This document shows, piece after piece, positions 1 through 64,000 of a stretch of DNA of 64,000 bases; positions within the stretch are counted from its first letter, which is position 1; each line of letters opens with the position of its first letter. Both the position numbers and the translations under genes were made by a program. Under the pieces are notes generated by a model. That model did no database searches. It had not been told where the DNA came from and saw nothing but the letters and a program-made list of their open reading frames with translations. The stretch comes from Pirellulimonas nuda (lineage in GTDB: Bacteria > Planctomycetota > Planctomycetia > Pirellulales > Lacipirellulaceae): contig NZ_CP036291.1 of NCBI RefSeq assembly GCF_007750855.1, positions 2,790,001 to 2,854,000 on the forward strand. Direction: 5' to 3'.

Positions 1-601
1 GATCGTCCGAGGCTCGGAACGCCGGCCCGCGCCCGCCGCTCCTGACGGGTTGCGGAGCCGGCGGCGCGGGCCTTCGGGGCCCTGTCGCTCGCGATGCGGG
101 GGCCCCTCGCTCTTTGGGGGGCGCCGACCAGGAGGCGGTATCGTCGAGCCCCCCGTGATAGATCTTGCCGAGGCCGACCGTGACGTAGCCGTGCTCCTTG
201 AAGTGCTGGGGCAACGTCACCACATCGGGCAGCGCCTTGCGGAAGTGCGTTGTCAGGTCCCACACCCGGGTCGTGTCGGGCCGCGCTCCGGTCAGGACGC
301 TCGTGCGTGAAGGAGAGCAGACCGCCTGCTGGCAGTAGGCGCGGTCGAAGACGACGCTCCGACTGGCCAGGCGATCGATGTTCGGGCTTTGGATGATTTG
401 GTTGCCGTAGCAGCCGAGCTCTGGCCGGAGATCGTCTGACACCAAAAACAGCACGTTGGGTTTGCGACCATCCGGCGCCGCCCCCTCCCCTGTCGCCGCT
501 GCGAGCAGGCATGCCGCCAGCGTGAGCAGGAGCATCGGTCGGCGGCTCTTGCCGTGGTCGGAGTGGATTTCCGGATCAGGTAGGTGAGGAGATGAATTCA
601 T
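1..601 (-). CDS. Sulfatase, N-terminal part (gene runs off the left edge)
   Basis: Translating the minus strand from the ATG at 601 gives an open frame to the window edge, about 200 residues. After a long positively charged N-region there is a hydrophobic signal segment beginning near an internal ATG at 535 ([16 protein letters not shown]), which could be the true start. The mature part opens with the sulfatase core [19 protein letters not shown] and has the formylglycine motif CSPSR with Cys near residue 95, followed by [16 protein letters not shown], the style of iduronate-2-sulfatase-like enzymes. It should hydrolyse sulfate esters on a secreted polysaccharide after Cys is converted to formylglycine. 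The metal-binding C-terminal half lies outside the window. It is 43 bp downstream of the GH30 gene on the same strand, so co-transcription is likely. The family is clear; the substrate is not. Confidence 0.85.
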
Positions 602-644
602 CGCGCTAAGAGCCTTTGTGTTGCGGGGTAGGTTCGCCGACCGC

Positions 645-3614
645 CTAGCGGCGGCGCGAGTGAACTTGAGCCAGAAGAGTCAGCAACAGCAGAGCGATTG
701 CTCCTGGCTCTGGAACCGGCGCCGAGGAGGCGTTCAGCGCCCCGAGCGTCTCGCCAAAGTTGCCCCGCCAGAGTTCGTAATGGGCCGAACCGATCGGCAC
801 TCCCAGGCCCCCGTCGTTGAGCAGCGGGCCGGCCGCGCCGAAGTTGTCTCGCCACACGGTGTAGTCTGCCGCGTCGACGCTTCCATCGTTGTTGAAGTCG
901 CCAGGTAGTCCGGCATTTACCACTTCGGCGATGAGCGCATCGACCCCGTACTCGATCTCCCACGCCAGCTCAGTCGGTAGCGACGGCAAGACGATCCCAT
1001 CAAACGTGTCGCTGAGTGCAGCATAAGATGCAAGCCGGAACAGGTCTCCCAGCTGTGCGACCTGCCCGGGCGCAAGCAAGAGCTCGAAGTCGCCGTCCAG
1101 AACCGCGTCGGCCCCTAGATAGAGGGCGGCGTCCGAAGCTGCGTAGGACCGAATCGCGCCGCCGTCCATGACGAAACCCGTCGCTAGGCTGAGCGTGCCC
1201 GCTCCCAGTTTCGTGAGCTGATTCCCATTGAGGCTCAGCGCGGCGTCGAAGGCGACCGACGCACCGGGGAGCACTTGGACGTTGAGGTCGCCGGCCAGTT
1301 GGGTGTTCACGGAGACGCGGTGGCTGCCCAGGCGTACGTCGATGAGGTTTGCAGCAGCGGGGTTGGCGTCGCCGATGGTCAACTGGCCGGCGCCCTGGAG
1401 GCGGTAGGCGTTGTCGCTGAAAAAGGTCAGCCTCGCGATCGCTTCGGCGCCATCGACCGCCACGGTGCTGGCTTGCTGGATCGCGTTTCCAAAGTAGAGC
1501 TTGCTGTTGTTCTCGACCTGGGCGTTGTAGGACCAATTCACTTTGTTCGAAAGGCTTCCGCCGCCGGTAAGGATCCACTCGCGCCCCTGGGCGGCGGGGT
1601 GCGTCACCCCAAGGTAGGCGTTGTCGATGTAGGTCCAGTCGGTGCTGCCGGTAGCGACGTTTTCGTACCCGATGACGGGCCTGACGTAGCGCGTGCCCGC
1701 GGGCGCTACGAACGTGCCGGAATAGTAGGAGCGGTAGTCGCTGTCGACGCCCCCGCTCTGGTCGATGCCCAGGGCCGGGACGATCAACGTCTTGTAGTCG
1801 CTGACCGAGCCGTGAGCGAGGGATTGGTCGTCGGCGCCGTAGAATTCAACCGAGAGGTAGGTCTTGGCGTCATAGTTGGCGGCTCCGGCGTTCTGGAACT
1901 GCACGTCGAGCGAAAGCTGGTACCCAACGCCGGTAAGGTCCGTGTCGGCGCCTCCGATGCCTGCCTGATAGATCTTGCCGAAGTTTCTCACGCTGTTGGT
2001 GAGCAGCCGGCCGGACCCGCTGGAGTCGCCGCTGTTGTCGCGGCTGCTGTCAAACGCGGCCTGACCTTGGGCCTGCCACCCGTCGATTGAGTTCGCCCCG
2101 TTGCCGGCGCTACCCAAGCTGAAATTGGCGTTCTGAATGAGGTTCGGCTGATCGTAGATCAGAATCGTCGTGATCGACTGCTCGGTGGCGGTCATGCTTA
2201 TTTGATTGCCCCTGACGGCAGCCGGACCGTAAGACCGGTAGTTCCCCGACGCATCGGTGCGGATCACGCGGGTGTAGGCGGCGCTCCTGTCTAGCATCGT
2301 GTAGGCGTTGGAGTCGACGGCGTCTTCGTCGTTGGTCACGACGAGGACCGTGGTGCTGGAGCGGGGGTCGTACGCGGCGACGGTCTCGTCGTTGGACTGA
2401 TCGAGGATTTGTGAACCCGGGCGTATGTGCGCCGAGAAGTGCTGCATCGCGTAGTACTGCTTGCGCATGTTGAACCAAGTGTTCGTCCCATTGAAGGGCG
2501 CGATGAGCATGCCCCAGTTACTGCCGTTGTTGTCCTCGACCGCCTGCCAGTAGGTCCAGCCTGCGGCGCCGAGGTGGCGCAGGTCGTTGGAGATCTGGTT
2601 GGCGAGGGTGATGCCGCCCGAGAGCGGGGTGCTGTTGCCCCCTGTGCCGAACTCGGTCGCGTAGATCGTCTGGGTGCTGCTGGGCCTGGAGGCGACCAGG
2701 CCTGCAAGCGCGGCGGCCGAGTCCGCGTCGCTGCTGGACCAGCTATACGAGTAGCTGTGGGTGTTGACCCGATCGAGGTACGACCGGGTAGCGCTGCCCC
2801 ACTGTGCGAACGACGTGGCCGTCCTGCCGCTGGTGGTTTCCTCAGGCCCGACCAGCCCGACCGCAGACCCCCGGTCCACAAGCTGCTGCCCGATCTCGCG
2901 GATCAGCGCCGACTGGGCGGAGCCCGTGGAGATGTTCATCCCTTCCTGGTTGCTGCCGCCGTTCCAGAAGCTCGTGCCCGGCTCGTTCATGGGAGACAGC
3001 GTGTTGAACTGGATGCCGAGGTTCGACTCGAAGTGCTCGCTGACGTCGAGGAGGTACTCGCCGAACACGTCGTAGTTGTCGGTGCTCAGGTTGTTCTGCG
3101 CGACGTTATTGACCTTCGGGGCCCCGGTGGAGCTAAGCGACTCGGTCATCCACCACGGCGCCGAGTTGGCGAAGGCCTCGACCTGCGTGACGCCACGCTC
3201 GATGGCCTCGTTGAGGATCAGCCGCTGGGTCGCGTCGGCGTTCCAGTCCCACACCCACGTGCTCGGGTCGGAAGCGTTGGCCGGGGCGCTGGGCACCCAG
3301 CCCGCGATGTCGCCGCCGGGGCGGGTGATCGCCGGCCCCGCGGGGTTCTGGCCCGCCCCGATGTTGTAACGCACGAAGTTCAGGCCGAGCCCGTTGTTTT
3401 GATCAAACAGCAAATCCATGATCTGGTCGCGTCGGCTGCCACTGGTCGAGGCGCCCAGCTCGTTGCCCATCCACGCCAGCGAGGTTCCCCACGCCTCGAA
3501 ACGTTGCTCGAAAGAGCCGGAGTCGGTGCGGATGTCGGTAGCCGCGGCTTCGCTTGCAGCCGTGCCACAAGCGGCCGCGACTAGTGCCGCCAGCCAGGTT
3601 CGAGAAAACTGCAC
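645..3614 (-). CDS. Secreted GH30-type glycosidase with dockerin-like repeat and PEP-CTERM tail
   Basis: About 989 residues from a GTG start at 3614, chosen because the signal peptide ([20 protein letters not shown]) begins there; the frame stays open to 3713. The catalytic domain starts with [16 protein letters not shown], the opening typical of GH30 endo-beta-1,6-galactanase-like enzymes. The acid/base Glu is seen in SPMNEP (about residue 211) and the nucleophile Glu in IYATEFGT (about 321). A beta-rich central part follows, then a stretch resembling passenger-type repeats. The dockerin-like segment [19 protein letters not shown] comes next, and the tail is VPEPG, a hydrophobic helix and SRRR. 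Established knowledge: GH30 enzymes are retaining endo-glycosidases and PEP-CTERM tails are sorted by an exosortase. Inference: it is a surface-displayed enzyme cutting galactan or a related polymer. It lies upstream of the partial sulfatase on the same strand. Confidence 0.85.
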
Positions 3615-4355
3615 GTGGTTGTTCCGCTTGTTGTCGTCGGTAGTAGACAGCGCGCGATCGCCATTGCTGTGTCGCGGTTGGCTGCGGCCGCAGCCTCCGG
3701 GGTGACGAGCCAATTGAAAGGAAGCCCGAACCCCTACGCAGCTGACCCTGCCTAGACGTCGAATTACGGCTTTGGGAAGCAGCGTCGGGGATTGCTTGTG
3801 AGTTGTGGACTGCCGCCCCTCGAGCGAGGACAGAAACGAGGGTGATAAACGGGGCCGATTGCAGCCGGTCTAGCGTCCCTTCATGGTATCCGCGGAAAAC
3901 GGGCGAGGGTACGATGAAAAATCGCGAGCATCTGAGGCTCGTCTACTCCTGCGGGGCGTCGTAAGGGGTACCCTGACAAGGGGTTATGTGCGCCAGGCCG
4001 AAGGCTGGCAGCCACGAGAGCCATTGATTCGGCGCCCCGGCGGCTTGAGGCGGGGGGAGGAGGCCGATTTTTTTCGTAGCTTTGGCGTACGACGGTGGAT
4101 ACCCTAGGCCGCTCGTGCTCCTTGCGACCCCGATCCTCGTCTTGGCTAATTGACTGCGCGCCGACCGGCACCTGATGCGCCGCCGGTCTTGCTGAGGGCC
4201 GCGAGGCCTCCAACGCAAGTCGGCTTGTGTCGGCCCCGCTTCTCAGCTGAAGCAAACCGGACACGGCAGAGCGTCCGGTGCTTAGAATCGAGCGGTCGGC
4301 CCAGGGCCTTGGCGTCGCGGACACGCCGCGCGTGGCGAACTCTACCTTCAAAGAA
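3615..4355. other. Divergent intergenic region between GH30 and fucosidase genes
   Basis: About 740 bp between two genes pointing away from each other, so it should hold both promoters. I find no coding frame with a recognisable protein. No convincing -35/-10 pair stands out in this GC-rich stretch. In-frame codons continue upstream of the chosen fucosidase start to 4278, without signal-peptide character. Confidence 0.5.
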
Positions 4356-6149
4356 ATGGCGGAAACAAAGATGGCAGCAAGAACCCGCACCGGACGGACG
4401 ATCTGCGGACTCCTCATAACGACGTTCTGCGCCCTGGCGCTGGCCGGCCACGCGGCCGCGGCCCCGGCAGGGGCGAAGGAAACGCCGGAGCAGCGTGCAG
4501 ACCGCCTGCAGTGGTGGAAGAGCGCGCGGTTTGGGATGTTTGTCCACTGGGGTGTCTATTCCGTGACCGGCGGCGAGTACAAGGGCCAGAAGCTGCCCAA
4601 CAGCGCCGAGTGGATGATGAACCGTGGTGGCATCCCGATCGCGGAGTACGAGCAATACGCTGCCCGCTTCAACCCGACGGGGTTCGACGCCAAGGCGTTT
4701 GTTGCCTTGGCCAAAGAGGCGGGCATGAAGTACATCGTCATCACAGCGAAGCACCACGACGGGTTCTCGATGTTCGGGTCGAAGAGCAACCCGTTCAACG
4801 TCGTGGAAGCTACGCCGTTCAAACGCGACATCATGAAAGAACTGGCCGACGAGTGCCAGCGGCAAGGGCTCCGCTTTGGATTTTACTACTCGCAGGCCCA
4901 GGACTGGCACCACCCGGGGGGGATCGGGAACGGCTGGGACAAGAGCATCCGGCGCGTCAGCAACGACGAGTACGTCCGCGAGAAAGCGGCCCCCGAAGTA
5001 GAGCAGCTGCTCACCGAATACGGGCCGATCGGGATCTTCTGGTGGGACACGCCCCGGAAGATGAGCCAAGAGTCGTTCGACCGCCTCCACTCGCTCACGT
5101 CTCTGCAAGAGGACATCATCACCAACGACCGCCTGGGCGACGACTACCCAGGGGATTACAAGACCTTTGAGCGCAACATCCCCGATCAGGCCCCTTCGAC
5201 GCCCGACTGGGAGGTCTGCATGCCCATCAGCGGAAGCTGGGGCTACAAGAAGGGGGACAACGACTTCAAGTCGACGACCACGCTCGTGCGCAACTTGGCG
5301 GATATCGCTAGCAAGGGGGGCAACTACCTGCTCAATGTCAGCCCGACCGGAGACGGGACCCTGCTTCCTCAAGCGACGGAGCGCCTCAAGGCGGTTGGAC
5401 AGTGGATGCAGACCAACGGCGAGTCGATCTACGACACGACCGCTAGCCCTTTCAATCGACTGAAGTGGGGACGCTGCACCAAGAGGATCGCCACAGACGG
5501 GGCCACGCTCTACCTGCACGTGTTCGACTGGCCTGAGGACGGGCGGCTAGTCGTCCCCGGCTTAAAGAACAATGTGCAGTCGGCCCACCTGCTGGCCGAC
5601 GGAACCCTCGTGGAATCCAGCCGGCAGGGCTCGGACGTTGTCGTGACGCTCCCCAGCGAGGCGCCCGACGCGATCGACAGCGTGGTCGTCCTGAAGGTCG
5701 CCGGCGAGCTCGACATCCAGTCGGGCCCAGCGACGCTCAACAAGAACGGGGCGCTGGTGCTGACCGCCGAATCGGCCTACATCCACAACAATGAAGCGGG
5801 CCAGGCGGCGCGTCTGCAAACGCATGATGGCGTCGCGAACGTGGGGTACTGGACCGATCCAGAGGCTTGGCTCGAATGGTCTTTCGAAGTCGATCGTCCG
5901 GGACGCTACGAGGTCTGGGCCGAGGTCGCCGTGGAAGAGGAAAAGAGCCGCTTCAATATGGGACCGCCAAGTCGCCCGAAGTCCGTAGAAGTGTTGTCGA
6001 CCGGCGGGTACGACAAGTACGCCCGGAAGTCGCTGGGGAACCTACGCTTCGACTTGGCCGGCAAGCAAAGCCTGTCGATCAAACCCGAGAGCGGCAGTTG
6101 GCAGCCGATCAACCTCCGCAAGGTCGAGCTGGTGCGGGTAGGGAATTGA
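4356..6149 (+). CDS. Alpha-L-fucosidase, GH29, secreted
   Basis: About 597 residues from the ATG at 4356 (another ATG at 4371); both give a signal peptide around GRTICGLLITTFCALALAG. The start of the catalytic barrel is RLQWWKSARFGMFVHWGVYSVTGG, split here by motif: WWKSARFGMF and HWGVYS. KYIVITAKHHDGFSMF and RFGFYYSQAQDWHHP are classic GH29 signatures. The nucleophile Asp is in IGIFWWDTP (about residue 231). After the barrel there is a beta-sandwich, then a C-terminal segment (about 460-597) with YWTDPEAWLEWSFEVDRPGRY and motifs of a carbohydrate-binding-like domain. The enzyme releases terminal alpha-L-fucose, probably in the periplasm or outside. It has no PEP-CTERM tail, unlike its divergent neighbour. 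It is followed after 88 bp by a beta-helix gene on the same strand. Family assignment is firm; the exact glycan is unknown. Confidence 0.92.
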   Translation: MAETKMAARTRTGRTICGLLITTFCALALAGHAAAAPAGAKETPEQRADRLQWWKSARFGMFVHWGVYSVTGGEYKGQKLPNSAEWMMNRGGIPIAEYEQYAARFNPTGFDAKAFVALAKEAGMKYIVITAKHHDGFSMFGSKSNPFNVVEATPFKRDIMKELADECQRQGLRFGFYYSQAQDWHHPGGIGNGWDKSIRRVSNDEYVREKAAPEVEQLLTEYGPIGIFWWDTPRKMSQESFDRLHSLTSLQEDIITNDRLGDDYPGDYKTFERNIPDQAPSTPDWEVCMPISGSWGYKKGDNDFKSTTTLVRNLADIASKGGNYLLNVSPTGDGTLLPQATERLKAVGQWMQTNGESIYDTTASPFNRLKWGRCTKRIATDGATLYLHVFDWPEDGRLVVPGLKNNVQSAHLLADGTLVESSRQGSDVVVTLPSEAPDAIDSVVVLKVAGELDIQSGPATLNKNGALVLTAESAYIHNNEAGQAARLQTHDGVANVGYWTDPEAWLEWSFEVDRPGRYEVWAEVAVEEEKSRFNMGPPSRPKSVEVLSTGGYDKYARKSLGNLRFDLAGKQSLSIKPESGSWQPINLRKVELVRVGN

Positions 6150-6237
6150 GGCCGACGGGCTTAGACCCGTCTTGCCTCGCCCGCCCTGCCCCGGTTGTCG
6201 CATGTTCCGACGCCACTACCTGAACCCTCTAGACGCT

Positions 6238-9171
6238 ATGTGCAACCGATTTCTGGCACGGTGCTGCGGCACCGCCGTGGTCCTACTTGTTCCCTTGTGG
6301 CTGCCGGCGGCGGAGATTTTTGTTGCGACAACGGGCGACGATGCGGGCCCCGGCACGCGATCGGCCCCACTGCGAACACTGGCCGCGGCCCGCGACGCGG
6401 CACGGGAGTTTGTCGGCCGCGAGCGGGTCACCGTGCTCGTCGCAGACGGGGTGTACTACCTGCCTGAGCCGCTCGTGTTCACCCCCGACGACTCGGGGAG
6501 CGAGCAGTTTCCCGTTATCTATCGCTCGGAGAACGAAGGCGGAGCGGCGCTCAGCGGCGGGACGCGCTTGCGACTGAAGTGGCGGCCCTACCGCGACGGG
6601 ATCATGCAGGCCACGGCGCCCGAGGCGGACAAGGTCGATCAGCTCTTCGTGGGGGGCGTCCGCCAACGGATGGCCCGCTACCCCAACTACGACGCGCACA
6701 AGAAGACCGACGCCTATCAGGGGTTCGCCGCAGACGCGTTCTCGAAGCAGCGCGCCGCCCGCTGGGCCGACCCGGCCGGCGGCTACATCCACGCCATGCA
6801 CCGCAGCCGTTGGGGCGGGTACCACTACCGCATCACCGGCAAGAAGCCCAGCGGCGAGGTCCAGTACGAAGGGGGCTGGCAGAACAATCGGCAGATGGGG
6901 ATGCACGAAGACTTCCGCATGGTCGAGAACATCTTCGAGGAGCTAGACGCCCCCGGCGAGTGGTTCCACAACGCCGCGTCCCACACGCTGTACTACTGGC
7001 CCGAACCGGGTGTCGACCTTTCGGAGGCCAACATCGAGGTGGTGCGGCTCAGCCGCCTAGTCGACTTTCAGGGGTCTGAGGCCGCGCCGGTCCGCTTTAT
7101 CACCCTGCAGGGGTTCGTTGTCCGACACGCGGCGCGCACCTTCATGCAAACCAACGAGCCGCTGCTGCGTTCCGACTGGGCTATCCACCGCGATGGCGCC
7201 TTCCTGCTCACGGGGACCGAGGACGTGAGCATCGTCGACTCTGAGTTCGACCAAGTCGGCGGGAACGCGATCTTCGTCAACAACTACAATCGTCGCACGC
7301 GCGTTTTGGGCTGCCACCTCCACGACGTTGGCGCCAGCGGGGTCTGCTTCGTGGGCGATCCCGACGCGGTGCGCGATCCGCTGTTCGAGTACCGGGAGAA
7401 GAATGACCTTGCGACAATCGACCGGACCCCCGGCCCCAAGACGAACAACTACCCGGCCGAGTGCGAAGTAGCAGACTGCTTGATCCACGGCGTCGGGCGG
7501 GTCGAGCGTCAGCCCGCCGGCGTGCAGGTCGCTATGGCCTCTGAGATCACGATCCGCGATACGTCGATCTACGACTGCGATCGCGCAGGCATCAACATCG
7601 GGGATGGGTGCTGGGGCGGCCACTTGATCGAGCGCTGCGACGTCTTCGACACCGTGCTCGAAACTCACGACCACGGATCGTTCAACTCATGGGGACGCGA
7701 TCGCTTCTGGCGGAGCGACCGAGACGTGTCGCAGAAGGCGATCGACGCCGAGCCGAGCCTTCCGTTCCTCGACGCTGTTAAGACCACGGTGATACGCGAC
7801 AGCCGCTGGCGCTGCGACCATGGCTGGGACATCGACCTGGACGATGGGTCGAGCAACTACGACATCTACAACAACCTGTTGTTGCAGGGGGGCCTGAAGC
7901 TGCGCGAAGGGTTCCGGCGCCGCGCCTGGAACAACGTCGCCGTAAACAACGGCTTCCATCCCCACGTTTGGTACAACCACAGTGAAGACGAGGTGTTCGC
8001 CAACATCTTCATGGCCGCGCACCGCGGCGCCAGGATGCCCAGCGAGACGGCCAAGGGGAAGCGGGTGGACGGCAACCTGTTCTACTCCGCCGACCCAGCG
8101 GTCAAGAACCGTTTTACCCAGTTCGGGTGGGACGTTCACTCGGTCGTCGGCGACCCCATGTTCGTTGACCCGGCCGGCGGCGATTTTAGGGTAGAGCCGG
8201 GGTCGCCGGCGTTGGACGTCGGGTTCAAGAACTTCCCCATGGACCGGTTCGGCGTAAAGAAGCCGTCGCTCAAAGCTATCGCCCGGACACCGGTGATCCC
8301 CGCTGTGAGGATAGAAGAACGACGTGGCGACCGATCGAGGGGCCCCGCGCGACGCGCTGCGGCGGCGTCGTACTGGCTCGGCGCGACCTTGCACGACTTG
8401 TTCGGAGAAGAGTACTCCGCCTACGGCGTCCGCAAAGAGGACGGCGGCGTCGCCCTCGCTGAGGCGCCCAGCGACTGCGAGGCGGTCCGCTGCGGGTTAC
8501 GGCAGAACGACCTCGTGCAGGCGCTCAACGGCGTAAAAGTTGCCAACACCGCTGGCCTTCTTACGACGCTCGCCGAAATCGGCGACGAACCGCTGGTGAT
8601 CTCGGTGGTCCGCGATCAGCAAACGATCAAGCTGACCCTGCCGGCGAGCCACTATATTGCCCTCGAGTCGGCGGGCAGCGCCGAAGCGCTGACGCACCTG
8701 CCGGGGCAGGCGTTGCGTATCAAGAGCGTGACCGCCAACCAGCGCACGTTAAACGAACCCTTGGAGTCGCTTGTCGATGGCCGGCTGACCGGCGGCTACG
8801 GACCGGTGTTCGCAAACGGAACCTTCAGCGGCGCCTACAAGGCAGACCTGGGGGCGACGAAGCCCGTCACCGCGATCCGTAGTTGGTCGTCCAACACCAA
8901 CGGCAATCGCGGGGCCCAGCGGGTCGCCCTGTACGGCAGCCGCTCCGCAATGGACCCCGGATGGGACCTGTCGGACCGCGAGCGATTCACCCCGCTCGGG
9001 ACGATCGACACCACCGGGCTCTCCAGCGGGGCGTTCAACGCAGCCGGCCTGCACGCGCCAAAGGGGCGGTCCCTTGGAGAGTTTCGCTGGATCCTCTGGA
9101 GCGTCTCTCCCGTAACGCCCTCTGGTGAGAACACAAGTTTCCAAGAGCTTGCCGTCGAGGCCCGAGATTAG
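6238..9171 (+). CDS. Secreted right-handed beta-helix protein with PDZ and discoidin-like C-terminus
   Basis: About 977 residues. I take the ATG at 6238 because a short signal peptide (CNRFLARCCGTAVVLLVPLW) follows it; in-frame starts also exist at 6172 and 6202. The mature N-terminus, FVATTGDDAGPGTRSAPLRT, is the usual opening of secreted pectate-lyase-like beta-helix proteins. Turns of the helix are visible through about residue 690 (for example GGNAIFVNNYNRRTRVLGC and CDRAGINIGDGCWGG). Residues of about 700-800 resemble a PDZ domain (CGLRQNDLVQALNGVKV). A jelly-roll or F5/8-type segment follows (LVDGRLTGGYGPVFANG). Such proteins often act on polysaccharides as lyases or epimerases, but I see no definite catalytic set, so activity is inferred. 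It lies between a fucosidase and a sulfatase on the same strand, consistent with a shared substrate. Confidence 0.8.
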   Translation: MCNRFLARCCGTAVVLLVPLWLPAAEIFVATTGDDAGPGTRSAPLRTLAAARDAAREFVGRERVTVLVADGVYYLPEPLVFTPDDSGSEQFPVIYRSENEGGAALSGGTRLRLKWRPYRDGIMQATAPEADKVDQLFVGGVRQRMARYPNYDAHKKTDAYQGFAADAFSKQRAARWADPAGGYIHAMHRSRWGGYHYRITGKKPSGEVQYEGGWQNNRQMGMHEDFRMVENIFEELDAPGEWFHNAASHTLYYWPEPGVDLSEANIEVVRLSRLVDFQGSEAAPVRFITLQGFVVRHAARTFMQTNEPLLRSDWAIHRDGAFLLTGTEDVSIVDSEFDQVGGNAIFVNNYNRRTRVLGCHLHDVGASGVCFVGDPDAVRDPLFEYREKNDLATIDRTPGPKTNNYPAECEVADCLIHGVGRVERQPAGVQVAMASEITIRDTSIYDCDRAGINIGDGCWGGHLIERCDVFDTVLETHDHGSFNSWGRDRFWRSDRDVSQKAIDAEPSLPFLDAVKTTVIRDSRWRCDHGWDIDLDDGSSNYDIYNNLLLQGGLKLREGFRRRAWNNVAVNNGFHPHVWYNHSEDEVFANIFMAAHRGARMPSETAKGKRVDGNLFYSADPAVKNRFTQFGWDVHSVVGDPMFVDPAGGDFRVEPGSPALDVGFKNFPMDRFGVKKPSLKAIARTPVIPAVRIEERRGDRSRGPARRAAAASYWLGATLHDLFGEEYSAYGVRKEDGGVALAEAPSDCEAVRCGLRQNDLVQALNGVKVANTAGLLTTLAEIGDEPLVISVVRDQQTIKLTLPASHYIALESAGSAEALTHLPGQALRIKSVTANQRTLNEPLESLVDGRLTGGYGPVFANGTFSGAYKADLGATKPVTAIRSWSSNTNGNRGAQRVALYGSRSAMDPGWDLSDRERFTPLGTIDTTGLSSGAFNAAGLHAPKGRSLGEFRWILWSVSPVTPSGENTSFQELAVEARD

Positions 9172-9367
9172 CCCGATTCAAGCTCGACCCGTATTGGTCG
9201 GGGACGCCTGCTACGATCACCCGGCCACACGCCATAGGCGACTCAGGAATGGCGCCCATTGGGCCGAATACGGCGCCCCCCCATTCTTCCTGCTTCGCCG
9301 ACCGGTCGGACTCGCTCAGACGTGCGTCCGCAGTCACTCATAACCCAATCAGCGAGAACTCGAAACG

Positions 9368-10789
9368 ATGACCGCACTCAAGGGCCTGTTGGCCGCCTGC
9401 GTCACTAGCCTGCTATGCACTGCTTCCGCCAGTGCCGCGGACACTGCGCGGTCCGAACCTCCCAATGTCATCCTGATCATGAGCGATGATCAAGGTTGGG
9501 GAGACGTAGGGTTCAACGGCAACCAGAGAATCCAGACCCCCAACCTCGACAGTATGGCCAGCAGTGGCGTGCGGTTCGATCGCTTCTACGCCGCGGCGCC
9601 CCTCTGCTCGCCGACGCGGGGGAGCTGCCTCACTGGGCGCTACCCGTTCCGATTCGGCATACTCGCCGCCCACACGTCTGGCATGCGTGTCGGCGAGTTC
9701 ACGATCGCAGAGATGCTCAAGGGCCGCGGCTACGCGACAGGCTTCTTTGGGAAGTGGCACATCGGCTGGGTCGACCCCGCGGAGGTGGCGCCGCGCGGAC
9801 ACTATTCGCCCCCGTCGCACCACGGGTTCGGCGAGGTCTTCGCCACCACCAGCGCCGTGCCCACCTGGGACCCGTGTGTGACCCCCGAGGGGTGGGACAG
9901 TTGGGGGGGCGAGGCGGGGAAGCCCTGGAAGGGCGGGTTCCCGTACCTGCACAACGGCCAGAAGGCGACCGAACACCTCTCAGGGGACGACAGCCGCGTC
10001 ATTATGGACCGCGTGATCCCCTTCATCGAGCAGCACAAAGAAGGGCCATTCTTCGCGACGGTCTGGTTCCACGCACCCCACGAGCCGGTGGTCGCGGGCG
10101 AGGAGTACAAGAAGTTGTACGCAAAATCTGGCGCCGCTCGGCAGAACTACTACGGCTGCATCACCGCGATGGACGAGCAGGTGGGCCGGCTGCGCAGCAA
10201 GCTGCGGGAGCTCGGGATCGAGAAAGACACGGTGCTGTTCTTCTGCAGCGACAACGGCCCGGCCGACAAGCTGGCGAAGAAGGGGGTCGCGTCGGCCGGC
10301 CCATTCAGGGGCCACAAACACACCATGTACGAGGGGGGCTTGCTGGTCCCGGCGTGCGCCGAATGGCCGGGGGTCATCAAGGCGGGGAGCAGCACGGACG
10401 TACGTTGCTCGACCGTCGACTACTTCCCCACCATCGCCAACATCGTGGGCTACTCGTTTTCCAAGTCGCGCTCTAGACCGATCGACGGGATCGATTTGAT
10501 GCCGGTGATCGAGGGGGGCATCGCGTCGCGCGATAGGGACCTCTTCTTTGGTTTCCGCCGTCTGCATCAGGGGACAGACGGAAAGGCGATTATCAGCGGG
10601 GATTTCAAGCTGCTGAAGGAGGCCAACAAAGACGGCGCGGTGCGCATGTACGACCTGCGGAGCGACCCGGGGGAAGAGCAGGACCTTGCGCAGTCGATGC
10701 CCGACAAGTTCCGAGAGATGTCGGAGAAGCTCGAGGCCCTTGAGGCAAGCTGCCTGCTAAGCCGCGACGGCGCCGACTACAGCTACTGA
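9368..10789 (+). CDS. Sulfatase, arylsulfatase A-like, secreted
   Basis: 473 residues from the ATG at 9368. The signal peptide is LLAACVTSLLCTASASAA. The mature protein begins PNVILIMSDDQGWGDVGFNG, with two metal-binding Asp residues. The formylglycine motif is CSPTRGSCLTGRYP with Cys at residue 80. FFGKWHIG supplies the active-site Lys and His, and FCSDNGPADK supplies the later Asp-Asn metal ligands. The length is normal for the family. It should remove sulfate esters from a carbohydrate in the periplasm or outside, after formylglycine maturation by an enzyme not in this window. The gene follows the beta-helix gene after about 200 bp and precedes the transglutaminase-esterase gene by 54 bp, so the three probably form one expression group. 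Substrate specificity cannot be read from the sequence. Confidence 0.93.
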   Translation: MTALKGLLAACVTSLLCTASASAADTARSEPPNVILIMSDDQGWGDVGFNGNQRIQTPNLDSMASSGVRFDRFYAAAPLCSPTRGSCLTGRYPFRFGILAAHTSGMRVGEFTIAEMLKGRGYATGFFGKWHIGWVDPAEVAPRGHYSPPSHHGFGEVFATTSAVPTWDPCVTPEGWDSWGGEAGKPWKGGFPYLHNGQKATEHLSGDDSRVIMDRVIPFIEQHKEGPFFATVWFHAPHEPVVAGEEYKKLYAKSGAARQNYYGCITAMDEQVGRLRSKLRELGIEKDTVLFFCSDNGPADKLAKKGVASAGPFRGHKHTMYEGGLLVPACAEWPGVIKAGSSTDVRCSTVDYFPTIANIVGYSFSKSRSRPIDGIDLMPVIEGGIASRDRDLFFGFRRLHQGTDGKAIISGDFKLLKEANKDGAVRMYDLRSDPGEEQDLAQSMPDKFREMSEKLEALEASCLLSRDGADYSY

Positions 10790-10843
10790 CGTCGTCCCCT
10801 GCTCGGCGTCATCCTCCGGAACTACCATTGGCGAGGCGACGTG

Positions 10844-13303
10844 ATGCGAAAGAGATTCAACTGCTGGCGGCGCCCTCTCCTTTCCCCTGGCCCTCCGGGA
10901 CATCGATTGAACCGGTCGGACGCCATGGCCATGCCTACCCATGCGCGGTACGCGGTCGGCGCGCTGTCAATGCGACGCGTGTGCGCCGCGTTGCTGGTCG
11001 CCGTTGCCAGCATTACCGGGTTACAACAGAGCAATGGTGCTGAGTCAGCGGCGATCGAGTCCGCCCTCGCTCAGGCCGGGGACAACGCCGCCGAGCTGCG
11101 CGAGGCCCTTGCGACGGTCCCGGAGCCGCAGCGGCCTGGCATGCGGTTCTTGATCGCGCATATGCCGGCCGACGACCTCCAGGAGTTGTCGGCCGAATTC
11201 TTGGTCGAGCACGTCGTTTACGCCTACCGTGCGTGGGAAGAATCGCCCTGGCGCGAGCAGGTCGATGAGGCGTTGTTCTTCAACGACGTGCTCCCCTACG
11301 CCAGCGTCAACGAGCGCCGGGACCAGTGGCGCAAGGACTTCTACGAACGATTCACGCCGATGGTTAAGGGCGTCAACACCCCCGGCGAGGCCGCGGCGAA
11401 GCTCAACAACGAGATCTTCCCGCTGCTGAAGGTCAAGTACAGCAAGCGACGGCGAAAGGCCGACCAGAGCCCGTACGAGACGATCCAGAGCGGGTTGGCG
11501 TCCTGCACGGGGCTGTCGGTCCTATTGATCGACGCGTGCCGCTCGGTCGGCGTTCCGGCCCGGTTTGTCGGCACGCCGCTCTGGTCGGACAACAGCGGCA
11601 ACCACTCCTGGGTTGAGGTGTGGGACGGGGGCTGGCATTTCACGGGCGCGGCCGAGCCCGCCGGCATGGAACTCGACCGGGGCTGGTTTGGCGGACGCGC
11701 ATCGCGGGCGCAACGCGACAACCCCCGCTACGCCATCTACGCCACCAGCTTCCGCCACACGCCGCTCAGCTTCCCGATGGTGTGGGACCGCCGCAATCAG
11801 TCGGTGTCGGCCGTGAATGTCTCCGACCGCTATACCTCGAAAGACGAAGCGGTCCCGGAAGGGTCCACCTCGGTGCGGTTCTGTGTCGTGGACCCCGCGA
11901 CACGGCAGCGCGTCCAGTGCACTCTCTCGGTCGAAGACTCGTCTGGACAAACCCGGTTCAGCGGCGAAACGAAGGACGAACGCTTCGACGGAAACGACCA
12001 CTTGTCCGCGACGCTCCCGGGGGGCGAGCGGTACCGGGTGGTGGCCCGGCGGGAGGGCGTCGTCGTCGAGCAGGAGATCGAAGCCCACGGCGACGAGCAG
12101 CTTGTGACCCTTCGTTTGCCCGGCGCCGACGATCCCGTGCAGCAGCTCGTGGGCTATCTGGCCGAGCCGCGCGACACGCGCCCGCCGCTTGCCGACCAGC
12201 CTTTCGCGAAGACCGGGCTGACGCGGGAGCAGGCCGAACGTGGGCAGCAGATGCTCTGGGAGGACCACGAGAAGATGATCCGCGAAACGCGCGCCCAGGA
12301 AATGGAGGCCAAGACGCTCGTCGACGGAGACTTCACGATGCCGTTTGCCTACACGGTGTTCGGCGAGAAGCCCCCCGGCGGGCGGAGCCTGTACATCTCG
12401 ATGCACGGGGGGGGCGGGACGGCCGAGCGTGTCAACACCCAGCAGTGGAAGAATCAGCAGCGGCTCTACCGGCCCGCAGAGGGGGTGTACCTGGCGCCGC
12501 GGGCGCCGACGGACACCTGGAACCTGTGGCAGATGCCGCATATCGATCGGTTGTTCACCCGGCTGATCGAGGACCTGATCGTCTTGGAAGACGTAGACCC
12601 CGACCGTGTCTACGTGATGGGCTACTCCGCCGGCGGCGACGGCGCCTTCCAGCTCGCCCCACGCATGGCGGACCGCTGGGCTGCTGCGGCGATGATGGCG
12701 GGCCACCCGGGCGACGCCTCGCCGCTGGGCTTGCGGAATATCGGTTTCGCGGTCTACATGGGGGGCAGGGATGGGGCCTACAAGCGGAACGAGCACGCGG
12801 CCCGCTGGAAGGAGAAGCTCGCCGAACTGAGGTCCGCCGACCCAGAGGGCTACTTCCACAAAGTAACCATCTACCCCGAAAAGGGGCACTGGATGGACGG
12901 CGAGGACGCCTCGGCGCTGCCTTGGCTGGCGGCGCAAACCCGAAACCCACTCCCCGAGAAGGTCGTTTGGCAGCAAGACAACATCACCCACGACCGGTTC
13001 TACTGGCTGTCGATCGGCGATCAGCCGGTCAAGAAGGGGGCAACTATCGTGGCGACGCGCGACGCCCAGCAGGTCTCGATCGAAGCCGACGGCATTGACG
13101 AGGTCACAGTGCTGCTCAACGACGAGATGCTCGACCTCGACAAGCCCCTGCGGATTACGTCCGGCGAGCGGGTGCTGTTCGAGGGGACCCCGGAGCGCAC
13201 GATCGCCATGTTGAGCAAGACGCTCGACGAGCGGGGAGACCCACGCGGAGTCTTCTCCGCGGCGGTGACCGTGCGCCCAGGGGGCGACGCCGCGGGCGAG
13301 TAG
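10844..13303 (+). CDS. Secreted transglutaminase-like/esterase fusion protein
   Basis: About 819 residues. The ATG at 10844 has a GAGG ribosome site 7 bases upstream; an internal ATG at 10970 starts directly at the signal peptide (MRRVCAALLVAVASITG). The N-terminal half has a transglutaminase-like core: Cys221 in SCTGLSVLLIDACRSVGVPA and His254 in GNHSWVEVWDGGW, but the third catalytic acid is not obvious (FTGAAEP). The C-terminal half is an alpha/beta-hydrolase of the esterase or depolymerase type: an oxyanion-type YISMHGGGG, the nucleophile Ser595 in GYSAGGDG, and a candidate His in EKGHWMDG. The combination suggests cleavage or deacylation of an extracellular polymer. It follows the sulfatase by 54 bp and ends 15 bp before the convergent cutC gene. 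The two-domain reading is good; the substrate is unknown. Confidence 0.8.
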   Translation: MRKRFNCWRRPLLSPGPPGHRLNRSDAMAMPTHARYAVGALSMRRVCAALLVAVASITGLQQSNGAESAAIESALAQAGDNAAELREALATVPEPQRPGMRFLIAHMPADDLQELSAEFLVEHVVYAYRAWEESPWREQVDEALFFNDVLPYASVNERRDQWRKDFYERFTPMVKGVNTPGEAAAKLNNEIFPLLKVKYSKRRRKADQSPYETIQSGLASCTGLSVLLIDACRSVGVPARFVGTPLWSDNSGNHSWVEVWDGGWHFTGAAEPAGMELDRGWFGGRASRAQRDNPRYAIYATSFRHTPLSFPMVWDRRNQSVSAVNVSDRYTSKDEAVPEGSTSVRFCVVDPATRQRVQCTLSVEDSSGQTRFSGETKDERFDGNDHLSATLPGGERYRVVARREGVVVEQEIEAHGDEQLVTLRLPGADDPVQQLVGYLAEPRDTRPPLADQPFAKTGLTREQAERGQQMLWEDHEKMIRETRAQEMEAKTLVDGDFTMPFAYTVFGEKPPGGRSLYISMHGGGGTAERVNTQQWKNQQRLYRPAEGVYLAPRAPTDTWNLWQMPHIDRLFTRLIEDLIVLEDVDPDRVYVMGYSAGGDGAFQLAPRMADRWAAAAMMAGHPGDASPLGLRNIGFAVYMGGRDGAYKRNEHAARWKEKLAELRSADPEGYFHKVTIYPEKGHWMDGEDASALPWLAAQTRNPLPEKVVWQQDNITHDRFYWLSIGDQPVKKGATIVATRDAQQVSIEADGIDEVTVLLNDEMLDLDKPLRITSGERVLFEGTPERTIAMLSKTLDERGDPRGVFSAAVTVRPGGDAAGE

Positions 13304-13318
13304 CCGCGTCGCCGCCGG

Positions 13319-14098
13319 TTAGCCGCCGGATATCGCCCGTCGTAATGCAGCAACGGCTGCCGGGTCGACCGACCGCCACGCGCCGCTACCGAGCCGGCGG
13401 AGGTCGCACAGGGCTGCGGACATGGCCGGCGTCGTCGAGGGGTCGTAGCGACCGGTCGACGCCCCCACGTGCAGCGAGGTACAGCCCGTGGTGGCGAGCA
13501 GCTCGGCGGCGCCGGCCGCATCGATCCCGCCCCCTGCGAGCACCTCGATCCGCCCCGCCGCCATCCCGACCAGCCGCCGCAAGGCCGCGCTCCCTTCTCG
13601 GGCAGTAGCCGCACCGCCGCTGGTCAGCACCCGGGTCACGCCAAGGTTGATCAGCGATTGCAGCGCCGCGTCGAGCGATCGGGCGGCGTCGAAGGCGCGG
13701 TGGAAAACGGTTTCGGCGCCCGCTGCGATCGAGACCATCTGCGCAACCCGGGCCTCGTCTACCGCTGAGTTAACGGTGAGCATGCCGAAGACGACGCCGG
13801 CGGCGCCCGCTTCGAGCGACTTCGAAGCATCGGCCTCCATGCACCGAAACTCTGCTTCCGAATAAGCGAACCCGGCGGCCCGGGGACGGATCATCGAGAC
13901 GACCGGCAGGCCGACCCCGCGGACGACCTGCTCGACAAGCCCAAGCGAGGGAGTCAGCCCGCCCAGTTCCAGGCCGCCGCAGAGCTCCAGACGACCGGCG
14001 CCGGCCGCTTCTGCCGCCAGGGCGTCGTCGAGCGACCCGACGCACACCTCCAGGAGAGGGACTGGGCGAGCGGGCTCGGGTTGCTGGAGCGGTTGCAT
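13319..14098 (-). CDS. cutC: CutC-family protein
   Basis: 259 residues from the ATG at 14098. The frame is open upstream to 14866, but that part is the antisense of the symporter gene and is not coding. CutC features are clear: LLEVCVGSLDDALAAEAAGA and RLELCGGLELGGLTPS at the start, VVSMIRPRAAGFAYS in the middle, FHRAFDA, VLTSGG and IEVLAGGGI towards the end. The length matches the family (about 250). CutC was first described in copper homeostasis, but its biochemical role is still uncertain; it is a TIM-barrel protein of the cytoplasm. The start codon lies 2 bp after the stop codon of the symporter, so the two genes are almost certainly one transcript. If the symporter nonsense codon is real, polarity could lower cutC expression. 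Confidence 0.92.
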   Translation of the reverse strand: MQPLQQPEPARPVPLLEVCVGSLDDALAAEAAGAGRLELCGGLELGGLTPSLGLVEQVVRGVGLPVVSMIRPRAAGFAYSEAEFRCMEADASKSLEAGAAGVVFGMLTVNSAVDEARVAQMVSIAAGAETVFHRAFDAARSLDAALQSLINLGVTRVLTSGGAATAREGSAALRRLVGMAAGRIEVLAGGGIDAAGAAELLATTGCTSLHVGASTGRYDPSTTPAMSAALCDLRRLGSGAWRSVDPAAVAALRRAISGG

Positions 14099-14100
14099 GG

Positions 14101-15906
14101 TCACGCTGCGCGGGGGGTGGGGGGCGCTCGCCAGTAGGTGGCGGCCAAGGCTGCGGTCGATACGACGCTCGTCAGTGCAAGCAGTCCGCACTGGAGGGGC
14201 TCGCCGTACAAGAACTTCCCAACGGCGAAGAGGAGGGAATAGATCGCGACGCAGCCCAACGCCATCCGCAGCAGGCCGATGCGGATCGATTCCCCGTCTT
14301 TCGGCCCATCGAGCATGTCGCCTCGCCGCGCAGCTTCCCGGTACACCCGACGCCAACCGGGGCCGCTGGGCCGGACCTGTCGGCAGAAAGCCTCGAGCGT
14401 CGCGGGCCGTTCGGGCGGCGAGAGCCAGATCGCTGAGAACCAAATGGCGGTCGTGACGGCGACGCCCAGACAGAGCGCCTGCCAGCCCGCTAGGCCGTGG
14501 TCGGGGCCGAACTGGAGGTAGGCGGCCACCACCACGGACGCCGCCATCGCCACGATCTCGGCGAAAGCGTTTACCCGCCACCAGTACCAACGCAGGATGT
14601 AGATCAGGTCGGTTCCGGCGCCGACGCTGAGCAACAGATCGAAGCCCTGCTTGGCGGTCTGCAGCCAGAGGGCGAGCAGGCTTGCCAGCAGCATCATCAC
14701 CACGGTGGAGATGCGGCCGACCATCACCAGACGCTGCGGAGAAGCGGCGGGATCGACCACGCGTTGGTAAAAGTCGCCGGTGACGTACGACGCCCCCCAG
14801 TTGAGGTGCGTCGAGATGGTCGAGACGTACGCCGACAGCAGCGACGCGATGATCAAACCACGCCATCCGATGGGCGCCATCGTCAACATCGCCGGATAAG
14901 CCAAGTCGTGGCCGAGCTTCGACTCATCAACCGCGGGGAAAGCGGCCCGCAGGTCGGCGAGCTCCGGGTAGACGACGATCGAGGCAAGCGCGACGAGGAT
15001 CCAGGGCCACGGCCGCAGGGCGTAGTGGGCGACGTTGAACAGCATCACGGCGCCGAACGCGTGGTCTTCGTTCTTCGCGGCGAGCATCCGCTGCGCCAGA
15101 TAGCCGCCTCCGCCCGGCTCCGCGCCCGGGTACCACACGCTCCACCACTGCACGGTGAGGGGCACCAGGAGCGTGGTCGCAAGCAGGTCGCGGCTCTCGG
15201 TGCTGCTCCAATCCCAGGCGGGCGTCAACGCCTGCTTGGCGGCGACCGAATCGTGCGAGAAAAGCCCCGAGAGTCCGCCAACGCTGGGGTGCTGGAGGGC
15301 GAAGTACGCGGCGGCGATGGCGCCGGTCATCGCGACCCCGAACAACAGGCAGTCGGTCAGCACCACGGCGCGGAACCCGCCGAAGGCGCTCAGGACGAGC
15401 GTTGTCACGCCGCCGCAGATAAGCACGGTTGCCGGGGAGGCGCCCAGCAGCACCTGCCCAAGCTTGATCGCGGCGACCGACACCACCGCCATCACGATGA
15501 CGTTGAAGACCACTCCTAGGTAGAGCGCGCGAAACACGCGGAGCACCACGGCGGGTCGTCCACTGTAGCGCAGCTCGTAGAACTCGAGATCGGTCCGCAC
15601 CCCAGAACGCCTCCACAGCCTCGCATAGAGGAAAACCGTCAACATCCCGGTGAGCAGGAACGCCCACCAAGCCCAGTTGCCGGAGACCCCCTTAGTCCGC
15701 ACCAGTTCCGTGACGAGCCCGGGCGTATCGGCGGCGAAGGTGGTGGCGACCATCGAGAGGCCAAGCAGCCAACCGGACATCCGCCTCCCGGACAAGAAAA
15801 ATTGCTCGGGGTCCCGCCCCGCCCGCCGGCTCGATCACACGCCCACCCCGGCCGTCACCACGAGCACCGCGGCGACAATCAGGCCGTCAACCAGGGCTAG
15901 CTGCAT
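14101..15906 (-). pseudogene. Sodium/solute symporter (SSS family) with in-frame TGA in the first membrane helix
   Basis: The reading frame begins at the ATG at 15906 (MQLALVDGLIVAAVLVV and so on), reaches TGA at 15837-15835 after 23 codons, and then continues in the same frame as SSRRAGRDPEQFFLSGRRM and the rest of a sodium/solute symporter to the stop at 14101. The sequence on both sides of TGA is typical of the first helix and first cytoplasmic loop of SSS transporters, so one codon, most likely TGG for Trp, has become a stop. Later helices, including FNVIVMAVVSVAAIKLGQ and ASYVTGDFYQR, are intact. Translation could restart at the ATG at 15780 but would lack helix one. Either the gene is a fresh pseudogene or the base is a sequencing error. 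It is directly upstream of cutC. Known family members import sugars, acids or other solutes with sodium. Confidence 0.75.
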
Positions 15907-16262
15907 CGCGGGGTTCGCTGGAGGTTGGTGCGATCGAACGGGGCAGTGAAATAGACCCGAAACAAAGCGGCCGCCGCAAGTCCGCTAGAAATAAGTCAGG
16001 CGCTGCGCTCAACTCGTGCCTTCCCCGTTGTCCTGCTTGCTGATGACGAGTTCCGGCCGCGCGGAGTCACGCGCCGCCGCCCGCACCAGCACCGGCGCGC
16101 AATCGCCGCACAGCAGGGCCGTTTCCGACTCATTAGCCTTGAGTATGGTCAACTTGGCGTTCACACAGCAGGCGCTCACAAGGCGGAGATTATCCGTCCA
16201 ATACCGTTGCGTCATGCACCGACAACTGAGCCAGCATGCCGTGATGGCGTCAGCGGCGATGC
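15907..16262. other. Intergenic region upstream of the symporter gene
   Basis: No recognisable gene or RNA. The right part (from about 16210) resembles the bases preceding another IS630 relic near 18.5 kb, so some of it is probably insertion-sequence flank. Confidence 0.4.
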
Positions 16263-16860
16263 ATGAGCCCCAAGGGATTGGTCGTCGATCTGGAAGCCCG
16301 TCAGCTGCGTGCGGTGAAGCTGCTTTGCGAGGGCTGGAGAGTAGACGACGTAGCGGGGGGGCCAATCCGCAACGCGCCCCGCGCGCCGGCTGTCGAAGCA
16401 GCAGCGTTCCCGGCTGCGTCGTCTGTTGAGGGCCGGTCTCCGCTAGGCCGGCTTCGACACCAATCTATGGACGCTTCTGCGGGTCGCGGAGTTGATTGGC
16501 AGGGGTTCGGAGTCTGACGCCACTCGACGTACGTCGGCCGGATACTGCACGCCCTGGGGTTCTCTCGCCAAAGCGTCGGCGTGTGCAGATGTTCGTCCCG
16601 CGCATGGATCTCAACGCGAAGGCGGATGGCTCCGTCTGGTTCCTCATCGTCCTGCGACTTGAGCTGAGCGGCAAGACGCACGTGGTATGGGACAACCTGG
16701 GCGCCGACCGACGAGCGGAGAACTGCCTGCGGGCGATGGGTGGCCAGTGGGACCAGTCGAAGTCGCGTTGGCTGACCAGGCGTTCGAGCAGGCCCTGCTC
16801 TGCGGAAACTTCCGCTGGGCCGGATCGATCTCCCGTGACTCTTGTTGCCTACGCGTGGAA
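16263..16860 (+). pseudogene. Decayed IS630-family transposase with internal deletion
   Basis: The ATG at 16263 opens a frame, MSPKGLVVDLEARQLRAVK, that matches the helix-turn-helix start of the IS630 copy at 53.2 kb (EARRRRAVKLLEEGWMVKDVA). After about 35 codons the match breaks. It resumes downstream in another frame as VQMFVPRMDLNAKADGSVW and HVVWDNLGADRRAENCL, which match the second catalytic Asp block of the 53 kb copy (HVVGDNLGAHRRTESRL), and ends with FEQALLCGNFRWA. The block holding the first catalytic Asp (IDESG) is missing, and frames shift several times. It cannot encode an active transposase. This is a relic of the same element family found again at 53.2 kb and, as a shorter piece, near 18.4 kb. 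Confidence 0.7.
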
Positions 16861-16869
16861 CGAAACATG

Positions 16870-17328
16870 GCTCCGACCTTCTGCTTGCTCCGCACGCTGT
16901 TTTATGCCTCTCCAGGTGACAACAGATTCCGCCCCCTGAGGGATAAAAGAAAGCCCACCCGTCTGGCCCCACATTCCCCCGCCGGCCGCCCGGACGCCAC
17001 GAGTCCAAAGCGGCCCGCCGGGAGTGGAGCACCGGCCAGATCTCTGCCGCCGCCGCTGGACCTGTCTCCTAGGCGCCGAATCAGGTACCGCCTTCTACCG
17101 CCGGGCCGGCCCACGGAATGTGTAGGCGCCGCCTACGAAGAGCACACTGACGGTTGGCCAGAAGGCGGTGGAGAGCAGCACGACTAGAACAACGCATGCC
17201 CAGGATACGACGGCCCACGGAGGCGGATGCGACCGGAACTCGGGCGGAGGACCCCCCGGTCTTCGCTACCCGACTAAAGGGGCGTTCTCGGTTGGAGGAC
17301 TGGAACAAGAAGCCTGCTCGCAACGCGA
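16870..17328. other. Intergenic region, no gene seen
   Basis: About 460 bp between the IS630 relic and the sigma-like gene. Several short frames exist on both strands but none resembles a known protein or has a convincing start. Confidence 0.4.
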
Positions 17329-17892
17329 TCACGCCGACACCGGCGTCGCCGAGAACGCCCGCCAGTTATCGGCCAGCTCCCGCCGCAGCTGGCTTATCCG
17401 CCCGGCCGAGACGCCGAATAGCTCCGCGGCGCCGCGGGTCGTCTCTCCCTCGGCCAGCGTCTGGGCGATCCGCCGCTTAGGCTCAGGAAGAAGTTCCAGC
17501 CACGCCCGGAAGTCGATCCGGACCGCGGCGATCTCGGCCGGGGTGGCGTGGCGGTCTGCGACCAGCTCGGTCCAGCCGGCGGATTCATCTTCGCGGCGCT
17601 CCGGCCCGAGCGCATCCTGGTTCGCGAGCCTCGACCCTAGCCGCCTACCTGCGCGGCCCAGTCGGACAGCGTAGATTGCCAGCGGTGTTGCGTACGCGTC
17701 TGACTCGCGACCCTGCACGGCCAGACGGTGGTAGTTAATGGCTGCCTGGGCGACCGCCTCGCTGCGGGCGTCGTCCAAGGCTTCGCCTTTCAAGCCACGC
17801 AGCAGTTTGCGGACCTGACGTTCGATTTGGGGCATCAGTGCTACAAAGCCTGCATGCCATGCCGGTGCGCAGGGATCTACAAACACGCTCAT
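17329..17892 (-). CDS. Sigma-70 region-4-like helix-turn-helix protein
   Basis: 187 residues from the ATG at 17892; the frame is open to 17985 but the upstream part looks non-coding. The N-terminal half (MSVFVDPCAPAWHAGFVALM) is mostly helical, with QIERQVRKLLRGLKGEALDD and RSEAVAQAAINYHRLA, resembling a weak sigma region-2 arrangement. The C-terminal 60 residues, with ARIDFRAW-type spacing and LLPEPKRRIAQTLAEGETTR then GAAELFGVSAGRISQLRREL, form a clear region-4-type HTH. Proteins like this occur in planctomycete genomes and are usually labelled sigma-factor-like. It probably binds DNA and may direct RNA polymerase, but no ECF region 2.1/2.2 motif is evident. No anti-sigma gene is adjacent. 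It stands alone among insertion-sequence relics, so its targets cannot be guessed. Confidence 0.65.
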   Translation of the reverse strand: MSVFVDPCAPAWHAGFVALMPQIERQVRKLLRGLKGEALDDARSEAVAQAAINYHRLAVQGRESDAYATPLAIYAVRLGRAGRRLGSRLANQDALGPERREDESAGWTELVADRHATPAEIAAVRIDFRAWLELLPEPKRRIAQTLAEGETTRGAAELFGVSAGRISQLRRELADNWRAFSATPVSA

Positions 17893-18379
17893 CTTCGGGG
17901 CGTCCTCGGGGAAAGGACCGCCCCCGCAGACCGAGAGCGGTCGTGTAGGGGAAACACAACCGCTCTCGCGTCGTGCAGAGAGCAAAGAGACGGTTAGCCG
18001 GCCGCAATGCGGGCCTCATGCCGTGCGACGGGGGCCCGCGAGTCCGTTGGAGCGGCGGCGGCTAGAAGATTGATCAGGCGGGGAGGGGCTGCTCAGCCGA
18101 CGTGGCGGGCGGCTAGACCTTCCTCAAATACTTATTGCGCAAATCCGCCGATTGTTTAGTGCGTTGATGCAGCCTTTCTCAGTATGATTCGTCCGCAAAC
18201 GTTCGATAGGAAGCCGCGTTCCATGATCCCCCTCGATCCCGGAGCTGCGTTCTCAGGCGCTCGCATGCAAGGCGGCTGACCGACTTTGCAAGATGCAAGT
18301 CTGACTGCTAAGCCGCTCCGAACTGAGTGGCGAATCGCCGGAGTATGGGTTCGCCGCCCGTATGATTCAGGGGACCATG

Positions 18380-18545
18380 CGGTTGCTCCACCGCAACCGA
18401 ATCCGCCGGGGAGATGGCTCGCTCCGTAGCGCGTGCATGCCGTCGATTAGCCCCAGATCGGCGGCTGATTTGTTGGGTTTCATGCATCACCATTGAAGCC
18501 ATCACGACCTGCTGGTTCGGTTACCGATGCATGTGGCAAGGGAAG
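18380..18545 (-). pseudogene. 5-prime remnant of an IS630-type element
   Basis: Read on the minus strand, the stretch ending in gatgcatgaaaccca parallels the bases around the start of the 16.3 kb IS630 relic (gatgcatgagcccca), including the upstream gtgatggc motif. The first codons, MKPNKSAADLG against MSPKGLVVDLE, line up, and then similarity fades. Only a short 5-prime piece survives. Confidence 0.35.
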
Positions 18546-18628
18546 CTTCTGACGCTAAAAGGCATTCGGCTACTTGGTTCGGTGGGTACGTCCTTCCGCA
18601 CCACGTTTGGCCGAGGCGCTCGCTGGCT

Positions 18629-18658
18629 TTGATTCGACGGCGCTATTCGCACTATAAT
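18629..18658 (+). promoter_or_regulatory. Candidate sigma-70 promoter for the sulfatase gene
   Basis: TTGATT at 18629-18634 and a perfect TATAAT at 18653-18658 are separated by 18 bases. This is the best -35/-10 pair I see in this GC-rich region. It lies about 220 bp before the sulfatase ATG at 18881. It is a pattern match only. Confidence 0.4.
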
Positions 18659-18995
18659 GGCGTGAGTAGCAGGTTAACACGGCGTGCTGGAACGATCGCG
18701 CAACGACGAAGCGCGTCCGAACGAGAACCCAGTGAACTATCTCCCGCGCCGAGTCTTCAAAGCAGTCCTGACGGCTCGGCGTCTTCCGTTTGGTTACTCG
18801 AAAGCGGCCGCGGCCCCGCCCTGCCCTACCCCGCCCTGCCCTGCCCTCTGCAACCTTCCGCCGCCACAGCGAGTCGCCCTATGAAGCCACTACTTTGTCT
18901 GATGTCCCGGCTGGGTGCGTGCCGCTATGGATTGATCGCCGCCCTGGCCCTTTTGCACGCCAGCGGTGGGGCCCAGGCGACCGATGGGGACATTA

Positions 18996-19005
18996 AGGCG
19001 AAGCC
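18996..19005. repeat. ISAs1 target-site duplication, left copy
   Basis: The sequence AGGCGAAGCC occurs here and again at 20263-20272, exactly bracketing the element; 10 bp fits the 8-10 bp reported for this family. Confidence 0.85.
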
Positions 19006-20262
19006 CACGGCGATTGCGCCAAGCTAGGCAATATGCGACCCTCTAGGCAAGCCGGCGTTTGGAATGGCAGCAGGTGTTGCCTGGCGGCCGGCGGGACCTG
19101 GAGGGATGGGCATGGGCGCCAAGGCGAGCGTGCGGATTGCGGAGCATTTCGAGGGCCTCACCGACCCGCGTCGGCGTGAGGTGACCTACCCGCTGGTGAA
19201 CATCGTGGCGATGGCGTTGTGCGCGGTGCTGAGCGGGGCGGACGACTTCGTGGCGATCGCCGACTGGTCGCGGGAGAAGAAGGATTGGCTGGCGAGATTC
19301 TTGGACATGAGCAGTGGGGTCCCCTCGCACGACCGCTTCAACGCGGTCTTCGCGGCGATCAAGCCGGCGGAGTTCGAGAAGTGCCTGCTGAGCTTCATCA
19401 CGGCGTTGCACGAGGTGACCGAAGGGCAGGTGATCGCGATCGACGGCAAGACCTTACGGAGGAGCTTCGACGCGGCGAGCAGCAAGGCGCCGATCCACAT
19501 GGTCAGCGCGTGGGCGTCGGCCAATCACATCGCGCTGGGGCAGGTGGTCACCGACGCGAAGAGCAACGAGATCACGGCCATTCCCAAGCTGCTGGATATC
19601 CTAGAAATCCAGGGGTGTTTGGTGACGATCGATGCGATGGGCTGCCAGCGGGAGATCGCCGAGCAGATCGTCGTGGGAGGGGGGGACTACGTGCTGGCGG
19701 TCAAGGGGAACCAGCCCAAGCTGCACACAGCGATCAAGGGCTTCTTCGCCGCCCACCTCGAAGACGATTGCAGCGGCATCGATTGCCGCCGCTCCGAGTC
19801 GCACGAGAAGGGGCACGGCCGGCAGGACGATCGCTACTACTACTTAGCGAAGCTTCCGGACGGGTTCGACGAGGGGAGCAAGTGGCGCGGGCTCAAGGCG
19901 ATCGGCCTGGCGTGCCGCATCACGACCCACGCCGACGGAACGCAGACGCACGACACCCGCTACTACATCGCCAGCCGCTACCTCAGCGGCCAAAAGTTCG
20001 CCGACGCGGTCCGTGGCCACTGGGCGATCGAGAACGCGTTGCACTGGCAACTAGACGTCACCTTCGGCGAAGACCAATGCCGCATCCGCAAAGGCCACGC
20101 CGACGCCAACTTCAGCCTGCTGCGCAGGACAGCGCTGAGCCTGCTCAAGAACAACACCTCACGCAAGCTGGGCGTCAAGAACAAACGCCTCGCGGCCGCA
20201 TGGAGCGACCAGTATCGGCTGGAAGTCCTGTGCGGGAGGTGAGTTATGGTGCGATCGCCCTG
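19006..20262 (+). mobile_element. ISAs1-family insertion sequence, apparently complete
   Basis: 1257 bp between 10-bp direct repeats. The ends are imperfect inverted repeats: left CACGGCGATTGCGCCA, right (reverse complement) CAGGGCGATCGCACCA, 13 of 16 matching. It carries one transposase gene in the direction of the split sulfatase. Perfect target copies and an intact transposase suggest a recent insertion. Confidence 0.88.
19112..20242 (+). CDS. ISAs1-family transposase
   Basis: 376 residues. The ATG at 19112 is preceded by GGAGGG with suitable spacing; another in-frame ATG at 19106 sits too close to that site. The protein opens EHFEGLTDPRRREVTYPLVN, the hallmark of ISAs1 and H-repeat-associated transposases. 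The DDE residues are visible: Asp in VIAIDGKTLRRS, Asp in LVTIDAMGCQREIA, and Glu in GHWAIENALHWQLDV. The conserved C-terminal stretch with RRTALSLLKN is present. Length is normal for the family. It lies inside the element at 19006-20262, whose ends and target copies are intact, so it may still be active. It cuts and moves the DNA of its own element; here it disrupted a sulfatase gene. Confidence 0.93.
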   Translation: MGAKASVRIAEHFEGLTDPRRREVTYPLVNIVAMALCAVLSGADDFVAIADWSREKKDWLARFLDMSSGVPSHDRFNAVFAAIKPAEFEKCLLSFITALHEVTEGQVIAIDGKTLRRSFDAASSKAPIHMVSAWASANHIALGQVVTDAKSNEITAIPKLLDILEIQGCLVTIDAMGCQREIAEQIVVGGGDYVLAVKGNQPKLHTAIKGFFAAHLEDDCSGIDCRRSESHEKGHGRQDDRYYYLAKLPDGFDEGSKWRGLKAIGLACRITTHADGTQTHDTRYYIASRYLSGQKFADAVRGHWAIENALHWQLDVTFGEDQCRIRKGHADANFSLLRRTALSLLKNNTSRKLGVKNKRLAAAWSDQYRLEVLCGR

Positions 20263-20272
20263 AGGCGAAGCC
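20263..20272. repeat. ISAs1 target-site duplication, right copy
   Basis: AGGCGAAGCC, identical to 18996-19005. Confidence 0.85.
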
Positions 20273-22034
20273 GAGAGTCGCTCGGCCGAACATCTTGTTC
20301 ATTTTCACCGACGACCACGCCGTCCAGGCGATTGGCGCCTACGGATCGAAGATCAATGCGACGCCAAACATTGACCGAATCGCCGAGAGCGGCTGCGTCT
20401 TCACGCGAAGCTTCTGCGGTAACTCGATCTGTGGGCCGTCGCGCGCGACCGTTCTGACTGGCAAGCACAGCCACAAGAACGGCTTCCTTAGCAACTCGAG
20501 CGGGCCGTTCGACGGGTCGCAGACCACCTTCCCCAAGCTGCTCCGGGCGGCGGGGTACCAAACCGCCTTGGTGGGCAAGTGGCACTTAAAGTCGCAACCG
20601 ACAGGGTTCGACTACTGGGAGATCCTGCAGGGGCAGGGAGACTACTACAACCCGGTGTTCCTCTCCGAGGGCGCGGAAGCGGGGGAGAGCGATTCGACGC
20701 AGGCCATGGGCTACTGCACAGACCTGATCACAGACAAGGCGGTTGCCTGGCTCAATCAGCGTGACGCCGACCGTCCCTTCCTGCTGATGTGCCAGCACAA
20801 GGCGCCGCATCGCACGTGGGCGCCGCCGCTGCGCTACCTAGATCGCTACGAGGAACAAGACATCCCCGAACCGGCGACCCTGTTTGACGACTATCAGGGG
20901 CGGAGCCGCTCGCTGGCCGAAAACAAGATGTCGATCGACAAAGACTTTAGCTACCCCTACGACCTCAAGATCCGCGAGCCGGTCCCGTTCGCCAACGCGT
21001 ATGAGCAGCGGTTCCGCGACAATGAATACGCCCGGATGACGCCCGAGCAGCGCGCCGCTTGGGAAGCCGCGTTTGGTCCGCGGAACGAGGCCTTCCTTGC
21101 TTCGCCCCCGCAAGGCAGAGCGCTGGTCCGCTGGAAGTACCAGCGCTACATCAAGAACTACCTGCGGTGCATTGACGCGGTCGACGACGGAGTCGGCCGC
21201 CTGCTCGACTACCTCGAAGAACAAGGGCTCAGCGAGAACACCATTGTTGTCTACGGCTCCGACCAAGGCTTCTACTTGGGCGAGCATGGGTGGTTTGACA
21301 AGCGCTGGATGTTTGAAGAGTCGCTCAAGATGCCGCTCTTGATGCGATGGCCTGGCGTGATCCCCGAGGGCGCCGAGCAGGACGCCCTGGTGCAGAACAT
21401 CGACTACGGCCCCACGTTCTTGGACGCCGCCGGGCTTCCGCCTGATCCAGCGATGCAGGGCGAGAGCATGCGACGACTCTTCACGGAAGAGGCGCCCCGC
21501 TGGCGTGATGCAGTCTACTACCACTACTACGAGGGGGGCGGAGAGCACAACGTGCCTCGCCACGAGGGCGTACGCACCGCTCGCTACAAGCTGATCTACT
21601 TCTACGACCGGGGCGAGTACAACTTGTTCGACTTGAAAAGCGACCCCAACGAGCTGCGATCGCTCCATGACGAGCCGGGCAGTGAAGCGGTCTTGGCGGA
21701 AATGAAGTCGCAGCTTCAGCGGCTTCGACGTCAGTACGAAGTCACGGCGGGTTCTCCGGAACGCCGAAACGCAGAATGACGACTACGGCTTGGCCTGCTG
21801 CAGGCGGATTGCAACCGCCGCACATGCCCGGCCGATCGCGGCCCCTTTGCCGGTCCGCCGCGACGCCATGCCTCCCAGTAGATCTCGTTTCTGCCTTCAA
21901 GCACCGCCGGTGGCCCGCGATTCCGGCTCGCCCGCGGGCCAAGAAGCGGATTGTGGGCCCATCGGAGCAGGCGCCATCTCCAAGATCGAACGCTCTATCG
22001 GGCTGCGTTGATCGCGCGGCAAGTCCGGCACTCG

Positions 22035-24677
22035 CTAGCCGCGAGCCCGATTGGGTTGCCGGAAGGAGAGCATCGTGGCGACCAAGCCGAACAGCGTTAG
22101 GCAACCGGGCTCGGGGGTCGGAACGCCGCCGGCCGCGCCGGCGCCTGGCGCCTGGTTGCCGAAGTGTTCACGCCAGAGTTGGTAGTCGGCGATGTCGACG
22201 ACGCCGTCGGCAACGCCCGCGACCGCTCCGGTACCGTCGGCCGCGCCGCCGGCGCCCCCAAGGTTGTCACGCCAAAGGGTGTAGTCGGCGGCGTCCACGA
22301 CGCCGTCGCTGTTGAAATCGCCGCGAAGCATATAGGAAACACTGCCCAGTCTTGGGGCGCCTTCGCCATCAACGAGGAACTCAAGCACGAGGTCGTCGGC
22401 GCTCGCGGCGAGGATCTCGCCGAGGTCGAAGGCCTCGCCCGGTGCGAGCAGGACGCCCCCCGGCGACAGCTCGCTGAGCGCGAATTGCGTCGGCGACCCC
22501 TCATCCCATCCGACGCGTCCCTGGTCGGCGAGGCTCTCCCAAGCGGCGTCACCCGGGTCCAGCGCGCCCGATGCGGAGAGGATTGAATAGCCGCCGAGCG
22601 TGACCGAGAACTCCGAGTCGTTGACCAGCGACGCCTCGCCGGTGACCGGATCGACGAGCAGGGAGAGGTTGTTCGACTTGCCAACCCCCTCGTAGGTGAC
22701 GTTGCCTTGAACTACCAGCCCACCCGCGGTGCGGTACTCAAAGGCGATGTCTTCTAGGTTCATTCCAAAGGCCACCTGCGTCCCGACGAAAGGGTTTCCG
22801 AACGCGATCGACCCGCTCCCGGCGATGTCGAGCGTGCCGTCGGCGTTCAGCTCAGACAACGCGTTTGCTGTGGGGCTAGCTTCTTCCCAGCCTTCGTATT
22901 GGCGCGAAGCCAAGCTCTGCCAACCGGTTGGGTCGAGTCCGCCGCTGGCGGATAGGATCGAGTAGCCGTCGATGGCGACATCGTCGCCGTTGTTGTTGAT
23001 CAGGGTCACCAAGCCGGTTTCCCGGTTGACCAGCAACTCAAGCGGCCCGGGGCCCTCCCCCACCAAGCGACGGACGAAGCCGTCAGTCTTGGTGAGCAGC
23101 CAGATCTCACCGTCGCTGGTCTGACCGAACCGCAGGTCGACACGACCGCCGCCAAAGTAGGCCGAGCGCAGGTCGATGTTGGTCTCGACCCCCTGGGCGT
23201 TCTTGGTAAAGAGCTGGATCTCTTCGACCGCGGCGGTAGTGGTGTGGTCGGTCAGGTCGATGTTTTTCATCGTCTCGACGTCGGTCGCGAACAATCGGCC
23301 GTTGACGATGTCGCCGAACACGAACTTGCCCTGGAGCTCCGGGATCATCGATCCCTTGTAGATGAACCCACCCGCGATGGCCGATCCCTCCCCGTGGTCG
23401 AACTGGGCCGTGGGGTAGAGGAACGGTTCGCCACGGAAGTCAACGTCCTGTTCAGGGGTGAGGTTCATCGGGAACACCTGGTCGGCGCCGTTGCTGCCAC
23501 CGCTGCTGGCGGTGTTGATGAACGTTCCTTCGCGCTCGGTCCAGCCATAGTTGCCGCCGGGGATAACCCGCTCGATCTCTTCGATCGCGGTGTGGCCAAT
23601 GTTGGTGACAAACAGCGTCCCGTCGTCGTCCCAAGCCATACGGTGGGCGTTGCGGAAGCCGAGGGCGTAGACCTCGTCAAACGTGTTCGGATCGCCGTCC
23701 ACAAAGGGGTTGATGGCGGGGATGGTGTAGTCGCCCCGTGTCGCGGCGATGCCGCCAGAGACCGAGGGGCTGCGCGGGTCGATGCGGATCATCGTGCCCG
23801 CCATCGTGTCCAGTCGCTGCAACTGGCCGGGCTGGCCGTCGGTGCCACTCCCCTGCGGCGCCCCGGCGCCGTTGATGTAGCCCCAGTCGCCGCCGGAGAT
23901 GTACAGCAGGCCGTAGTCGTCGTCGCCGGGTTGCGAGCTGGGGTTGAACTCGAGGTCGCCGAAGGGGTGGAAGTAGGCGTCGGCTGAGGTCCCCACGCGG
24001 AGCAGCTCGCGGCGGCTGCCGGTCGCCTCGTTCCAGGTGGCGGCCTCGGGGTTGGCGGCGTCCCACTCGGTGACGATCGTGTGCCACTTGGTCTGCACGC
24101 CCGGACGAAAATCGACGGTAGCAAACCCCGGAACAGCAGTGACGTCCTGCGCCCGCTCCAAGTGGATCGTGTAGAAGAGTCCGTTGGTCTCGAACTCGGG
24201 GTGGAAGTTGAAGCTGATCAGGCCCGCGGCCAGCCCCCCTTGGAACCGGGCGTCCCGGAAGATCGAGCTAGCGCCGCCGTTCGCGGCGTCGATATCGACA
24301 AACACCTGCGACTGGCCCGTCTGCTTATCGACTGAGTAGATCTGCCCCCGAAGATCATTGACAAAGAGCCGGCCATCGGGCGCCTCGCGCAAGAAGTTGA
24401 TCCGCGCACGGCTATTGTTCTGGTCGGGCTTGTTCCCTAGCGTGCCGCGCGTATCGGGCATCTGCACAAAATCTTCAATCTGTACCCGCAGCCCCTGCTT
24501 GGTGATCGGGGTCGGGATCGGATTGCTGAGTTGTGCAGATGCGTACTGGGTTAGACCCGTCAAGGCGCCAACCAGCGCCAGCAGGGCCGCGCCACGCCGC
24601 AAGCGGAAGTCGAGTTTCAAGTTGCTCGTCTGGGTAGGGCTTGTGTGGGGATGAATTGCCTGGCAGCACTCGATCAT
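22035..24677 (-). CDS. PQQ-type sugar dehydrogenase-like protein with dockerin-like repeat and PEP-CTERM tail
   Basis: 880 residues from the ATG at 24677. A 27-residue hydrophilic lead precedes the signal segment RRGAALLALVGALTGLTQ. Residues about 70-520 form a beta-propeller of the glucose/sorbosone dehydrogenase type: LREAPDGRLFVNDLRGQIYS, ISFNFHPEFETNGLFYT, YISGGDWGY, ALGFRNAHRMAWDDDG and IGHTAIEEIERVIPGGNYGW. Two tandem copies of a roughly 115-residue domain follow (GYSILSASGGLDP, then GYSILSASGALDP), shared with the protein at 29273-31234. The end holds DFNSDGVVDAADYTLWRDN, a second loop DGVVDIADYQLWREHFG and a PTPEPG tail. Family enzymes oxidise sugars with PQQ; whether cofactor residues are retained I cannot judge. 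It is probably attached to the surface. The next gene upstream starts about 50 bp away. Confidence 0.82.
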   Translation of the reverse strand: MIECCQAIHPHTSPTQTSNLKLDFRLRRGAALLALVGALTGLTQYASAQLSNPIPTPITKQGLRVQIEDFVQMPDTRGTLGNKPDQNNSRARINFLREAPDGRLFVNDLRGQIYSVDKQTGQSQVFVDIDAANGGASSIFRDARFQGGLAAGLISFNFHPEFETNGLFYTIHLERAQDVTAVPGFATVDFRPGVQTKWHTIVTEWDAANPEAATWNEATGSRRELLRVGTSADAYFHPFGDLEFNPSSQPGDDDYGLLYISGGDWGYINGAGAPQGSGTDGQPGQLQRLDTMAGTMIRIDPRSPSVSGGIAATRGDYTIPAINPFVDGDPNTFDEVYALGFRNAHRMAWDDDGTLFVTNIGHTAIEEIERVIPGGNYGWTEREGTFINTASSGGSNGADQVFPMNLTPEQDVDFRGEPFLYPTAQFDHGEGSAIAGGFIYKGSMIPELQGKFVFGDIVNGRLFATDVETMKNIDLTDHTTTAAVEEIQLFTKNAQGVETNIDLRSAYFGGGRVDLRFGQTSDGEIWLLTKTDGFVRRLVGEGPGPLELLVNRETGLVTLINNNGDDVAIDGYSILSASGGLDPTGWQSLASRQYEGWEEASPTANALSELNADGTLDIAGSGSIAFGNPFVGTQVAFGMNLEDIAFEYRTAGGLVVQGNVTYEGVGKSNNLSLLVDPVTGEASLVNDSEFSVTLGGYSILSASGALDPGDAAWESLADQGRVGWDEGSPTQFALSELSPGGVLLAPGEAFDLGEILAASADDLVLEFLVDGEGAPRLGSVSYMLRGDFNSDGVVDAADYTLWRDNLGGAGGAADGTGAVAGVADGVVDIADYQLWREHFGNQAPGAGAAGGVPTPEPGCLTLFGLVATMLSFRQPNRARG

Positions 24678-24725
24678 GTTGTTTGAAACGCCTGGTCGAT
24701 TTGCCTATCTGTTCCTGCCGATCGC

Positions 24726-25160
24726 CTATCCGCCTGCATTCTTCAGATCAAAATTGGCGTCCTTGATTCCTTCTGCGGGCACGTCGAGCACCCGGCTGCC
24801 GTCACGAAATGGAAGTGGGATGTTCCGCTTTGGGAGCACCGTGAACTCGTCCCCCGGCGCTTCTTGATAGACGCTCAGGGTGACCTTGTTACTGCCCACG
24901 ATAGCGCCCACGGGGCGGCCCTTTGGCGCCGCGAGCGTGTAGTGGCCGGTCGCGTCCGTGACGCCGACAGCAAGCTGCCCCGGTTTGCCGCCTACCGGCT
25001 CGAAGGTCACTTGGATGCCGACCTCGGGCTTGTCGCCGGACGTGACGTTCCCCTCGACCGGCGCGTAGGTCACTCCGCCGCCGCAGCCGGCAAGGCCCAG
25101 GGCGACGGCGGCGATCACGGTGAAGCGGCGAATCACGGATGGGTTATAGATCGGCGCCAC
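24726..25160 (-). CDS. Small lipoprotein, carboxypeptidase-regulatory-like fold
   Basis: 144 residues from the ATG at 25160. The N-terminus, [21 protein letters not shown], is a lipoprotein signal with a lipobox ending at Cys. The rest is a single beta-sandwich: [40 protein letters not shown] and a C-terminal [15 protein letters not shown]. Small proteins of this type commonly sit beside DUF1559 genes in planctomycetes. The start codon overlaps the end of the DUF1559 gene by 17 bp, so translation is probably coupled. A second DUF1559/lipoprotein pair occurs on the other strand at 38.6-40.3 kb. Function is unknown; it should be anchored to a membrane by its lipidated Cys. Confidence 0.8.
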
Positions 25161-26160
25161 TGACCACCTCCTCCCCCGCTACGCTCCCCATGCTGACGAA
25201 CACCGTCATGTCGATATCAAAGTTGATAAAGCTCCCCGAGCCGTCGCACATCTGCACGTTAATGCCGCCCGGGTGGTTGCTGTACCAACCCGCCATGCAA
25301 GGGCGAGCGCCGCCCGTGCCCCCCTGCATCGTGCACTCGTTGTAGTCGGCCAAAAAGGTTCGACGCTGCGGCGCTGCCGACGAGAGGATGTAGTTTCCGA
25401 AAGAATAGGCCCAGAAGGTTCGTCGGGGCGGGTGCAGGTTGGTCTGCTCCCCCAGCAGGATGGTCTTACTGGTTCCGTCGGTGATCCTGGCTACCTTCTC
25501 GGGGCGGAGCGTCACCGAGTTCCGGCCAACGGGGAAGCCCGCCTCATCGACGCGCACCACGTGCAAGGGACCCCTCCAACCGAATGGAATCGGGGTGTCT
25601 GACGTGTTGGAAGTGGGCAGGTCTTCGGCGAGGTACCAAGTAGTCCTTCCGTCGGTGCGGCCCGACATGCCGCGGTACGACGAAGTCATGAACAAGCGAG
25701 GGTTGCGCGTGCTCTGCGCCGTCCAGCCCCCGCCCGGGCCGCTCTCTGGCAGCAGTAGTTCGGGTTCGTAGTCGGAGGGGCAGAAGAGCTCCTTGATGAA
25801 CGTCTCGCGGAAGCTGGCGTTCGACGCGTCGCCCGAATCCGCCGAGCGGTCGTAGAGCGACTGGAGGTTTTCGTTCTCCATGTAGGGCAACGTCTCGATG
25901 CACCAATTGGTGTAGGTCTTCATCGATCGATCGCAGCAGGCCTCGTCGATGACAACACCCGGCGGGAACTCCCGCCTAGCCGAATGATAGTTCTGCAGTG
26001 ATAGGCTTGCTTGCTTCAGCTTGTTGGTGCACTCGGTGCGGCGGGCGGCCTCACGCGCCGCCTGCACCGCCGGCAGCAAAAGCGCGACTAAGATCCCGAT
26101 GATCGCGATGACCACCAGCAGCTCGACAAGAGTAAAAGCCTGCGAAGATCGGCGTGACAT
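25144..26160 (-). CDS. DUF1559 prepilin-type protein
   Basis: 338 residues from the ATG at 26160. The N-terminus is a type IV pilin-like signal: [20 protein letters not shown], with the processing site before FTLVE and a hydrophobic helix. It is followed by [20 protein letters not shown], the strongly conserved DUF1559 start. The middle has [15 protein letters not shown] and [15 protein letters not shown], and the end [15 protein letters not shown], all usual in this family. DUF1559 proteins are abundant in planctomycetes; their assembly into pseudopilus-like fibres is suspected but unproven. The stop lies inside the start of the lipoprotein gene (17-bp overlap). The neighbouring PEP-CTERM gene starts upstream on the same strand. 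Confidence 0.93.
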
Positions 26161-26224
26161 CGGCGATTCCTTCCTACGGACTGGTTAGAATGAGTACTGC
26201 GTCAACCGGCCGGACGTTCATTGC

Positions 26225-27232
26225 TCAGCGGCTACGCCGCCTAATTGCCAAGACGAACGCCGTGCCGACAAGCAGCGTAAGCGACCCGGGCTCGGGTACG
26301 GGCAGCCCGAGCGCGAGCGCTACCGCCTGCGGCGGCGCGTTGGCCTTCCACTCGGCGAAGTCGTAGAAGTCGACGATGCCGTCGCGGACGCTGCTCGGCC
26401 CCGTGAGGTCCCCAAGCTTCGGGTCGGCGACAGCCTGTCGGAAGTGATCGCGGATTAAGAAGTAGTCGTTGATGTCGACCACGCCGTTTAGATTCACGTC
26501 GCCCGGCAGCGCCACCGAGCCGATGCCCGAGGGGATCGCCAGATTCTGCCCCGACTTATCTACGTAGATGTCGTCAAGGTAGCCTTGAGCGTTATTGGTG
26601 TTGTGCGAGGCGCCCATTCTGAGGTTCAGGGACACCAGCGGATCCGCGGTGCCGTTGCGGAAGGCGCCCGAGCCCAAAAGCGTCGCGGCGCCCGATCCCT
26701 GTGAGATGTAGAGGCTGTTGGTGTCCGCAGCGTTATCCAAGACGACCCACACGTTGTACCAAGTGTCGGCCGCGTAGGCCTCAAAGTTCGCGAAGCCGGC
26801 CCCTGCGCGAACCTTCCAGGTGTTCACGGCGGGCGCGCCATTGACGCCCATGACCATGTAGCCCTCATAGTCGCCGAAGCCCGCGGGCGCAGCAACGTCG
26901 CTGCTGCCGAACACCAGGTCGCTCAGGTCGCTGGTTCGCATCCGGAAGAACAGCGTTCCGGTCGTGCCGTCAGCGATGGCGCTTGCTCCGAGGGGGATGT
27001 ACGCGTTCTCGTTGAAGCCGGTCGCCAAGAGCGCCTTGTTCGCCGGGTTGGCCGGGTCCGCGGCGACAGCGTAGGCCGCGTTTCCGGTGCCGGTCGTCGT
27101 GGTCCAGCCCCCCTGACCGCCAACCGGGCCGAGGTTGAGCGTCTCGAAGTCGCTCAGCGGGCTCCACTGCGCGTGCAAGTGACCGGTCGCCAACACGAGC
27201 AGCACGGCGATCGCCGGCTTGATAAGTTTCAT
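26225..27232 (-). CDS. PEP-CTERM protein, paralogue 1 of a three-gene family, with dockerin-like loops
   Basis: 335 residues from the ATG at 27232, which has GGAG seven bases upstream. The signal peptide is KPAIAVLLVLATGHLHA. The N-terminal 230 residues form one beta-rich domain, with GGQGGWTTTTGTGNAAY, RMRTSDLSDLVFGSSDVAAP, FGDYEGYMVMGVNG, WYNVWVVLDNAADTNSLYIS and AQGYLDDIYVD. It looks like a concanavalin-A/LamG-type sandwich, but I cannot name a ligand. Dockerin-like loops follow (DVNLNGVVDINDYFLIRDHF and DGIVDFYDFAEW). The tail is LPVPEPGSLTL, a hydrophobic helix and RRRSR. The domain is nearly repeated in the next two genes. It lies downstream of these on the same strand, with a 213-bp gap, and upstream of the DUF1559 gene. 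Function is unknown. Confidence 0.82.
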   Translation of the reverse strand: MKLIKPAIAVLLVLATGHLHAQWSPLSDFETLNLGPVGGQGGWTTTTGTGNAAYAVAADPANPANKALLATGFNENAYIPLGASAIADGTTGTLFFRMRTSDLSDLVFGSSDVAAPAGFGDYEGYMVMGVNGAPAVNTWKVRAGAGFANFEAYAADTWYNVWVVLDNAADTNSLYISQGSGAATLLGSGAFRNGTADPLVSLNLRMGASHNTNNAQGYLDDIYVDKSGQNLAIPSGIGSVALPGDVNLNGVVDINDYFLIRDHFRQAVADPKLGDLTGPSSVRDGIVDFYDFAEWKANAPPQAVALALGLPVPEPGSLTLLVGTAFVLAIRRRSR

Positions 27233-27445
27233 TCTGTGTCTCCAAAAGAGAGTCGGTACTGGGCTGTTCGAAAGAGGCGGTTGGTAGATCGTTGGGCCGG
27301 ATAGTCGGCGTGACTCTTGGGCGGTTCGTCGACTCTGTTCCAACGACAAGCGGGGTCGGGGTGGCGCCATTTAGGTTGTCCGGCCGATTGCCGCCGAACC
27401 GGGACGCGTCGCTGCGATGCGGCGCGTCCCGATCGACAGCGAACT

Positions 27446-28243
27446 TCACATGACGCGACGACGCAACACGCCGCTGAGCCCAAGCAGCGTCGCAAGCGCG
27501 ACAGTAATCGTCGCCGGCTCTGGCACGGGCGCGACGGGATTCCCGAGGTTCACGCCGGATGGGTCGATGTAAATGTCATCGAGGTAGCCTTGCGCGTTGT
27601 TGTTGTTGTGCGAAGCGCCCATGCGAATGTTGAGCGACACCAGGGGATCGGTCGTTCCATTGCGGAAGGCGCCGGAGCCCAGCAGCAAAGCGGCGTCCGA
27701 GCCTTGAGAGATGTAGAGGCTGTTCGTGTCGGCAGCGTTGTCGAGCACGAGCCACACGTTGTACCATTCGTCCGCGGTGTATGGGCCGAAGTTCGAGAAG
27801 CCGCCGCCACTGCGAACCTTCCAGGTATTCACGGCGGGGTTGCCGTTGACGCCCATCACCATGTATCCCTCATAGTCCCCGAAGCCCGCCGGTGCGGCGA
27901 CGTCGCTGCTGCCAAACACCAGGTCGCTCAGGTCGCTCGTCCTCATCCGCAGAAAAACGGTTCCGGTGGCGCCTTCGGCGATCGAGTTTGCCCCTAGCGG
28001 GATATACCCGTTCTCGTTGAAGCCCGTCGCGAGCAGCGCCTGATTGGACGCATCGTCTGGGTCGACCGCAACGTTGTAGGCCGCGTTCCCGGTCCCCGTA
28101 GTGGTCGTCCAGTTGCCCTGGCCGCCGACTGCTCCCAGCGCGAGGCTATCAAAGTCATCAAGCAGGGTCCACGCCCCGTGGGCGCTGCCGGCGACGGCCA
28201 GCGTCGTCAGCATCAAGGCGGTGCATCTCAAGAAGTAGGTCAT
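27446..28243 (-). CDS. PEP-CTERM protein, paralogue 2, lacking dockerin-like loops
   Basis: 265 residues from the ATG at 28243. The signal peptide is CTALMLTTLAVAGSAHGA. The mature domain is very close to that of the protein at 26225-27232: TGTGNAAYNVAVDPDDAS, RMRTSDLSDLVFGSSDVAAP, FGDYEGYMVMGVNGNPAVN, and AQGYLDDIYIDPSG near the end. It goes straight from this domain into APVPEPATITVALATLLG and a basic end (LRRRVM). No DxNxDG loops are present, which makes it the only PEP-CTERM protein here without them. Either this copy lost the loops or the neighbours gained them. It starts 16 bp after the stop of the upstream paralogue, indicating co-transcription. Ligand and role are unknown; surface attachment is inferred from the tail. 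Confidence 0.82.
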   Translation of the reverse strand: MTYFLRCTALMLTTLAVAGSAHGAWTLLDDFDSLALGAVGGQGNWTTTTGTGNAAYNVAVDPDDASNQALLATGFNENGYIPLGANSIAEGATGTVFLRMRTSDLSDLVFGSSDVAAPAGFGDYEGYMVMGVNGNPAVNTWKVRSGGGFSNFGPYTADEWYNVWLVLDNAADTNSLYISQGSDAALLLGSGAFRNGTTDPLVSLNIRMGASHNNNNAQGYLDDIYIDPSGVNLGNPVAPVPEPATITVALATLLGLSGVLRRRVM

Positions 28244-28259
28244 TAGTACTAGCCTCCCT

Positions 28260-29276
28260 TTAAGAAAAGAAACGAGAAAACGCAGAGCGGCGCCCGGCCA
28301 TCAGGGCGCCTACCGAACCAAGAGTGGCAAGAACCGCCGTAGCGGGCTCTGGCACGGTCGATGCGGCGACCGCGCCGGTTGCCGGCCCGGCGCCGAAGTT
28401 GCTCTTCCAAACGTCGTAGTCGGCCTGTGTGAAGGTGGTCCCCAGGCCGTCCCGCCAGGTCGTGTAATCGGCGGCGTTCACCGAGCCATCGCCGTTGAAG
28501 TCGCCAGAGGGGCCCCCCGTGCCGACGCCTTCGGGGATCACCAGGTTCTCACCGCTGCTATCGATGTAGATGTCGTCGATGTAGCCCATCGAGGCGAAGT
28601 TGTTGTGGCGGGCGCCCGTCTTCACCAGCAGCGAGACAAGCGGGTCGACCGTGCCGTTGCGGAAGCCCCCCGTGCCGAGCAGCGCGGCGTCGCCCGTGCC
28701 TAGCGACACGTAGAAACCCGTCGTGTCCGTAGCGTTGTTCAGCACCAGCCAGACGTTGTACCACTCGTTGGGGTTGAATGTCCCAAGGTTGTCGAACGCG
28801 CCGACGTTTCGCACCTTCCACTGGTTGTCCAGCGGGTCGCCCCCGGGTTGGGCGGTGGCGTTCTTCAGGTTGCCCATCACGACCTGCCCCTCGTACGACT
28901 CGAAGGCGCCGGCCGGGTCGGCGATGTCCGAGGCGCCGAAAACCAGATCGCTATCGTTCGTGGCCCGCATCCGCAGAAAAACAGTGCTGGTGGCGCCTTC
29001 GGCGATGGAGGCCGTCCCAAGCGGCAGGTAGCCGTTGCCGTTGAACCCGGTAACTAGCATCGTTTGGTTGGCCGCGTTCGCCGGATCGGCCGCTACATCG
29101 TACGCCGCGTTGCTCGTGGCGCCCGCCTGAAGGTTCGTAAGCCAGTCCCCTTGCCCCCCGATAGCGCCCGGCGTTAGGTCGTCGAAATCCTCTAACAGAT
29201 TCCAGTCGGCGCGCGCGGCGCCCGCCACGAGCAGCGCCGCAGTCAGTCCCGAAAGAAACCTTGAACAACAAGTCAT
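28260..29276 (-). CDS. PEP-CTERM protein, paralogue 3, with dockerin-like loops
   Basis: 338 residues. The ATG at 29276 has AGAGG upstream, and it overlaps the stop of the preceding gene as ATGA (29273-29276), so translation is probably coupled. The signal peptide is CSRFLSGLTAALLVAGAARA. The main domain shares the family pattern (GGQGDWL, FLRMRATNDSDLVFGASDIA, YEGQVVMGNLKN, WYNVWLVLNNATDTTGFYVS, GYIDDIYIDSSG) but is more diverged than the other two. Loops DFNGDGSVNAADYTTWRDG and FTQADYDVWKSNFG follow, then TVPEPATAVLATLGS and a basic tail. It is most similar in its C-terminal part to the upstream gene, suggesting exchange of the loop/tail cassette. Function is unknown. Confidence 0.82.
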   Translation of the reverse strand: MTCCSRFLSGLTAALLVAGAARADWNLLEDFDDLTPGAIGGQGDWLTNLQAGATSNAAYDVAADPANAANQTMLVTGFNGNGYLPLGTASIAEGATSTVFLRMRATNDSDLVFGASDIADPAGAFESYEGQVVMGNLKNATAQPGGDPLDNQWKVRNVGAFDNLGTFNPNEWYNVWLVLNNATDTTGFYVSLGTGDAALLGTGGFRNGTVDPLVSLLVKTGARHNNFASMGYIDDIYIDSSGENLVIPEGVGTGGPSGDFNGDGSVNAADYTTWRDGLGTTFTQADYDVWKSNFGAGPATGAVAASTVPEPATAVLATLGSVGALMAGRRSAFSRFFS

Positions 29277-31234
29277 CGGAAAGAACCTCTTAATGGGGCA
29301 GCGGACGGAACAGCGCAACACTCCGGGCGTGCCGCTGCCCGCACGCGACTCAGCATCAAGCCGACAGCGGCAAGCATTAGGATCGCCCCCGAGGCAGGCT
29401 CAGGCACGGTCGCCGCGGTGATCGCGGCGACCGCCGTGCCGGCGCCGAAGTTGTTTTTCCAGAGGTTGTAGTCGGCCTGGGTGTACGTTGTCCCGAGGCC
29501 GTCGCGCCACACGGTGTAGTCGGCCGCGTTCACGGAACCGTCGCCGTTAAAGTCACCATCCAGGTTTGGCGTGGCGATGATCGGCCCGTAGGTGACGACG
29601 CCCACAAGTGGGCCGCCGGGAGTGTTGAACTCGATCTGCAGGTCGCGTGTGCCGCTGACGTTGTTGTAAATGTCCCCAAGGTTGAAGGCCGCGTTCTGAT
29701 TGAGCGTGACTGATCCGGAGCGGAGCAACTGAGACAGCGCCGTGGGTGTTGGCGTGGCGTTCTCCCAGCCGCTGACGATGTCGAAATCGGCCGGCTGCAA
29801 AGAGCCCGACGCGGAAATCACCGAAAAGCCGTCAATGGTGACTTGGAACGGCGAGTCGTTCTTGAGCTGCGCGTCCCCCGTCGTTGGGTCGACGGTAAGA
29901 CGGATGTTGTTGACAACGCCGGTCCCCTCGTACACCACATTCCCCCTCGTGATCGAACCGTCCGCCTCCCGGTACTCAAGAACTAGGTCGCGCGGGTCTA
30001 CGCCAAACGCGGGGTAAACCGGAGCAAAGATGGTTCCCAGGTCTTTCGAGAAACTGCCGTTGATGCTGGTGGCTCCGGAGCGCCTTAGTTCACTGATTGC
30101 GTTGCTCGAAGTGGCGGTCTCTTCCCAGCCGGCCACCGGCTGGTCCGCTAGGCTGTTCCACACGGCTTGGGAGTTGTTGAGGGCGCCGAGCGACGAGAGG
30201 ATCGAGTAGCCGTCGATCGACACCGGCGTCGCCCCTTGGTTCTCAAGCAAGACCCGGTTCTGGTCTAGATTGACGCGGAGCGTCAGCAGTTGGGCCACCG
30301 ACAATTGCACGATTGAGCCGAGTCCACCGCTAACGGTCCGCACCTTGTAGCCGCCCCCACCCGTGGGAGTGGGCGCGGACGACAGGTCGATCGTCGCGAA
30401 GCCCCCCTGCACGCTCCCTGCGTCGACTAGGTTCCAAGTGTTGCCGACGGCCGGGGTGACGGCGCCGCCAAACTCAACGCGGAGCGCCCCGCCGAGCGTC
30501 GCGGCGCCCGACGCGCGGATCGCCGAGTGCGTCGTTTGTGAGGTGATCTCGGCGACCAGCGTGCTTTGGCCGGAGAATGCAACATTCCCGCCGGCCAGGA
30601 AGTTGACGTTGGGCCCGGTGACCCGCGTGGTCCGGCCCAGGGTGGCATTGCCGACGATCTGCACCGACGCCGTGCCGCTGGCGCCCGCGCCCAGCGTCAA
30701 AGAACTGCCCGCGGCCCCTCCCACCGTGAGCGATTGGCCGGCAAGCGTTCCGCCACGAGCGACCGAGGCGACCCCCAGGCCGCTCTGGCCGATGACGATG
30801 TTGCCGTTGGAGCCGTCGGATGTCCACGGGGTCGCGGTCAGGCGGCCGCCGGAGCGGATCTCGAGCGTCCCGCTGTCTGCGGCGCCCTGCCCTAGCAGCA
30901 CCCCGCCGGGGTTGGGCTGAGACAGGCTTCCGTCTGGCATAATGGCGACGAATGCAGTACCGCCGTTGTTGATGGTACCGATTTCGTCAAAGCCGGCCCC
31001 CGGTACAAAAGTCTCCCCGAGCCCGTTGTCCCAGTTGTTGCTTAAGCCATCGGCCCCATCGACGCCGTACCAGTCGTCCACACCGGCGACCTGCCAGAAC
31101 TGGTTGGCAGACTGGGCGGGATTGGCCAGCAGCACGGTCACGCCGGCAACGGCAACACAACGCCACCAGCTCCGGCTTGCGGGGCGAGGGGCTCCGGCAA
31201 CACCGCGAGAGCGTGGCGTTTGCATAGCGAGCAT
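29273..31234 (-). CDS. PEP-CTERM protein with passenger-like beta repeats and twin GYSI domains
   Basis: 653 residues from the ATG at 31234, preceded by AAGGAT; an in-frame ATG at 31303 would add 23 residues without signal character. The signal segment is WWRCVAVAGVTVLLANPAQS. The first 300 residues resemble beta-helix passenger repeats of surface proteins (SGTLEIRSGGRLTATP, SGLGVASVARGGTLAGQSLT). Then come two copies of a roughly 115-residue domain (IDGYSILSSLGALNN with SLADQPVAGWEE, and IDGFSVISASGSLQP with VSGWENATPTPTALSQL), also found twice in the dehydrogenase-like protein at 22035-24677. The end has [20 protein letters not shown], a second loop YTQADYNLWKNNFG and TVPEPASGAIL. It is first in a four-gene minus-strand run and its stop overlaps the next start. 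Probably a surface or adhesion protein (inference). Confidence 0.8.
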   Translation of the reverse strand: MLAMQTPRSRGVAGAPRPASRSWWRCVAVAGVTVLLANPAQSANQFWQVAGVDDWYGVDGADGLSNNWDNGLGETFVPGAGFDEIGTINNGGTAFVAIMPDGSLSQPNPGGVLLGQGAADSGTLEIRSGGRLTATPWTSDGSNGNIVIGQSGLGVASVARGGTLAGQSLTVGGAAGSSLTLGAGASGTASVQIVGNATLGRTTRVTGPNVNFLAGGNVAFSGQSTLVAEITSQTTHSAIRASGAATLGGALRVEFGGAVTPAVGNTWNLVDAGSVQGGFATIDLSSAPTPTGGGGYKVRTVSGGLGSIVQLSVAQLLTLRVNLDQNRVLLENQGATPVSIDGYSILSSLGALNNSQAVWNSLADQPVAGWEETATSSNAISELRRSGATSINGSFSKDLGTIFAPVYPAFGVDPRDLVLEYREADGSITRGNVVYEGTGVVNNIRLTVDPTTGDAQLKNDSPFQVTIDGFSVISASGSLQPADFDIVSGWENATPTPTALSQLLRSGSVTLNQNAAFNLGDIYNNVSGTRDLQIEFNTPGGPLVGVVTYGPIIATPNLDGDFNGDGSVNAADYTVWRDGLGTTYTQADYNLWKNNFGAGTAVAAITAATVPEPASGAILMLAAVGLMLSRVRAAARPECCAVPSAAPLRGSFR

Positions 31235-31633
31235 GGGCAGATCCTTCGGCGATACGAAAGGCCGGCGGGCGCAAGACCAGACGGCTGATTTGAGATAAGT
31301 CATCTAAAAGCGATAAGAGAGACCAGAAAAGGCCGTCGTGTCGATCCGTTGCCAGCCTCCTGGGGTCAGCAAGGCGGAAAACGCTCCGCCCGCTCTGGCA
31401 CCACTATATCCACTCAAGATGCCGAACCTTTCCAAATAAATCGAGTGAAAAATTGGTCATCGCTCGTGCACTATCCTGCGGCGAGTGCGCCGCAGCGGCT
31501 ACTTGTTACTGGGCATTTTTTTTGGAAAACTTCGCCCGGCGTGTTGGATACTGTCAGAAGATAGCCTAAACAGCGGCGCGCGCCTCGCGAGCGGTCGGCA
31601 GCCGCCTTATCTGCTTACCGCGGTCATGGCGTT
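31235..31633. other. Divergent intergenic region before the ECF sigma gene
   Basis: About 400 bp, less GC-rich than the genes. It should contain the promoter of the PEP-CTERM run (minus) and of the sigma/FecR pair (plus). A perfect 8-bp-stem hairpin lies at 31476-31495 and a run of eight T at 31516-31523. No coding frame recognised. Confidence 0.5.
31476..31495. promoter_or_regulatory. Perfect hairpin in the ECF sigma upstream region
   Basis: CTGCGGCG, loop AGTG, CGCCGCAG. A T8 run follows 20 bases later, too far for a standard terminator. It could be an attenuator or operator for the sigma/FecR genes starting about 140 bp downstream; this is a guess. Confidence 0.35.
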
Positions 31634-32167
31634 TTGAAGCATCAATCCGAGGTCGAGGAGTTCGTCGTGCTCATCGGCGAGCACTACGCCTCGCTGCACG
31701 GATACATCGCGTCGCTCGTGTACAACACGTCGGACGTTGACGACGTGCTGCAAGAAACCTGCGTAACTTTGTGGCGGAAGCGGGAGGAGTTCGACAGGAG
31801 CAAGGACTTCTATCGCTGGGCATGTGGGTTCGCGTATATCGAAGTGCTGCGTTGCCGCCAGCGGACCGCGAGGAGCCGGCTATGGTTCGATGAAGAGACG
31901 ACCCACGCGCTGGCGGACGAGCTCAACGCCCAACCGCTGTGGGCCAGCCTGAGGAGCGAGGCCCTATCGCGTTGCCTTTCCGTGCTGCCCGCCCGGGATA
32001 GGGAGATCATCGAGGCCCGCTACACCCACGAGCGGAGCGTTCCGGAGATCGGCGACGCTCTAGGCCGCCCCGCCAGCACTATCTACAAGAAGCTGATCCG
32101 AATCCGCGAACAACTCGCGGCTTGCATCCGAGCGAGCTTGGCACAGGAGGGTCACGCCGATGTCTGA
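31634..32167 (+). CDS. ECF sigma factor
   Basis: 177 residues from a TTG start at 31634; the nearest in-frame alternative further down would remove region 2. Region 2 is seen in LHGYIASLVYNTSDVDDVLQ followed by ETCVTLWRKREEFD and FYRWACGFAYIEVLRCRQR. Region 4 is LSVLPARDREIIEARYTHER and VPEIGDALGRPASTIYKKL. This is the pattern of the ECF sigma factors of planctomycetes and verrucomicrobia that pair with FecR-like proteins. The start of the FecR gene overlaps its end by 8 bp, so the two are translated together. It should direct RNA polymerase to a small set of promoters, perhaps the nearby surface-protein genes, but no shared promoter motif was established. A second such pair is at 40.9-43.1 kb. 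Confidence 0.9.
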   Translation: MKHQSEVEEFVVLIGEHYASLHGYIASLVYNTSDVDDVLQETCVTLWRKREEFDRSKDFYRWACGFAYIEVLRCRQRTARSRLWFDEETTHALADELNAQPLWASLRSEALSRCLSVLPARDREIIEARYTHERSVPEIGDALGRPASTIYKKLIRIREQLAACIRASLAQEGHADV

Positions 32168-33668
32168 CAACCCGCTTCCCAACACCTCGCCAATATCGAT
32201 TGGCGAGGTGCGACGGCTCGCTGCCGCGTTGTGCGACGACACGATCAGTCCGGACGATTTCCTCGCATTGCAGCATGCGATCAAACAGTCGCCGGAGTCT
32301 CGGGCCGCCTACCTAGAGATACGTCGGGTGCATGCCGGGTTATTGTGGAGGTCCCGCCGCAGCCGCAGAGTCGATGACGTCGATGTCACTACGGCGGCGC
32401 CGCATCGCGTCGGCGCGAGCAAGCCCGCCGGTGGGTTTGAGCGGCCCAGTCCGCCGCCCCGGGTCTACTGGGCGCACAGCGTCGGCGTCGCGATCGGGGC
32501 CCTCGCCTGCGCATTGCTGCTTGCGTTTGGCGTAAGTCATTGGCGTTCGGCCAGGGATACCCCAGGAGTCGCTGCAGAGTCGGTCGCCAAGATCGTGAAC
32601 GGATCGGAGGGCTGCCGCCTGTTTATCGGCGGCGTCAGCGCCGAGCTGCATCAGCCCATCGAGTTGCGGCCCGACGAGGAAGTGTGCCTGCTCTCCGGAT
32701 CGATCTACGTGCGGTTCAGCAGCGGGGTGCAGTCGGCGGTGCTGGCGCCGGCGGTTTTTACCCCGCGTTCGCCACTGTCGGTCGATATGGCCGAGGGCCG
32801 GTTGACCGCCGATGTTGGCGAGCTCGGCCACGGCTTCACCGTCGACACCCTTGAGGTGCAGGTAGTCGACCTAGGCACGGTGTTCGGGGTTTCTGCGTCG
32901 TCCGACAGGGGGACCGAGGTGGTGGTGTTTGACGGCGAGGTAGACATCAAGCCGCCCAAGCGTCGTGACGGCCCTCCCGTCCCCTTCACGGCCAAACGCG
33001 TCCACACAGGCGAAGGGGTCGAGATCGACCGCTTCAGCGGCGTCGCTCCGTTGGCGTCGTTCGTGAGCGCCGACTACGTGCTGCCCGACGAGCACTTTAC
33101 CCAGCAGATCAAGAGATCGGGGCGGGTCATCGCGTCAGTGTCCGACAACCTGATCCGCGACGAGGAGGCTTCGTACTTCTACGAGATCGTCGCCAGCGGA
33201 ATGTGCGAAGACGCGGTCGCCTACGCCGACCGCGGCTACCATCAGTGGAACGGCGTCGACGCGGCAGGCATGCCCCAGTACCTCCGCGGGGCCGATTTTG
33301 TGCGGGGTTTCAGCAATCTCAAGGGCATGTCCTCGTTCGAGATGTACGTCTCGGTCAAGCAGCCCTGCACGCTCTATGTGCTCTTTGATGACCGCGTGCC
33401 GACACCCGCATGGCTGGCAGAAGGTTTTGTCAACACGGGAGACAAGATCGGGCTCGACGAGGGGCCGCACGTCGACGAACGCAACCGGGTGTTGCGACGA
33501 AAGTTCCCAGGGCTAGGCCCGGGAAAGAGCATCGATCAGACCTTTACCATCTGGAAGAAAGATGTCACCAGCCCCGGCGTCGTGACTTGCGGGGCCAACG
33601 CCGCGAATGGGGGTTACAAGCAGATGTACGGGGTGGCCGCCGCCCCTCTCCCCGAGAGCGGCGCTTGA
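32160..33668 (+). CDS. FecR-domain transmembrane regulator with a large C-terminal outer domain
   Basis: 502 residues from the ATG at 32160, which overlaps the sigma gene by 8 bp. Residues 1-100 form a cytoplasmic helical part (IGEVRRLAAALCDDTISPDD), likely to bind the sigma factor. One membrane helix follows at about 107-127 (GVAIGALACALLLAFGV). The FecR domain is clear at about 145-290: SVDMAEGRLTADVGELGHGF, VQVVDLGTVFGVSAS and GTEVVVFDGEVDI. The last 190 residues are a separate domain (FYEIVASGMCEDAVAYADRG, YHQWNGVDAAGMPQYLRGAD, TLYVLFDDRVPTPAWL) of a type seen fused to FecR in planctomycetes; its ligand is unknown. It probably senses a signal at the outer face of the membrane and controls the sigma factor. 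No TonB-type receptor gene is adjacent, unlike the classical Fec system. Confidence 0.85.
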   Translation: MSDNPLPNTSPISIGEVRRLAAALCDDTISPDDFLALQHAIKQSPESRAAYLEIRRVHAGLLWRSRRSRRVDDVDVTTAAPHRVGASKPAGGFERPSPPPRVYWAHSVGVAIGALACALLLAFGVSHWRSARDTPGVAAESVAKIVNGSEGCRLFIGGVSAELHQPIELRPDEEVCLLSGSIYVRFSSGVQSAVLAPAVFTPRSPLSVDMAEGRLTADVGELGHGFTVDTLEVQVVDLGTVFGVSASSDRGTEVVVFDGEVDIKPPKRRDGPPVPFTAKRVHTGEGVEIDRFSGVAPLASFVSADYVLPDEHFTQQIKRSGRVIASVSDNLIRDEEASYFYEIVASGMCEDAVAYADRGYHQWNGVDAAGMPQYLRGADFVRGFSNLKGMSSFEMYVSVKQPCTLYVLFDDRVPTPAWLAEGFVNTGDKIGLDEGPHVDERNRVLRRKFPGLGPGKSIDQTFTIWKKDVTSPGVVTCGANAANGGYKQMYGVAAAPLPESGA

Positions 33669-33830
33669 CGCCCTTGCACTGACACCGCGGCTCCCTGACC
33701 TACTCTGGTCAGTTGTCGCGATTTGCTCAGCCGACCGCTCGAATAAGCCGCGGGAATGCAGTTTCGTCCACCAATTCTGGCGCAAACCTCTCAAGCGATC
33801 AGTAGTGGGCGGCTCGAAACTCCACCTCCC

Positions 33831-35297
33831 TCACGGCGCCCCCTCGGAGAGGCTTGGCAGCGAGCGCATCAGCCTCTGCTTGACCGCGGTGTAGCGCTCG
33901 TTGTCCGCCAAGTTGTTCCATTCCTGGGTATCGCTCTGGTGATCGTACAGTTCACAGGAGCCATCGGAGTAGCGAATCAGCCGCCAGCGGAGGTCGCGGG
34001 CCGAGTAGACTCCCTTGTTGACCGTTGTGATTACGACCCGGTTGGTCCGGGTTTCGGGCCGGAGTAGCTGAGGGACGAGCGAAACTCCATCGAGCCCCGG
34101 CTTGGGGTCCAAGCCGCACATCTGGATTAGAGTCGGGTACAAATCGATCAACCCCACCGTCTCTTCGCACCGCCCGCCGGTGGCGTACAAGCCGGCGTCT
34201 CTCTTAGGGGGCACGATCACCAGCGGCACTCGAGTGGAGCGTTCCCACCCCGTGGTTTTCCCCCAATGCTCTTTTTCGCCCAGGTGCCAGCCGTGGTCGC
34301 TCCACAGAACTACGAGCGTGTTCTCCGCGTGCGGGCTTTCGTCGAGCGCGTCGAGCAATTCGCCGATCTGCGCGTCGACGAAGGAGATGCATGCCAGGTA
34401 GGCAGCCACGGCCTGCTTCCACTGGCCGTGCCGCAGCACGCTCTGGTGCAGCCCCGCGGTGTCGATGGAGTGGGCTAGCGAGACGGCCTCCGTTCCTAAG
34501 TCGTCCAGGTCGTTGGAGGGGACTTGCGGGACCGTCGTTTGGGCTGCGGGGTACATGTCGAAGTACTTGCGCGGCGCATACAGCGGAATGTGTGGTCGAT
34601 AGAAGCCGGTCGCCAGGAAGAACGGGGTCTTCGTGGCGGCTCCGTCGCGTAGTTGCTCCGCAGACCAGTTCGCGATCTTGCCGTCGCCCATTGCTTCGTC
34701 GTGGACGTCGACGGCGCCCCAATCGAACGAACTGAACCGGCCCGGCTGCAGCCGCTCTCGGTCGTTGGGCATGCCGTTGAGCGGTCGCAGCGGCAATCGT
34801 GACGACAGGGGCGCCGAAAGCGGTTCCTTGCTGTGGTAGGGGCTCCACCGCTGCTCGGTGAAGAACGCGGCGTCGTACAAGTCTCGGAACTCGCGGTGCA
34901 TCAGTTTTCCGGCGCCCAACGTTCGATAGCCGTGGGCGTGAAAGTACTCCGGTAGCAGCGTCAGTTTGGGCCTGAGCTTGCGGATCTGTTGCTGGTTGTC
35001 GTACACGCCCGTATGAAAGGGCTGTTGGCCGCTGAACACCGCCGCTCTGGAGGGGCAGCACAACGGCGCTGCGCAGTGTGCGCTCAAGAACACGACGCCC
35101 CGCCGCGCCAATCGGTCCATATTGGGAGTCTTGACCTGCGGGTGGCCATCGAGGAAGCCCACCCAGTCGTTCAGGTCGTCAACAGCAATAAAGAGCACGT
35201 TCGGACGAGCCCGAGCGGGCGACGTTCCCAGGGCGACAGCCAACAGGAAGGCCGTCAACGCGGCGCACGACTTGAATCGACTTTTCTCAGCAAACAT
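33831..35297 (-). CDS. Sulfatase, iduronate-2-sulfatase-like
   Basis: 488 residues from the ATG at 35297. The signal peptide is CAALTAFLLAVALGTSPARA. The core starts RPNVLFIAVDDLNDWVGFLD, with metal-binding Asp residues. The formylglycine motif is CCPSR (Cys80), followed by AAVFSGQQPFHTGVYDN. GKLMHREF and LWSDHGWHLGEKEHWGKTTG complete the active-site motifs of this group. The gene ends normally. It should cleave sulfate esters from uronic or neutral sugars outside the cytoplasm. It is convergent with the ECF/FecR operon, whose stop is 163 bp away. No PEP-CTERM tail is present. The substrate cannot be predicted from sequence alone. Confidence 0.92.
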   Translation of the reverse strand: MFAEKSRFKSCAALTAFLLAVALGTSPARARPNVLFIAVDDLNDWVGFLDGHPQVKTPNMDRLARRGVVFLSAHCAAPLCCPSRAAVFSGQQPFHTGVYDNQQQIRKLRPKLTLLPEYFHAHGYRTLGAGKLMHREFRDLYDAAFFTEQRWSPYHSKEPLSAPLSSRLPLRPLNGMPNDRERLQPGRFSSFDWGAVDVHDEAMGDGKIANWSAEQLRDGAATKTPFFLATGFYRPHIPLYAPRKYFDMYPAAQTTVPQVPSNDLDDLGTEAVSLAHSIDTAGLHQSVLRHGQWKQAVAAYLACISFVDAQIGELLDALDESPHAENTLVVLWSDHGWHLGEKEHWGKTTGWERSTRVPLVIVPPKRDAGLYATGGRCEETVGLIDLYPTLIQMCGLDPKPGLDGVSLVPQLLRPETRTNRVVITTVNKGVYSARDLRWRLIRYSDGSCELYDHQSDTQEWNNLADNERYTAVKQRLMRSLPSLSEGAP

Positions 35298-36029
35298 CCT
35301 AAGTCTCCCGTCGATCTCGGCTGCCGTGTACTAGAAGCGTCAAGCAACAGCCCCAGCGCCGTGGGGCCAGATGGATCTTGAGCGACGATTCTTATGAGCA
35401 TAAGGCCGCTAACCTCGGCCTGCCAGTTGGGCCTTTCGCCGTTCTGCGACTTGTGGAGAAGGCCATCTCGGGCCAGGCACGCCGGGACCAAGATAGTCGG
35501 CTCAGGACCAAGCCGAACCAGGGCGACCGCCGCACCTCGGCCTCGATCGCCAGCGGCATGACCGAAGCTCCAACGCTGTTGCTGCAGGATGCGAGAACGC
35601 GCGGCGCCCACCGATCAAGTCGACGACGAAGGGGCTAGTGTAGTGCGTCACTTTTACCTGATCATATCGATCGCCGATTTGGGCGGTCGGTTTCAGCTGG
35701 AAACACTAATCTGTCCCGAAGAGGCCTCCGCAGATAAGGTCACCTCTGATTGATGCAGTACACTAGAACCCGCTCTGATCCAAAAAACCCTATGCGCAAA
35801 ATTTCACGAGCCCCCTTCCTTCGAGCCCGAGTTGAGGTTTCCCGCCCACAAGAAACCCAGATGGACCAGCGGTTTCGAGTTGTGGGTGACTCACCCTCGC
35901 GGCGATACACAGCCCAAGGGACTGACGGATTTCTCCGGGTGGGCTTGGGGAGGTCAAAACTGACCAGAGCGGCTGCTGCCCCCCGCCGCTCCGATCAGGT
36001 CACGCAGCTAATGACTGCTCGAAAGGGTT
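35298..36029. other. Intergenic region, no gene seen
   Basis: About 730 bp upstream of the sulfatase gene and downstream of the PEP-CTERM gene at 36030. Short frames exist on both strands but none resembles a protein family. The part from 35640 to 35760 is more AT-rich and is the likeliest place for the sulfatase promoter. Confidence 0.4.
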
Positions 36030-38024
36030 TCAGCATGAGTGACGACGCGTTACAGCAATAGCGGCACACGCCAGCAACATTAGGCCGAGGGTCGCCGGTT
36101 CGGGCACCGAGGCTTGGGATGCACTAAGACCGGCCGACGCGGGCGAGCCGAAACTGTTCTTCCATACGGTGTAGTCGCCTGCATCGACCGTCGCAGACCC
36201 GTTGCCAGTTCCGGGAGGCAGCACGGACTCATTGGCGCCGAGGTTGTCCCGCCACACGGTGTAGTCGGCAGCGTCTACGAAGCCATCGCCATTGAAGTCA
36301 CCCGGAAGATTGACAACTAGGGCAGCAATCGCGGTTACGTCTTGCGCGTCGAAGAACAGGTCCCCGGTCAGGTCAAAGTCGTTTAGATTTAGTGAGGCTA
36401 GCACATCGGCTGGCAAGTTAAACGCCGGGGTATTCAACAGCTCGTTTTGCCTGTCCACCGCGGGCGTGCCGCCGTTTCCGTCGAGGTAGAGCTGCGCCAA
36501 GGCGACGTCGGCCTGGGTGACCGAGCCATCCTTGTTGACATCGCCCGCCGGTATGCTGAACAGCTTGACCAGAGAGATGTTGTCGATCTGCACCTGAGAG
36601 ACAACCTGCCCGTTCGCCTGGTCATTCGGCACGGGAGTGCCTCCAGGAAAGTTGGGAATGTCCGTGGTGTTCAGCGATTGCAGAATTAGGTTCACCTGTT
36701 GACCGCTGTTCTTGGCCGCTTGGAGAGTGGCGCCACTAACCGAGACGACCTGCCGGTCGCCCGCAGTGAGACTGCTCAGTTGGTTCTCGAACAACGAGAC
36801 GGCTCCCGCTGAGCTCGCATCGGTTTGGTTGGCTCCGAGCGTCAGTGCAGCCTTGAGGTTCGAGTTCGGGTTTGAGTCGCGGTTGGCGAAATTCAAGTCG
36901 AAGGCGAACTCGTAAGTAGCGGCGGCGTCGATGACCACCCCGTTCAGAATATCCGTCTGAACAACGCCGTTGAGGTAACCTCCCGCCGAGTTGAGTGAGA
37001 ACCGTTCGGCGCCCGTAGCCCAGTGGGTGTCGAGGTAGTAGGAACCGTCATCGCCAATATCCAAAACTCCCCCATTGGCTACAGCTTCAACGATCGAATT
37101 GGGGTTGTTGTTGTACGGTTTCCACTCGTCGACGTCCCCGGTGTTCCCTCGGAAGGGGCCAAAGTTTCCATTGCCCCCGTTAATGTTGAATGCACCATTG
37201 TTCGGGCCATTAAGCACCACGTTGCTCGTGTCCGAGAGGTCGCCGTTGCGAACGATGTTGGTAAGAGGAGGCGAGATCAAAGGAAACGCTTCGGCAGCGG
37301 TAGTCCGGCCGACCAGTACATTGTCAATCGAGAACACCGTCCCAAGCAGGGCGGCGATTCCGGCCGCGTCTTTCGGGAGGGCATCGACCGGATCGATACG
37401 TAGATTATTGTAGGTGCCGTTCCACGACGGACTGTTAAAGTCGCGCTGAATCGTGTAGGTGTGCCAGTTGTTGTCGAGCGGCAACTCTGGCAGGGCGCCC
37501 CCGGACGGCACCTCATAGAAGTTCACGCCGTTGGTCGGGGCGCCATTCTGCCCGCTCTGCAAGAAGCTCCTTCCTTTGATCCTCGGATCTGGGGCAGTGG
37601 AACCGGAGACAGCCGGATCGTTGGGGGGAAGGACGTCAAACTTCAAGTCAAACTGAACAATATCGTACTGGCCCGGAAGGTCGCCGACGGTGATGGGATT
37701 GGCGCCAAGCCCTTTGTTGACGTAGGAGTCGGTTTCCCCATTCCCACCAAGAGGGACGACGTTTTGGAGCGCGCCATCGGTGTTTTGCAGCGGAGCGGTC
37801 GTCCCGGTATTGGTCGTCCCGCTTGCCATCCTTACCGCTCCCCAGCCATCAATCCCGCCGCCATTGAAGGCGGAAATAATTCGCGTGTTATAGACGGAAG
37901 GAGCGCCCACTCCATCGACCCAAGCTTGAGCATTCGCTTCAGGGCTGATCAGCGCCAGTGACAGGGTGCAGAGCGGCACGACAGCAACCAGGCGCAGTCG
38001 GGCCGGGGTACCTACGATTCTCAT
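36030..38024 (-). CDS. PEP-CTERM protein with two dockerin-like regions, function unknown
   Basis: 664 residues from the ATG at 38024, which has AGGAG six bases upstream; the frame is open further to 38342 without meaning. The signal peptide is RLVAVVPLCTLSLALISPEA. Residues about 30-270 and 270-470 look like two beta-sandwich domains (INGGNGNFGPFRGNTGDVDE; YEFAFDLNFANRDSNPNSNL), possibly carbohydrate-binding. Then come dockerin-like loops in two groups: DVNKDGSVTQADVALAQLYL with a second loop LTGDLFFDAQDVTAI, and [19 protein letters not shown] with SATVDAGDYTVWKNSFG. The tail is VPEPATLGLMLLACAAIAV and RRHSC. Two dockerin-like groups in one protein are unusual in this window. No catalytic motif is recognised. 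A surface-attached binding protein is the likely role. Confidence 0.78.
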   Translation of the reverse strand: MRIVGTPARLRLVAVVPLCTLSLALISPEANAQAWVDGVGAPSVYNTRIISAFNGGGIDGWGAVRMASGTTNTGTTAPLQNTDGALQNVVPLGGNGETDSYVNKGLGANPITVGDLPGQYDIVQFDLKFDVLPPNDPAVSGSTAPDPRIKGRSFLQSGQNGAPTNGVNFYEVPSGGALPELPLDNNWHTYTIQRDFNSPSWNGTYNNLRIDPVDALPKDAAGIAALLGTVFSIDNVLVGRTTAAEAFPLISPPLTNIVRNGDLSDTSNVVLNGPNNGAFNINGGNGNFGPFRGNTGDVDEWKPYNNNPNSIVEAVANGGVLDIGDDGSYYLDTHWATGAERFSLNSAGGYLNGVVQTDILNGVVIDAAATYEFAFDLNFANRDSNPNSNLKAALTLGANQTDASSAGAVSLFENQLSSLTAGDRQVVSVSGATLQAAKNSGQQVNLILQSLNTTDIPNFPGGTPVPNDQANGQVVSQVQIDNISLVKLFSIPAGDVNKDGSVTQADVALAQLYLDGNGGTPAVDRQNELLNTPAFNLPADVLASLNLNDFDLTGDLFFDAQDVTAIAALVVNLPGDFNGDGFVDAADYTVWRDNLGANESVLPPGTGNGSATVDAGDYTVWKNSFGSPASAGLSASQASVPEPATLGLMLLACAAIAVTRRHSC

Positions 38025-38619
38025 GAGGACTCCTGCAGGTTTCCGTGACAAAGAGTGAAAAAAGAGCCCAGAATCGGCAGAAAAGCGGGAAATATGTAGC
38101 CAAGTCTCGATGGGACAAGCGGTCGCCGGCATTGTGCGACTAAGCATTACGCGCCCCGGTGCCAGGATTGGACAGAAAGAATTGAGGGAACTGGCGAAAA
38201 GTTTCGACGCCCTCCCGAGGTCGAAGCGTCCGCGGCGCCTGCGGTGGCGGGATTGCGTGCGCTTGCAAGCCCGGCTCTGGCCGGGCCGGCGATGCGACGA
38301 CTCTCCGGGCCGAAACGACGATCGCAACCTCGACGCGACCATGGGCGGTGGCCATTCCCCGCTGTTTCCGTGCTTTTTCGCGGGGGGGGGGGGGGGGGGG
38401 CTGAGTTTTTTCGGTCCAATTCGGACCGCTTGAGACGTGATCCGGTACCGCGAATACAGATGTCGGCTTCTCCAGCGGCCAATTCCATCAGCGAGCAGTC
38501 CCGGTAGTGGCGTAGCTCTTGTAGCAAGTTAGAGGCTTATGGTGGGGAGCTTCTTCTGGTGTGCGAACGATCTGCGTTTGCCCTGCAAGACATGGCTTAT
38601 TTGACTCATCGAGTAATTC
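38025..38619. other. Divergent intergenic region with poly-G tract
   Basis: About 595 bp between the PEP-CTERM gene and the divergent DUF1559 gene. It holds a run of 19 G at 38382-38400. No gene recognised; the promoters of both neighbours must be here. Confidence 0.5.
38382..38400. repeat. Homopolymer run of 19 G
   Basis: Nineteen consecutive G, flanked by cgc and ctgagt, about 220 bp before the DUF1559 start. Such tracts change length by slippage, and are also frequent assembly errors. Confidence 0.9.
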
Positions 38620-39642
38620 ATGAAATCAAAGACCGCACCGTTAGTCCGTCCGGCCTTTACCCTGGTCGAGTTGCTGGTGGTCATCGCGATCATCGGCGTC
38701 CTTGTCGCCCTGCTGCTGCCAGCGGTGCAGGCGGCGCGTGAGGCGGCGCGGCGGACGCAATGCTCCAACCAGCTTCGGCAACTTGGCATCGCCTGTCAGA
38801 ACTACGCCGATGTGCGCAAGGCGTTTCCGCCGGCCAATGGAAAGCTGTCTCCCGAGGAGAAAGATCGCAATTCTTGGAAGACCGGAAACTGGAGCTACCT
38901 GGCTTTCCTGACCCCGTATGTCGAGAGGGCCGCGCTAAAGGAATTACTCGACCCCCGTTTCGCGTACGACCAGCAAACACAATCGGTCCAGGATTTTCTA
39001 GACACGACCCCCATCGACGAGTTCAGGTGCCCGTCCTTCGCACCGACGCAGCCGGTGAGGATCGGCGCTTTCGGCTCCGGGGTGAGCGCGATTGTCGATG
39101 CCGGGATCGCTACCCACTACCTCGCAGTCTTGGGGGCGAATACCGACGCCTACCCCGGTAGCGATCTCCCGAACTACTGCGGGGGAGGGAACCGAATCAA
39201 CGAGAACAGCCCCTACAAGATGCTCGAGAACCAGGCCGGTAACGGAAGATGCCATGTAGGCGACGAAGGAAAAACAGCCATCAACGGTGTGATCACCTTC
39301 GATAGCAAGACGAGTTTTCGCCAGATCACCGATGGAACCAGCAAGACCTTTCTCATCGGCGAGTCGGCCTTCGGCGAGCCTGCCGACCAGGGGACGCGCG
39401 GCTGGTGGGTCGGTGCCGCGACCACGTGGTTCTATGCTGCCCACAACCTCACCTACCCGCTCAATAGCGCTGCAAGGCCGGGGCCCATTCACAACGACGT
39501 CGGCTTCGGTTCGGAGCATCCGGGGGGCTGCCAATTCCTGATGGCCGACGCCTCGACGCAGTTCATTACCGAAGAGGTCAGCCTCAACATCCTGTTCGCG
39601 CAGGCGAGTCGCGCTGGCGGCGAGGTGCTAGCCGATCGCTAG
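38620..39642 (+). CDS. DUF1559 prepilin-type protein
   Basis: 340 residues from the ATG at 38620. The pilin-like N-terminus is [20 protein letters not shown], followed by [20 protein letters not shown] and the usual LRQLGIACQNY. Later family motifs are [19 protein letters not shown] and GFGSEHPGGCQFLMADAST near the C-terminus. Its N-terminal 40 residues are almost the same as those of the DUF1559 protein at 25144-26160, but the remainder is quite different, so these are old paralogues and not a recent copy. It is likely processed by a prepilin peptidase and assembled or held at the membrane. A lipoprotein gene follows on the same strand, as with the other DUF1559 gene. The upstream neighbour is divergent. 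Confidence 0.93.
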   Translation: MKSKTAPLVRPAFTLVELLVVIAIIGVLVALLLPAVQAAREAARRTQCSNQLRQLGIACQNYADVRKAFPPANGKLSPEEKDRNSWKTGNWSYLAFLTPYVERAALKELLDPRFAYDQQTQSVQDFLDTTPIDEFRCPSFAPTQPVRIGAFGSGVSAIVDAGIATHYLAVLGANTDAYPGSDLPNYCGGGNRINENSPYKMLENQAGNGRCHVGDEGKTAINGVITFDSKTSFRQITDGTSKTFLIGESAFGEPADQGTRGWWVGAATTWFYAAHNLTYPLNSAARPGPIHNDVGFGSEHPGGCQFLMADASTQFITEEVSLNILFAQASRAGGEVLADR

Positions 39643-39728
39643 GGGGGGCGACGCTACGTCGAGCTTTCTCGCCGAGGCGGGGCGATCGGCAGCCAACCAG
39701 CAAGTTGCGTCATAACCCTTACCAGAAC

Positions 39729-39742
39729 GGAGGAAAAAGATG
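39729..39742 (+). promoter_or_regulatory. Strong ribosome-binding site ahead of an upstream in-frame ATG
   Basis: GGAGG at 39729-39733 sits six bases before the ATG at 39740. That frame runs without a stop into the lipoprotein gene, adding 57 residues before its signal peptide. This is the clearest ribosome site near this gene and makes the true start uncertain. Confidence 0.55.
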
Positions 39743-39910
39743 CAAAACTTGGTGCGCATCCCTAAAGACGATCGGTCTGTCGGCGCAGGTCCACGAGCTT
39801 GTTCTGCTCTAGAACCAGTTGCTAGCGGTGCAAATCACGACCCCCCTGCCCTTCTTGGGTCGTCGCGTGCTAACACCCTAGGCGATAGAGCGGCGGGCCG
39901 GCCTCGCGAG

Positions 39911-40315
39911 ATGAGCGCTCGCGGACGTCTGTTTGCGATCTTTGTCGCCGCCGCCGCGGCGATTGGGTGCAGTGATTCCAGTGGAATCGCCCCGGTTCGC
40001 GGTGTGGTGACGCTCGACGGAAGGCCCCTCACCGAGGGGTTCGTTATGGTGACCCCGGCTAGTGGAAAAATGGCCAAGGGGTGCATCCAGCCGGATGGTA
40101 CTTTCGTTCTGGGCACCGAGAGCGACTCCGACGGGGCGCAGGTCGGCACGCACCCGGTGGTCGTACTGCCCCCGTCGGCGGAAGAGGGCCAGCCGCTTTC
40201 GGCAGTCGCACGGTCCCTCCCAAGGCGATACTCTGTCGCCCAAACCTCTGAGGTCACGCTGGAAGTGAAGCCCAACGCGGCTAACGAAATTGCGATCGAG
40301 CTTTCTTCCAAATGA
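39911..40315 (+). CDS. Small lipoprotein paired with DUF1559
   Basis: 134 residues from the ATG at 39911, chosen because the lipoprotein signal starts there: RGRLFAIFVAAAAAIGCSDS, with Cys as the lipidation site. The mature part is a short beta-sandwich (APVRGVVTLDGRPLTEGFVM, GCIQPDGTFVLGTESDSDGA, THPVVVLPP). This is the same type as the lipoprotein at 24726-25160, and it has the same position, just after a DUF1559 gene. A strong GGAGG at 39729 before an in-frame ATG at 39740 argues for a longer product with a 57-residue leader that would hide the signal peptide. I favour the shorter form because a lipobox needs to be near the N-terminus. Function is unknown. Confidence 0.72.
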   Translation: MSARGRLFAIFVAAAAAIGCSDSSGIAPVRGVVTLDGRPLTEGFVMVTPASGKMAKGCIQPDGTFVLGTESDSDGAQVGTHPVVVLPPSAEEGQPLSAVARSLPRRYSVAQTSEVTLEVKPNAANEIAIELSSK

Positions 40316-40878
40316 CGTTTCTCGAGATGCTTCTAGGTTGAATCTTCTCGCATTCTCGGAGAAGAGGTCCGCCCGCTCCAATAGATTCGTCGTGGGGCCT
40401 CGCGTTGGTCCACGCCTTCCCGGCTGCGGCGGGGACGGACGATGGTCCCCGGCGGGGGTCCAACTGGTGGCGAGCAAGACGATGGCCCGCGCTAGGAACG
40501 TTTAGGCTAGCGGGTTGGACCAGGTGGTCGTGGCAATGGCGCAGCTTTACGGAGGAGCAGTGGCTCTGCCCGACTGGTGCTCTTGGGTCTGGTAGTGCGG
40601 GTCTTCGGGTGGACGGGTCAGGTGGTTGGTTTTTAGTCGCAAGTGCCTACGCCGCTTCGCTTTACGAGCGGAGCGTTGCGAGGGCAGAGTGTGCTTTCTT
40701 GCCGCGGTCGATCCTGGCGCCCGCAATGCGGCTCGACATGAGACGCTCACTATGGGAGGAGATTCTAGGCACGGGACGGGACGTAACCCGAAATAGGGTA
40801 GATTTGAGTCTGCCGAAAGTCGAAATTACTGCGATTTCGCTGGTCCATTCTACGGTGTTCTGGGCGTTCTATTAAGTG
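40316..40878. other. Intergenic region before the second ECF sigma gene
   Basis: About 560 bp with no recognisable gene. The last 120 bp before the sigma start are more AT-rich and probably include its promoter. Confidence 0.45.
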
Positions 40879-41430
40879 ATGGCCTCAAACAGAGAACGAA
40901 ACAGCCCGTCTGAAGATCCGCTTCGGTACGAGTTATTCGTGAAGCATTTGCTGGAGCACGAGCCTCGGGTGCGTGGTTTCCTCCGCGGACTTCTCCCAAC
41001 TTGGGACGATGTCGAGGAGGTTACGCAGAATGCAAGCTTGGTGGCGTGGCGCAAGTTTTCGGATTTTGAAGAGGGCACCTCGTTCGGCGGCTGGTTTCTG
41101 ACGATAGCTCGCTACGAAGCGATGAGCTATCGCCGACATCTCGCTCGGACGCCGCTCGTATTTTCGGACGAGTTGTGGGGTCATTTGGCAGTCGAGGCAG
41201 AGCAAATGACGCCCGATCAGCTGCGCCGCCAGAAGCTAGACGAGTGCCTCCAGCGCATGGAAGCAAGGAATCGAGATCTTCTGATGAAGATCTATTCGTC
41301 GGGCGTTTCGATCCGCGAAGTAGCGAAACAATCTGGCAAGAGTGAGCAGGCGTTCTACAAGGTCGTGCAGCGAATGAGATCGGCACTGCTCAAGTGCGTC
41401 ACGAAGGCGATAGCAATGGAGGGTGCATAG
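40879..41430 (+). CDS. ECF sigma factor
   Basis: 183 residues from the ATG at 40879 (a GTG precedes it directly). Region 2 is seen in FLRGLLPTWDDVEEVTQNAS followed by LVAWRKFSDFEEGTSFGGWF and ARYEAMSYRRHLART. Region 4 is LQRMEARNRDLLMKIYSSGV and REVAKQSGKSEQAFYKVVQR. This matches ECF sigma factors common in planctomycetes and verrucomicrobia. The last base of its TAG stop is the first base of the GTG start of the FecR gene, so the pair must be translated together. It resembles the pair at 31.6-33.7 kb in layout but is a different protein. Downstream lies a GH78 gene in the same direction, which is a plausible but unproven target. Confidence 0.9.
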   Translation: MASNRERNSPSEDPLRYELFVKHLLEHEPRVRGFLRGLLPTWDDVEEVTQNASLVAWRKFSDFEEGTSFGGWFLTIARYEAMSYRRHLARTPLVFSDELWGHLAVEAEQMTPDQLRRQKLDECLQRMEARNRDLLMKIYSSGVSIREVAKQSGKSEQAFYKVVQRMRSALLKCVTKAIAMEGA

Positions 41431-43085
41431 TGGCCGACAATAGACTCGAACAGCTGATCGCTCAGTGGCTCGATGGCCGCATCGACGCCGAAGGCTCGCA
41501 GGCGCTTCAACAATTGTTGTTTGAGTCGGCAGACGCTAGGTCGGCATTCCGCAACTACGCACTGCTCGACGCGTCGCTCCATGAGGCGGCCTACGCAAGT
41601 AGTTCGTCCGGCGTGTCGGGTCCCGTTGCGAGGGAGTTGCGATCGTCCGACACCCCGCAGCGACCAGATTCTCCCGCGACGCTTGCGGGAGCCAAACTCG
41701 AAGCGGCACCTCGCGTCCAGCGCCCCGCGCCCGTAAGGGTGAATCGCCTAGGGAGTCTGGCCCGGGTTGCGGCGTGGAGCGGGGCGATTGCCGCAGGTAT
41801 TCTGGTGGCGTTTCAGCTATCTCGAACTCCTGACGGCGCCCGGCCGGACAGCACGCCGGTGGCCCAGCTCGGATCCCCCGAACGGCGAGACGGCGGGCAC
41901 GACCAGAAACGTGATCAATCGCTGCGCAAGCCCCCCGCGCCGGTTGCTACGCTGGCGTTCGTCAAGCAGGCGCAATGGGAGCCGCCACTACTAGACGTGG
42001 GGGAGACTATTCTGGAAGGTGAAACCGTCAGCCTGACGCAGGGAACGGCCCGGATCAGCGTCGGCGCCGGAGCAGAAATCATTGCCGAGGCCCCCTGCTC
42101 GCTGACTTTCTTATCCACCGATAGGGTCCAATTGCATCATGGCGAGGTAGCCGTCGATGTCGCGCATTGGGCGAGCGGTTTCACCGTTGTCACGGAGGAC
42201 ATGAACCTTGTCGATCTCGGGACAAAGTTCACGGTATCCACATCTCCGGGCGCCGCGACCGAAGCCACGGTTCTGGAGGGCGTCGTTCGAGTGCATGCAT
42301 CGCACGCCTCCGATGAGCCGCCGCGTGGCCTGCTCATGACCGAAGGTCAGCACGTGTCGATTGATAAGAGCGGATTGGTCAAGAAAATCGAGCAGAAGGA
42401 CGTGAATCCGCTGCTTGGCAGACTGGATTTCGGGTCTGCTCTGCCCTATCGTCCTGTTGTGTTGCACAACACGGGCGTCGGGCTCTCGGTTGGCGACGAA
42501 GACCGGCACTGGCGCGTGGTGAGCGGTCCGACCGGCGCATTCTTCGAACCGCAGTTTGCCGCCGTGACCGAAGAGGAGCGGCGTTATCTGCCGAACGACC
42601 CTGGCGCGTCGCAGTGGGTGTCTATCCGTCAGTGGCAGGCCGCGGCTCCAAACTCAACGTACACCTTTCAAACAAAATTCGAGTTGGACGACTACGATCT
42701 AAGCACGATGCAGCTCTTTGGTCGGTTCCTCGCGGACAACGGCGTCTCCGCGGTTCGCGTCAACGGCGAGCCAGTTCATGTTCAGTCTTGGGTAGATAAC
42801 GTGTTGGGCCAGACGTTCGGCGCTATGCAGTTCCGCTTTGTGAATATCACGGAAGGTCTCGTCAAAGGTCAAAATGTTGTCGAAGTGGATGTCCGGAACG
42901 GGATGATGCGCCAAGGCATTCCTGGTGAGCTGTCCCCGATCCCCAACCCCATGGCGCTTCGTGTGGAGTGGTACGCGTTTGGTCGACAGCTCAGTGTCGC
43001 GAAGGCAGACGCCCACCCGGCGGCTTTATATCGCATCGACGGATACAATCCGCCGATGTTGGCTCGTTCTGGCAGAGAGGGTTGA
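41430..43085 (+). CDS. FecR-domain transmembrane regulator with jelly-roll-like C-terminal domain
   Basis: 551 residues. I take the GTG at 41430 as start because it overlaps the sigma stop by one base and begins the conserved RLEQLIAQWLDGRIDAEG; an in-frame ATG at 41394 would overlap the sigma gene more. The N-terminal helical part is followed by a single membrane helix at about 113-131 (VAAWSGAIAAGILVAFQL). The FecR domain at about 200-310 has VQLHHGEVAVDVAHWASGFT, MNLVDLGTKFTVSTSPGAAT and EATVLEGVVRV. The C-terminal 190 residues form a beta-sandwich (STYTFQTKFELDDYDLSTM, QLFGRFLADNGVSAVRVNG, ITEGLVKGQNVVEVDVRNG), similar to sugar-binding domains attached to glycosidases. This supports a role as a surface carbohydrate sensor for the sigma factor, by inference. 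No TonB receptor is near. Confidence 0.85.
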   Translation: MADNRLEQLIAQWLDGRIDAEGSQALQQLLFESADARSAFRNYALLDASLHEAAYASSSSGVSGPVARELRSSDTPQRPDSPATLAGAKLEAAPRVQRPAPVRVNRLGSLARVAAWSGAIAAGILVAFQLSRTPDGARPDSTPVAQLGSPERRDGGHDQKRDQSLRKPPAPVATLAFVKQAQWEPPLLDVGETILEGETVSLTQGTARISVGAGAEIIAEAPCSLTFLSTDRVQLHHGEVAVDVAHWASGFTVVTEDMNLVDLGTKFTVSTSPGAATEATVLEGVVRVHASHASDEPPRGLLMTEGQHVSIDKSGLVKKIEQKDVNPLLGRLDFGSALPYRPVVLHNTGVGLSVGDEDRHWRVVSGPTGAFFEPQFAAVTEEERRYLPNDPGASQWVSIRQWQAAAPNSTYTFQTKFELDDYDLSTMQLFGRFLADNGVSAVRVNGEPVHVQSWVDNVLGQTFGAMQFRFVNITEGLVKGQNVVEVDVRNGMMRQGIPGELSPIPNPMALRVEWYAFGRQLSVAKADAHPAALYRIDGYNPPMLARSGREG

Positions 43086-43352
43086 AGACTAGGTGCCCGC
43101 AAGATGGGGCGTTCGAGGGCACGTAACGTCGCGAGCGTCCGCTCCCCGCTTGGGGCCGCCCACTAGCGTGGATGGAAGGCTCCGCCAAGAAGGTGCGGTC
43201 CTACCCAGCAAGGTGCTGACTACTCAAGCGTGAATCGTTGCGTTCTGGGGGCTGAGTGCTGGCGCGGGGCGGCGGTCAACGGGATCGGCAATTCAAGAGA
43301 GCATGCGCTCTGTCTCGTAATTCTAAGAATTGAGTTTGAGGCTTCCCTACGC

Positions 43353-45251
43353 ATGAATATCGGTCGATTAAGAGCCGCTTGGATTGTTTTGGTCGCGCTG
43401 GCGGCGCATCTGTCGTTGACGAGGCCAATTGCAGCGGAGACGGTTGCTCCGACTCCTGCAAGTGACGTGGCCCTACGAGTGCCGGCGCATCCGGTCGCGC
43501 TTCAGAAGGCGCCGGGTCGCGACGCAATCGAGCTTGTGCGGCAATCGCCGCGGACCGTAGAGCGGCTCGACTCTGGCGTGATGCGCGTCGACTTTGGGAG
43601 AGTCGCGTTCGGCAATCTAGAGTTGACCTCGCCGGCGGGCTTTCAGGACGAGATTGTTGTGCGATTCGGAGAAAAGCAAGCGAACGGCGCAATTGATCGC
43701 GATCCGCCGGGGACGGTGCGTTACAGCGAGGTTCGCGCGCAGATCGTCCCGGGAACGACCACGGTGATCGCCCCGTCTGTGGACGATAGGAATACGCAAC
43801 AATCTGGCGCCGTGGGTCGGTACGGCAACGTCACTCCGCCGGCCGTGCTGACTCCCCCTGAGTGGGGCGTAGTAACTCCCTTCCGATGGGTCGAGATCGA
43901 GGGCATACCCGCCGGCGAGGACGCCGCGAAGGCCGTAACGGTCGTCCGCCTAGCGGCGTTCCCCAAGCACTGGGACGAAGGCGCCGCCGAGTTCCACTGT
44001 TCCGACGCAACCCTGAACCGGGTGTGGGACCTGTGCCGGTACTCCATCAAGGCGACGCTGTTCGCCGGGGTCTACGTCGACGGCGATCGAGAGCGTATCC
44101 CTTACGAGGCCGACGCCTACCTGAACCAACTGAGTCACTACTATGTCGACGCTGATCCCAAAGCGGCGAGGCGGACCTTTGACTGGCTTCTGAAGCATCC
44201 CACCTGGCCGACGGAATGGGGGCCGCACATGGTGTTCATGGCTCACGCCGACTGGATGCGAAACGGCGATGCCGAGTGGATCCGTCAAAGGTACGAGAGC
44301 CTGAAAGCAAAGACGCTCTTCGAGCGCCTCGGCAAGGATGGGCTGGTTCACAGCAACGCCCAGCAGATCGATTGGGATGACATTGTCGACTGGCCGCCTG
44401 TTGAGCGTGACGGCTGCGTTCGCACCGAGGTAAATACCGTCGTCAACGCTTTTCACTTGGCGGCGGTAGAGAAGATGGCTGAGCTGGCGGCCGCCGTCGG
44501 CGCAGATGCCGACGTTCAGTACTACCAGGAGCGTGCAGAGCACGGACGCCGGGTCTTCCGCAGCCAACTCTTCGACGCCGACGCAGGGCTGTACCGCGAC
44601 GGCGTAGGGGTGAACCATCACTCCCAGCACGCCAATTTCTTCCCCCTGGCCTTCGGTCTCGTGGAGAAGAAAGATCGTCAGAAGGTAGCTGAGTGGCTGG
44701 CGTCACGCGGCATGCGCTGCTCGGTGTACGGGGCTCAATACCTGCTGGAGAGCTTGTTCGAGAATGGGGCGGGAGAGGCCGCGGTCGGACTGATCGTCGC
44801 GCCCGGAGAGCGAAGTTGGCGTCACATGCTCGACTCCGACGCAACGATCACGTGGGAGGCATGGAATGAGTCGGCCAAGCCCAACTTAGACTGGAATCAT
44901 GCCTGGGGAGCAGCCCCGGCGAACCTATTGCCGAGATACGTTCTAGGCGCGGAGCCGCTCGCGCCGGGTTGGAGCCGTGCGAGAATCCGTCCGAACCCTA
45001 GCGGCCTGGAGTTCGCCCGAGGCGTGGTGCCCACACCACGTGGACCGGTCGCGATTGATTGGCGACTCGATCGGCGTTTCAGCATGGACCTGGATCTGCC
45101 CGATCGAATGACCGCGTTCGTTCAAGTGCCGAATGTGACCGGCGCCGAGGGGATCTTCGTCAACGGTTCGTCCGCGGAGGCCAAGTTGATTGACGGGTAT
45201 TGGGTGTTGAAAGACGAATTGAAGGGTAGGTCGGCTATTGAAGTGCGCTAG
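43353..45251 (+). CDS. Alpha-L-rhamnosidase-like protein, GH78 type
   Basis: 632 residues from the ATG at 43353; the signal peptide is RAAWIVLVALAAHLSLTRPI. The frame is open upstream to 43230 without signal features. After a beta-sandwich (FGRVAFGNLELTSPAGFQDE), the six-hairpin domain begins. The GH78 acid motif is seen as YVDGDRERIPYEADAYLNQ, with the candidate catalytic Glu or Asp in it. HMLDSDATITWEAWNESAKP and NLDWNHAWGAAPANLLPRYV are conserved near the C-terminus. It should release alpha-L-rhamnose outside the cytoplasm. At about 630 residues it is shorter than many GH78 enzymes, which carry extra sandwich domains. It follows the sigma/FecR pair by 267 bp and its 3-prime end overlaps the convergent PEP-CTERM gene by 17 bp. 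Confidence 0.85.
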   Translation: MNIGRLRAAWIVLVALAAHLSLTRPIAAETVAPTPASDVALRVPAHPVALQKAPGRDAIELVRQSPRTVERLDSGVMRVDFGRVAFGNLELTSPAGFQDEIVVRFGEKQANGAIDRDPPGTVRYSEVRAQIVPGTTTVIAPSVDDRNTQQSGAVGRYGNVTPPAVLTPPEWGVVTPFRWVEIEGIPAGEDAAKAVTVVRLAAFPKHWDEGAAEFHCSDATLNRVWDLCRYSIKATLFAGVYVDGDRERIPYEADAYLNQLSHYYVDADPKAARRTFDWLLKHPTWPTEWGPHMVFMAHADWMRNGDAEWIRQRYESLKAKTLFERLGKDGLVHSNAQQIDWDDIVDWPPVERDGCVRTEVNTVVNAFHLAAVEKMAELAAAVGADADVQYYQERAEHGRRVFRSQLFDADAGLYRDGVGVNHHSQHANFFPLAFGLVEKKDRQKVAEWLASRGMRCSVYGAQYLLESLFENGAGEAAVGLIVAPGERSWRHMLDSDATITWEAWNESAKPNLDWNHAWGAAPANLLPRYVLGAEPLAPGWSRARIRPNPSGLEFARGVVPTPRGPVAIDWRLDRRFSMDLDLPDRMTAFVQVPNVTGAEGIFVNGSSAEAKLIDGYWVLKDELKGRSAIEVR

Positions 45252-47028
45252 ATGGACTCTCTCGGCGCCTTCCTGCGAAGGCGACTACTGCGAGCAGCCC
45301 AGCTGCGATGACGATCGAAGCAGGTTCAGGAACGACCGCCGATTCGAAGTGAGGGGTGGCCGACCCGCTCAGTGCATAGATGGTCCGCCAACTGTTGTAA
45401 TGATCGACGTCTATCACGCCTCCGTCCACGTCATTGGCTAGCGTGCCCGCCGGCGCCCCAAGATTGTCGCGCCAGACGGTGTAGTCGGCCAGATCGACGG
45501 CGCCGTCGTCGTTGTAGTCGCCTGCATACGCATTCTGGTTGGCGATCAAATCGGTGCGATAGATAATGTCTTCGCCTGTCCGCTTGCTAAAGACATACAG
45601 CCGACCGCTCTCATCGACGCCGAAGCGTTGGTCACCGCGGGGTTGATCGATTAGATCACGAAACGCCCCGGGCGTTCCACCATCGATGCTGACGTTCATC
45701 AAATACATAGTTGCTTGAGTATCGGTGGCGTCGGCCGCGACCAATTCGTCAAAGTCAGCGTGGAAGAATGCGCCGCGCGCTAGCTCCCCAAATACCAACT
45801 GGTTCTTGAAATCCGGGTCGTTGGGGTCGGAGACCACAAACCCTCCGGTGACAGCCGTATTCCCTCCAATTGGTCTCGCGCCGGGCGTGACCGGTATCTC
45901 ATGGTCGAAGACAGTCGCCGGGAACTCTAGTGTCGAGCCGGTTGGCAGATGGAGCGTGGTGGAAGCGTTGCCTGCAGCGGGACCATCGTAGGTTGTCCAG
46001 CCGTGGTTGTCACCTCGGTCAACGAGGTTGACCTCTTCGAAATCGTCGGCGCCGATGTCGAAAACTACAAGGCGCGCGTCGCCGTTGGCGTCCCTGGCGA
46101 AACTGAGATTCTGAGGGTAGCGAAATCCCCAAGCGAAGATCTCCTCGGTGTTGCCGTCGTTGTCAAGAAAGTCGCCGCCGTCGTTGAGCGGGTTGTCTGC
46201 TGGAACCGAATAGGCGTGGTCACCATCCCGCAGCGGGTTGATTCGCAGAATCTTACCGAACGGGTTGTCTGCGTCCTGCACGTGCTGCCAGTTCGGCACT
46301 TGACCTTGGTTGTGCATGTCACCCAGCGGAATGTAGAGGTTTCCGTAGTCGGCGTCGCCCGGCTTGGCAAAAGGGTTAAAACTAAGTTGGCCCACGGAGT
46401 GCGTGTTCACGCTCGGGCCACTAATCTCCAACCGCATCACCTCGCGCCGCGAGGAGGTGTCAATCTGGTTTGAGTTGCTTGCGTCAACCGTCCACTCGGT
46501 GATGGCGTACTTGCTGATGATGGAGCCGGGCGCCGTGGAGAGTCCTACCGCCGTATAGGTGTTGTTCGCGGTCGAACTGGGAGCGACGTCCGTAATGGTA
46601 TAGAGCTTGCCTTCGCCGGAAGCCCCCCGGCTGGCATAGTCCGGGTGAAACGCCATGTACGTAAGGCCACGCGTGGTGAAGCTTCCTTGGTGGGTAAAGC
46701 CGGGAAGGACCCCAGGTGCGGCTACATCCAAGAACGTCCCGAGCGAGGCGCCGGTCGACGAGAATGCGTGGATCTTCCCTTCGTTCGTGCTAACGAAGAC
46801 CCGTCCGGACCCGTCATGCGAATGCTGCAAATCGATTGCACCCGAATTCGAAATGGTGGAAAAGGTTGCGAAGGTTGTGAGATTGAGAACCTTGGTCGAA
46901 TTGCTTGGGTCGGGGGCTTGTGCGCACGCGGGTCCTCCAAAACTGGCGGCCCCGAGCAAGAGCGAGAATACAGCACTCAAAGCGCCAAATTCGGTTACCG
47001 CTCTAGAGGGCTTTCGACGTAGGGCCAT
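45235..47028 (-). CDS. PQQ-type sugar dehydrogenase-like protein with dockerin-like repeat and PEP-CTERM tail
   Basis: 597 residues from the ATG at 47028, which has AGGAG six bases upstream. The signal peptide is FGALSAVFSLLLGAASFG. A beta-propeller covers about 45-500: IDLQHSHDGSGRVFVSTNEG, MAFHPDYASRGASGEGKLYT, YIPLGDMHNQGQ, FAWGFRYPQNLSFARDANGD and VDRGDNHGW. This is the glucose/sorbosone dehydrogenase-like group, as in the protein at 22035-24677, but without the GYSI domains. The end has [20 protein letters not shown], a second loop GVIDVDHYNSWRTIY and VVPEPASIVIAAG with a basic tail. Its start lies 25 bp inside the end of the upstream lyase-like gene, so the two are co-transcribed. It probably oxidises a sugar or binds one at the cell surface; activity is unproven. 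Confidence 0.82.
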   Translation of the reverse strand: MALRRKPSRAVTEFGALSAVFSLLLGAASFGGPACAQAPDPSNSTKVLNLTTFATFSTISNSGAIDLQHSHDGSGRVFVSTNEGKIHAFSSTGASLGTFLDVAAPGVLPGFTHQGSFTTRGLTYMAFHPDYASRGASGEGKLYTITDVAPSSTANNTYTAVGLSTAPGSIISKYAITEWTVDASNSNQIDTSSRREVMRLEISGPSVNTHSVGQLSFNPFAKPGDADYGNLYIPLGDMHNQGQVPNWQHVQDADNPFGKILRINPLRDGDHAYSVPADNPLNDGGDFLDNDGNTEEIFAWGFRYPQNLSFARDANGDARLVVFDIGADDFEEVNLVDRGDNHGWTTYDGPAAGNASTTLHLPTGSTLEFPATVFDHEIPVTPGARPIGGNTAVTGGFVVSDPNDPDFKNQLVFGELARGAFFHADFDELVAADATDTQATMYLMNVSIDGGTPGAFRDLIDQPRGDQRFGVDESGRLYVFSKRTGEDIIYRTDLIANQNAYAGDYNDDGAVDLADYTVWRDNLGAPAGTLANDVDGGVIDVDHYNSWRTIYALSGSATPHFESAVVPEPASIVIAAGLLAVVAFAGRRRESPSSALQ

Positions 47029-48877
47029 CTTGGGCTCCTTGTTGGATCTGTGAAGGATTGTCGAGCGAGGAGAAACTGCTTTGATTGACGGCGCTGTTTG
47101 GCGCCACGGCAGGAACTCGAAGCAAGGCGGCCGGAGGTCGTCGCGTTGAGATCGGGGCAATCGAACCGCAGCAGACGAGTAATACCAGCATAGCTATGCT
47201 GCTCGGCTCTGGCACAGCTCCGCGTTCGGCCGTGGGGGCGGGCGGCAGCGCCTGGCCGAAGTTGTTGCGCCAGGTGTTGTACTGATCGGCGCCGATCGTA
47301 CCGCTACGAGGGTCGTTGGGGAGCGTGCCCGCGGGCGCGCCGAGATGGTCCCGCCACACAGTGTAGTCGGCCGCGTCTACAACGCCGTCCCGGTTGTAGT
47401 CTCCGGCCAAACCGAGAGACACACCGGTGACGCCGACATTGTCCAAGAACAGATGGTGCCCGCCAGAACCATCCAGGCCCCCGGTAAAGCTTAGGCGGAA
47501 GGTGACCGTTCCATTCGCATCCAAAATATTGTCAGCCAATCCCGTAAGATTGATGCTTTCATCATCATGCATCGGGCTCGCGCCTACGGTAGCGGTTCCC
47601 GTCGCCAAGGCGCCTGCGGTGAGGTTACCCCCTGCGAGCACTGCTAGTTCCCAGTCGGTAGCGGCGTTCGCGCGAAAGGCGCCTAGATCGAAATGAAATC
47701 CGGTCAGGATCGTTCCGGCTCCGGTGGTGTCGTTCAGCGTGAAGTCAATGAACCCGTCATAGCCATTGGATAATGAGACGCCATCGGTAGCGGAGTCCAC
47801 GGAGGGATCGGCCCCGGTAGGACCCACCGCTCCATACTGCCCATCGCTGCTCGCCCCATTTGCGACAGTGGCGTTGGTGAAGTTGAACCAGGAGCCGCCC
47901 GCTTCAGGCGTACCGACTGCTTGAGCCGTGACTCCAGATGCTTGCGTGGCGTCCCACGTATCCGTGGAGACTTCACTCCAGGTCTCCCAGCCAGCGATCA
48001 GATTGCTGTAGTTCCCTGTCGGCGGAGCTGGCCCAAGGTCCGCATCCACGGAAGCGTGGCTCACGAAGATCAACGCCTCGGTCTCAACCTCTGTTGCTCC
48101 CACGTAGATCCCCCAGCGGAACACCGTGTCGGAATTGTCTCCAGGAGTGGCGTTTCGAACGTATTGGCCCGATGTAAAGGGTTGCGTTTGATCGCCCAGG
48201 AAGACCTCGTAGTCGAGCCCATTGTCGCGAACACGTATGTCAAACGGCTGTCCGATGGCGTTCTCGAAGAGGGTCACTTGCTTCGGCTGTCCCGGCAGCG
48301 GCCTCCTGTGTTGCGCGTAGACTTCCCCGCTCTCTGACATATTGAGTTGCAACGACCAAGCTTCGTCGTCCGTGTCTTTGGCCTGAAAGATCGCCGCATT
48401 AATCGGCTTAACGATTGTGTAGCGGCCGACCCAGTCGTGCCACTCGCCGTCATCGACATTCCAGCGTATATCCGGAGCAAACGCCTCAACTCGAGCCGCC
48501 AACGGTCGACTGTTTCGTACATTCTCTTCACCCGGAAACAGCCGAAAAACCTGCGTCGCCCCGTCCGTTTGGTACCATCGGCTCCACTGGTCAAAGTTGC
48601 TTTGGGGAATCGTGGAATTGGCGAGTGTGTGCAGTTTTAGGTTTCCCTCCGTCTCAAACGCGCCGTAAAGCCCGCCCTCGACCGAGGCATTGTCTACATC
48701 GATTACCGTTCCCGCGTAGCCGTTTTGGATGCTATCTCGAATTTCCGAGAACGGTGGATTGACTCCTCGCCCCTCGGCGTAGAGCAGCCCCTGCCCATAA
48801 GAGCGTCGAATGTCGAAAGTCACTGCAAACGCTGCGAGAGCCATCAGAATATGTCGAGTGTGCATTAATTCTATCAT
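47003..48877 (-). CDS. Lyase-like PEP-CTERM protein with GWETWSEV cassette
   Basis: 624 residues from the ATG at 48877 (another at 48865). The signal segment is RHILMALAAFAVTFDIR. The N-terminal 260 residues resemble a jelly-roll polysaccharide lyase (EGRGVNPPFSEIRDSIQNGY, FRLFPGEENVRNSRPLAARV, WHDWVGRYTIVKP, SLQLNMSESGEVYAQHR), though I cannot define catalytic residues. From about 285 there is a cassette shared with the proteins at 54873 and 59364: LIAGWETWSEVSTDTWDAT, ASSDGQYGAVGPTGADPSV, HHLFLDNVGVTGVSLGL, then [19 protein letters not shown]. The PEP-CTERM motif (AVPEPSSIAMLVLLVCCG) is followed by an unusual 48-residue extension running over the next gene's start. An IS200/IS605 element lies only 27 bp upstream of the start codon, so its original promoter may have been replaced. 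Confidence 0.78.
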   Translation of the reverse strand: MIELMHTRHILMALAAFAVTFDIRRSYGQGLLYAEGRGVNPPFSEIRDSIQNGYAGTVIDVDNASVEGGLYGAFETEGNLKLHTLANSTIPQSNFDQWSRWYQTDGATQVFRLFPGEENVRNSRPLAARVEAFAPDIRWNVDDGEWHDWVGRYTIVKPINAAIFQAKDTDDEAWSLQLNMSESGEVYAQHRRPLPGQPKQVTLFENAIGQPFDIRVRDNGLDYEVFLGDQTQPFTSGQYVRNATPGDNSDTVFRWGIYVGATEVETEALIFVSHASVDADLGPAPPTGNYSNLIAGWETWSEVSTDTWDATQASGVTAQAVGTPEAGGSWFNFTNATVANGASSDGQYGAVGPTGADPSVDSATDGVSLSNGYDGFIDFTLNDTTGAGTILTGFHFDLGAFRANAATDWELAVLAGGNLTAGALATGTATVGASPMHDDESINLTGLADNILDANGTVTFRLSFTGGLDGSGGHHLFLDNVGVTGVSLGLAGDYNRDGVVDAADYTVWRDHLGAPAGTLPNDPRSGTIGADQYNTWRNNFGQALPPAPTAERGAVPEPSSIAMLVLLVCCGSIAPISTRRPPAALLRVPAVAPNSAVNQSSFSSLDNPSQIQQGAQDGPTSKAL

Positions 48878-48903
48878 TGCCCTTGCGATGCGTCTGAAAC
48901 CCT

Positions 48904-49444
48904 GCCTTCAGGCGGAACCTTCAGGTTCTTATACGGGTTGGATGGAAAAATGCCGAGCAGGTGCGCACAGCCGCTACGACATCAAGCATCACTTTGTGCG
49001 GGTGACGAAGTACCGAAAGCAGGTGTTGACGGGTGAGGTGGGCACACGGGTTCGGGACCTTGTGCGTGAGCTAAGCCGGACGAACGAGATCGAGATTCTG
49101 CAGGGAGCGGAGTCGGTGGATCACGTGCATGTGCTGCTGTCGTGCCCGCCGACGCTCTCGCCGAGCAAGGTGTTGCAGTACCTCAAAGGAAAGATGTCGT
49201 GGAAGCTGCTGATGGAGTTCAGGCACACTCAGGCGCAGTTCTAGGGTCGTCGTTTGTGGGCGCGGGGCTACTTCGCGGCGACCAGCGGAAACGTGACCGA
49301 CGAGGCGATCGCCGCGTACATCCGCGGGCAGGACGGCACGCAGCCAAGCAATGGTGACGACCGATTCCAAGTTGCCCCTCCATCGTGAGTTGAGGACTTC
49401 AGTCCGAATCTCACAGAACGTCCAATTCCACCGGCTTCAGCCGG
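48904..49444 (+). mobile_element. IS200/IS605-type element with hairpin ends
   Basis: A tnpA gene broken by one stop codon lies between clusters of small hairpins, as expected for this family, which uses subterminal hairpins instead of inverted repeats. Left: GCCTTCAGGC (48904-48913) and AACCTTCAGGTT (48916-48927). Right: GGACTTCAGTCC (49394-49405) and CCGGCTTCAGCCGG (49431-49444). All four have TTCA at the tip. The exact outer ends are not determined; no tnpB or IscB gene is present. Confidence 0.75.
48942..49388 (+). pseudogene. tnpA: IS200/IS605 TnpA transposase with an in-frame TAG
   Basis: From the ATG at 48942 the frame encodes MEKCRAGAHSRYDIKHHFVR then VTKYRKQVLTGEVGTRVRDL, the N-terminus of a Y1 transposase. 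The HUH metal motif is in VDHVHVLLSCPPTLSPSK, and KVLQYLKGKMSWKLL follows. At 49242-49244 a TAG interrupts the frame just where family members have Trp in a (Y/F)WGRHLWARGYF block. After it the same frame goes on as GRRLWARGYFAATSGNVTDE and AIAAYIRGQ, where Tyr is the likely nucleophile, and ends at 49388. So a single base change (TGG to TAG) inactivates it. Total length with the stop is 149 codons, normal for the family. The element could still be moved by a related TnpA. Confidence 0.82.
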
Positions 49445-49550
49445 CGGTAGTCTATTGACCCCTGCATCAGCAACGCGACTGTTCCTGGCCAGAAGCATCT
49501 AACAAACCAGCGGCTTCTGAGGGCCTCGCGTCAAGTTGTCCTCGAATTCG

Positions 49551-52500
49551 TCAATAGTCATGTAATATAGGTTTAAAGATCCCAAAGTGAAGTCTAACCG
49601 GACCGATCAGCCCAGAATCAATCAAAGGTGAATCTTGCTCATAGAACCGGCAAGTAGTGAATGACTTTCGCTCCGTCACCGGACGAGGCGAGCCGTTCTC
49701 TAACCAATCGGGAATCTTCTCAATTAGATTCTCTCCCGCTTTACCTCCCGCTTCATAGCGATCAGTAGCGGGATACTGTTCGTCGCCAATTAAGCGATTC
49801 ACCCACAGATTGGTCACCCGCACTTCAAGCTGATTGCCCTTGCCTTTGAGCAGGCCTGTAGCATCGAGTTGGTAGGGCGGCTTCCATAGAATCCCAAGGT
49901 TCTTCCCGTTCAGGAAGACTTCCGCGAAAACCTGCACATCGCCGAGATCGAGACTAACCGCATAACCTTCGCTCCGTCGATCGGTCGGCACATCAAACTG
50001 CTTCTTATAGACAGCGGTTCCGGAGAAAAAGGCTAAATCCGGGTCACCGTGCTTCGGCCACGAAACTAGCTGAGCCAGATTCATCTGGGTCGGTCCCCAG
50101 CCTCTCGGGCAGTGCAGCGTCCAATCCGCAGAGAGGTCAATAGGATCTGGAATCGATGGAATCTTAACCGATTTGCGCGTACCATCCGAATAAAACAACT
50201 CATAGTTCCCCGCCTCCATCGCTGTAAGGACTGAACCATTCTTAGCCATCGACAGCTTGGCGGGAGCTGGAGTTGCAGCAACAGTTTCAAGCCTGCTTCC
50301 CAAGTCGAGCATCTCATTCTCGTCAACAACGATCGTTGACTGAATGCCACCGAGTGAGTAATCGACACGCAATTGTTTCTTCGTTCTAATCGCTGGATCG
50401 CGGCCCGCCAGTCTGTTGTCGGCGGCCAAACGCAGTGAATTGCTTGAGACCCGATTTGCCAACGTATCAGTCACATTCACCTGCCGGCTGGAGTCGCCGT
50501 TCAAATCGCCATAGACCGCTCGATGAATCGCCAAGACCGGCGAAGTTTGGGGCGAGTTGTTAAAAAGTGTTTTCCCGTTGTGAAAGACATCCACCATGCT
50601 CGGCGCTTCGGCCTTTTCGTTAAACACCACAAACACCGATTCGGCGGGTTCCATGAACAGCTTCACCCGTGTGGTGCTATGGTCGGTTGTCTGATACAGC
50701 GGAGCTCTTGATACTTCTCCAGTCTGGGCATTCCACAACTCAGGCACGCGGCCCTTTATGCGAAAAACAACCTCTACCTGACGGGCGACCTCCTGCTGGT
50801 TGGAAATTAAGTACACATCAGCGGAGCCGATCCTTCGATGGATCCATTCATAGCCGCTGCTGCTGACGAGAGCGGGAGCAGTCGCCTGGGCAGAGAAAAA
50901 ACTAACATCCGGCTGTACGCCCATAGACGAAAGAATCTCGGCTAACGATCGGGGCCAGTATAGTCTGCCTTCGTTATAAGCAATTTCTTTCACCTTCGTC
51001 CCATCACAGTCGCGCCACACTTGATCGGCAGTCTTTGCTAACATTCGATCAGCGTTTGGATAATCCTGCAAACCAGGTGTGCCTTGTGGCTTTTTCCAGA
51101 CGACATGCGCGCCGTCACTTAATAACTGTTGAACTTTCTTCAACACCTCGGGACGCACGGGCCCGTCGGGCATGACCAGGAGACGGTATTCCATCAATCC
51201 CGGAAGGACCAAACGCCCTTCATCAACCGACAGCTTTAGCAGGCTATTGCGAGAGATCGTATCGTAGTCATACCCTACCGGCAGAGTCGGATTCATGTCT
51301 TCTCGGGCTTTCGTCGTCTGAGGTGCGCTTTCGCCGGGATAGTAGCAGATGTCGGCCTGAAATGCTCCTTCCTGCAGCAAGTATTGGCTGCGGGCCAGGT
51401 ACTCATTCCAAGCTTTTCCCTGCTCATACCAGGTGTTGTTCCGGTTGTTCTGGAAGCCCCAGGGTCCCATCGTCATGCCCGGCTTCACATCATCGCCCCA
51501 CGGCTGATGAACAAAGGTGTGGAAGATAATGCGGTTGGCGCCCTGGCAGAAGAAATAGTCACCCTGGGCCTTAAGTGCGTAAGGATGATTGACAAAGGCC
51601 GCAGTCATACGTCCTGCGGTGAATGCTTCGGCGCCGACAAAACGGCGACCGTTGGTATGAGCGGCCGATGCAGCCAGTTTTGATGAACTCTTGAATGGTC
51701 CCCCCGTGGTTCTGGCCCACCATTCGCCCATCGGAATATCGACGACATCTGCCACCGCAAAGTCGTCCATGTTGCCTGGCAAACCATAGGGTTCGCACGA
51801 AAGAAGCAAGCCGTTCTGGTGGCACATTTCGGCGAAGTGCCCGAAATAGTTTTCCGTCCACATGTCGGCGATTGTCCGGCGGAAGTCCCAGAGGAAACGT
51901 TCGGTGTGTTCAAGGTCATTGATCACGCGACCCGTTACCGCGGGCAGGTATTTGATGGCGTCATAGCCCATACGACGCTGGAATTCGGTTTCGAAGCCGC
52001 TGGTCCAATTTTGCTGGCCCGTTTCGTAGCTGTCGATCAGCACATTATTGAACGCTTTGCCCGTTAGCGGCCCCGCATCAACAATGACCTTTTGGACGGT
52101 ATGCTTCCAGTGCCATGCCGCGGCGGCTTTACTCATTTTGTCGCACTCGTTCCCCCGCGCTTCCTGAGGAGCAGGGCGGTTTCTAAGCCCGCAGACCGCA
52201 TGCCCGAAGCGGACAATCGTCCAATGGCCTTGCGGTACTTTCCATTTAAGCCAGCCGTTGGCATCCATCTCTTGGGTGAGGTCAACGATGGACGCCAGTT
52301 CAATCAGGTCGCCAGATTCCACCTGGCGGGTGTCCGCCGTAAGTTGATTGTCGCGTTCATAGCCGGCTTTGGCTTTCCAATTCGCCACTCGGAAACCGAT
52401 CTCGCCACTGCGTTCTGATTCAGGGGTTGGGAAAGCCAGTACCGCGATGTCTTGAAAATAGTCATCCCGAAGATTCTTGGGGCGTTGCAGCTTGACATCA

Positions 52501-52940
52501 ACGTTCTTAGGCCCTAGTACCCGCTGCTGTGTCCAGACAACGTTCTGCATCGCATGTTCAGGCGTAATCCACGGTCCGCCGCTGCTCGACCAACCGGCAC
52601 AGTTGTGAAAGCAGACTTCCAGCCCTAGGCGATCCGCCTCTTTGATCGCATGCGTCATTAGCTCGCGCCATTCGGTGCTCAAGTATTTGACCGGCCCAGG
52701 ATCCATGCCCCGTTCAATTTGGAACGCCTGAAGGCCACCGACGCCCGCGCGCGCCATCGCCTCGAGATCTTTTGTAATGCCCTCGGCCGATACATAGCCG
52801 TTCATCCAGTGCCACCAAGTGTGCGGCTTGGCGCATTTCGGTGGTGATTGAAAACGATCCCGCAGCGAATCCGCAGCAAATAGGTGTGAAACAGCGGCAC
52901 AAACAAGAGAGACCACCATAAGTGTTTTCATAGTGTTCAT
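49551..52940 (-). CDS. GH106-type alpha-L-rhamnosidase-like protein, lower-GC gene
   Basis: 1129 residues from the ATG at 52940 (a second ATG at 52931 begins the signal peptide MKTLMVVSLVCAAVSHLFA). The start of the mature protein, RFQSPPKCAKPHTWWHWMNG then YVSAEGITKDLEAMARAGVG, is typical of GH106 and related large glycosidases. GLEVCFHNCAGWSSSGGPWI, FLWDFRRTIADMWTENYFGH and FCQGANRIIFHTFVHQPWGD are further conserved blocks. The C-terminus has a beta-sandwich (VQVFAEVFLNGKNLGILWKP). It should release rhamnose from complex glycans such as ulvan or pectin. It lacks PEP-CTERM and dockerin-like loops. Base use differs from the surroundings: one 60-base row (50161-50220) has 28 G+C against 41 in a row at 55141-55200. 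It is flanked by an IS200-type element and an IS630 relic, so horizontal transfer is likely. Confidence 0.85.
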   Translation of the reverse strand: MNTMKTLMVVSLVCAAVSHLFAADSLRDRFQSPPKCAKPHTWWHWMNGYVSAEGITKDLEAMARAGVGGLQAFQIERGMDPGPVKYLSTEWRELMTHAIKEADRLGLEVCFHNCAGWSSSGGPWITPEHAMQNVVWTQQRVLGPKNVDVKLQRPKNLRDDYFQDIAVLAFPTPESERSGEIGFRVANWKAKAGYERDNQLTADTRQVESGDLIELASIVDLTQEMDANGWLKWKVPQGHWTIVRFGHAVCGLRNRPAPQEARGNECDKMSKAAAAWHWKHTVQKVIVDAGPLTGKAFNNVLIDSYETGQQNWTSGFETEFQRRMGYDAIKYLPAVTGRVINDLEHTERFLWDFRRTIADMWTENYFGHFAEMCHQNGLLLSCEPYGLPGNMDDFAVADVVDIPMGEWWARTTGGPFKSSSKLAASAAHTNGRRFVGAEAFTAGRMTAAFVNHPYALKAQGDYFFCQGANRIIFHTFVHQPWGDDVKPGMTMGPWGFQNNRNNTWYEQGKAWNEYLARSQYLLQEGAFQADICYYPGESAPQTTKAREDMNPTLPVGYDYDTISRNSLLKLSVDEGRLVLPGLMEYRLLVMPDGPVRPEVLKKVQQLLSDGAHVVWKKPQGTPGLQDYPNADRMLAKTADQVWRDCDGTKVKEIAYNEGRLYWPRSLAEILSSMGVQPDVSFFSAQATAPALVSSSGYEWIHRRIGSADVYLISNQQEVARQVEVVFRIKGRVPELWNAQTGEVSRAPLYQTTDHSTTRVKLFMEPAESVFVVFNEKAEAPSMVDVFHNGKTLFNNSPQTSPVLAIHRAVYGDLNGDSSRQVNVTDTLANRVSSNSLRLAADNRLAGRDPAIRTKKQLRVDYSLGGIQSTIVVDENEMLDLGSRLETVAATPAPAKLSMAKNGSVLTAMEAGNYELFYSDGTRKSVKIPSIPDPIDLSADWTLHCPRGWGPTQMNLAQLVSWPKHGDPDLAFFSGTAVYKKQFDVPTDRRSEGYAVSLDLGDVQVFAEVFLNGKNLGILWKPPYQLDATGLLKGKGNQLEVRVTNLWVNRLIGDEQYPATDRYEAGGKAGENLIEKIPDWLENGSPRPVTERKSFTTCRFYEQDSPLIDSGLIGPVRLHFGIFKPILHDY

Positions 52941-53200
52941 CCACGGTTGGGGTTATTAGGCACGTTGTGTTGGAATACGTATACTTCGGCGAGGCGACGT
53001 TGGACTTAGTGGAATCCCGGAATTCACAACGCCAAGTGACGCCAAGTGCGTTGCAGGCAAGCGTGCGAATTGCCGCAGGTCGAGGGAGTGTTTTATTGTC
53101 CTTGCGTGGGCTACCGCTGCCCTCGCCTTCATGTGGAAACGTTGGTGAGCAGGGCGCAAGCAAGTAGACAAAGAAGTCCTCGCGGTTTCTATGAGCAAAC

Positions 53201-54320
53201 ATGCGACCCTAAGGAGTCTCCGCCGATCAGGAAGCCCGTCGGCGGCGAGCGGTGAAGCTGCTCGAGGAGGGCTGGATGGTGAAGGACGTGGCCGCGGCGG
53301 TCGGCGCCAGCCGGCAGTCCGTGAGCGCGTGGAGGAAGCGGTCGGGCTCGCGGGGGGAGCAGGCCAAGGCGCTCGCCGCCAAGCCGCAGCACGTGCCCGA
53401 GTGCCGACTATCGGGGCCGCAGCGGACGCGGCTGAAGCGTCTGTTGCGCGCCGGCCCGCGCTGCGTGGCCCAGCTCGTCGAGCTAGAGTTCGGCGTTTCG
53501 TACCACCCCAGCCACCTCGGGCGGTTGCTGCACACGCGCGGGTTCTCATGCCAGAAGCCTGTGCGGCGGAGCCGCGAGCAAGGCCCCGCAGCGGTGCAGG
53601 CGTGGCGCGAGCAGAAGTAGCCGGCGGCAAAAAGAGGGCGTTCGCGATCAAGCTAGCTTGGTTCTTATCGACGAATCGGGCTTCATGCTGCAGCCGCAGG
53701 TGCGTCGCACGTGGGCCCCGATCGGCCAGACCGCGATCCTCGACCAGTGCGACCGTCGCGACCGAGTCAGCGTTGTCACCGCGCTGTCGCTCTCGCCGCG
53801 GTGGCGTCGTGTGCGGATGTTCTTCAGGCTCTTGGACCACAACGCGAAGGCGGAAGACTTCCTCTGGTTCCTGGGCGACCTGCGCCTGGAACTTGGCCGC
53901 AAGCTGCACGTGGTAGGGGACAACCTCGGCGCCCACCGCAGGACGGAGAGCCGACTCGCCGCCTTGGGGTGCGGGTGGGCTCGATCCCACCGCCTGCCCT
54001 CCTACGCCCCCGAGCTCAACCCTGTCGAGCACGACTGGTCGACCAGCAAATGGGGCCCGCTGGCAGGCACGCCGCCGAATGACCTCGATCACCTCCACTG
54101 CGGTGTCGATGGGGAACTCACCCGCCAAGCCCACAGCCAACAACTCCTCCGCAGCCACTTCCGCTGGGCAGAGCTCGAGCTCGGATGGGTTAACTTGCTC
54201 GCACATACGTCAATAGGGTCTACGTTGATTGTGATGCATTTCGCAGCAGCAGTTGGGAGGCCGGCGACTGCGAGCAAGCTGTTACTTGGTGACGTTGAGT
54301 GGATCGGTTCGGCGAGGTGA
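53201..54320 (+). pseudogene. IS630-family transposase, broken by a stop and a frameshift
   Basis: The ATG at 53201 would begin like the 16.3 kb relic, but its fourth codon is TAA (53210-53212). The frame then continues EARRRRAVKLLEEGWMVKDV and AAAVGASRQSVSAWRKRSG, a helix-turn-helix domain, to a TAG at 53618. The catalytic part lies in another frame from about 53658: LVLIDESGFMLQPQVRRTW (first Asp), HVVGDNLGAHRRTES (second Asp) and SYAPELNPVEHDWS (Glu), ending with LLRSHFRWAELE. All three DDE residues are intact but no single frame links them to the DNA-binding domain. An in-frame extension runs to 54320 beyond the usual family end. It lies just beyond the GH106 gene. I found no clear terminal repeats. 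Confidence 0.8.
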
Positions 54321-54354
54321 TGATTGAGGTGTGACCAGCGGCCAGACTCGACTG

Positions 54355-54457
54355 AGAATAACGATAGGAGCGTGAGCCGCGCCACACCCGTCGTGAGTGA
54401 AGGACTTCATTGCGTAACTCACGAATAACGTCCGAACCTACCGGTCTCAGCCGGTAG
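54355..54457 (+). repeat. Solo right end of an IS200/IS605-like element
   Basis: This stretch parallels the right end at 49345-49444: a TnpA-tail-like codon run, then cgtgagt, aggacttca, aacgtcc, and a hairpin with arms CTACCGG (54438-54444) and CCGGTAG (54451-54457). No tnpA body precedes it. It is probably a remnant of a second copy, now abutting an ISAzo13 fragment. Confidence 0.55.
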
Positions 54458-54737
54458 TTGTTGAGTGATCACCGTTTTCGGCCCCCCCAGCCGCTTCGTC
54501 TTTTGGGAGACGCTCGACCTCCTCCTCGGCAGAACGGATCGTCCCACGGTCGCACCCGAACAGCGCTGAAATGTAGGCCATGCCGCCACGCCCCAGCTTC
54601 TTGGCCTCCACCGCTGCGTACCGCCGCCGGTCCTTCTCCGAAAGCGAGCCGTAGAAGTTCACCATCCGCCGCTCGACATCCGCGTGATACAAAACCAGCG
54701 CTACCCCCTTCGTGCTGGGAACCAACAACCGCGGCAT
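54447..54737 (-). pseudogene. ISAzo13-type transposase, N-terminal fragment
   Basis: 96 codons on the minus strand. The central part, FYGSLSEKDRRRYAAVEAKK and LGRGGMAYISALFGCDRGTI, matches the start of ISAzo13-family transposases, including the HTH region that follows. After EVERLPKDEAAGG the frame leaves the family pattern and runs into the solo IS200-like end, where it stops. The catalytic DDE part is absent. It therefore looks like a truncated remnant, cut by the neighbouring IS200-like end or by deletion. No function is expected. Confidence 0.6.
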
Positions 54738-54872
54738 TCTACACGGTGGGAATTGAGGGAGTTACCCTTGAGTGGTTCACTAAGCTGCCTGCCGGTATAC
54801 GGGACAGGCACGCTCATGATTGCGAAAATCGCAAGCGTAGGGGCGTTCGCCACCCGGGCGCGAGCCAAGCGA

Positions 54873-57347
54873 TTACGTCGACAGGCGGATAGCCGGGAAC
54901 GCGACCATCGGACGGGCAACCGATCGGCGCGCGGAGATGATTGAGGCGCCGGCGAGCAACACCACCATCGCCAGGCTGTCTGGCTCTGGCACAGCGGCGT
55001 TTTGGACCGTGGCGGCGGACGACGTCGACTGGCCGAAGTGGTCTCGCCAGGTGTTGTACTGATCGGCGCCGATCGCACCGCTATAAGGGTCGTTGGGGAG
55101 GGTGCCCGCGGGCGCGCCGAGATGGTCCCGCCACACGGTGTAGTCGGCCGCGTCTACGACGCCGTCCCGGTTGTAGTCCCCCGCCAACCCGAGAGACACG
55201 CCGGTGACGCCGACGTTGTCCAAGAACAGATGGTGTCCGCTAGAAGCATCCACCCCCCCGGTAAAGCTGAGGCGGAAGGTGACCGTTCCATTCGCATCCA
55301 GAATATTGTCAGTCAATCCCCTAAGATCGATGCTTTCATCGTCTTGCATCGGGCTCGCGCCTACGGTGGCGGTTCCCGTCGCCAAGGCGCCTGCGGTGAG
55401 GTCTCCCCCTGCGAGCACTGCTAGCTCCCAGTCGGTAGCGGCGTTCGCGCGAAAGGCGCCTAGATCGAAATGAAATCCGGTCAGGATCGTTCCGGCTCCG
55501 GAGGTGTCGTTCAGCGTGAAGTCCATGAACCCGTCATAGCCATTGGATAACGAGACGCCATCGGTAGCGGAGGCCACGGAGGGATCGGCCCCGGTAGGAC
55601 CCACCGCTCCATACCGCCCATCGCTGCTCGCCCCATTTGCGACGGTGGCGTTGCTGAGGTTAAACCACACGCCCCCGGCCTCAACCGAACCAACCGCTTG
55701 AGCCGTGACCCCAGATGATTGCGTGGCGTCCCACGTGTCCGTCGAGACTTCACTCCAGGTCTCCCAGCTCGCAATCAGAGAGCCCGGTATGACTTCGACG
55801 TTAGCCGAGAGATACCGCAGTTGGGGACGCAAGGATTCGTCTCCGCTGTCGCCCGAGGCGAATGCCCAATTCTGGGTGTTGTTGGCGTTGCTGCTGACAC
55901 GCAGGAAGACGTAGTCGCCAGCGCCTTCCCCGCCAGCGTACTGCTCGTTGAGGAAGGAGAGCAGGTTCTTGTTGCCGCCCGAGTTGCTGTAGAAAGACGC
56001 GTTGACGTCCATGTCCGCCGTCAAGAAATTGTCTTGGAGCAGGGTCGCATTGGGGTCAGCGCTGTTCGTAAGCCCGTAGTAGTCGCTGTCGAGGATCTCC
56101 GCCGTGGAACGCCGATCGAGCCCGTACAGGTCGGCGGCTAAACCGTCTTGCGTCGCCGTTTTGGTGAGAAATCCTTCGAAGTAGGTCCACAGGAACGGGT
56201 TATCAACATCGCCGAAATCTGGGAGTTGGAACGGGATCACCGCCGCCCGGTCGTAGGGGGCGGCGCCGGTCTGGCCGACATCCAAACTGCCGCTGTTGAC
56301 GACAAAGCCCAGGTTCGCGCCATCGACCGCGTTGTTGCCCTTGTGGCGCCGCAGCGAGCCGTCGGTCGCGGAAGCGATGGAAGCCGGAAGCTCGAAGCGC
56401 TCGGTGCTGGCCGCGAAGTCTGCCGGCAGCTCGCCCATACGGCCCTCGAAGTACGGCCGCTGCTCAATCAGTGACAGCCATATGCCGGGCATTGTATTTA
56501 GGTAAGCGTTGCCGTTGTTAGTGGTTTCGGGCAACTGGTCTATGTTATCGCCGTAGGTGACCGGTAGGACGACCAACCGATCGCTCTGGACGCCATCGAC
56601 GCCGAGCACATTCTGCATCTCTAGGACGGCTCGCCGAGTGGCTTCGTATTGCGTCAGATTGTTTTCCGATCGGGGGATTTGTATGTAGAGTTCTTTGTCG
56701 CTGTTTACGGAGCTGTTCCAGAAAGAGTTGGCCAACGTGTTGACGTTGAAGTGATTATTCATGAAACGGTCAGCGCTGGCCTCGATCAGCAATCCATCAA
56801 TGACCGGCAGCGAAGCGAAGTCGAGGTTGCGGGCGGCGTTGTTGGCCGCACGCCAGAGGATCCTAGTGTCATGCTGTCCCTGAGCGTCCAGCTCTTCCCG
56901 GAAGATTTGAAGTTCGGTTTCGGTCCAGGTGTACAACTCATCGTCGGGGCCCCGCTCGTCGTAGAGCATGAACTCGGTGAGCTTCGCTCCGTCTTGGCGA
57001 GACACGTTTAACGAATTGGCGATACTATCTGCGATGGCCGCGCGGCTATTTTCATCGACCTGGGTTCGAGTGACTTGTGATCGGGGCACGCCGACCAGGG
57101 TATCTTCGACGTGGTCGATCCGACGAAAAACGTCTTTGCGCTGGGCTCCGGTTGCTTGTTCGGTGCCGTGCGGCGAGCGGTTGTAGTTGTACCCGTCCAC
57201 CCAGGAAGCCGTCCGAGCCCAGGTGGTTGGTTCGGTGGCCAGCCGGCTCGACATCCTATGGGTGCCCATCCAGACTTCGAATGCCTGCGAGGAGGGCGTC
57301 CAAAGGCTGAGAACGATCGTGACCGCGAAGCTTGCTAATTTCTTCAT
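54873..57347 (-). CDS. PEP-CTERM protein of the WMGTH family, array copy 3
   Basis: 824 residues from the ATG at 57347; the signal peptide is KLASFAVTIVLSLWTPSSQA. The N-terminal 270 residues are an unrecognised domain, with FEVWMGTHRMSSRLATEP, FMLYDERGPDDELYTWTETE, LIEASADRFMNN and IPRSENNLTQYEATRR, with the alternating strands and acidic residues of a possible TIM barrel. From about 295 on, the DNA is identical wherever compared to the gene at 59364: a CBM-like middle (PYDRAAVIPFQLPDFGDVDN, YVFLRVSSNANNTQNWAFAS), the GWETWSEV cassette, loop [19 protein letters not shown] and VPEPDSLA. After that the tail differs (MVVLLAGASIISARRSVARP). It lies last in a three-gene array with equal 81-bp spacers. 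No known activity. The tail implies surface attachment. Confidence 0.78.
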   Translation of the reverse strand: MKKLASFAVTIVLSLWTPSSQAFEVWMGTHRMSSRLATEPTTWARTASWVDGYNYNRSPHGTEQATGAQRKDVFRRIDHVEDTLVGVPRSQVTRTQVDENSRAAIADSIANSLNVSRQDGAKLTEFMLYDERGPDDELYTWTETELQIFREELDAQGQHDTRILWRAANNAARNLDFASLPVIDGLLIEASADRFMNNHFNVNTLANSFWNSSVNSDKELYIQIPRSENNLTQYEATRRAVLEMQNVLGVDGVQSDRLVVLPVTYGDNIDQLPETTNNGNAYLNTMPGIWLSLIEQRPYFEGRMGELPADFAASTERFELPASIASATDGSLRRHKGNNAVDGANLGFVVNSGSLDVGQTGAAPYDRAAVIPFQLPDFGDVDNPFLWTYFEGFLTKTATQDGLAADLYGLDRRSTAEILDSDYYGLTNSADPNATLLQDNFLTADMDVNASFYSNSGGNKNLLSFLNEQYAGGEGAGDYVFLRVSSNANNTQNWAFASGDSGDESLRPQLRYLSANVEVIPGSLIASWETWSEVSTDTWDATQSSGVTAQAVGSVEAGGVWFNLSNATVANGASSDGRYGAVGPTGADPSVASATDGVSLSNGYDGFMDFTLNDTSGAGTILTGFHFDLGAFRANAATDWELAVLAGGDLTAGALATGTATVGASPMQDDESIDLRGLTDNILDANGTVTFRLSFTGGVDASSGHHLFLDNVGVTGVSLGLAGDYNRDGVVDAADYTVWRDHLGAPAGTLPNDPYSGAIGADQYNTWRDHFGQSTSSAATVQNAAVPEPDSLAMVVLLAGASIISARRSVARPMVAFPAIRLST
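54969..56478 (-). repeat. 1510-bp direct repeat, copy A
   Basis: Identical, as far as I compared, to 59430-60939 (offset 4461). It covers the codons from the middle of the protein to its PEP-CTERM motif. Flanks diverge abruptly on both sides. Confidence 0.85.
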
Positions 57348-57428
57348 CTGTTTCGGTGTCGAACTTGGGGCTCGTGGGTTTGCTGGGATTGCCTCGGGAG
57401 CTATCGCGATCAACAAGCGGTGATCAAC

Positions 57429-59282
57429 TCAATCGTTGGTGGCAACTGAGGTGCGTCGTGAGAACAGCGAGCCGCAGCCGGCGAGCAGCACCAGCACCGC
57501 CAGGCTGTTTGGCTCTGGCACGGCGGCGTTCTCGACGGAGGCCGTGGCCGACAGCGACTGGCCGAAGGCGTTGCGCCAGGTGTTGTACTGATCGGCGCCG
57601 ATCGTACCGCTATGAGGGTCGTTGGGGAGCGTGCCCGCGGGCGCGCCGAGATGGTCCCGCCACACGGTGTAGTCGGCCGCGTCTACGACGCCGTCCCGGT
57701 TGTAGTCTCCGTGCAAGAACTGTCCTTCGATGGCCCGGTAGATCAACTGCGGCTTGAGGGCGTCGTCGCTCGCATCGCCGGAGTTAAGGCTCCACCGCTG
57801 GGTGGTGTTGGCGTCCGTATTCAACCGCAGGAAGACGTAGTCGCCAATCCCCTCCCCGCCGGCGTACTGATCGTTCAGAAACTCGACCAGGCCGGCGTTG
57901 CCCGTGGCGGACGTTAGGAAGGTCGCGTTGACCGCCATGTCTTCGACCAGCAGGTCGTCTTGCAAGAGCACCGCGTTGGGGTCCGGGGCGTCCGTCTGGC
58001 CGTAGTAGTCTGAGTTCAGGATGTCCGGCGCGACGCGGCGTGCGATGCCGTACAGGTCGCCGCCAACGCTCCCGCTGGTGACGGTCTGGGTAAGGAACCC
58101 CTGGAAGCTGGCGGTCTGGAACGGGTTCTCGATGCTCCCCAGGTCGGGGAGCTGGAAGACCATCACGGCGGCCCGGTCGTAGGCGGGGTTGCTGCCGCTC
58201 TGACCGACATTGAGCTCGTCGCTGTTAATGACGAACCCCAGGCCCTGGCCGCTCACCTCGCCGGTGGTCTTGTCGGACCGCAAGGAGCCATCCGGAACGC
58301 TCGATAAGAGCGACAGGGGAAGCTCCCGCACAAAGCTGTCGGCGAGCGCGTTGGTCGGTACGCCGCTGCGACCCTCAAACAGAGGCCGCTGTTCGAGGAG
58401 TGACAGCGCCAGGCTCGAAAGAGAGTTGGTGTACGAGGCGCCGTTCGAGGTCGTTTCGGGCAGATAGGCGTAGTTGTCGTCGTAGGTCACCGGCAGGAAC
58501 ACAAGTCGCTCGGACTGCACGCCGTTCTCAAAGCCGAGTTCTTGGCCGAGTTTGACCGCGACGCGACGAGTCGCGGCGTACTGCGTCATCGCGTTCTCTG
58601 AGCGTGGGATCTGCAGAATGACGTCCTTACCGACCGTGTTCGGGCTAGTCCACAGCCAATTGAGCAGAGTGGTCTTGCTGTTGGCGTTGGTCAGGAAGTC
58701 GCCTGCGCTGCCCTCGATCAACACGTGATCAACCAGCGGGTTGGCGGCCCAGTCCCGGTTCGCCTGGCTGTTGTTGCGGGCGTTCCAGATCAGATTAATA
58801 TCTTCGTGGCCGTTCGTGTCTAACCACTCACGCATGTGCTGTGCTTCGGTTTGCGTCCAGCTGTAAAGATTGTCATCGACTCTGGTGTCGTGAAACATCA
58901 AGTGATCGACCTCGTACCCAAGAGAATTGCCAAGGCCGATTACTCGCTGTAGCTCCGCGTCAATTGCACCAAAGGCCAATTCATTAACAAGGTTCGTGTT
59001 GCGCGTAACCTGAGAGCGCGCGAAGGGCGCCATCGTATTGCGCGTGTCGCTAACCTGGCCAAGTATGGTCCGCCATTCGGCATTGCTGGCTGGATTTGTG
59101 TCGTGGGGCGCGCGGTTAATCATGACGCCATCGAGCAGACTAGCCGTCATGGCCCAGTCGTCCAGATTGGTCGCCACCGAAGATTGCATCAAGTGCGTGC
59201 CCATCCAGACCTGATAGGCCTGCGAGGAGGGCGTCCAGTGCCCGAGAAACATTATGACCGCGAAGCTTGCTAGTTTCTTCAT
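57429..59282 (-). CDS. PEP-CTERM protein of the WMGTH family, array copy 2
   Basis: 617 residues from the ATG at 59282. The signal peptide is KLASFAVIMFLGHWTPSSQA, nearly that of array copy 3. The N-terminal domain is close to array copy 1: YQVWMGTHLMQSSVATNLDD, VDHLMFHDTRVDDNLYSWT, INLIWNARNNSQANRDWAAN, VDHVLIEGSAGDF, QIPRSENAMTQYAATRR and RLVFLPVTYDDNYAYLPETT. A CBM-like part follows (PAYDRAAVMVFQLPDLGSIE, DYVFLRLNTDANTTQRWSL). It then goes directly into [19 protein letters not shown], without the GWETWSEV cassette present in the other two copies. The tail is VPEPNSLAVLVLLAGCGS with RRTSVATND. Spacers of 81 bp on both sides are similar to each other, indicating tandem duplication. Function is unknown; a glycoside-acting TIM barrel is one possibility. 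Confidence 0.78.
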   Translation of the reverse strand: MKKLASFAVIMFLGHWTPSSQAYQVWMGTHLMQSSVATNLDDWAMTASLLDGVMINRAPHDTNPASNAEWRTILGQVSDTRNTMAPFARSQVTRNTNLVNELAFGAIDAELQRVIGLGNSLGYEVDHLMFHDTRVDDNLYSWTQTEAQHMREWLDTNGHEDINLIWNARNNSQANRDWAANPLVDHVLIEGSAGDFLTNANSKTTLLNWLWTSPNTVGKDVILQIPRSENAMTQYAATRRVAVKLGQELGFENGVQSERLVFLPVTYDDNYAYLPETTSNGASYTNSLSSLALSLLEQRPLFEGRSGVPTNALADSFVRELPLSLLSSVPDGSLRSDKTTGEVSGQGLGFVINSDELNVGQSGSNPAYDRAAVMVFQLPDLGSIENPFQTASFQGFLTQTVTSGSVGGDLYGIARRVAPDILNSDYYGQTDAPDPNAVLLQDDLLVEDMAVNATFLTSATGNAGLVEFLNDQYAGGEGIGDYVFLRLNTDANTTQRWSLNSGDASDDALKPQLIYRAIEGQFLHGDYNRDGVVDAADYTVWRDHLGAPAGTLPNDPHSGTIGADQYNTWRNAFGQSLSATASVENAAVPEPNSLAVLVLLAGCGSLFSRRTSVATND

Positions 59283-59363
59283 CTGTTCCGGTGTTGAATA
59301 GGAGACTCGTAGATTTGCCGAGAGTGCGACCGTTGCTATTGCGATTGGCAACCGGTGGCCAGT

Positions 59364-61826
59364 TCAATCATCAGTGGCAACCGAGGTGCGTTTGACGACC
59401 AGCTTCCCAAAGGCCATCAGCACCAGTACCGCCAGGCTGTCTGGCTCTGGCACAGCGGCGTTTTGGACCGTGGCGGCGGACGACGTCGACTGGCCGAAGT
59501 GGTCTCGCCAGGTGTTGTACTGATCGGCGCCGATCGCACCGCTATAAGGGTCGTTGGGGAGGGTGCCCGCGGGCGCGCCGAGATGGTCCCGCCACACGGT
59601 GTAGTCGGCCGCGTCTACGACGCCGTCCCGGTTGTAGTCCCCCGCCAACCCGAGAGACACGCCGGTGACGCCGACGTTGTCCAAGAACAGATGGTGTCCG
59701 CTAGAAGCATCCACCCCCCCGGTAAAGCTGAGGCGGAAGGTGACCGTTCCATTCGCATCCAGAATATTGTCAGTCAATCCCCTAAGATCGATGCTTTCAT
59801 CGTCTTGCATCGGGCTCGCGCCTACGGTGGCGGTTCCCGTCGCCAAGGCGCCTGCGGTGAGGTCTCCCCCTGCGAGCACTGCTAGCTCCCAGTCGGTAGC
59901 GGCGTTCGCGCGAAAGGCGCCTAGATCGAAATGAAATCCGGTCAGGATCGTTCCGGCTCCGGAGGTGTCGTTCAGCGTGAAGTCCATGAACCCGTCATAG
60001 CCATTGGATAACGAGACGCCATCGGTAGCGGAGGCCACGGAGGGATCGGCCCCGGTAGGACCCACCGCTCCATACCGCCCATCGCTGCTCGCCCCATTTG
60101 CGACGGTGGCGTTGCTGAGGTTAAACCACACGCCCCCGGCCTCAACCGAACCAACCGCTTGAGCCGTGACCCCAGATGATTGCGTGGCGTCCCACGTGTC
60201 CGTCGAGACTTCACTCCAGGTCTCCCAGCTCGCAATCAGAGAGCCCGGTATGACTTCGACGTTAGCCGAGAGATACCGCAGTTGGGGACGCAAGGATTCG
60301 TCTCCGCTGTCGCCCGAGGCGAATGCCCAATTCTGGGTGTTGTTGGCGTTGCTGCTGACACGCAGGAAGACGTAGTCGCCAGCGCCTTCCCCGCCAGCGT
60401 ACTGCTCGTTGAGGAAGGAGAGCAGGTTCTTGTTGCCGCCCGAGTTGCTGTAGAAAGACGCGTTGACGTCCATGTCCGCCGTCAAGAAATTGTCTTGGAG
60501 CAGGGTCGCATTGGGGTCAGCGCTGTTCGTAAGCCCGTAGTAGTCGCTGTCGAGGATCTCCGCCGTGGAACGCCGATCGAGCCCGTACAGGTCGGCGGCT
60601 AAACCGTCTTGCGTCGCCGTTTTGGTGAGAAATCCTTCGAAGTAGGTCCACAGGAACGGGTTATCAACATCGCCGAAATCTGGGAGTTGGAACGGGATCA
60701 CCGCCGCCCGGTCGTAGGGGGCGGCGCCGGTCTGGCCGACATCCAAACTGCCGCTGTTGACGACAAAGCCCAGGTTCGCGCCATCGACCGCGTTGTTGCC
60801 CTTGTGGCGCCGCAGCGAGCCGTCGGTCGCGGAAGCGATGGAAGCCGGAAGCTCGAAGCGCTCGGTGCTGGCCGCGAAGTCTGCCGGCAGCTCGCCCATA
60901 CGGCCCTCGAAGTACGGCCGCTGCTCAATCAGTGACAGCGCAAGGCTGGTGAGCGAGTCGTTGTACGAGGCATCGTTCGAGGTCGTTTCGGGTAGATATG
61001 CGTAGTTGTCGTTGTAGGTGACCGGGAGGAACACCAGCCGTTCGCTCTGTAATCCGTTCTCGTAGCCGATCTCGTTGCCAAGCGTGACTGCGACTTGCCG
61101 GGTCGAGGCGTACTGCGTCATCGCGTTGTTCGACCTAGGGATCTGCAGGATGACGTTCTTGTTGGCGGTGGCGGGGTTGGTCCACAGCCAATTCAGCAGC
61201 GTGATCTGGTTATTGGTGTTGTTGAGAAGCGAGTCCGCGCTCGCTTCGATCATCACATGATCGATCAGCGCGCTGGCGCTCCAATCACGATTCGCTTGGC
61301 TGTTGTTGCGGGCGTTCCAAATAAGACTGACGTCTTGATGGCCATTGGTGTCCAGCCAGCTACGTATGTGCTGCGCCTCGACCTCCGTCCAATTGTAGTT
61401 GTATTGTGTCCCTTGGTAGCTGGTGGCGTTGTCGTAGAACATGAGGTGATCGATGGCGTGGTTGAAATTGCTGGCCTCCTGGAACTTCTGTTGCAACTCC
61501 ACTCCAATCGCGGTGAAAGCTGCCTCGTTGACAGTAAGGGGGTTCTTTGACACCTCGGAGCGTGCGATCTCGGTCATCGTGTTGCTGACATTGGCAAACT
61601 GCCCGAGGACGGTCTGCCATTCCGAATTGCTCGCGGGGTTCGTGTCGTCCGGAGCACGGTTGATGTTCACGCCGTCCAGCCAACTCGCCGTCATGCCCCA
61701 GTCATCCAGATTGGTCGCCACGGAAGATTCCATCAGGTGCGTGCCCATCCAGACCTGATATGCGCAGCATGGTTCTGCGGCAAGGCCGAAGAATATGGTC
61801 GCCACAACAAACGCCTGCTTGGTCAT
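59364..61826 (-). CDS. PEP-CTERM protein of the WMGTH family, array copy 1
   Basis: 820 residues from the ATG at 61826; the signal peptide is KQAFVVATIFFGLAAEPCCA. The N-terminal domain has YQVWMGTHLMESSVATNLDD, IDHLMFYDNATSYQ, VSLIWNARNNSQANRDWSAS, IDHVMIEASADSL, QIPRSNNAMTQYASTRQ and VFLPVTYNDNYAYLPETTSN. From the block SLIEQRPYFEGRMGELPADF to the PEP-CTERM motif its DNA matches the gene at 54873 exactly over 1510 bp. This covers a CBM-like middle, the GWETWSEV cassette and the dockerin-like loop. The tail is VPEPDSLAVLVLMAFGKLVV with KRTSVATDD. It is first in the array. An IS1182-like element begins 38 bp upstream of the start codon, so the promoter has probably been displaced and transcription may come from the element. 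Confidence 0.78.
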   Translation of the reverse strand: MTKQAFVVATIFFGLAAEPCCAYQVWMGTHLMESSVATNLDDWGMTASWLDGVNINRAPDDTNPASNSEWQTVLGQFANVSNTMTEIARSEVSKNPLTVNEAAFTAIGVELQQKFQEASNFNHAIDHLMFYDNATSYQGTQYNYNWTEVEAQHIRSWLDTNGHQDVSLIWNARNNSQANRDWSASALIDHVMIEASADSLLNNTNNQITLLNWLWTNPATANKNVILQIPRSNNAMTQYASTRQVAVTLGNEIGYENGLQSERLVFLPVTYNDNYAYLPETTSNDASYNDSLTSLALSLIEQRPYFEGRMGELPADFAASTERFELPASIASATDGSLRRHKGNNAVDGANLGFVVNSGSLDVGQTGAAPYDRAAVIPFQLPDFGDVDNPFLWTYFEGFLTKTATQDGLAADLYGLDRRSTAEILDSDYYGLTNSADPNATLLQDNFLTADMDVNASFYSNSGGNKNLLSFLNEQYAGGEGAGDYVFLRVSSNANNTQNWAFASGDSGDESLRPQLRYLSANVEVIPGSLIASWETWSEVSTDTWDATQSSGVTAQAVGSVEAGGVWFNLSNATVANGASSDGRYGAVGPTGADPSVASATDGVSLSNGYDGFMDFTLNDTSGAGTILTGFHFDLGAFRANAATDWELAVLAGGDLTAGALATGTATVGASPMQDDESIDLRGLTDNILDANGTVTFRLSFTGGVDASSGHHLFLDNVGVTGVSLGLAGDYNRDGVVDAADYTVWRDHLGAPAGTLPNDPYSGAIGADQYNTWRDHFGQSTSSAATVQNAAVPEPDSLAVLVLMAFGKLVVKRTSVATDD
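59430..60939 (-). repeat. 1510-bp direct repeat, copy B
   Basis: Matches 54969-56478 with no difference seen. Lies in the same part of the reading frame. Confidence 0.85.
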
Positions 61827-61863
61827 GTGTTCCGTCTGCCTGCTGGTCTTGCCCGCGTGCCGC

Positions 61864-63276
61864 CTAACAGCCCGTTGATCTAAGCGCATACTCCTGCGGC
61901 CCGCCAACTGTGAGCAGTTGGAGGCGTGACTCTGTAGGCCGGGCTCCCAGGCGAGCATGTGTGTCCCACAAGTTCTTCATCGCCGCGATGAGAAGCCAGG
62001 CGAGCTGCATAAGCCCGGCGGAGCCACCTTCGCCCTGCAGGCCCCTCGGCGTGCCGATCCCGAACAGCTTCCGCATTACCAGGCCCAGGTTCCGCACCAG
62101 CGCCGACGTCAGTAACCGCTTCCTCACCTTGTCGATCCCCCGCAGCCATGTGCGGCGTGACCCGCCGGTGTCGCACACGTGGGCGAAGCTGCGCTCGACC
62201 CGTTCACTCCTCAGCCGCTGGAGCCGTTTGTTCTTGGCGGTCTTGGTCCGCCGGCGGTTACCCTTCACCGCGCGCTGCTGCTCGACTGGCTTGGCGCTCA
62301 GACGCGACTCGCCGCGGCGCTTGGGCTCCGGCACATACGTCCGCACCCCGACCGACGTGACCAGTTCCAGCTGCTCGGCAGCGTGGTAGCCCTTGTCGGC
62401 AACCGCTTCTTCGATCTGCGCTTCCAGCCCAGCCTCTGACAGGTGCGTCTGCGCCTCCATCACACTGTCGCAGAGGGTCTTCGTGTCGCTGTGGTCGCCG
62501 TGATAGACCTCTGCCGCCAAGATCAGCTCCGTATCGATATCGACCACGTGCTCCGCCTTGTACGCCAAATGCGTGCGGCCGTCCTTGAGCTTGGTGATCC
62601 GTGCGCTCGGGTCGGTCGTGCTGACCCACTCGGCGTTCGAGACCTTTTTGTTCTTCCGCTTCTTATCGAAACGGCGGACCTCGTCGTCGCTCGGCTCGTC
62701 TTCTTTTTCGATCACTCCTTCCTTCTTCATCAAGCCAATGACGTACGCCTTCCAGTCTTCTCCTGTGTCGCGCCGCACGATGCTCTTCATCGCCGCATCG
62801 GCTTCAAGGGTAGTCGAATCGACCGCTACCGTCTTGCCTTTTAGCAGCCCCTGCTGCGCCGCCAGTTGCAGCACCAGCCGGAACACTTCCTGGTGGACTT
62901 CTAGCGGCAGGCGGTCGCGGACCCGGCTGAGCGTCGAGTGATCGGGGGTCGCCTCGGTCAGCGGAACGCCCAGGAACTCCCGCAGGCTGAGGCTGTCGGC
63001 GCACCGCCACGCGATGCCCCGCTGTGAACCGATCCCCTCGAAGTAACCCACCATCAACATCCGGAAGTAGACTCCCGGCGGGACCGACGGCCGCCCACGC
63101 GTGCCGGTCGGCTGGTAGTACGGCTCGCACAGCTTCTCGACCTCGCGGTCGAAGCCCGCCTCGGAAAGCAGCCTATTGAGCCGCTTGTAGAACGCGTGCC
63201 CCTGACTCTTGGGCAGCTGCTCTGCCGTCACGAACAACACGTCCTGCCGATCCCGCTCTCGCCTTCCCATCCCCAT
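61864..63276 (-). CDS. IS1182-like transposase
   Basis: 470 residues from the ATG at 63276, which has AGGAG seven bases upstream. The N-terminal DUF772-like part has CEPYYQPTGTRGRPSVPPGV followed by YFRMLMVGYFEGIGSQRGIA. The first catalytic Asp is in KTVAVDSTTLEADAAM, the second in EAVADKGYHAAEQLE, and the Glu in RSERVERSFAHVCDTGG. A charged insertion (EDEPSDDEVRRFDKKRKNKK) lies between. The C-terminal end is encoded by the inverted repeat. Length and motif spacing are normal for the IS1182/IS5 supergroup, and the frame is uninterrupted, so it could be active. The gene runs in the same direction as the PEP-CTERM array downstream, and read-through could affect that array. Confidence 0.9.
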   Translation of the reverse strand: MGMGRRERDRQDVLFVTAEQLPKSQGHAFYKRLNRLLSEAGFDREVEKLCEPYYQPTGTRGRPSVPPGVYFRMLMVGYFEGIGSQRGIAWRCADSLSLREFLGVPLTEATPDHSTLSRVRDRLPLEVHQEVFRLVLQLAAQQGLLKGKTVAVDSTTLEADAAMKSIVRRDTGEDWKAYVIGLMKKEGVIEKEDEPSDDEVRRFDKKRKNKKVSNAEWVSTTDPSARITKLKDGRTHLAYKAEHVVDIDTELILAAEVYHGDHSDTKTLCDSVMEAQTHLSEAGLEAQIEEAVADKGYHAAEQLELVTSVGVRTYVPEPKRRGESRLSAKPVEQQRAVKGNRRRTKTAKNKRLQRLRSERVERSFAHVCDTGGSRRTWLRGIDKVRKRLLTSALVRNLGLVMRKLFGIGTPRGLQGEGGSAGLMQLAWLLIAAMKNLWDTHARLGARPTESRLQLLTVGGPQEYALRSTGC

Positions 63277-63369
63277 CGCTTCGCTCCTGCTCAAGTCACG
63301 CTTTCGTCGGCGACGCAGTTTAGCGCCAAGGGGTTGGTCGGGGGAGTGGCATTTTTCAACGGGCTGTTA
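61865..63369 (-). mobile_element. IS1182-like insertion sequence, apparently complete
   Basis: 1505 bp bounded by perfect 14-bp inverted repeats: TAACAGCCCGTTGA at 61865-61878 and its complement at 63356-63369. One intact transposase fills it; its TAG stop lies across the left repeat edge. I could not identify a target duplication. Its left edge is 38 bp upstream of the PEP-CTERM gene at 59364-61826. Confidence 0.82.
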
Positions 63370-63632
63370 AGGCTGAACCGCAGCCGAGCTTGGCCTAGGA
63401 CTCCTTTCTATTGACTAATGCATGGCTAATTTGACGCAGGATCACGCGAAAGCCCTTCAAAACAAGCGGTCCCTGCGTTGAGGGATGTGAAGTTCCCGAG
63501 GCCTTAGTCAATAGTTGCACATCAGCAGCCGGTGAGTTCCGTTGGCCGAATCGACCGCACCAATACTGCCAATGGCTCATGTTTTAGCTGCATTATATCT
63601 AGAAAAGCCTGACCTGTGCGGTACGTCTTCGA
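63370..63632. other. Intergenic region beyond the IS1182-like element
   Basis: No recognisable gene. A short minus-strand frame (63395-63580) has no family features. It may hold the original upstream region of the PEP-CTERM array, now separated by the insertion. Confidence 0.35.
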
Positions 63633-63992
63633 ATGCCACAGTCAAAGGGCGACAGATTTGCAGAAAAGTACGGGTCCAATTACTCGGGGGCGTGCAGCTT
63701 CCTACACAACCACCGCCGAGAGCTGTTCACGTTCTAGGAGTTCCCCGCAGACGAAACTACGACGGCGTCCAATCGTCAGAGGGCCAACCCGATCGAACCG
63801 TCCGTCGCCTCTATCCGAATCCGGAGCCGCAGGCGCAAGGGAAGCAGAAACCGGAGAGCACGCCAGACCTTGTCCTACGAGAATGCCAATTGCGACGCCC
63901 GGATGCTGCGAGGACTCTTCGACCCCTTCAAGATCGTCCTTGTCATCGAAGCAGGAATCTCGGAAGACGACGGTGCTCAGGACGCCGCTTGA
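63633..63992 (+). pseudogene. IS256-family transposase remnant
   Basis: A single frame from the ATG at 63633 reads FAEKYGSNYSGACSFL, LHNHRRELFTF, a TAG at 63735-63737, then EFPADETTTASNRQRANPIE and PSVASIRIRSRRRKGSRN. This follows the C-terminal part of IS256 (Mutator-type) transposases, where a block like F-x-x-x-YG...LLxFYxFPAEHW is followed by RTTNPIESTFATVRxRTxxxKG; TAG replaces the Tyr of FYxFPA. The conserved Glu of NPIE is retained. After RKG the frame loses resemblance and ends at 63992. The earlier two-thirds of the transposase are missing. It is a short inactive relic at the edge of an insertion-rich region. Confidence 0.5.
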
Positions 63993-64000
63993 CTGCCGTG

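Follow-up and report, generated by a model that had tools for sequence, protein, structure and literature searches.

Probable ectopic gene conversion among secreted-protein genes with divergent heads and shared tails in Pirellulimonas nuda

Genes of the locus and their modules

The window, by which we mean the whole 64,000-nucleotide stretch of the Pirellulimonas nuda genome that was analysed, contains four genes (A, B, C, and D) whose products combine an N-terminal head with a related tail. Plausible ATG starts of A, B, and C, all on the minus strand, lie at 57347, 59282, and 61826, respectively. These genes, their modules, and their neighbours are as follows.

43230-45251, plus strand: GH78-like gene (Pfam Bac_rhamnosid6H, 2.5e-58)
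45235-47160, minus strand: sugar dehydrogenase-like gene (Pfam GSDH, 1.3e-15)
47003-48865, minus strand: gene D, an unrelated head (no Pfam match) with the same tail as A and C
47204-47404, minus strand: dockerin-like motif of D
47405-48001, minus strand: jelly-roll-like module of D
49551-52940, minus strand: GH106 gene (Pfam Glyco_hydro_106, 2.7e-195)
53252-54320, plus strand: transposase remnant downstream of A, IS630-like by reading, with one full-length place in the genome
54873-57347, minus strand: gene A (824 aa), with signal peptide, barrel head, middle module, jelly-roll-like module, dockerin-like motif, and putative PEP-CTERM signal
54981-55181, minus strand: dockerin-like motif of A
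55182-55778, minus strand: jelly-roll-like module of A
56430-57284, minus strand: barrel head of A, delimited by alignment
57429-59282, minus strand: gene B (617 aa), with the architecture of A minus the jelly-roll-like module
57510-57710, minus strand: dockerin-like motif of B
58359-59219, minus strand: barrel head of B, delimited by alignment
59364-61826, minus strand: gene C (820 aa), with a B-like head and 3' end and an A-derived interior
59442-59642, minus strand: dockerin-like motif of C
59643-60239, minus strand: jelly-roll-like module of C
60891-61763, minus strand: barrel head of C, delimited by alignment
61864-63294, minus strand: transposase of the IS1182 kind (NCBIfam IS1182, 193.5 bits, below the cut-off of 270)

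The A, B, and C proteins begin with a signal-peptide-like segment followed by a head of ∼290 residues and a middle module, and in all three a VPEP motif, which is also found in D, stands at the start of the C-terminal hydrophobic segment. A, B, and D match the PEP-CTERM model PF07589 at E values of about 0.075 to 0.078, below the Pfam cut-off, and no match at E 0.1 was listed for C. We name the motif preceding this signal dockerin-like only, since its matches to Dockerin_1 (PF00404; E about 0.012 to 0.017, 15.8 to 16.2 bits versus a cut-off of 22.9) are below the cut-off and cover only about 24 of 57 positions. The module of ∼200 residues located by a profile match is called jelly-roll-like as a reading of its sequence.

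The first-pass annotation had proposed that the genes of the array carry different N-terminal domains. This did not hold, as the heads of A, B, and C form one homologous family of predicted barrels with 41 to 47% amino acid identity to A. When the head of B was predicted with an alignment of nine homologues, the model showed eight strands alternating with helices (pLDDT 70.9, pTM 0.73, moderate confidence), and its best VIA-align match had a Z score of 10.8 and an rmsd of 4.1 over 239 residues. The lists of structural neighbours were led by glycosidases, with other barrels also present, and this moderate-confidence model points to a (beta/alpha)8 barrel. Full-length models of the four window proteins were poor (mean pLDDT 38.5), and our statements about the fold are not based on them. 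Searches of the A, B, and C heads against Pfam and NCBIfam at E values up to 0.1 gave no match to a curated family, glycoside hydrolases included, and a search of the PDB by sequence returned nothing convincing.

The window genome has only three copies of the head. Among 392 genomes taken from the phylum, the head of B was found in one, that of the window itself, and among 43 genomes of the family in two, and a head profile (A1) is present in 3 of 396 genomes of the order; scanning genome contigs with one single head found nothing, and scanning them with the head alignment A1 found five loci. Homologous heads adjoin BNR_4 proteins in Bythopirellula polymerisocia and in Haloferula. The heads form a small family that lacks a Pfam model and repeatedly lies next to rhamnosidases and BNR_4 proteins, which makes it a reasonable candidate for a new enzyme family. 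The family also occurs with other tails in Verrucomicrobia (Haloferula rosea and Roseibacillus persicicus), and in one more Pirellulales genome (G637) the head directly follows a putative GH78-like gene, an ORF read by eye. Given the GH78-like, GH106, and sugar dehydrogenase-like neighbours and the BNR_4 proteins beside homologous heads, the gene set may act on a rhamnose-containing, perhaps sulphated, polysaccharide.

The stop codon of the IS1182-like transposase lies 38 bp upstream of the ATG of C. Nine of the 12 matches to this element in the genome are full length, with 94 to 100% identity, which indicates that it was active recently. We rejected IS transposition as the direct cause of the repeat described below, since the repeated tract contains no transposase and ends inside coding motifs.

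A 1510-base identical tract and the mosaic structure of gene C

Two segments inside A and C had been noticed to match at an offset of 4461.

54969-56478, minus strand: copy of the tract inside gene A, the donor (0 of 1510 mismatches; head and middle module collinear with the B. polymerisocia orthologue)
59430-60939, minus strand: copy of the tract inside gene C, the recipient (C is B-like on both sides and A-like inside)

A full base-by-base comparison found 1510 of 1510 bases identical, with no mismatch. The edges are sharp, as the bases directly outside, 54968 and 56479, differ between the copies, and beyond them the same offset shows a short homologous shoulder (63 to 64% in the edge windows) followed by 17 to 37% identity per 100 bases. 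No exact direct repeat in the window is longer than this tract; those that follow, of 77, 77, 76, and 76 bases, all lie within the same family of tails. A search of the 6,618,662-base single-contig genome located the whole tract at exactly two places, and a search of a plasmid collection gave no match. The strong N-terminal divergence reported at first reading was seen again in the heads of A and C, which are only 42 to 62% identical per 60 codons, and an exact run of 1510 bases is therefore far beyond chance. Synonymous differences are absent from the tract over about 500 codons, compared with 0.5 to 0.8 in the adjacent heads.

The tract contains the end of the barrel, the middle module, the jelly-roll-like module, the dockerin-like motif, and the start of the putative PEP-CTERM signal. 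The single stalk of the earlier description is too simple a term for this series of modules. Gene B, described as skipped, indeed holds no 1510-base copy, but its dockerin end shares 234 bases with A at 90.6% identity, and B has 77-base exact runs with both A and C. The tail of D shares 827 bp with A and 819 bp with C, in both cases at 90.6%. Elsewhere in the window genome, other tail-bearing genes (at L084 and L093) have internal tandem repeats, in L084 at 86% over 1414 bp, and a 360-bp exact match in opposite orientation joins window positions 19903-20262 to a distant place (L093, 2322-2681).

The tract starts in the same codon phase in both copies (position 869 in A and 887 in C, 0-based). 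The expectation that crossing-over between the copies would delete 4461 bp and make a hybrid gene agrees with this arrangement, because a common phase would keep the product in frame, with the head of C followed by the last codons of A. Such a hybrid would lose gene B and the head of A.

Gene C is a B-like gene with an A-like interior. We counted informative sites, at which A and B differ and C equals one of them, in a codon alignment of the three genes (602 sites). Ratios of A-like to B-like sites were 75:224 upstream of the tract, 283:0 inside it, and 3:17 downstream within the gene, and the maximum chi-square was 357 compared to 23 for the largest of 200 shuffles.

The direction of copying was read from the B. 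polymerisocia genome (G023), whose orthologue of A is 86.7% identical to A along 1573 bp that span head and middle module. Directly after the motif EQRP at the end of the head, the sequence YFEGRMGELPA is common to A, this orthologue, and C, and LFEGR.G.PTNA is found instead in B and in the two B/C-type genes of B. polymerisocia. Because the same combination of head and middle module occurs in the orthologue of A in another genus, A is the donor and C the recipient, a polarity that rests on one orthologue which has itself probably moved horizontally and is not a clean vertical outgroup. The heads of C and B are 65 to 68% identical at the amino acid level and the 3' end of C is 83 to 87% identical to B in DNA; because these B-like ends are themselves old, C is not a recent duplicate of A whose ends were exchanged. 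Abrupt edges, flanks belonging to the recipient, and a donor indicated by an outgroup, three marks of gene conversion, are all present. The proposal of recent gene conversion or recombination between the first and third genes of the array is upheld and becomes more specific, with a donor and a recipient.

Heads and tails in related genomes

A profile search found the jelly-roll-like module in 4 of 43 genomes of the family, each with more than one copy: three in the window genome (exactly A, C, and D), six in B. polymerisocia, two in a third genus (G024), and five in G005, each set lying within one region of a contig. Three of these four genomes carry near-identical tails on divergent or unrelated heads. 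Tail identity is 90.6 to 100% within the window genome and 83 to 97% within B. polymerisocia, where the orthologue of A and a B/C-type gene share 736 bp at 97.0%, including a 443-bp exact run. The D orthologue of that genome (L108) shares 731 to 741 bp at 90 to 91% with both of these genes, a BNR_4 gene shares 752 to 794 bp at 83 to 86% with all three, and a 226-bp exact run is common to two B/C-type heads. In G024, adjacent genes with a D-type head and a non-homologous head have 764 of 765 bases in common, with sharp edges. G005 is an exception with no recent homogenisation of tails: the two tails compared there have 72% amino acid identity, a value that does not exceed the one between genera, and one of them is 76% identical to the tail of another genus. 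Gene B, with no jelly-roll-like module, also goes against the pattern of tail sharing.

Trees of heads and tails are in conflict. In the head tree, A and its orthologue were joined with support of 100/100, and a clade of the A and C heads was rejected (p-AU 1.6e-27). The D heads are 74 to 84% identical among four genera, whereas the D tail of the window matches the D tails of the other three genera at 43 to 47% identity and the A tail at 90%. The tail tree rejected a single clade of the four D orthologues (p-AU 2.3e-66), and likewise one of A, C, and the A orthologue (p-AU 3.5e-43). Heads follow orthology and tails mostly follow the genome, with one counter-case in B. polymerisocia (g23_BC1), whose tail is 76 to 80% identical to the window type compared to 41 to 43% to its own neighbours.

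The dockerin-like motif was also typed in a sample of 72 matches, drawn from the best about 30 of 126 matches in the window genome and 31 of 122 in B. polymerisocia with a profile built from both tail types. One type accounts for 31 of 33 motifs of the window genome and 8 of 8 of G024, the other for 31 of 31 of B. polymerisocia; the remaining two of the 33 fit neither type and were left out. No motif match was obtained at 5 of the 27 loci sampled in the window genome and at 3 of the 27 sampled in B. polymerisocia, and the closest pairs of motifs in the sample all came from local clusters.

Counted from codon 60 to the end of the middle module, A and its B. polymerisocia orthologue (g23_A, L029 7553-10027) differ at synonymous sites by 0.04 to 0.44 per 60 codons, with 0.44 in the first 49 codons. 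Synonymous difference is 0.71 to 0.77 in the nearby orthologue pairs of GSDH and GH78-like genes and 0.72 when B is compared with g23_BC1. The GC3 of the A orthologue is 70 in the head and 82 in the middle module, and 61 to 64 in the tail modules; that of 23 comparable B. polymerisocia gene bodies has a median of 55 and a range of 48 to 69. Its jelly-roll-like module and dockerin-like motif are of the local B. polymerisocia kind. These data suggest that B. polymerisocia acquired the head and middle module from a relative richer in GC and that they carry a local tail, and the variation in synonymous difference along g23_A hints at more than one exchange event. P. nuda Pla175, probably the strain of the window, and B. 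polymerisocia Pla144 are both described as coming from particles incubated in brackish Baltic waters (PMC7717034).

Two other observations concern the joins between modules. A BNR_4 protein of G024 (L031 6559-8850) has a middle module 69% identical to that of B and no barrel head, which implies that the middle module also moves between heads. In two B. polymerisocia genes (L029 7553-10027 and 3325-5688), a VPEPP stretch directly precedes the jelly-roll-like module; it may be the remains of an earlier PEP-CTERM end that later received the tail.

Origin of the tract and comparison with known systems

We conclude that the tract very probably arose by recent ectopic gene conversion and is the youngest in a series of tail-copying events, a concerted evolution of tails. 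A, B, and C are old tandem paralogues for secreted proteins of a glycan-degradation locus, and homologous recombination between two of them would have copied 1510 bp of A over the interior of C, while the ends of C and its downstream sequence stayed B-like. The molecular route would be RecA-type conversion, as no simpler event would exchange an internal stretch while keeping the flank on either side. At this locus and in two further genera, the jelly-roll-like and dockerin-like modules, and sometimes the middle module, would have been copied repeatedly from gene to gene, so that divergent or non-homologous heads end up with one genome-typical tail. This shared tail may serve the export and anchoring of the enzyme set.

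Among other explanations, the one we take most seriously, although we hold it to be unlikely, is that a mobile tail cassette inserts into or displaces the ends of unrelated genes, as proposed for rhs C-terminal displacement. One tail type does occur on non-homologous heads (D-type, X-type, BNR_4-type, and barrel), and the IS1182-like element, active in the window genome, adjoins C. Where heads are non-homologous, cutting and grafting into tail-less genes would leave traces similar to those of conversion. In the event between A and C, however, the flanks of the tract in C both have homology to A and B. Genes of the D and X types carry such tails in G005 too, which implies that tails pre-existed in those lineages, and no displaced tail fragments were noticed in passing downstream of the genes that were read.

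A recent tandem duplication of a unit containing A, followed by replacement of the ends of the copy, would fit the tandem arrangement of these paralogues, and an older unit duplication did occur here, as the B|A and C|B junctions share 83% identity over about 400 bp. We nonetheless consider a recent one improbable: it would leave identity throughout the unit instead of over 1510 bp only, the ends of C are too old, at the identities to B given above, to have been replaced recently from that gene, and among the three head copies in the genome no source nearly identical to the head of C was found. Still less probable is an error of assembly or polishing through which two diverged copies became identical. 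Polishing can go wrong in repeats of such length, but the genome is a single contig, the two copies are flanked on either side by different sequence, two other assemblies show events of this type, and the diverged family copies D and B were kept apart in the same window. Extreme selection on the DNA of the tract, with no recombination, has nothing in its favour except the identity itself, and we regard it as practically negligible given the contrast in synonymous difference between the tract and the adjacent heads.

Ectopic conversion of tails could also, in a more tentative reading that we would not put at even odds, amount to host-specific re-tailing, in which imported heads are fitted with a local tail and so join the export, anchoring, or assembly route of the host. 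The A orthologue of B. polymerisocia looks like such a case because it is close to A of the window, is rich in GC3 in its head and middle module, and has a local tail. More generally, if recombination between tails is the cause of their likeness, horizontally gained enzymes could be adapted by tail exchange, tail type might reflect the sorting or assembly machinery of the host itself, and each module of such secreted proteins would need a phylogeny of its own.

Searches of the open-licence PMC literature turned up no account of PEP-CTERM or dockerin-like tails undergoing gene conversion, and the concerted evolution of tails across divergent and non-homologous heads, in three of four module-bearing genomes, seems to be new. 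Gene conversion between bacterial paralogues is itself known, as described for class-I release factor genes (PMC4530459) and rRNA operons (PMC6002687). As in those accounts, an internal tract is copied between paralogues of one genome, flanks stay distinct, and the copies evolve in concert; unlike there, the exchanged part is a 3' tail module on strongly divergent or non-homologous heads. With rhs C-terminal displacement as presented in PMC2935791, our genes have in common that recombination at shared sequence re-pairs N- and C-terminal parts. In rhs, however, a constant core gets variable tips and old tips are left downstream, whereas here variable heads get a common tail and displaced tips were not noticed in passing. 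The vlsE system of Borrelia, as outlined in PMC9159922, likewise involves segmental conversion in surface-protein genes, but as antigenic variation; at our locus tails are made alike, the exposed part is not varied, and silent cassettes were not seen.

The closest likeness in pattern concerns PEP-CTERM proteins. Haft et al. (2006; PMC1569441) describe PEP-CTERM regions as much more similar within species than between species and put this down to paralogous expansion. The tails described here also resemble each other within a species, but here homogenisation extends across genes with heads that each have an orthologue of their own in other genera, and for this reason conversion, and not duplication alone, is needed. 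Since the heads have such orthologues and the tails do not follow them, recombination between tails offers a concrete and testable cause of the within-species likeness of PEP-CTERM regions.

Follow-up and report, generated by a model that had tools for sequence, protein, structure and literature searches.

A rare domain family with a predicted TIM-barrel fold in a tandem array of putative surface proteins from Pirellulimonas nuda

Introduction

Rha-alpha-1,4-GlcA bonds are cleaved by beta-propeller enzymes of the PL42 and GH145 families (PF15892), represented by FoRham1 and BT3686 (PMC8377490, PMC8406133). FoRham1, a BNR_4 protein, is the founder of PL42 (PMC8377490), and GH145 enzymes, which cut Rha-GlcA bonds by hydrolysis or elimination, resemble the PL25 ulvan lyases (PMC8406133). 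Some Verrucomicrobiota are known to be specialists for sulfated polymers of rhamnose and fucose (PMC8857213). The systems of that report resemble the loci described here in the kind of organism and in their GH78, GH106, sulfatases and methyl pentose catabolism; a search of its main text, in contrast, found none of the terms PL27, GH145, BNR and 'hypothetical', nor a mention of the domain treated below. Among glycoside hydrolases that fold as TIM barrels, those of clan GH-A (GH5, GH26, GH30, GH10) have conserved glutamates where strands 4 and 7 end.

Here, we describe an array of three genes in a stretch of 64,000 nucleotides of DNA from Pirellulimonas nuda (the window), whose products have in common an N-terminal domain (N-domain) and carry further modules, termed D2 and D3. 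PL42/GH145 propellers are encoded beside the N-domain in related loci, sometimes together with D2 or D3, but they are beta-propeller lyases or hydrolases, and homology to the N-domain was not found. Similarly, GH78 and GH106 alpha-L-rhamnosidases occur in most loci with an N-domain, but they belong to unrelated sequence families.

Results

All three genes are on the minus strand, arranged head to tail (Table 1). Each open reading frame opens with a signal peptide, and the mature proteins start with AYQVWMGTH (genes 1 and 2) or AFEVWMGTH (gene 3). All three begin with an N-domain of ~300 residues, with 69% identity between genes 1 and 2 and 42% between genes 1 and 3. An initial annotation of the window had proposed such a shared domain, which was borne out, and had put its length at about 280 residues, which is slightly short, as conservation runs ~15-18 residues beyond the FEGR motif. 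The motifs that it listed, H-x-MFYD and LIWNARNN, are the forms of gene 1, whereas gene 2 reads HLMFHD and gene 3 reads MLYD and ILWRAANN. Both spacers are exactly as long as it had stated, and 55 of their 81 positions are identical to each other.

The tail of the array proteins consists of a dockerin-like repeat and a PEP-CTERM motif, each under its curated cut-off (for the VPEP motif, a score of 13.6 against 20.7). Tails of this type are matched at ~150 places of the genome, which encodes two exosortases. From the signal peptide, the PEP motif and the exosortases, the proteins look surface-displayed, with sorting predicted, in agreement with the surface tail noted initially. D2 was also found in related Verrucomicrobiota proteins and in one Haloferula BNR_4 lyase-like protein, and D3 in Bythopirellula BNR_4 lyase-like proteins and in a further protein of the window (47003-48877). 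The latter is a secreted protein with D3, a dockerin-like repeat and a PEP-CTERM motif; its N-terminal ~250 residues gave no Pfam match and nothing significant in a PDB search, and a homologue is encoded in Bythopirellula (L038 5536-7251).

Table 1 Features of the array and its surroundings (positions in the window).
Feature	Position	Strand	Description
Gene 1 (P0002)	59364..61826	-	820 aa; signal peptide, type A N-domain, D2, D3, dockerin-like repeat, PEP-CTERM
Gene 2 (P0001)	57429..59282	-	617 aa; type A N-domain, D2, dockerin-like repeat, PEP-CTERM; without D3
Gene 3 (P0003)	54873..57347	-	824 aa; type B N-domain; D2, D3 and most of tail as in gene 1
N-domain of gene 1	60843..61763	-	307 aa, numbered from A of AYQVWMGTH = 1; predicted (beta/alpha)8 barrel
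N-domain of gene 2	58314..59219	-	
N-domain of gene 3 (type B)	56382..57284	-	91% identity to one Bythopirellula copy
D2 module of gene 1	60261..60842	-	without Pfam or NCBIfam match
D3 module of gene 1	59649..60260	-	first residues VEVIPGSLIASW; without Pfam match
Codon of E173	61245..61247	-	E194 of gene 1; end of predicted strand 6; conserved in 14/15 members
Codon of E259	60987..60989	-	E280 of gene 1; PET motif, loop after predicted strand 8; 15/15 members
Spacer, genes 1/2	59283..59363	-	81 bp
Spacer, genes 2/3	57348..57428	-	81 bp
Gene conversion tract in gene 1	59412..60922	-	identical to gene 3 over ~1510 bp
Matching tract in gene 3	54951..56461	-	ends approximate
IS1182-type insertion sequence	61863..63373	-	ends 37 bp before start codon of gene 1
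GH106 alpha-L-rhamnosidase	49551..52940	-	PF17132, E 2.7e-195
GH78 alpha-L-rhamnosidase	43230..45251	+	PF17389, E 2.5e-58
Sulfatase	33831..35297	-	homologous to sulfatase gene of Bythopirellula locus

Single-sequence and profile searches of the N-domain against Pfam, NCBIfam and the PDB gave no match, in line with the initial failure to assign it. A model built from the three array copies retrieved an independent, distant, stand-alone planctomycete homologue (E 1.2e-6). This value, together with a dN/dS of 0.09-0.19, places the similarity of the array N-domains far beyond chance, and the domain is under purifying selection. N-domain models further retrieved three copies in Bythopirellula polymerisocia and relatives in Roseibacillus and a Verrucomicrobiales MAG, as well as an Akkermansiaceae fragment. 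Haloferula carries two copies, one of them distant, and genome G1097 has one modular and one stand-alone copy. The stand-alone relative of G1097 (L068 14338-15363) is divergent in sequence and divergently transcribed, ~1.8 kb from the modular one. One stand-alone protein of Verrucomicrobiota came from the initial models and a second was added later. Such a profile search for relatives and their gene context had been proposed with the initial annotation; it brought the known membership to 15 full-length proteins and one fragment, in Planctomycetota and Verrucomicrobiota, with neighbours of the rhamnose type in most loci (see below).

Because several members are stand-alone secreted proteins, the N-domain is a real domain family; it is coherent and rare, and has no Pfam, NCBIfam or PDB sequence assignment. 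It was found in none of the 96 other genomes of the order, in one of the 391 other genomes of the phylum sample, and in seven of the 244 genomes of the best-stocked Verrucomicrobiota family, and no homologues were found in IMG/VR viral contigs or in plasmids.

Invariant or nearly so among the 15 members are W22, G31, R134, E173, P258-E259, E280, R282, and E286-G287-R288. In the most distant member, MAFFT puts N at column 173, and VVFEF fits VMIEA after a local shift; this shift, which gives E173 in the 15th member as well, is a manual adjustment of the MAFFT alignment. From the three window copies alone, WMGTH and MFYD would have seemed key, and the initial annotation had indeed offered them as family-wide marks; the wider alignment indicates instead that WMGTH and the D of MFYD mark subfamilies only. 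This D was dropped as a candidate catalytic acid, not being conserved across the family. A literature search on the letters WMGTH returned a single, unrelated paper.

AlphaFold2 models of the N-domain reached mean pLDDT values of 67.5 and 62.4 with alignments of 10 and 11 sequences, drawn up without the relatives from genome searches, and a longer construct in a second run did not raise the confidence. In these models strands and helices alternate and follow one another as in an eight-stranded beta/alpha barrel. Strands 3 to 7 have pLDDT values mostly above 80, and strands 1, 2, and 8 mostly below 50; strands 1 and 2 were assigned mainly from the sequence pattern. The matches returned by Foldseek and VIA-align were almost all barrels (GH30, GH18, GH26, GH10, GH66, aldo-keto reductases, sugar isomerases), with a best Z of ~10, many ties, and no known family standing out. 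The TIM barrel suggested by the initial annotation, which had proposed structure prediction and fold comparison, is thus very probably the fold of this domain, with both ends modelled at low pLDDT.

E173 and E259 are the only invariant acids on the expected catalytic face, where the models would place them after strands 6 and 8, respectively, whereas E280 and E286, in or after the last helix, would lie towards the opposite end of the barrel. Because the model is poor from strand 8 onward, we infer these placements rather than read them directly. The initial expectation of conserved acidic residues is thus narrowed to E173 and E259.

The N-domain could also be a known TIM-barrel glycoside hydrolase (e.g. 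GH26, GH30, GH5, GH18, or GH66) that has diverged beyond profile recognition, although we consider this unlikely. Those families are among the structural matches, and the predicted strand-helix barrel aligns with them at Z 8-10 over ~200-245 residues (Foldseek E ~1e-3). However, the top structural rows tie across many unrelated families, non-hydrolases included, no single family stands out, and neither sequence nor profile similarity was detected. Moreover, the acids of clan GH-A are not conserved: with strands taken from the AlphaFold2 models, strand 4 ends in D, N, G, or H, and the end of strand 7 (QIPR, QVPF, HCHL) has no conserved acid.

The array stands among polysaccharide-degrading genes of the window, including GH106, GH78, and sulfatase genes, a setting in keeping with the role first proposed for it. 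Several genes between 33.9 and 61.8 kb have homologues in the Bythopirellula region; unlike that region, the window contains no BNR_4 genes, and in this genome none was found within 500 kb of the array. The DNA that holds the GH106 gene has 54-56% G+C, against 60-65% in its surroundings, which suggests that this gene is of foreign origin. The array is bracketed by insertion sequences, with an IS630-like transposase split over two frames (53252-54320, plus strand) between the GH106 gene and gene 3, so labelled from the look of the sequence rather than from a library match, and an IS1182-type element on the side of gene 1. A search found eight other full-length copies of the latter in the genome, 93-100% identical. 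With the end of this element so close to the first codon of gene 1, the original upstream region of the array is probably gone.

In Bythopirellula, all three N-domain copies directly adjoin a BNR_4 gene; a gene for L-rhamnose isomerase follows one of these BNR_4 genes, and a class II aldolase and an FMN-dependent dehydrogenase are encoded close by. An adjoining BNR_4 gene was also found in Haloferula and in the Verrucomicrobiales MAG, and the distance is ~14 kb in Roseibacillus and 15-16 kb in G1097. The neighbouring BNR_4 proteins score above the PF15892 cut-off and are similar to FoRham1 over the propeller. FoRham1 is also their best PDB match (E 1.8e-47 to 7.7e-53), with GH145 enzymes next, and two of the three BNR_4 proteins searched matched ulvan lyases as well. 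In the Verrucomicrobiota family, BNR_4 occurs in 61 of 244 genomes versus six of the seven that carry an N-domain (hypergeometric P 0.0011, a value that overstates independence, the genomes being few and related). GH78, GH106, and sulfatase genes also recur in N-domain loci. A protein starting with YQESGGLVVMEAE, or near it, is encoded near the N-domain in four Verrucomicrobiota loci (L039 16888-18063, L042 1829-5473, L069 7885-12921, and L029).

A rhamnose substrate is favoured because the Bythopirellula copies adjoin PL42/GH145-like genes, one group of them beside L-rhamnose isomerase, and because GH78, GH106, and sulfatases recur. Of the sulfated fucans and rhamnans named initially as substrates, the context is thus in favour of rhamnose/uronate, and nothing ties the domain to fucans. 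Fucan was set aside as a candidate: GH29 and GH141 genes lie ~45 kb away in the window, and none is among the annotated neighbours of the other loci. The neighbourhoods of two stand-alone Verrucomicrobiota members (L023 and L034), read from sequence, contain no obvious polysaccharide genes, and for these two members the proposed substrate may not hold.

A stretch of ~1510 bp, reaching from the N-domain end nearly to the stop codon, is identical in genes 1 and 3, against ~55% identity in the DNA of their N-domains. Because of this identity, a recent gene conversion must have replaced the C-terminal half under differing N-domains. The type B linker EQRPYFEGRMGELPADFAASTERF is present in gene 1, which is therefore probably a chimera with gene 3 as the donor. 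Two Bythopirellula copies have diverged N-domains, yet 733 bp of their D3 and tail are 97% identical; the same homogenising process has evidently been at work there, judging by the DNA. Gene 3 pairs with one Bythopirellula copy as type B (support 97/100), and types A and B are both present in Bythopirellula too. Given the pairing of gene 3 with a Bythopirellula copy, either both types existed before the two genera separated or there was a later exchange. The array therefore does consist of tandem copies, as claimed initially, but not of three simple duplicates, given that both types recur in Bythopirellula and that genes 1 and 3 were later homogenised by gene conversion. Gene 3 and the Bythopirellula gene share 87.7% DNA identity over 1515 bp (window 55805-57318, L035 12452-13965), against 72-77% for most other genes common to the window and Bythopirellula. 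The N-domain dS is 0.29 for gene 3 and its Bythopirellula counterpart versus 1.4 to 1.9 for type A. The unusual closeness of this pair suggests a recent transfer of a gene 3-type gene.

Discussion

We moderately favour the view that the N-domain is the catalytic part of surface proteins, namely a new barrel enzyme, probably a glycoside hydrolase, acting on a rhamnose/uronate polysaccharide. That the domain acts on carbohydrate is likely, and the gene neighbourhood makes a rhamnose/uronate polymer, for example ulvan or rhamnose-capped arabinogalactan, its somewhat probable substrate. More tentatively, the N-domain may constitute a new glycoside hydrolase family that uses the glutamates after strands 6 and 8, operates with PL42/GH145-like lyases, and has diversified through exchange of catalytic domains on top of a common surface-binding half, a full combination that we regard as possible rather than probable. 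Counting against the favoured explanation are the barrel ends (pLDDT mostly below 50, means of 62-68), the match to no specific enzyme family, the placement of E173 and E259, which differs from the textbook arrangement of clan GH-A, the lack of BNR_4 genes within 500 kb of the array in its own genome, and the neighbourhoods of L023 and L034.

It is improbable that the barrel is non-catalytic, with a glycan-binding or structural role. Such a role would agree with the missing known catalytic signature, and with a repertoire that grows by copying and interchanges its C-terminal halves, but E173 and E259, on the expected catalytic face, are kept in members down to ~20% identity, and the N-domain also occurs as a lone secreted domain. 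We give about as little credence to a surface sugar-acting barrel enzyme other than a glycosidase (isomerase, epimerase, lyase, or oxidoreductase-like), because, although sugar isomerases and epimerases, including L-rhamnose isomerase, are among the best Foldseek rows, every row is weak, the proteins are secreted and bear tail modules characteristic of enzymes that act on polymers, and the metal-binding set of the L-rhamnose isomerase type (His/Asp/Glu) is absent from the conserved residues of the 15 members, which have no conserved His.

In the mechanism that we propose, secretion and exosortase sorting would bring the array protein to the cell surface, with the dockerin-like/PEP-CTERM tail as anchor. 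D2 and D3, which also occur in lyase-like proteins encoded at related loci, would act as substrate-binding or spacer modules common to enzymes of one locus and probably bind the same polymer. The N-domain would then cleave a glycosidic bond of the polymer by hydrolysis, with E173 and E259 as putative acid and base or nucleophile. PL42/GH145-like lyases, GH78 and GH106 rhamnosidases, and sulfatases would complete the breakdown, and the rhamnose products would enter catabolism via L-rhamnose isomerase (RhaA) and aldolase, as expected from the known functions of these families. Types A and B may attack different bonds of the same polymer with one interchangeable C-terminal half.

Rhamnose-rich acidic polysaccharides, among them ulvan and rhamnose-capped arabinogalactans, store much carbon, and the set of enzymes described for their unusual bonds is incomplete. 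Absent from the family libraries searched and encoded beside rhamnose-glucuronate lyases in related loci, the N-domain makes a concrete candidate for one of the activities still missing. The array also illustrates how one surface-anchoring half may be reused under differing, putatively catalytic domains through gene conversion.
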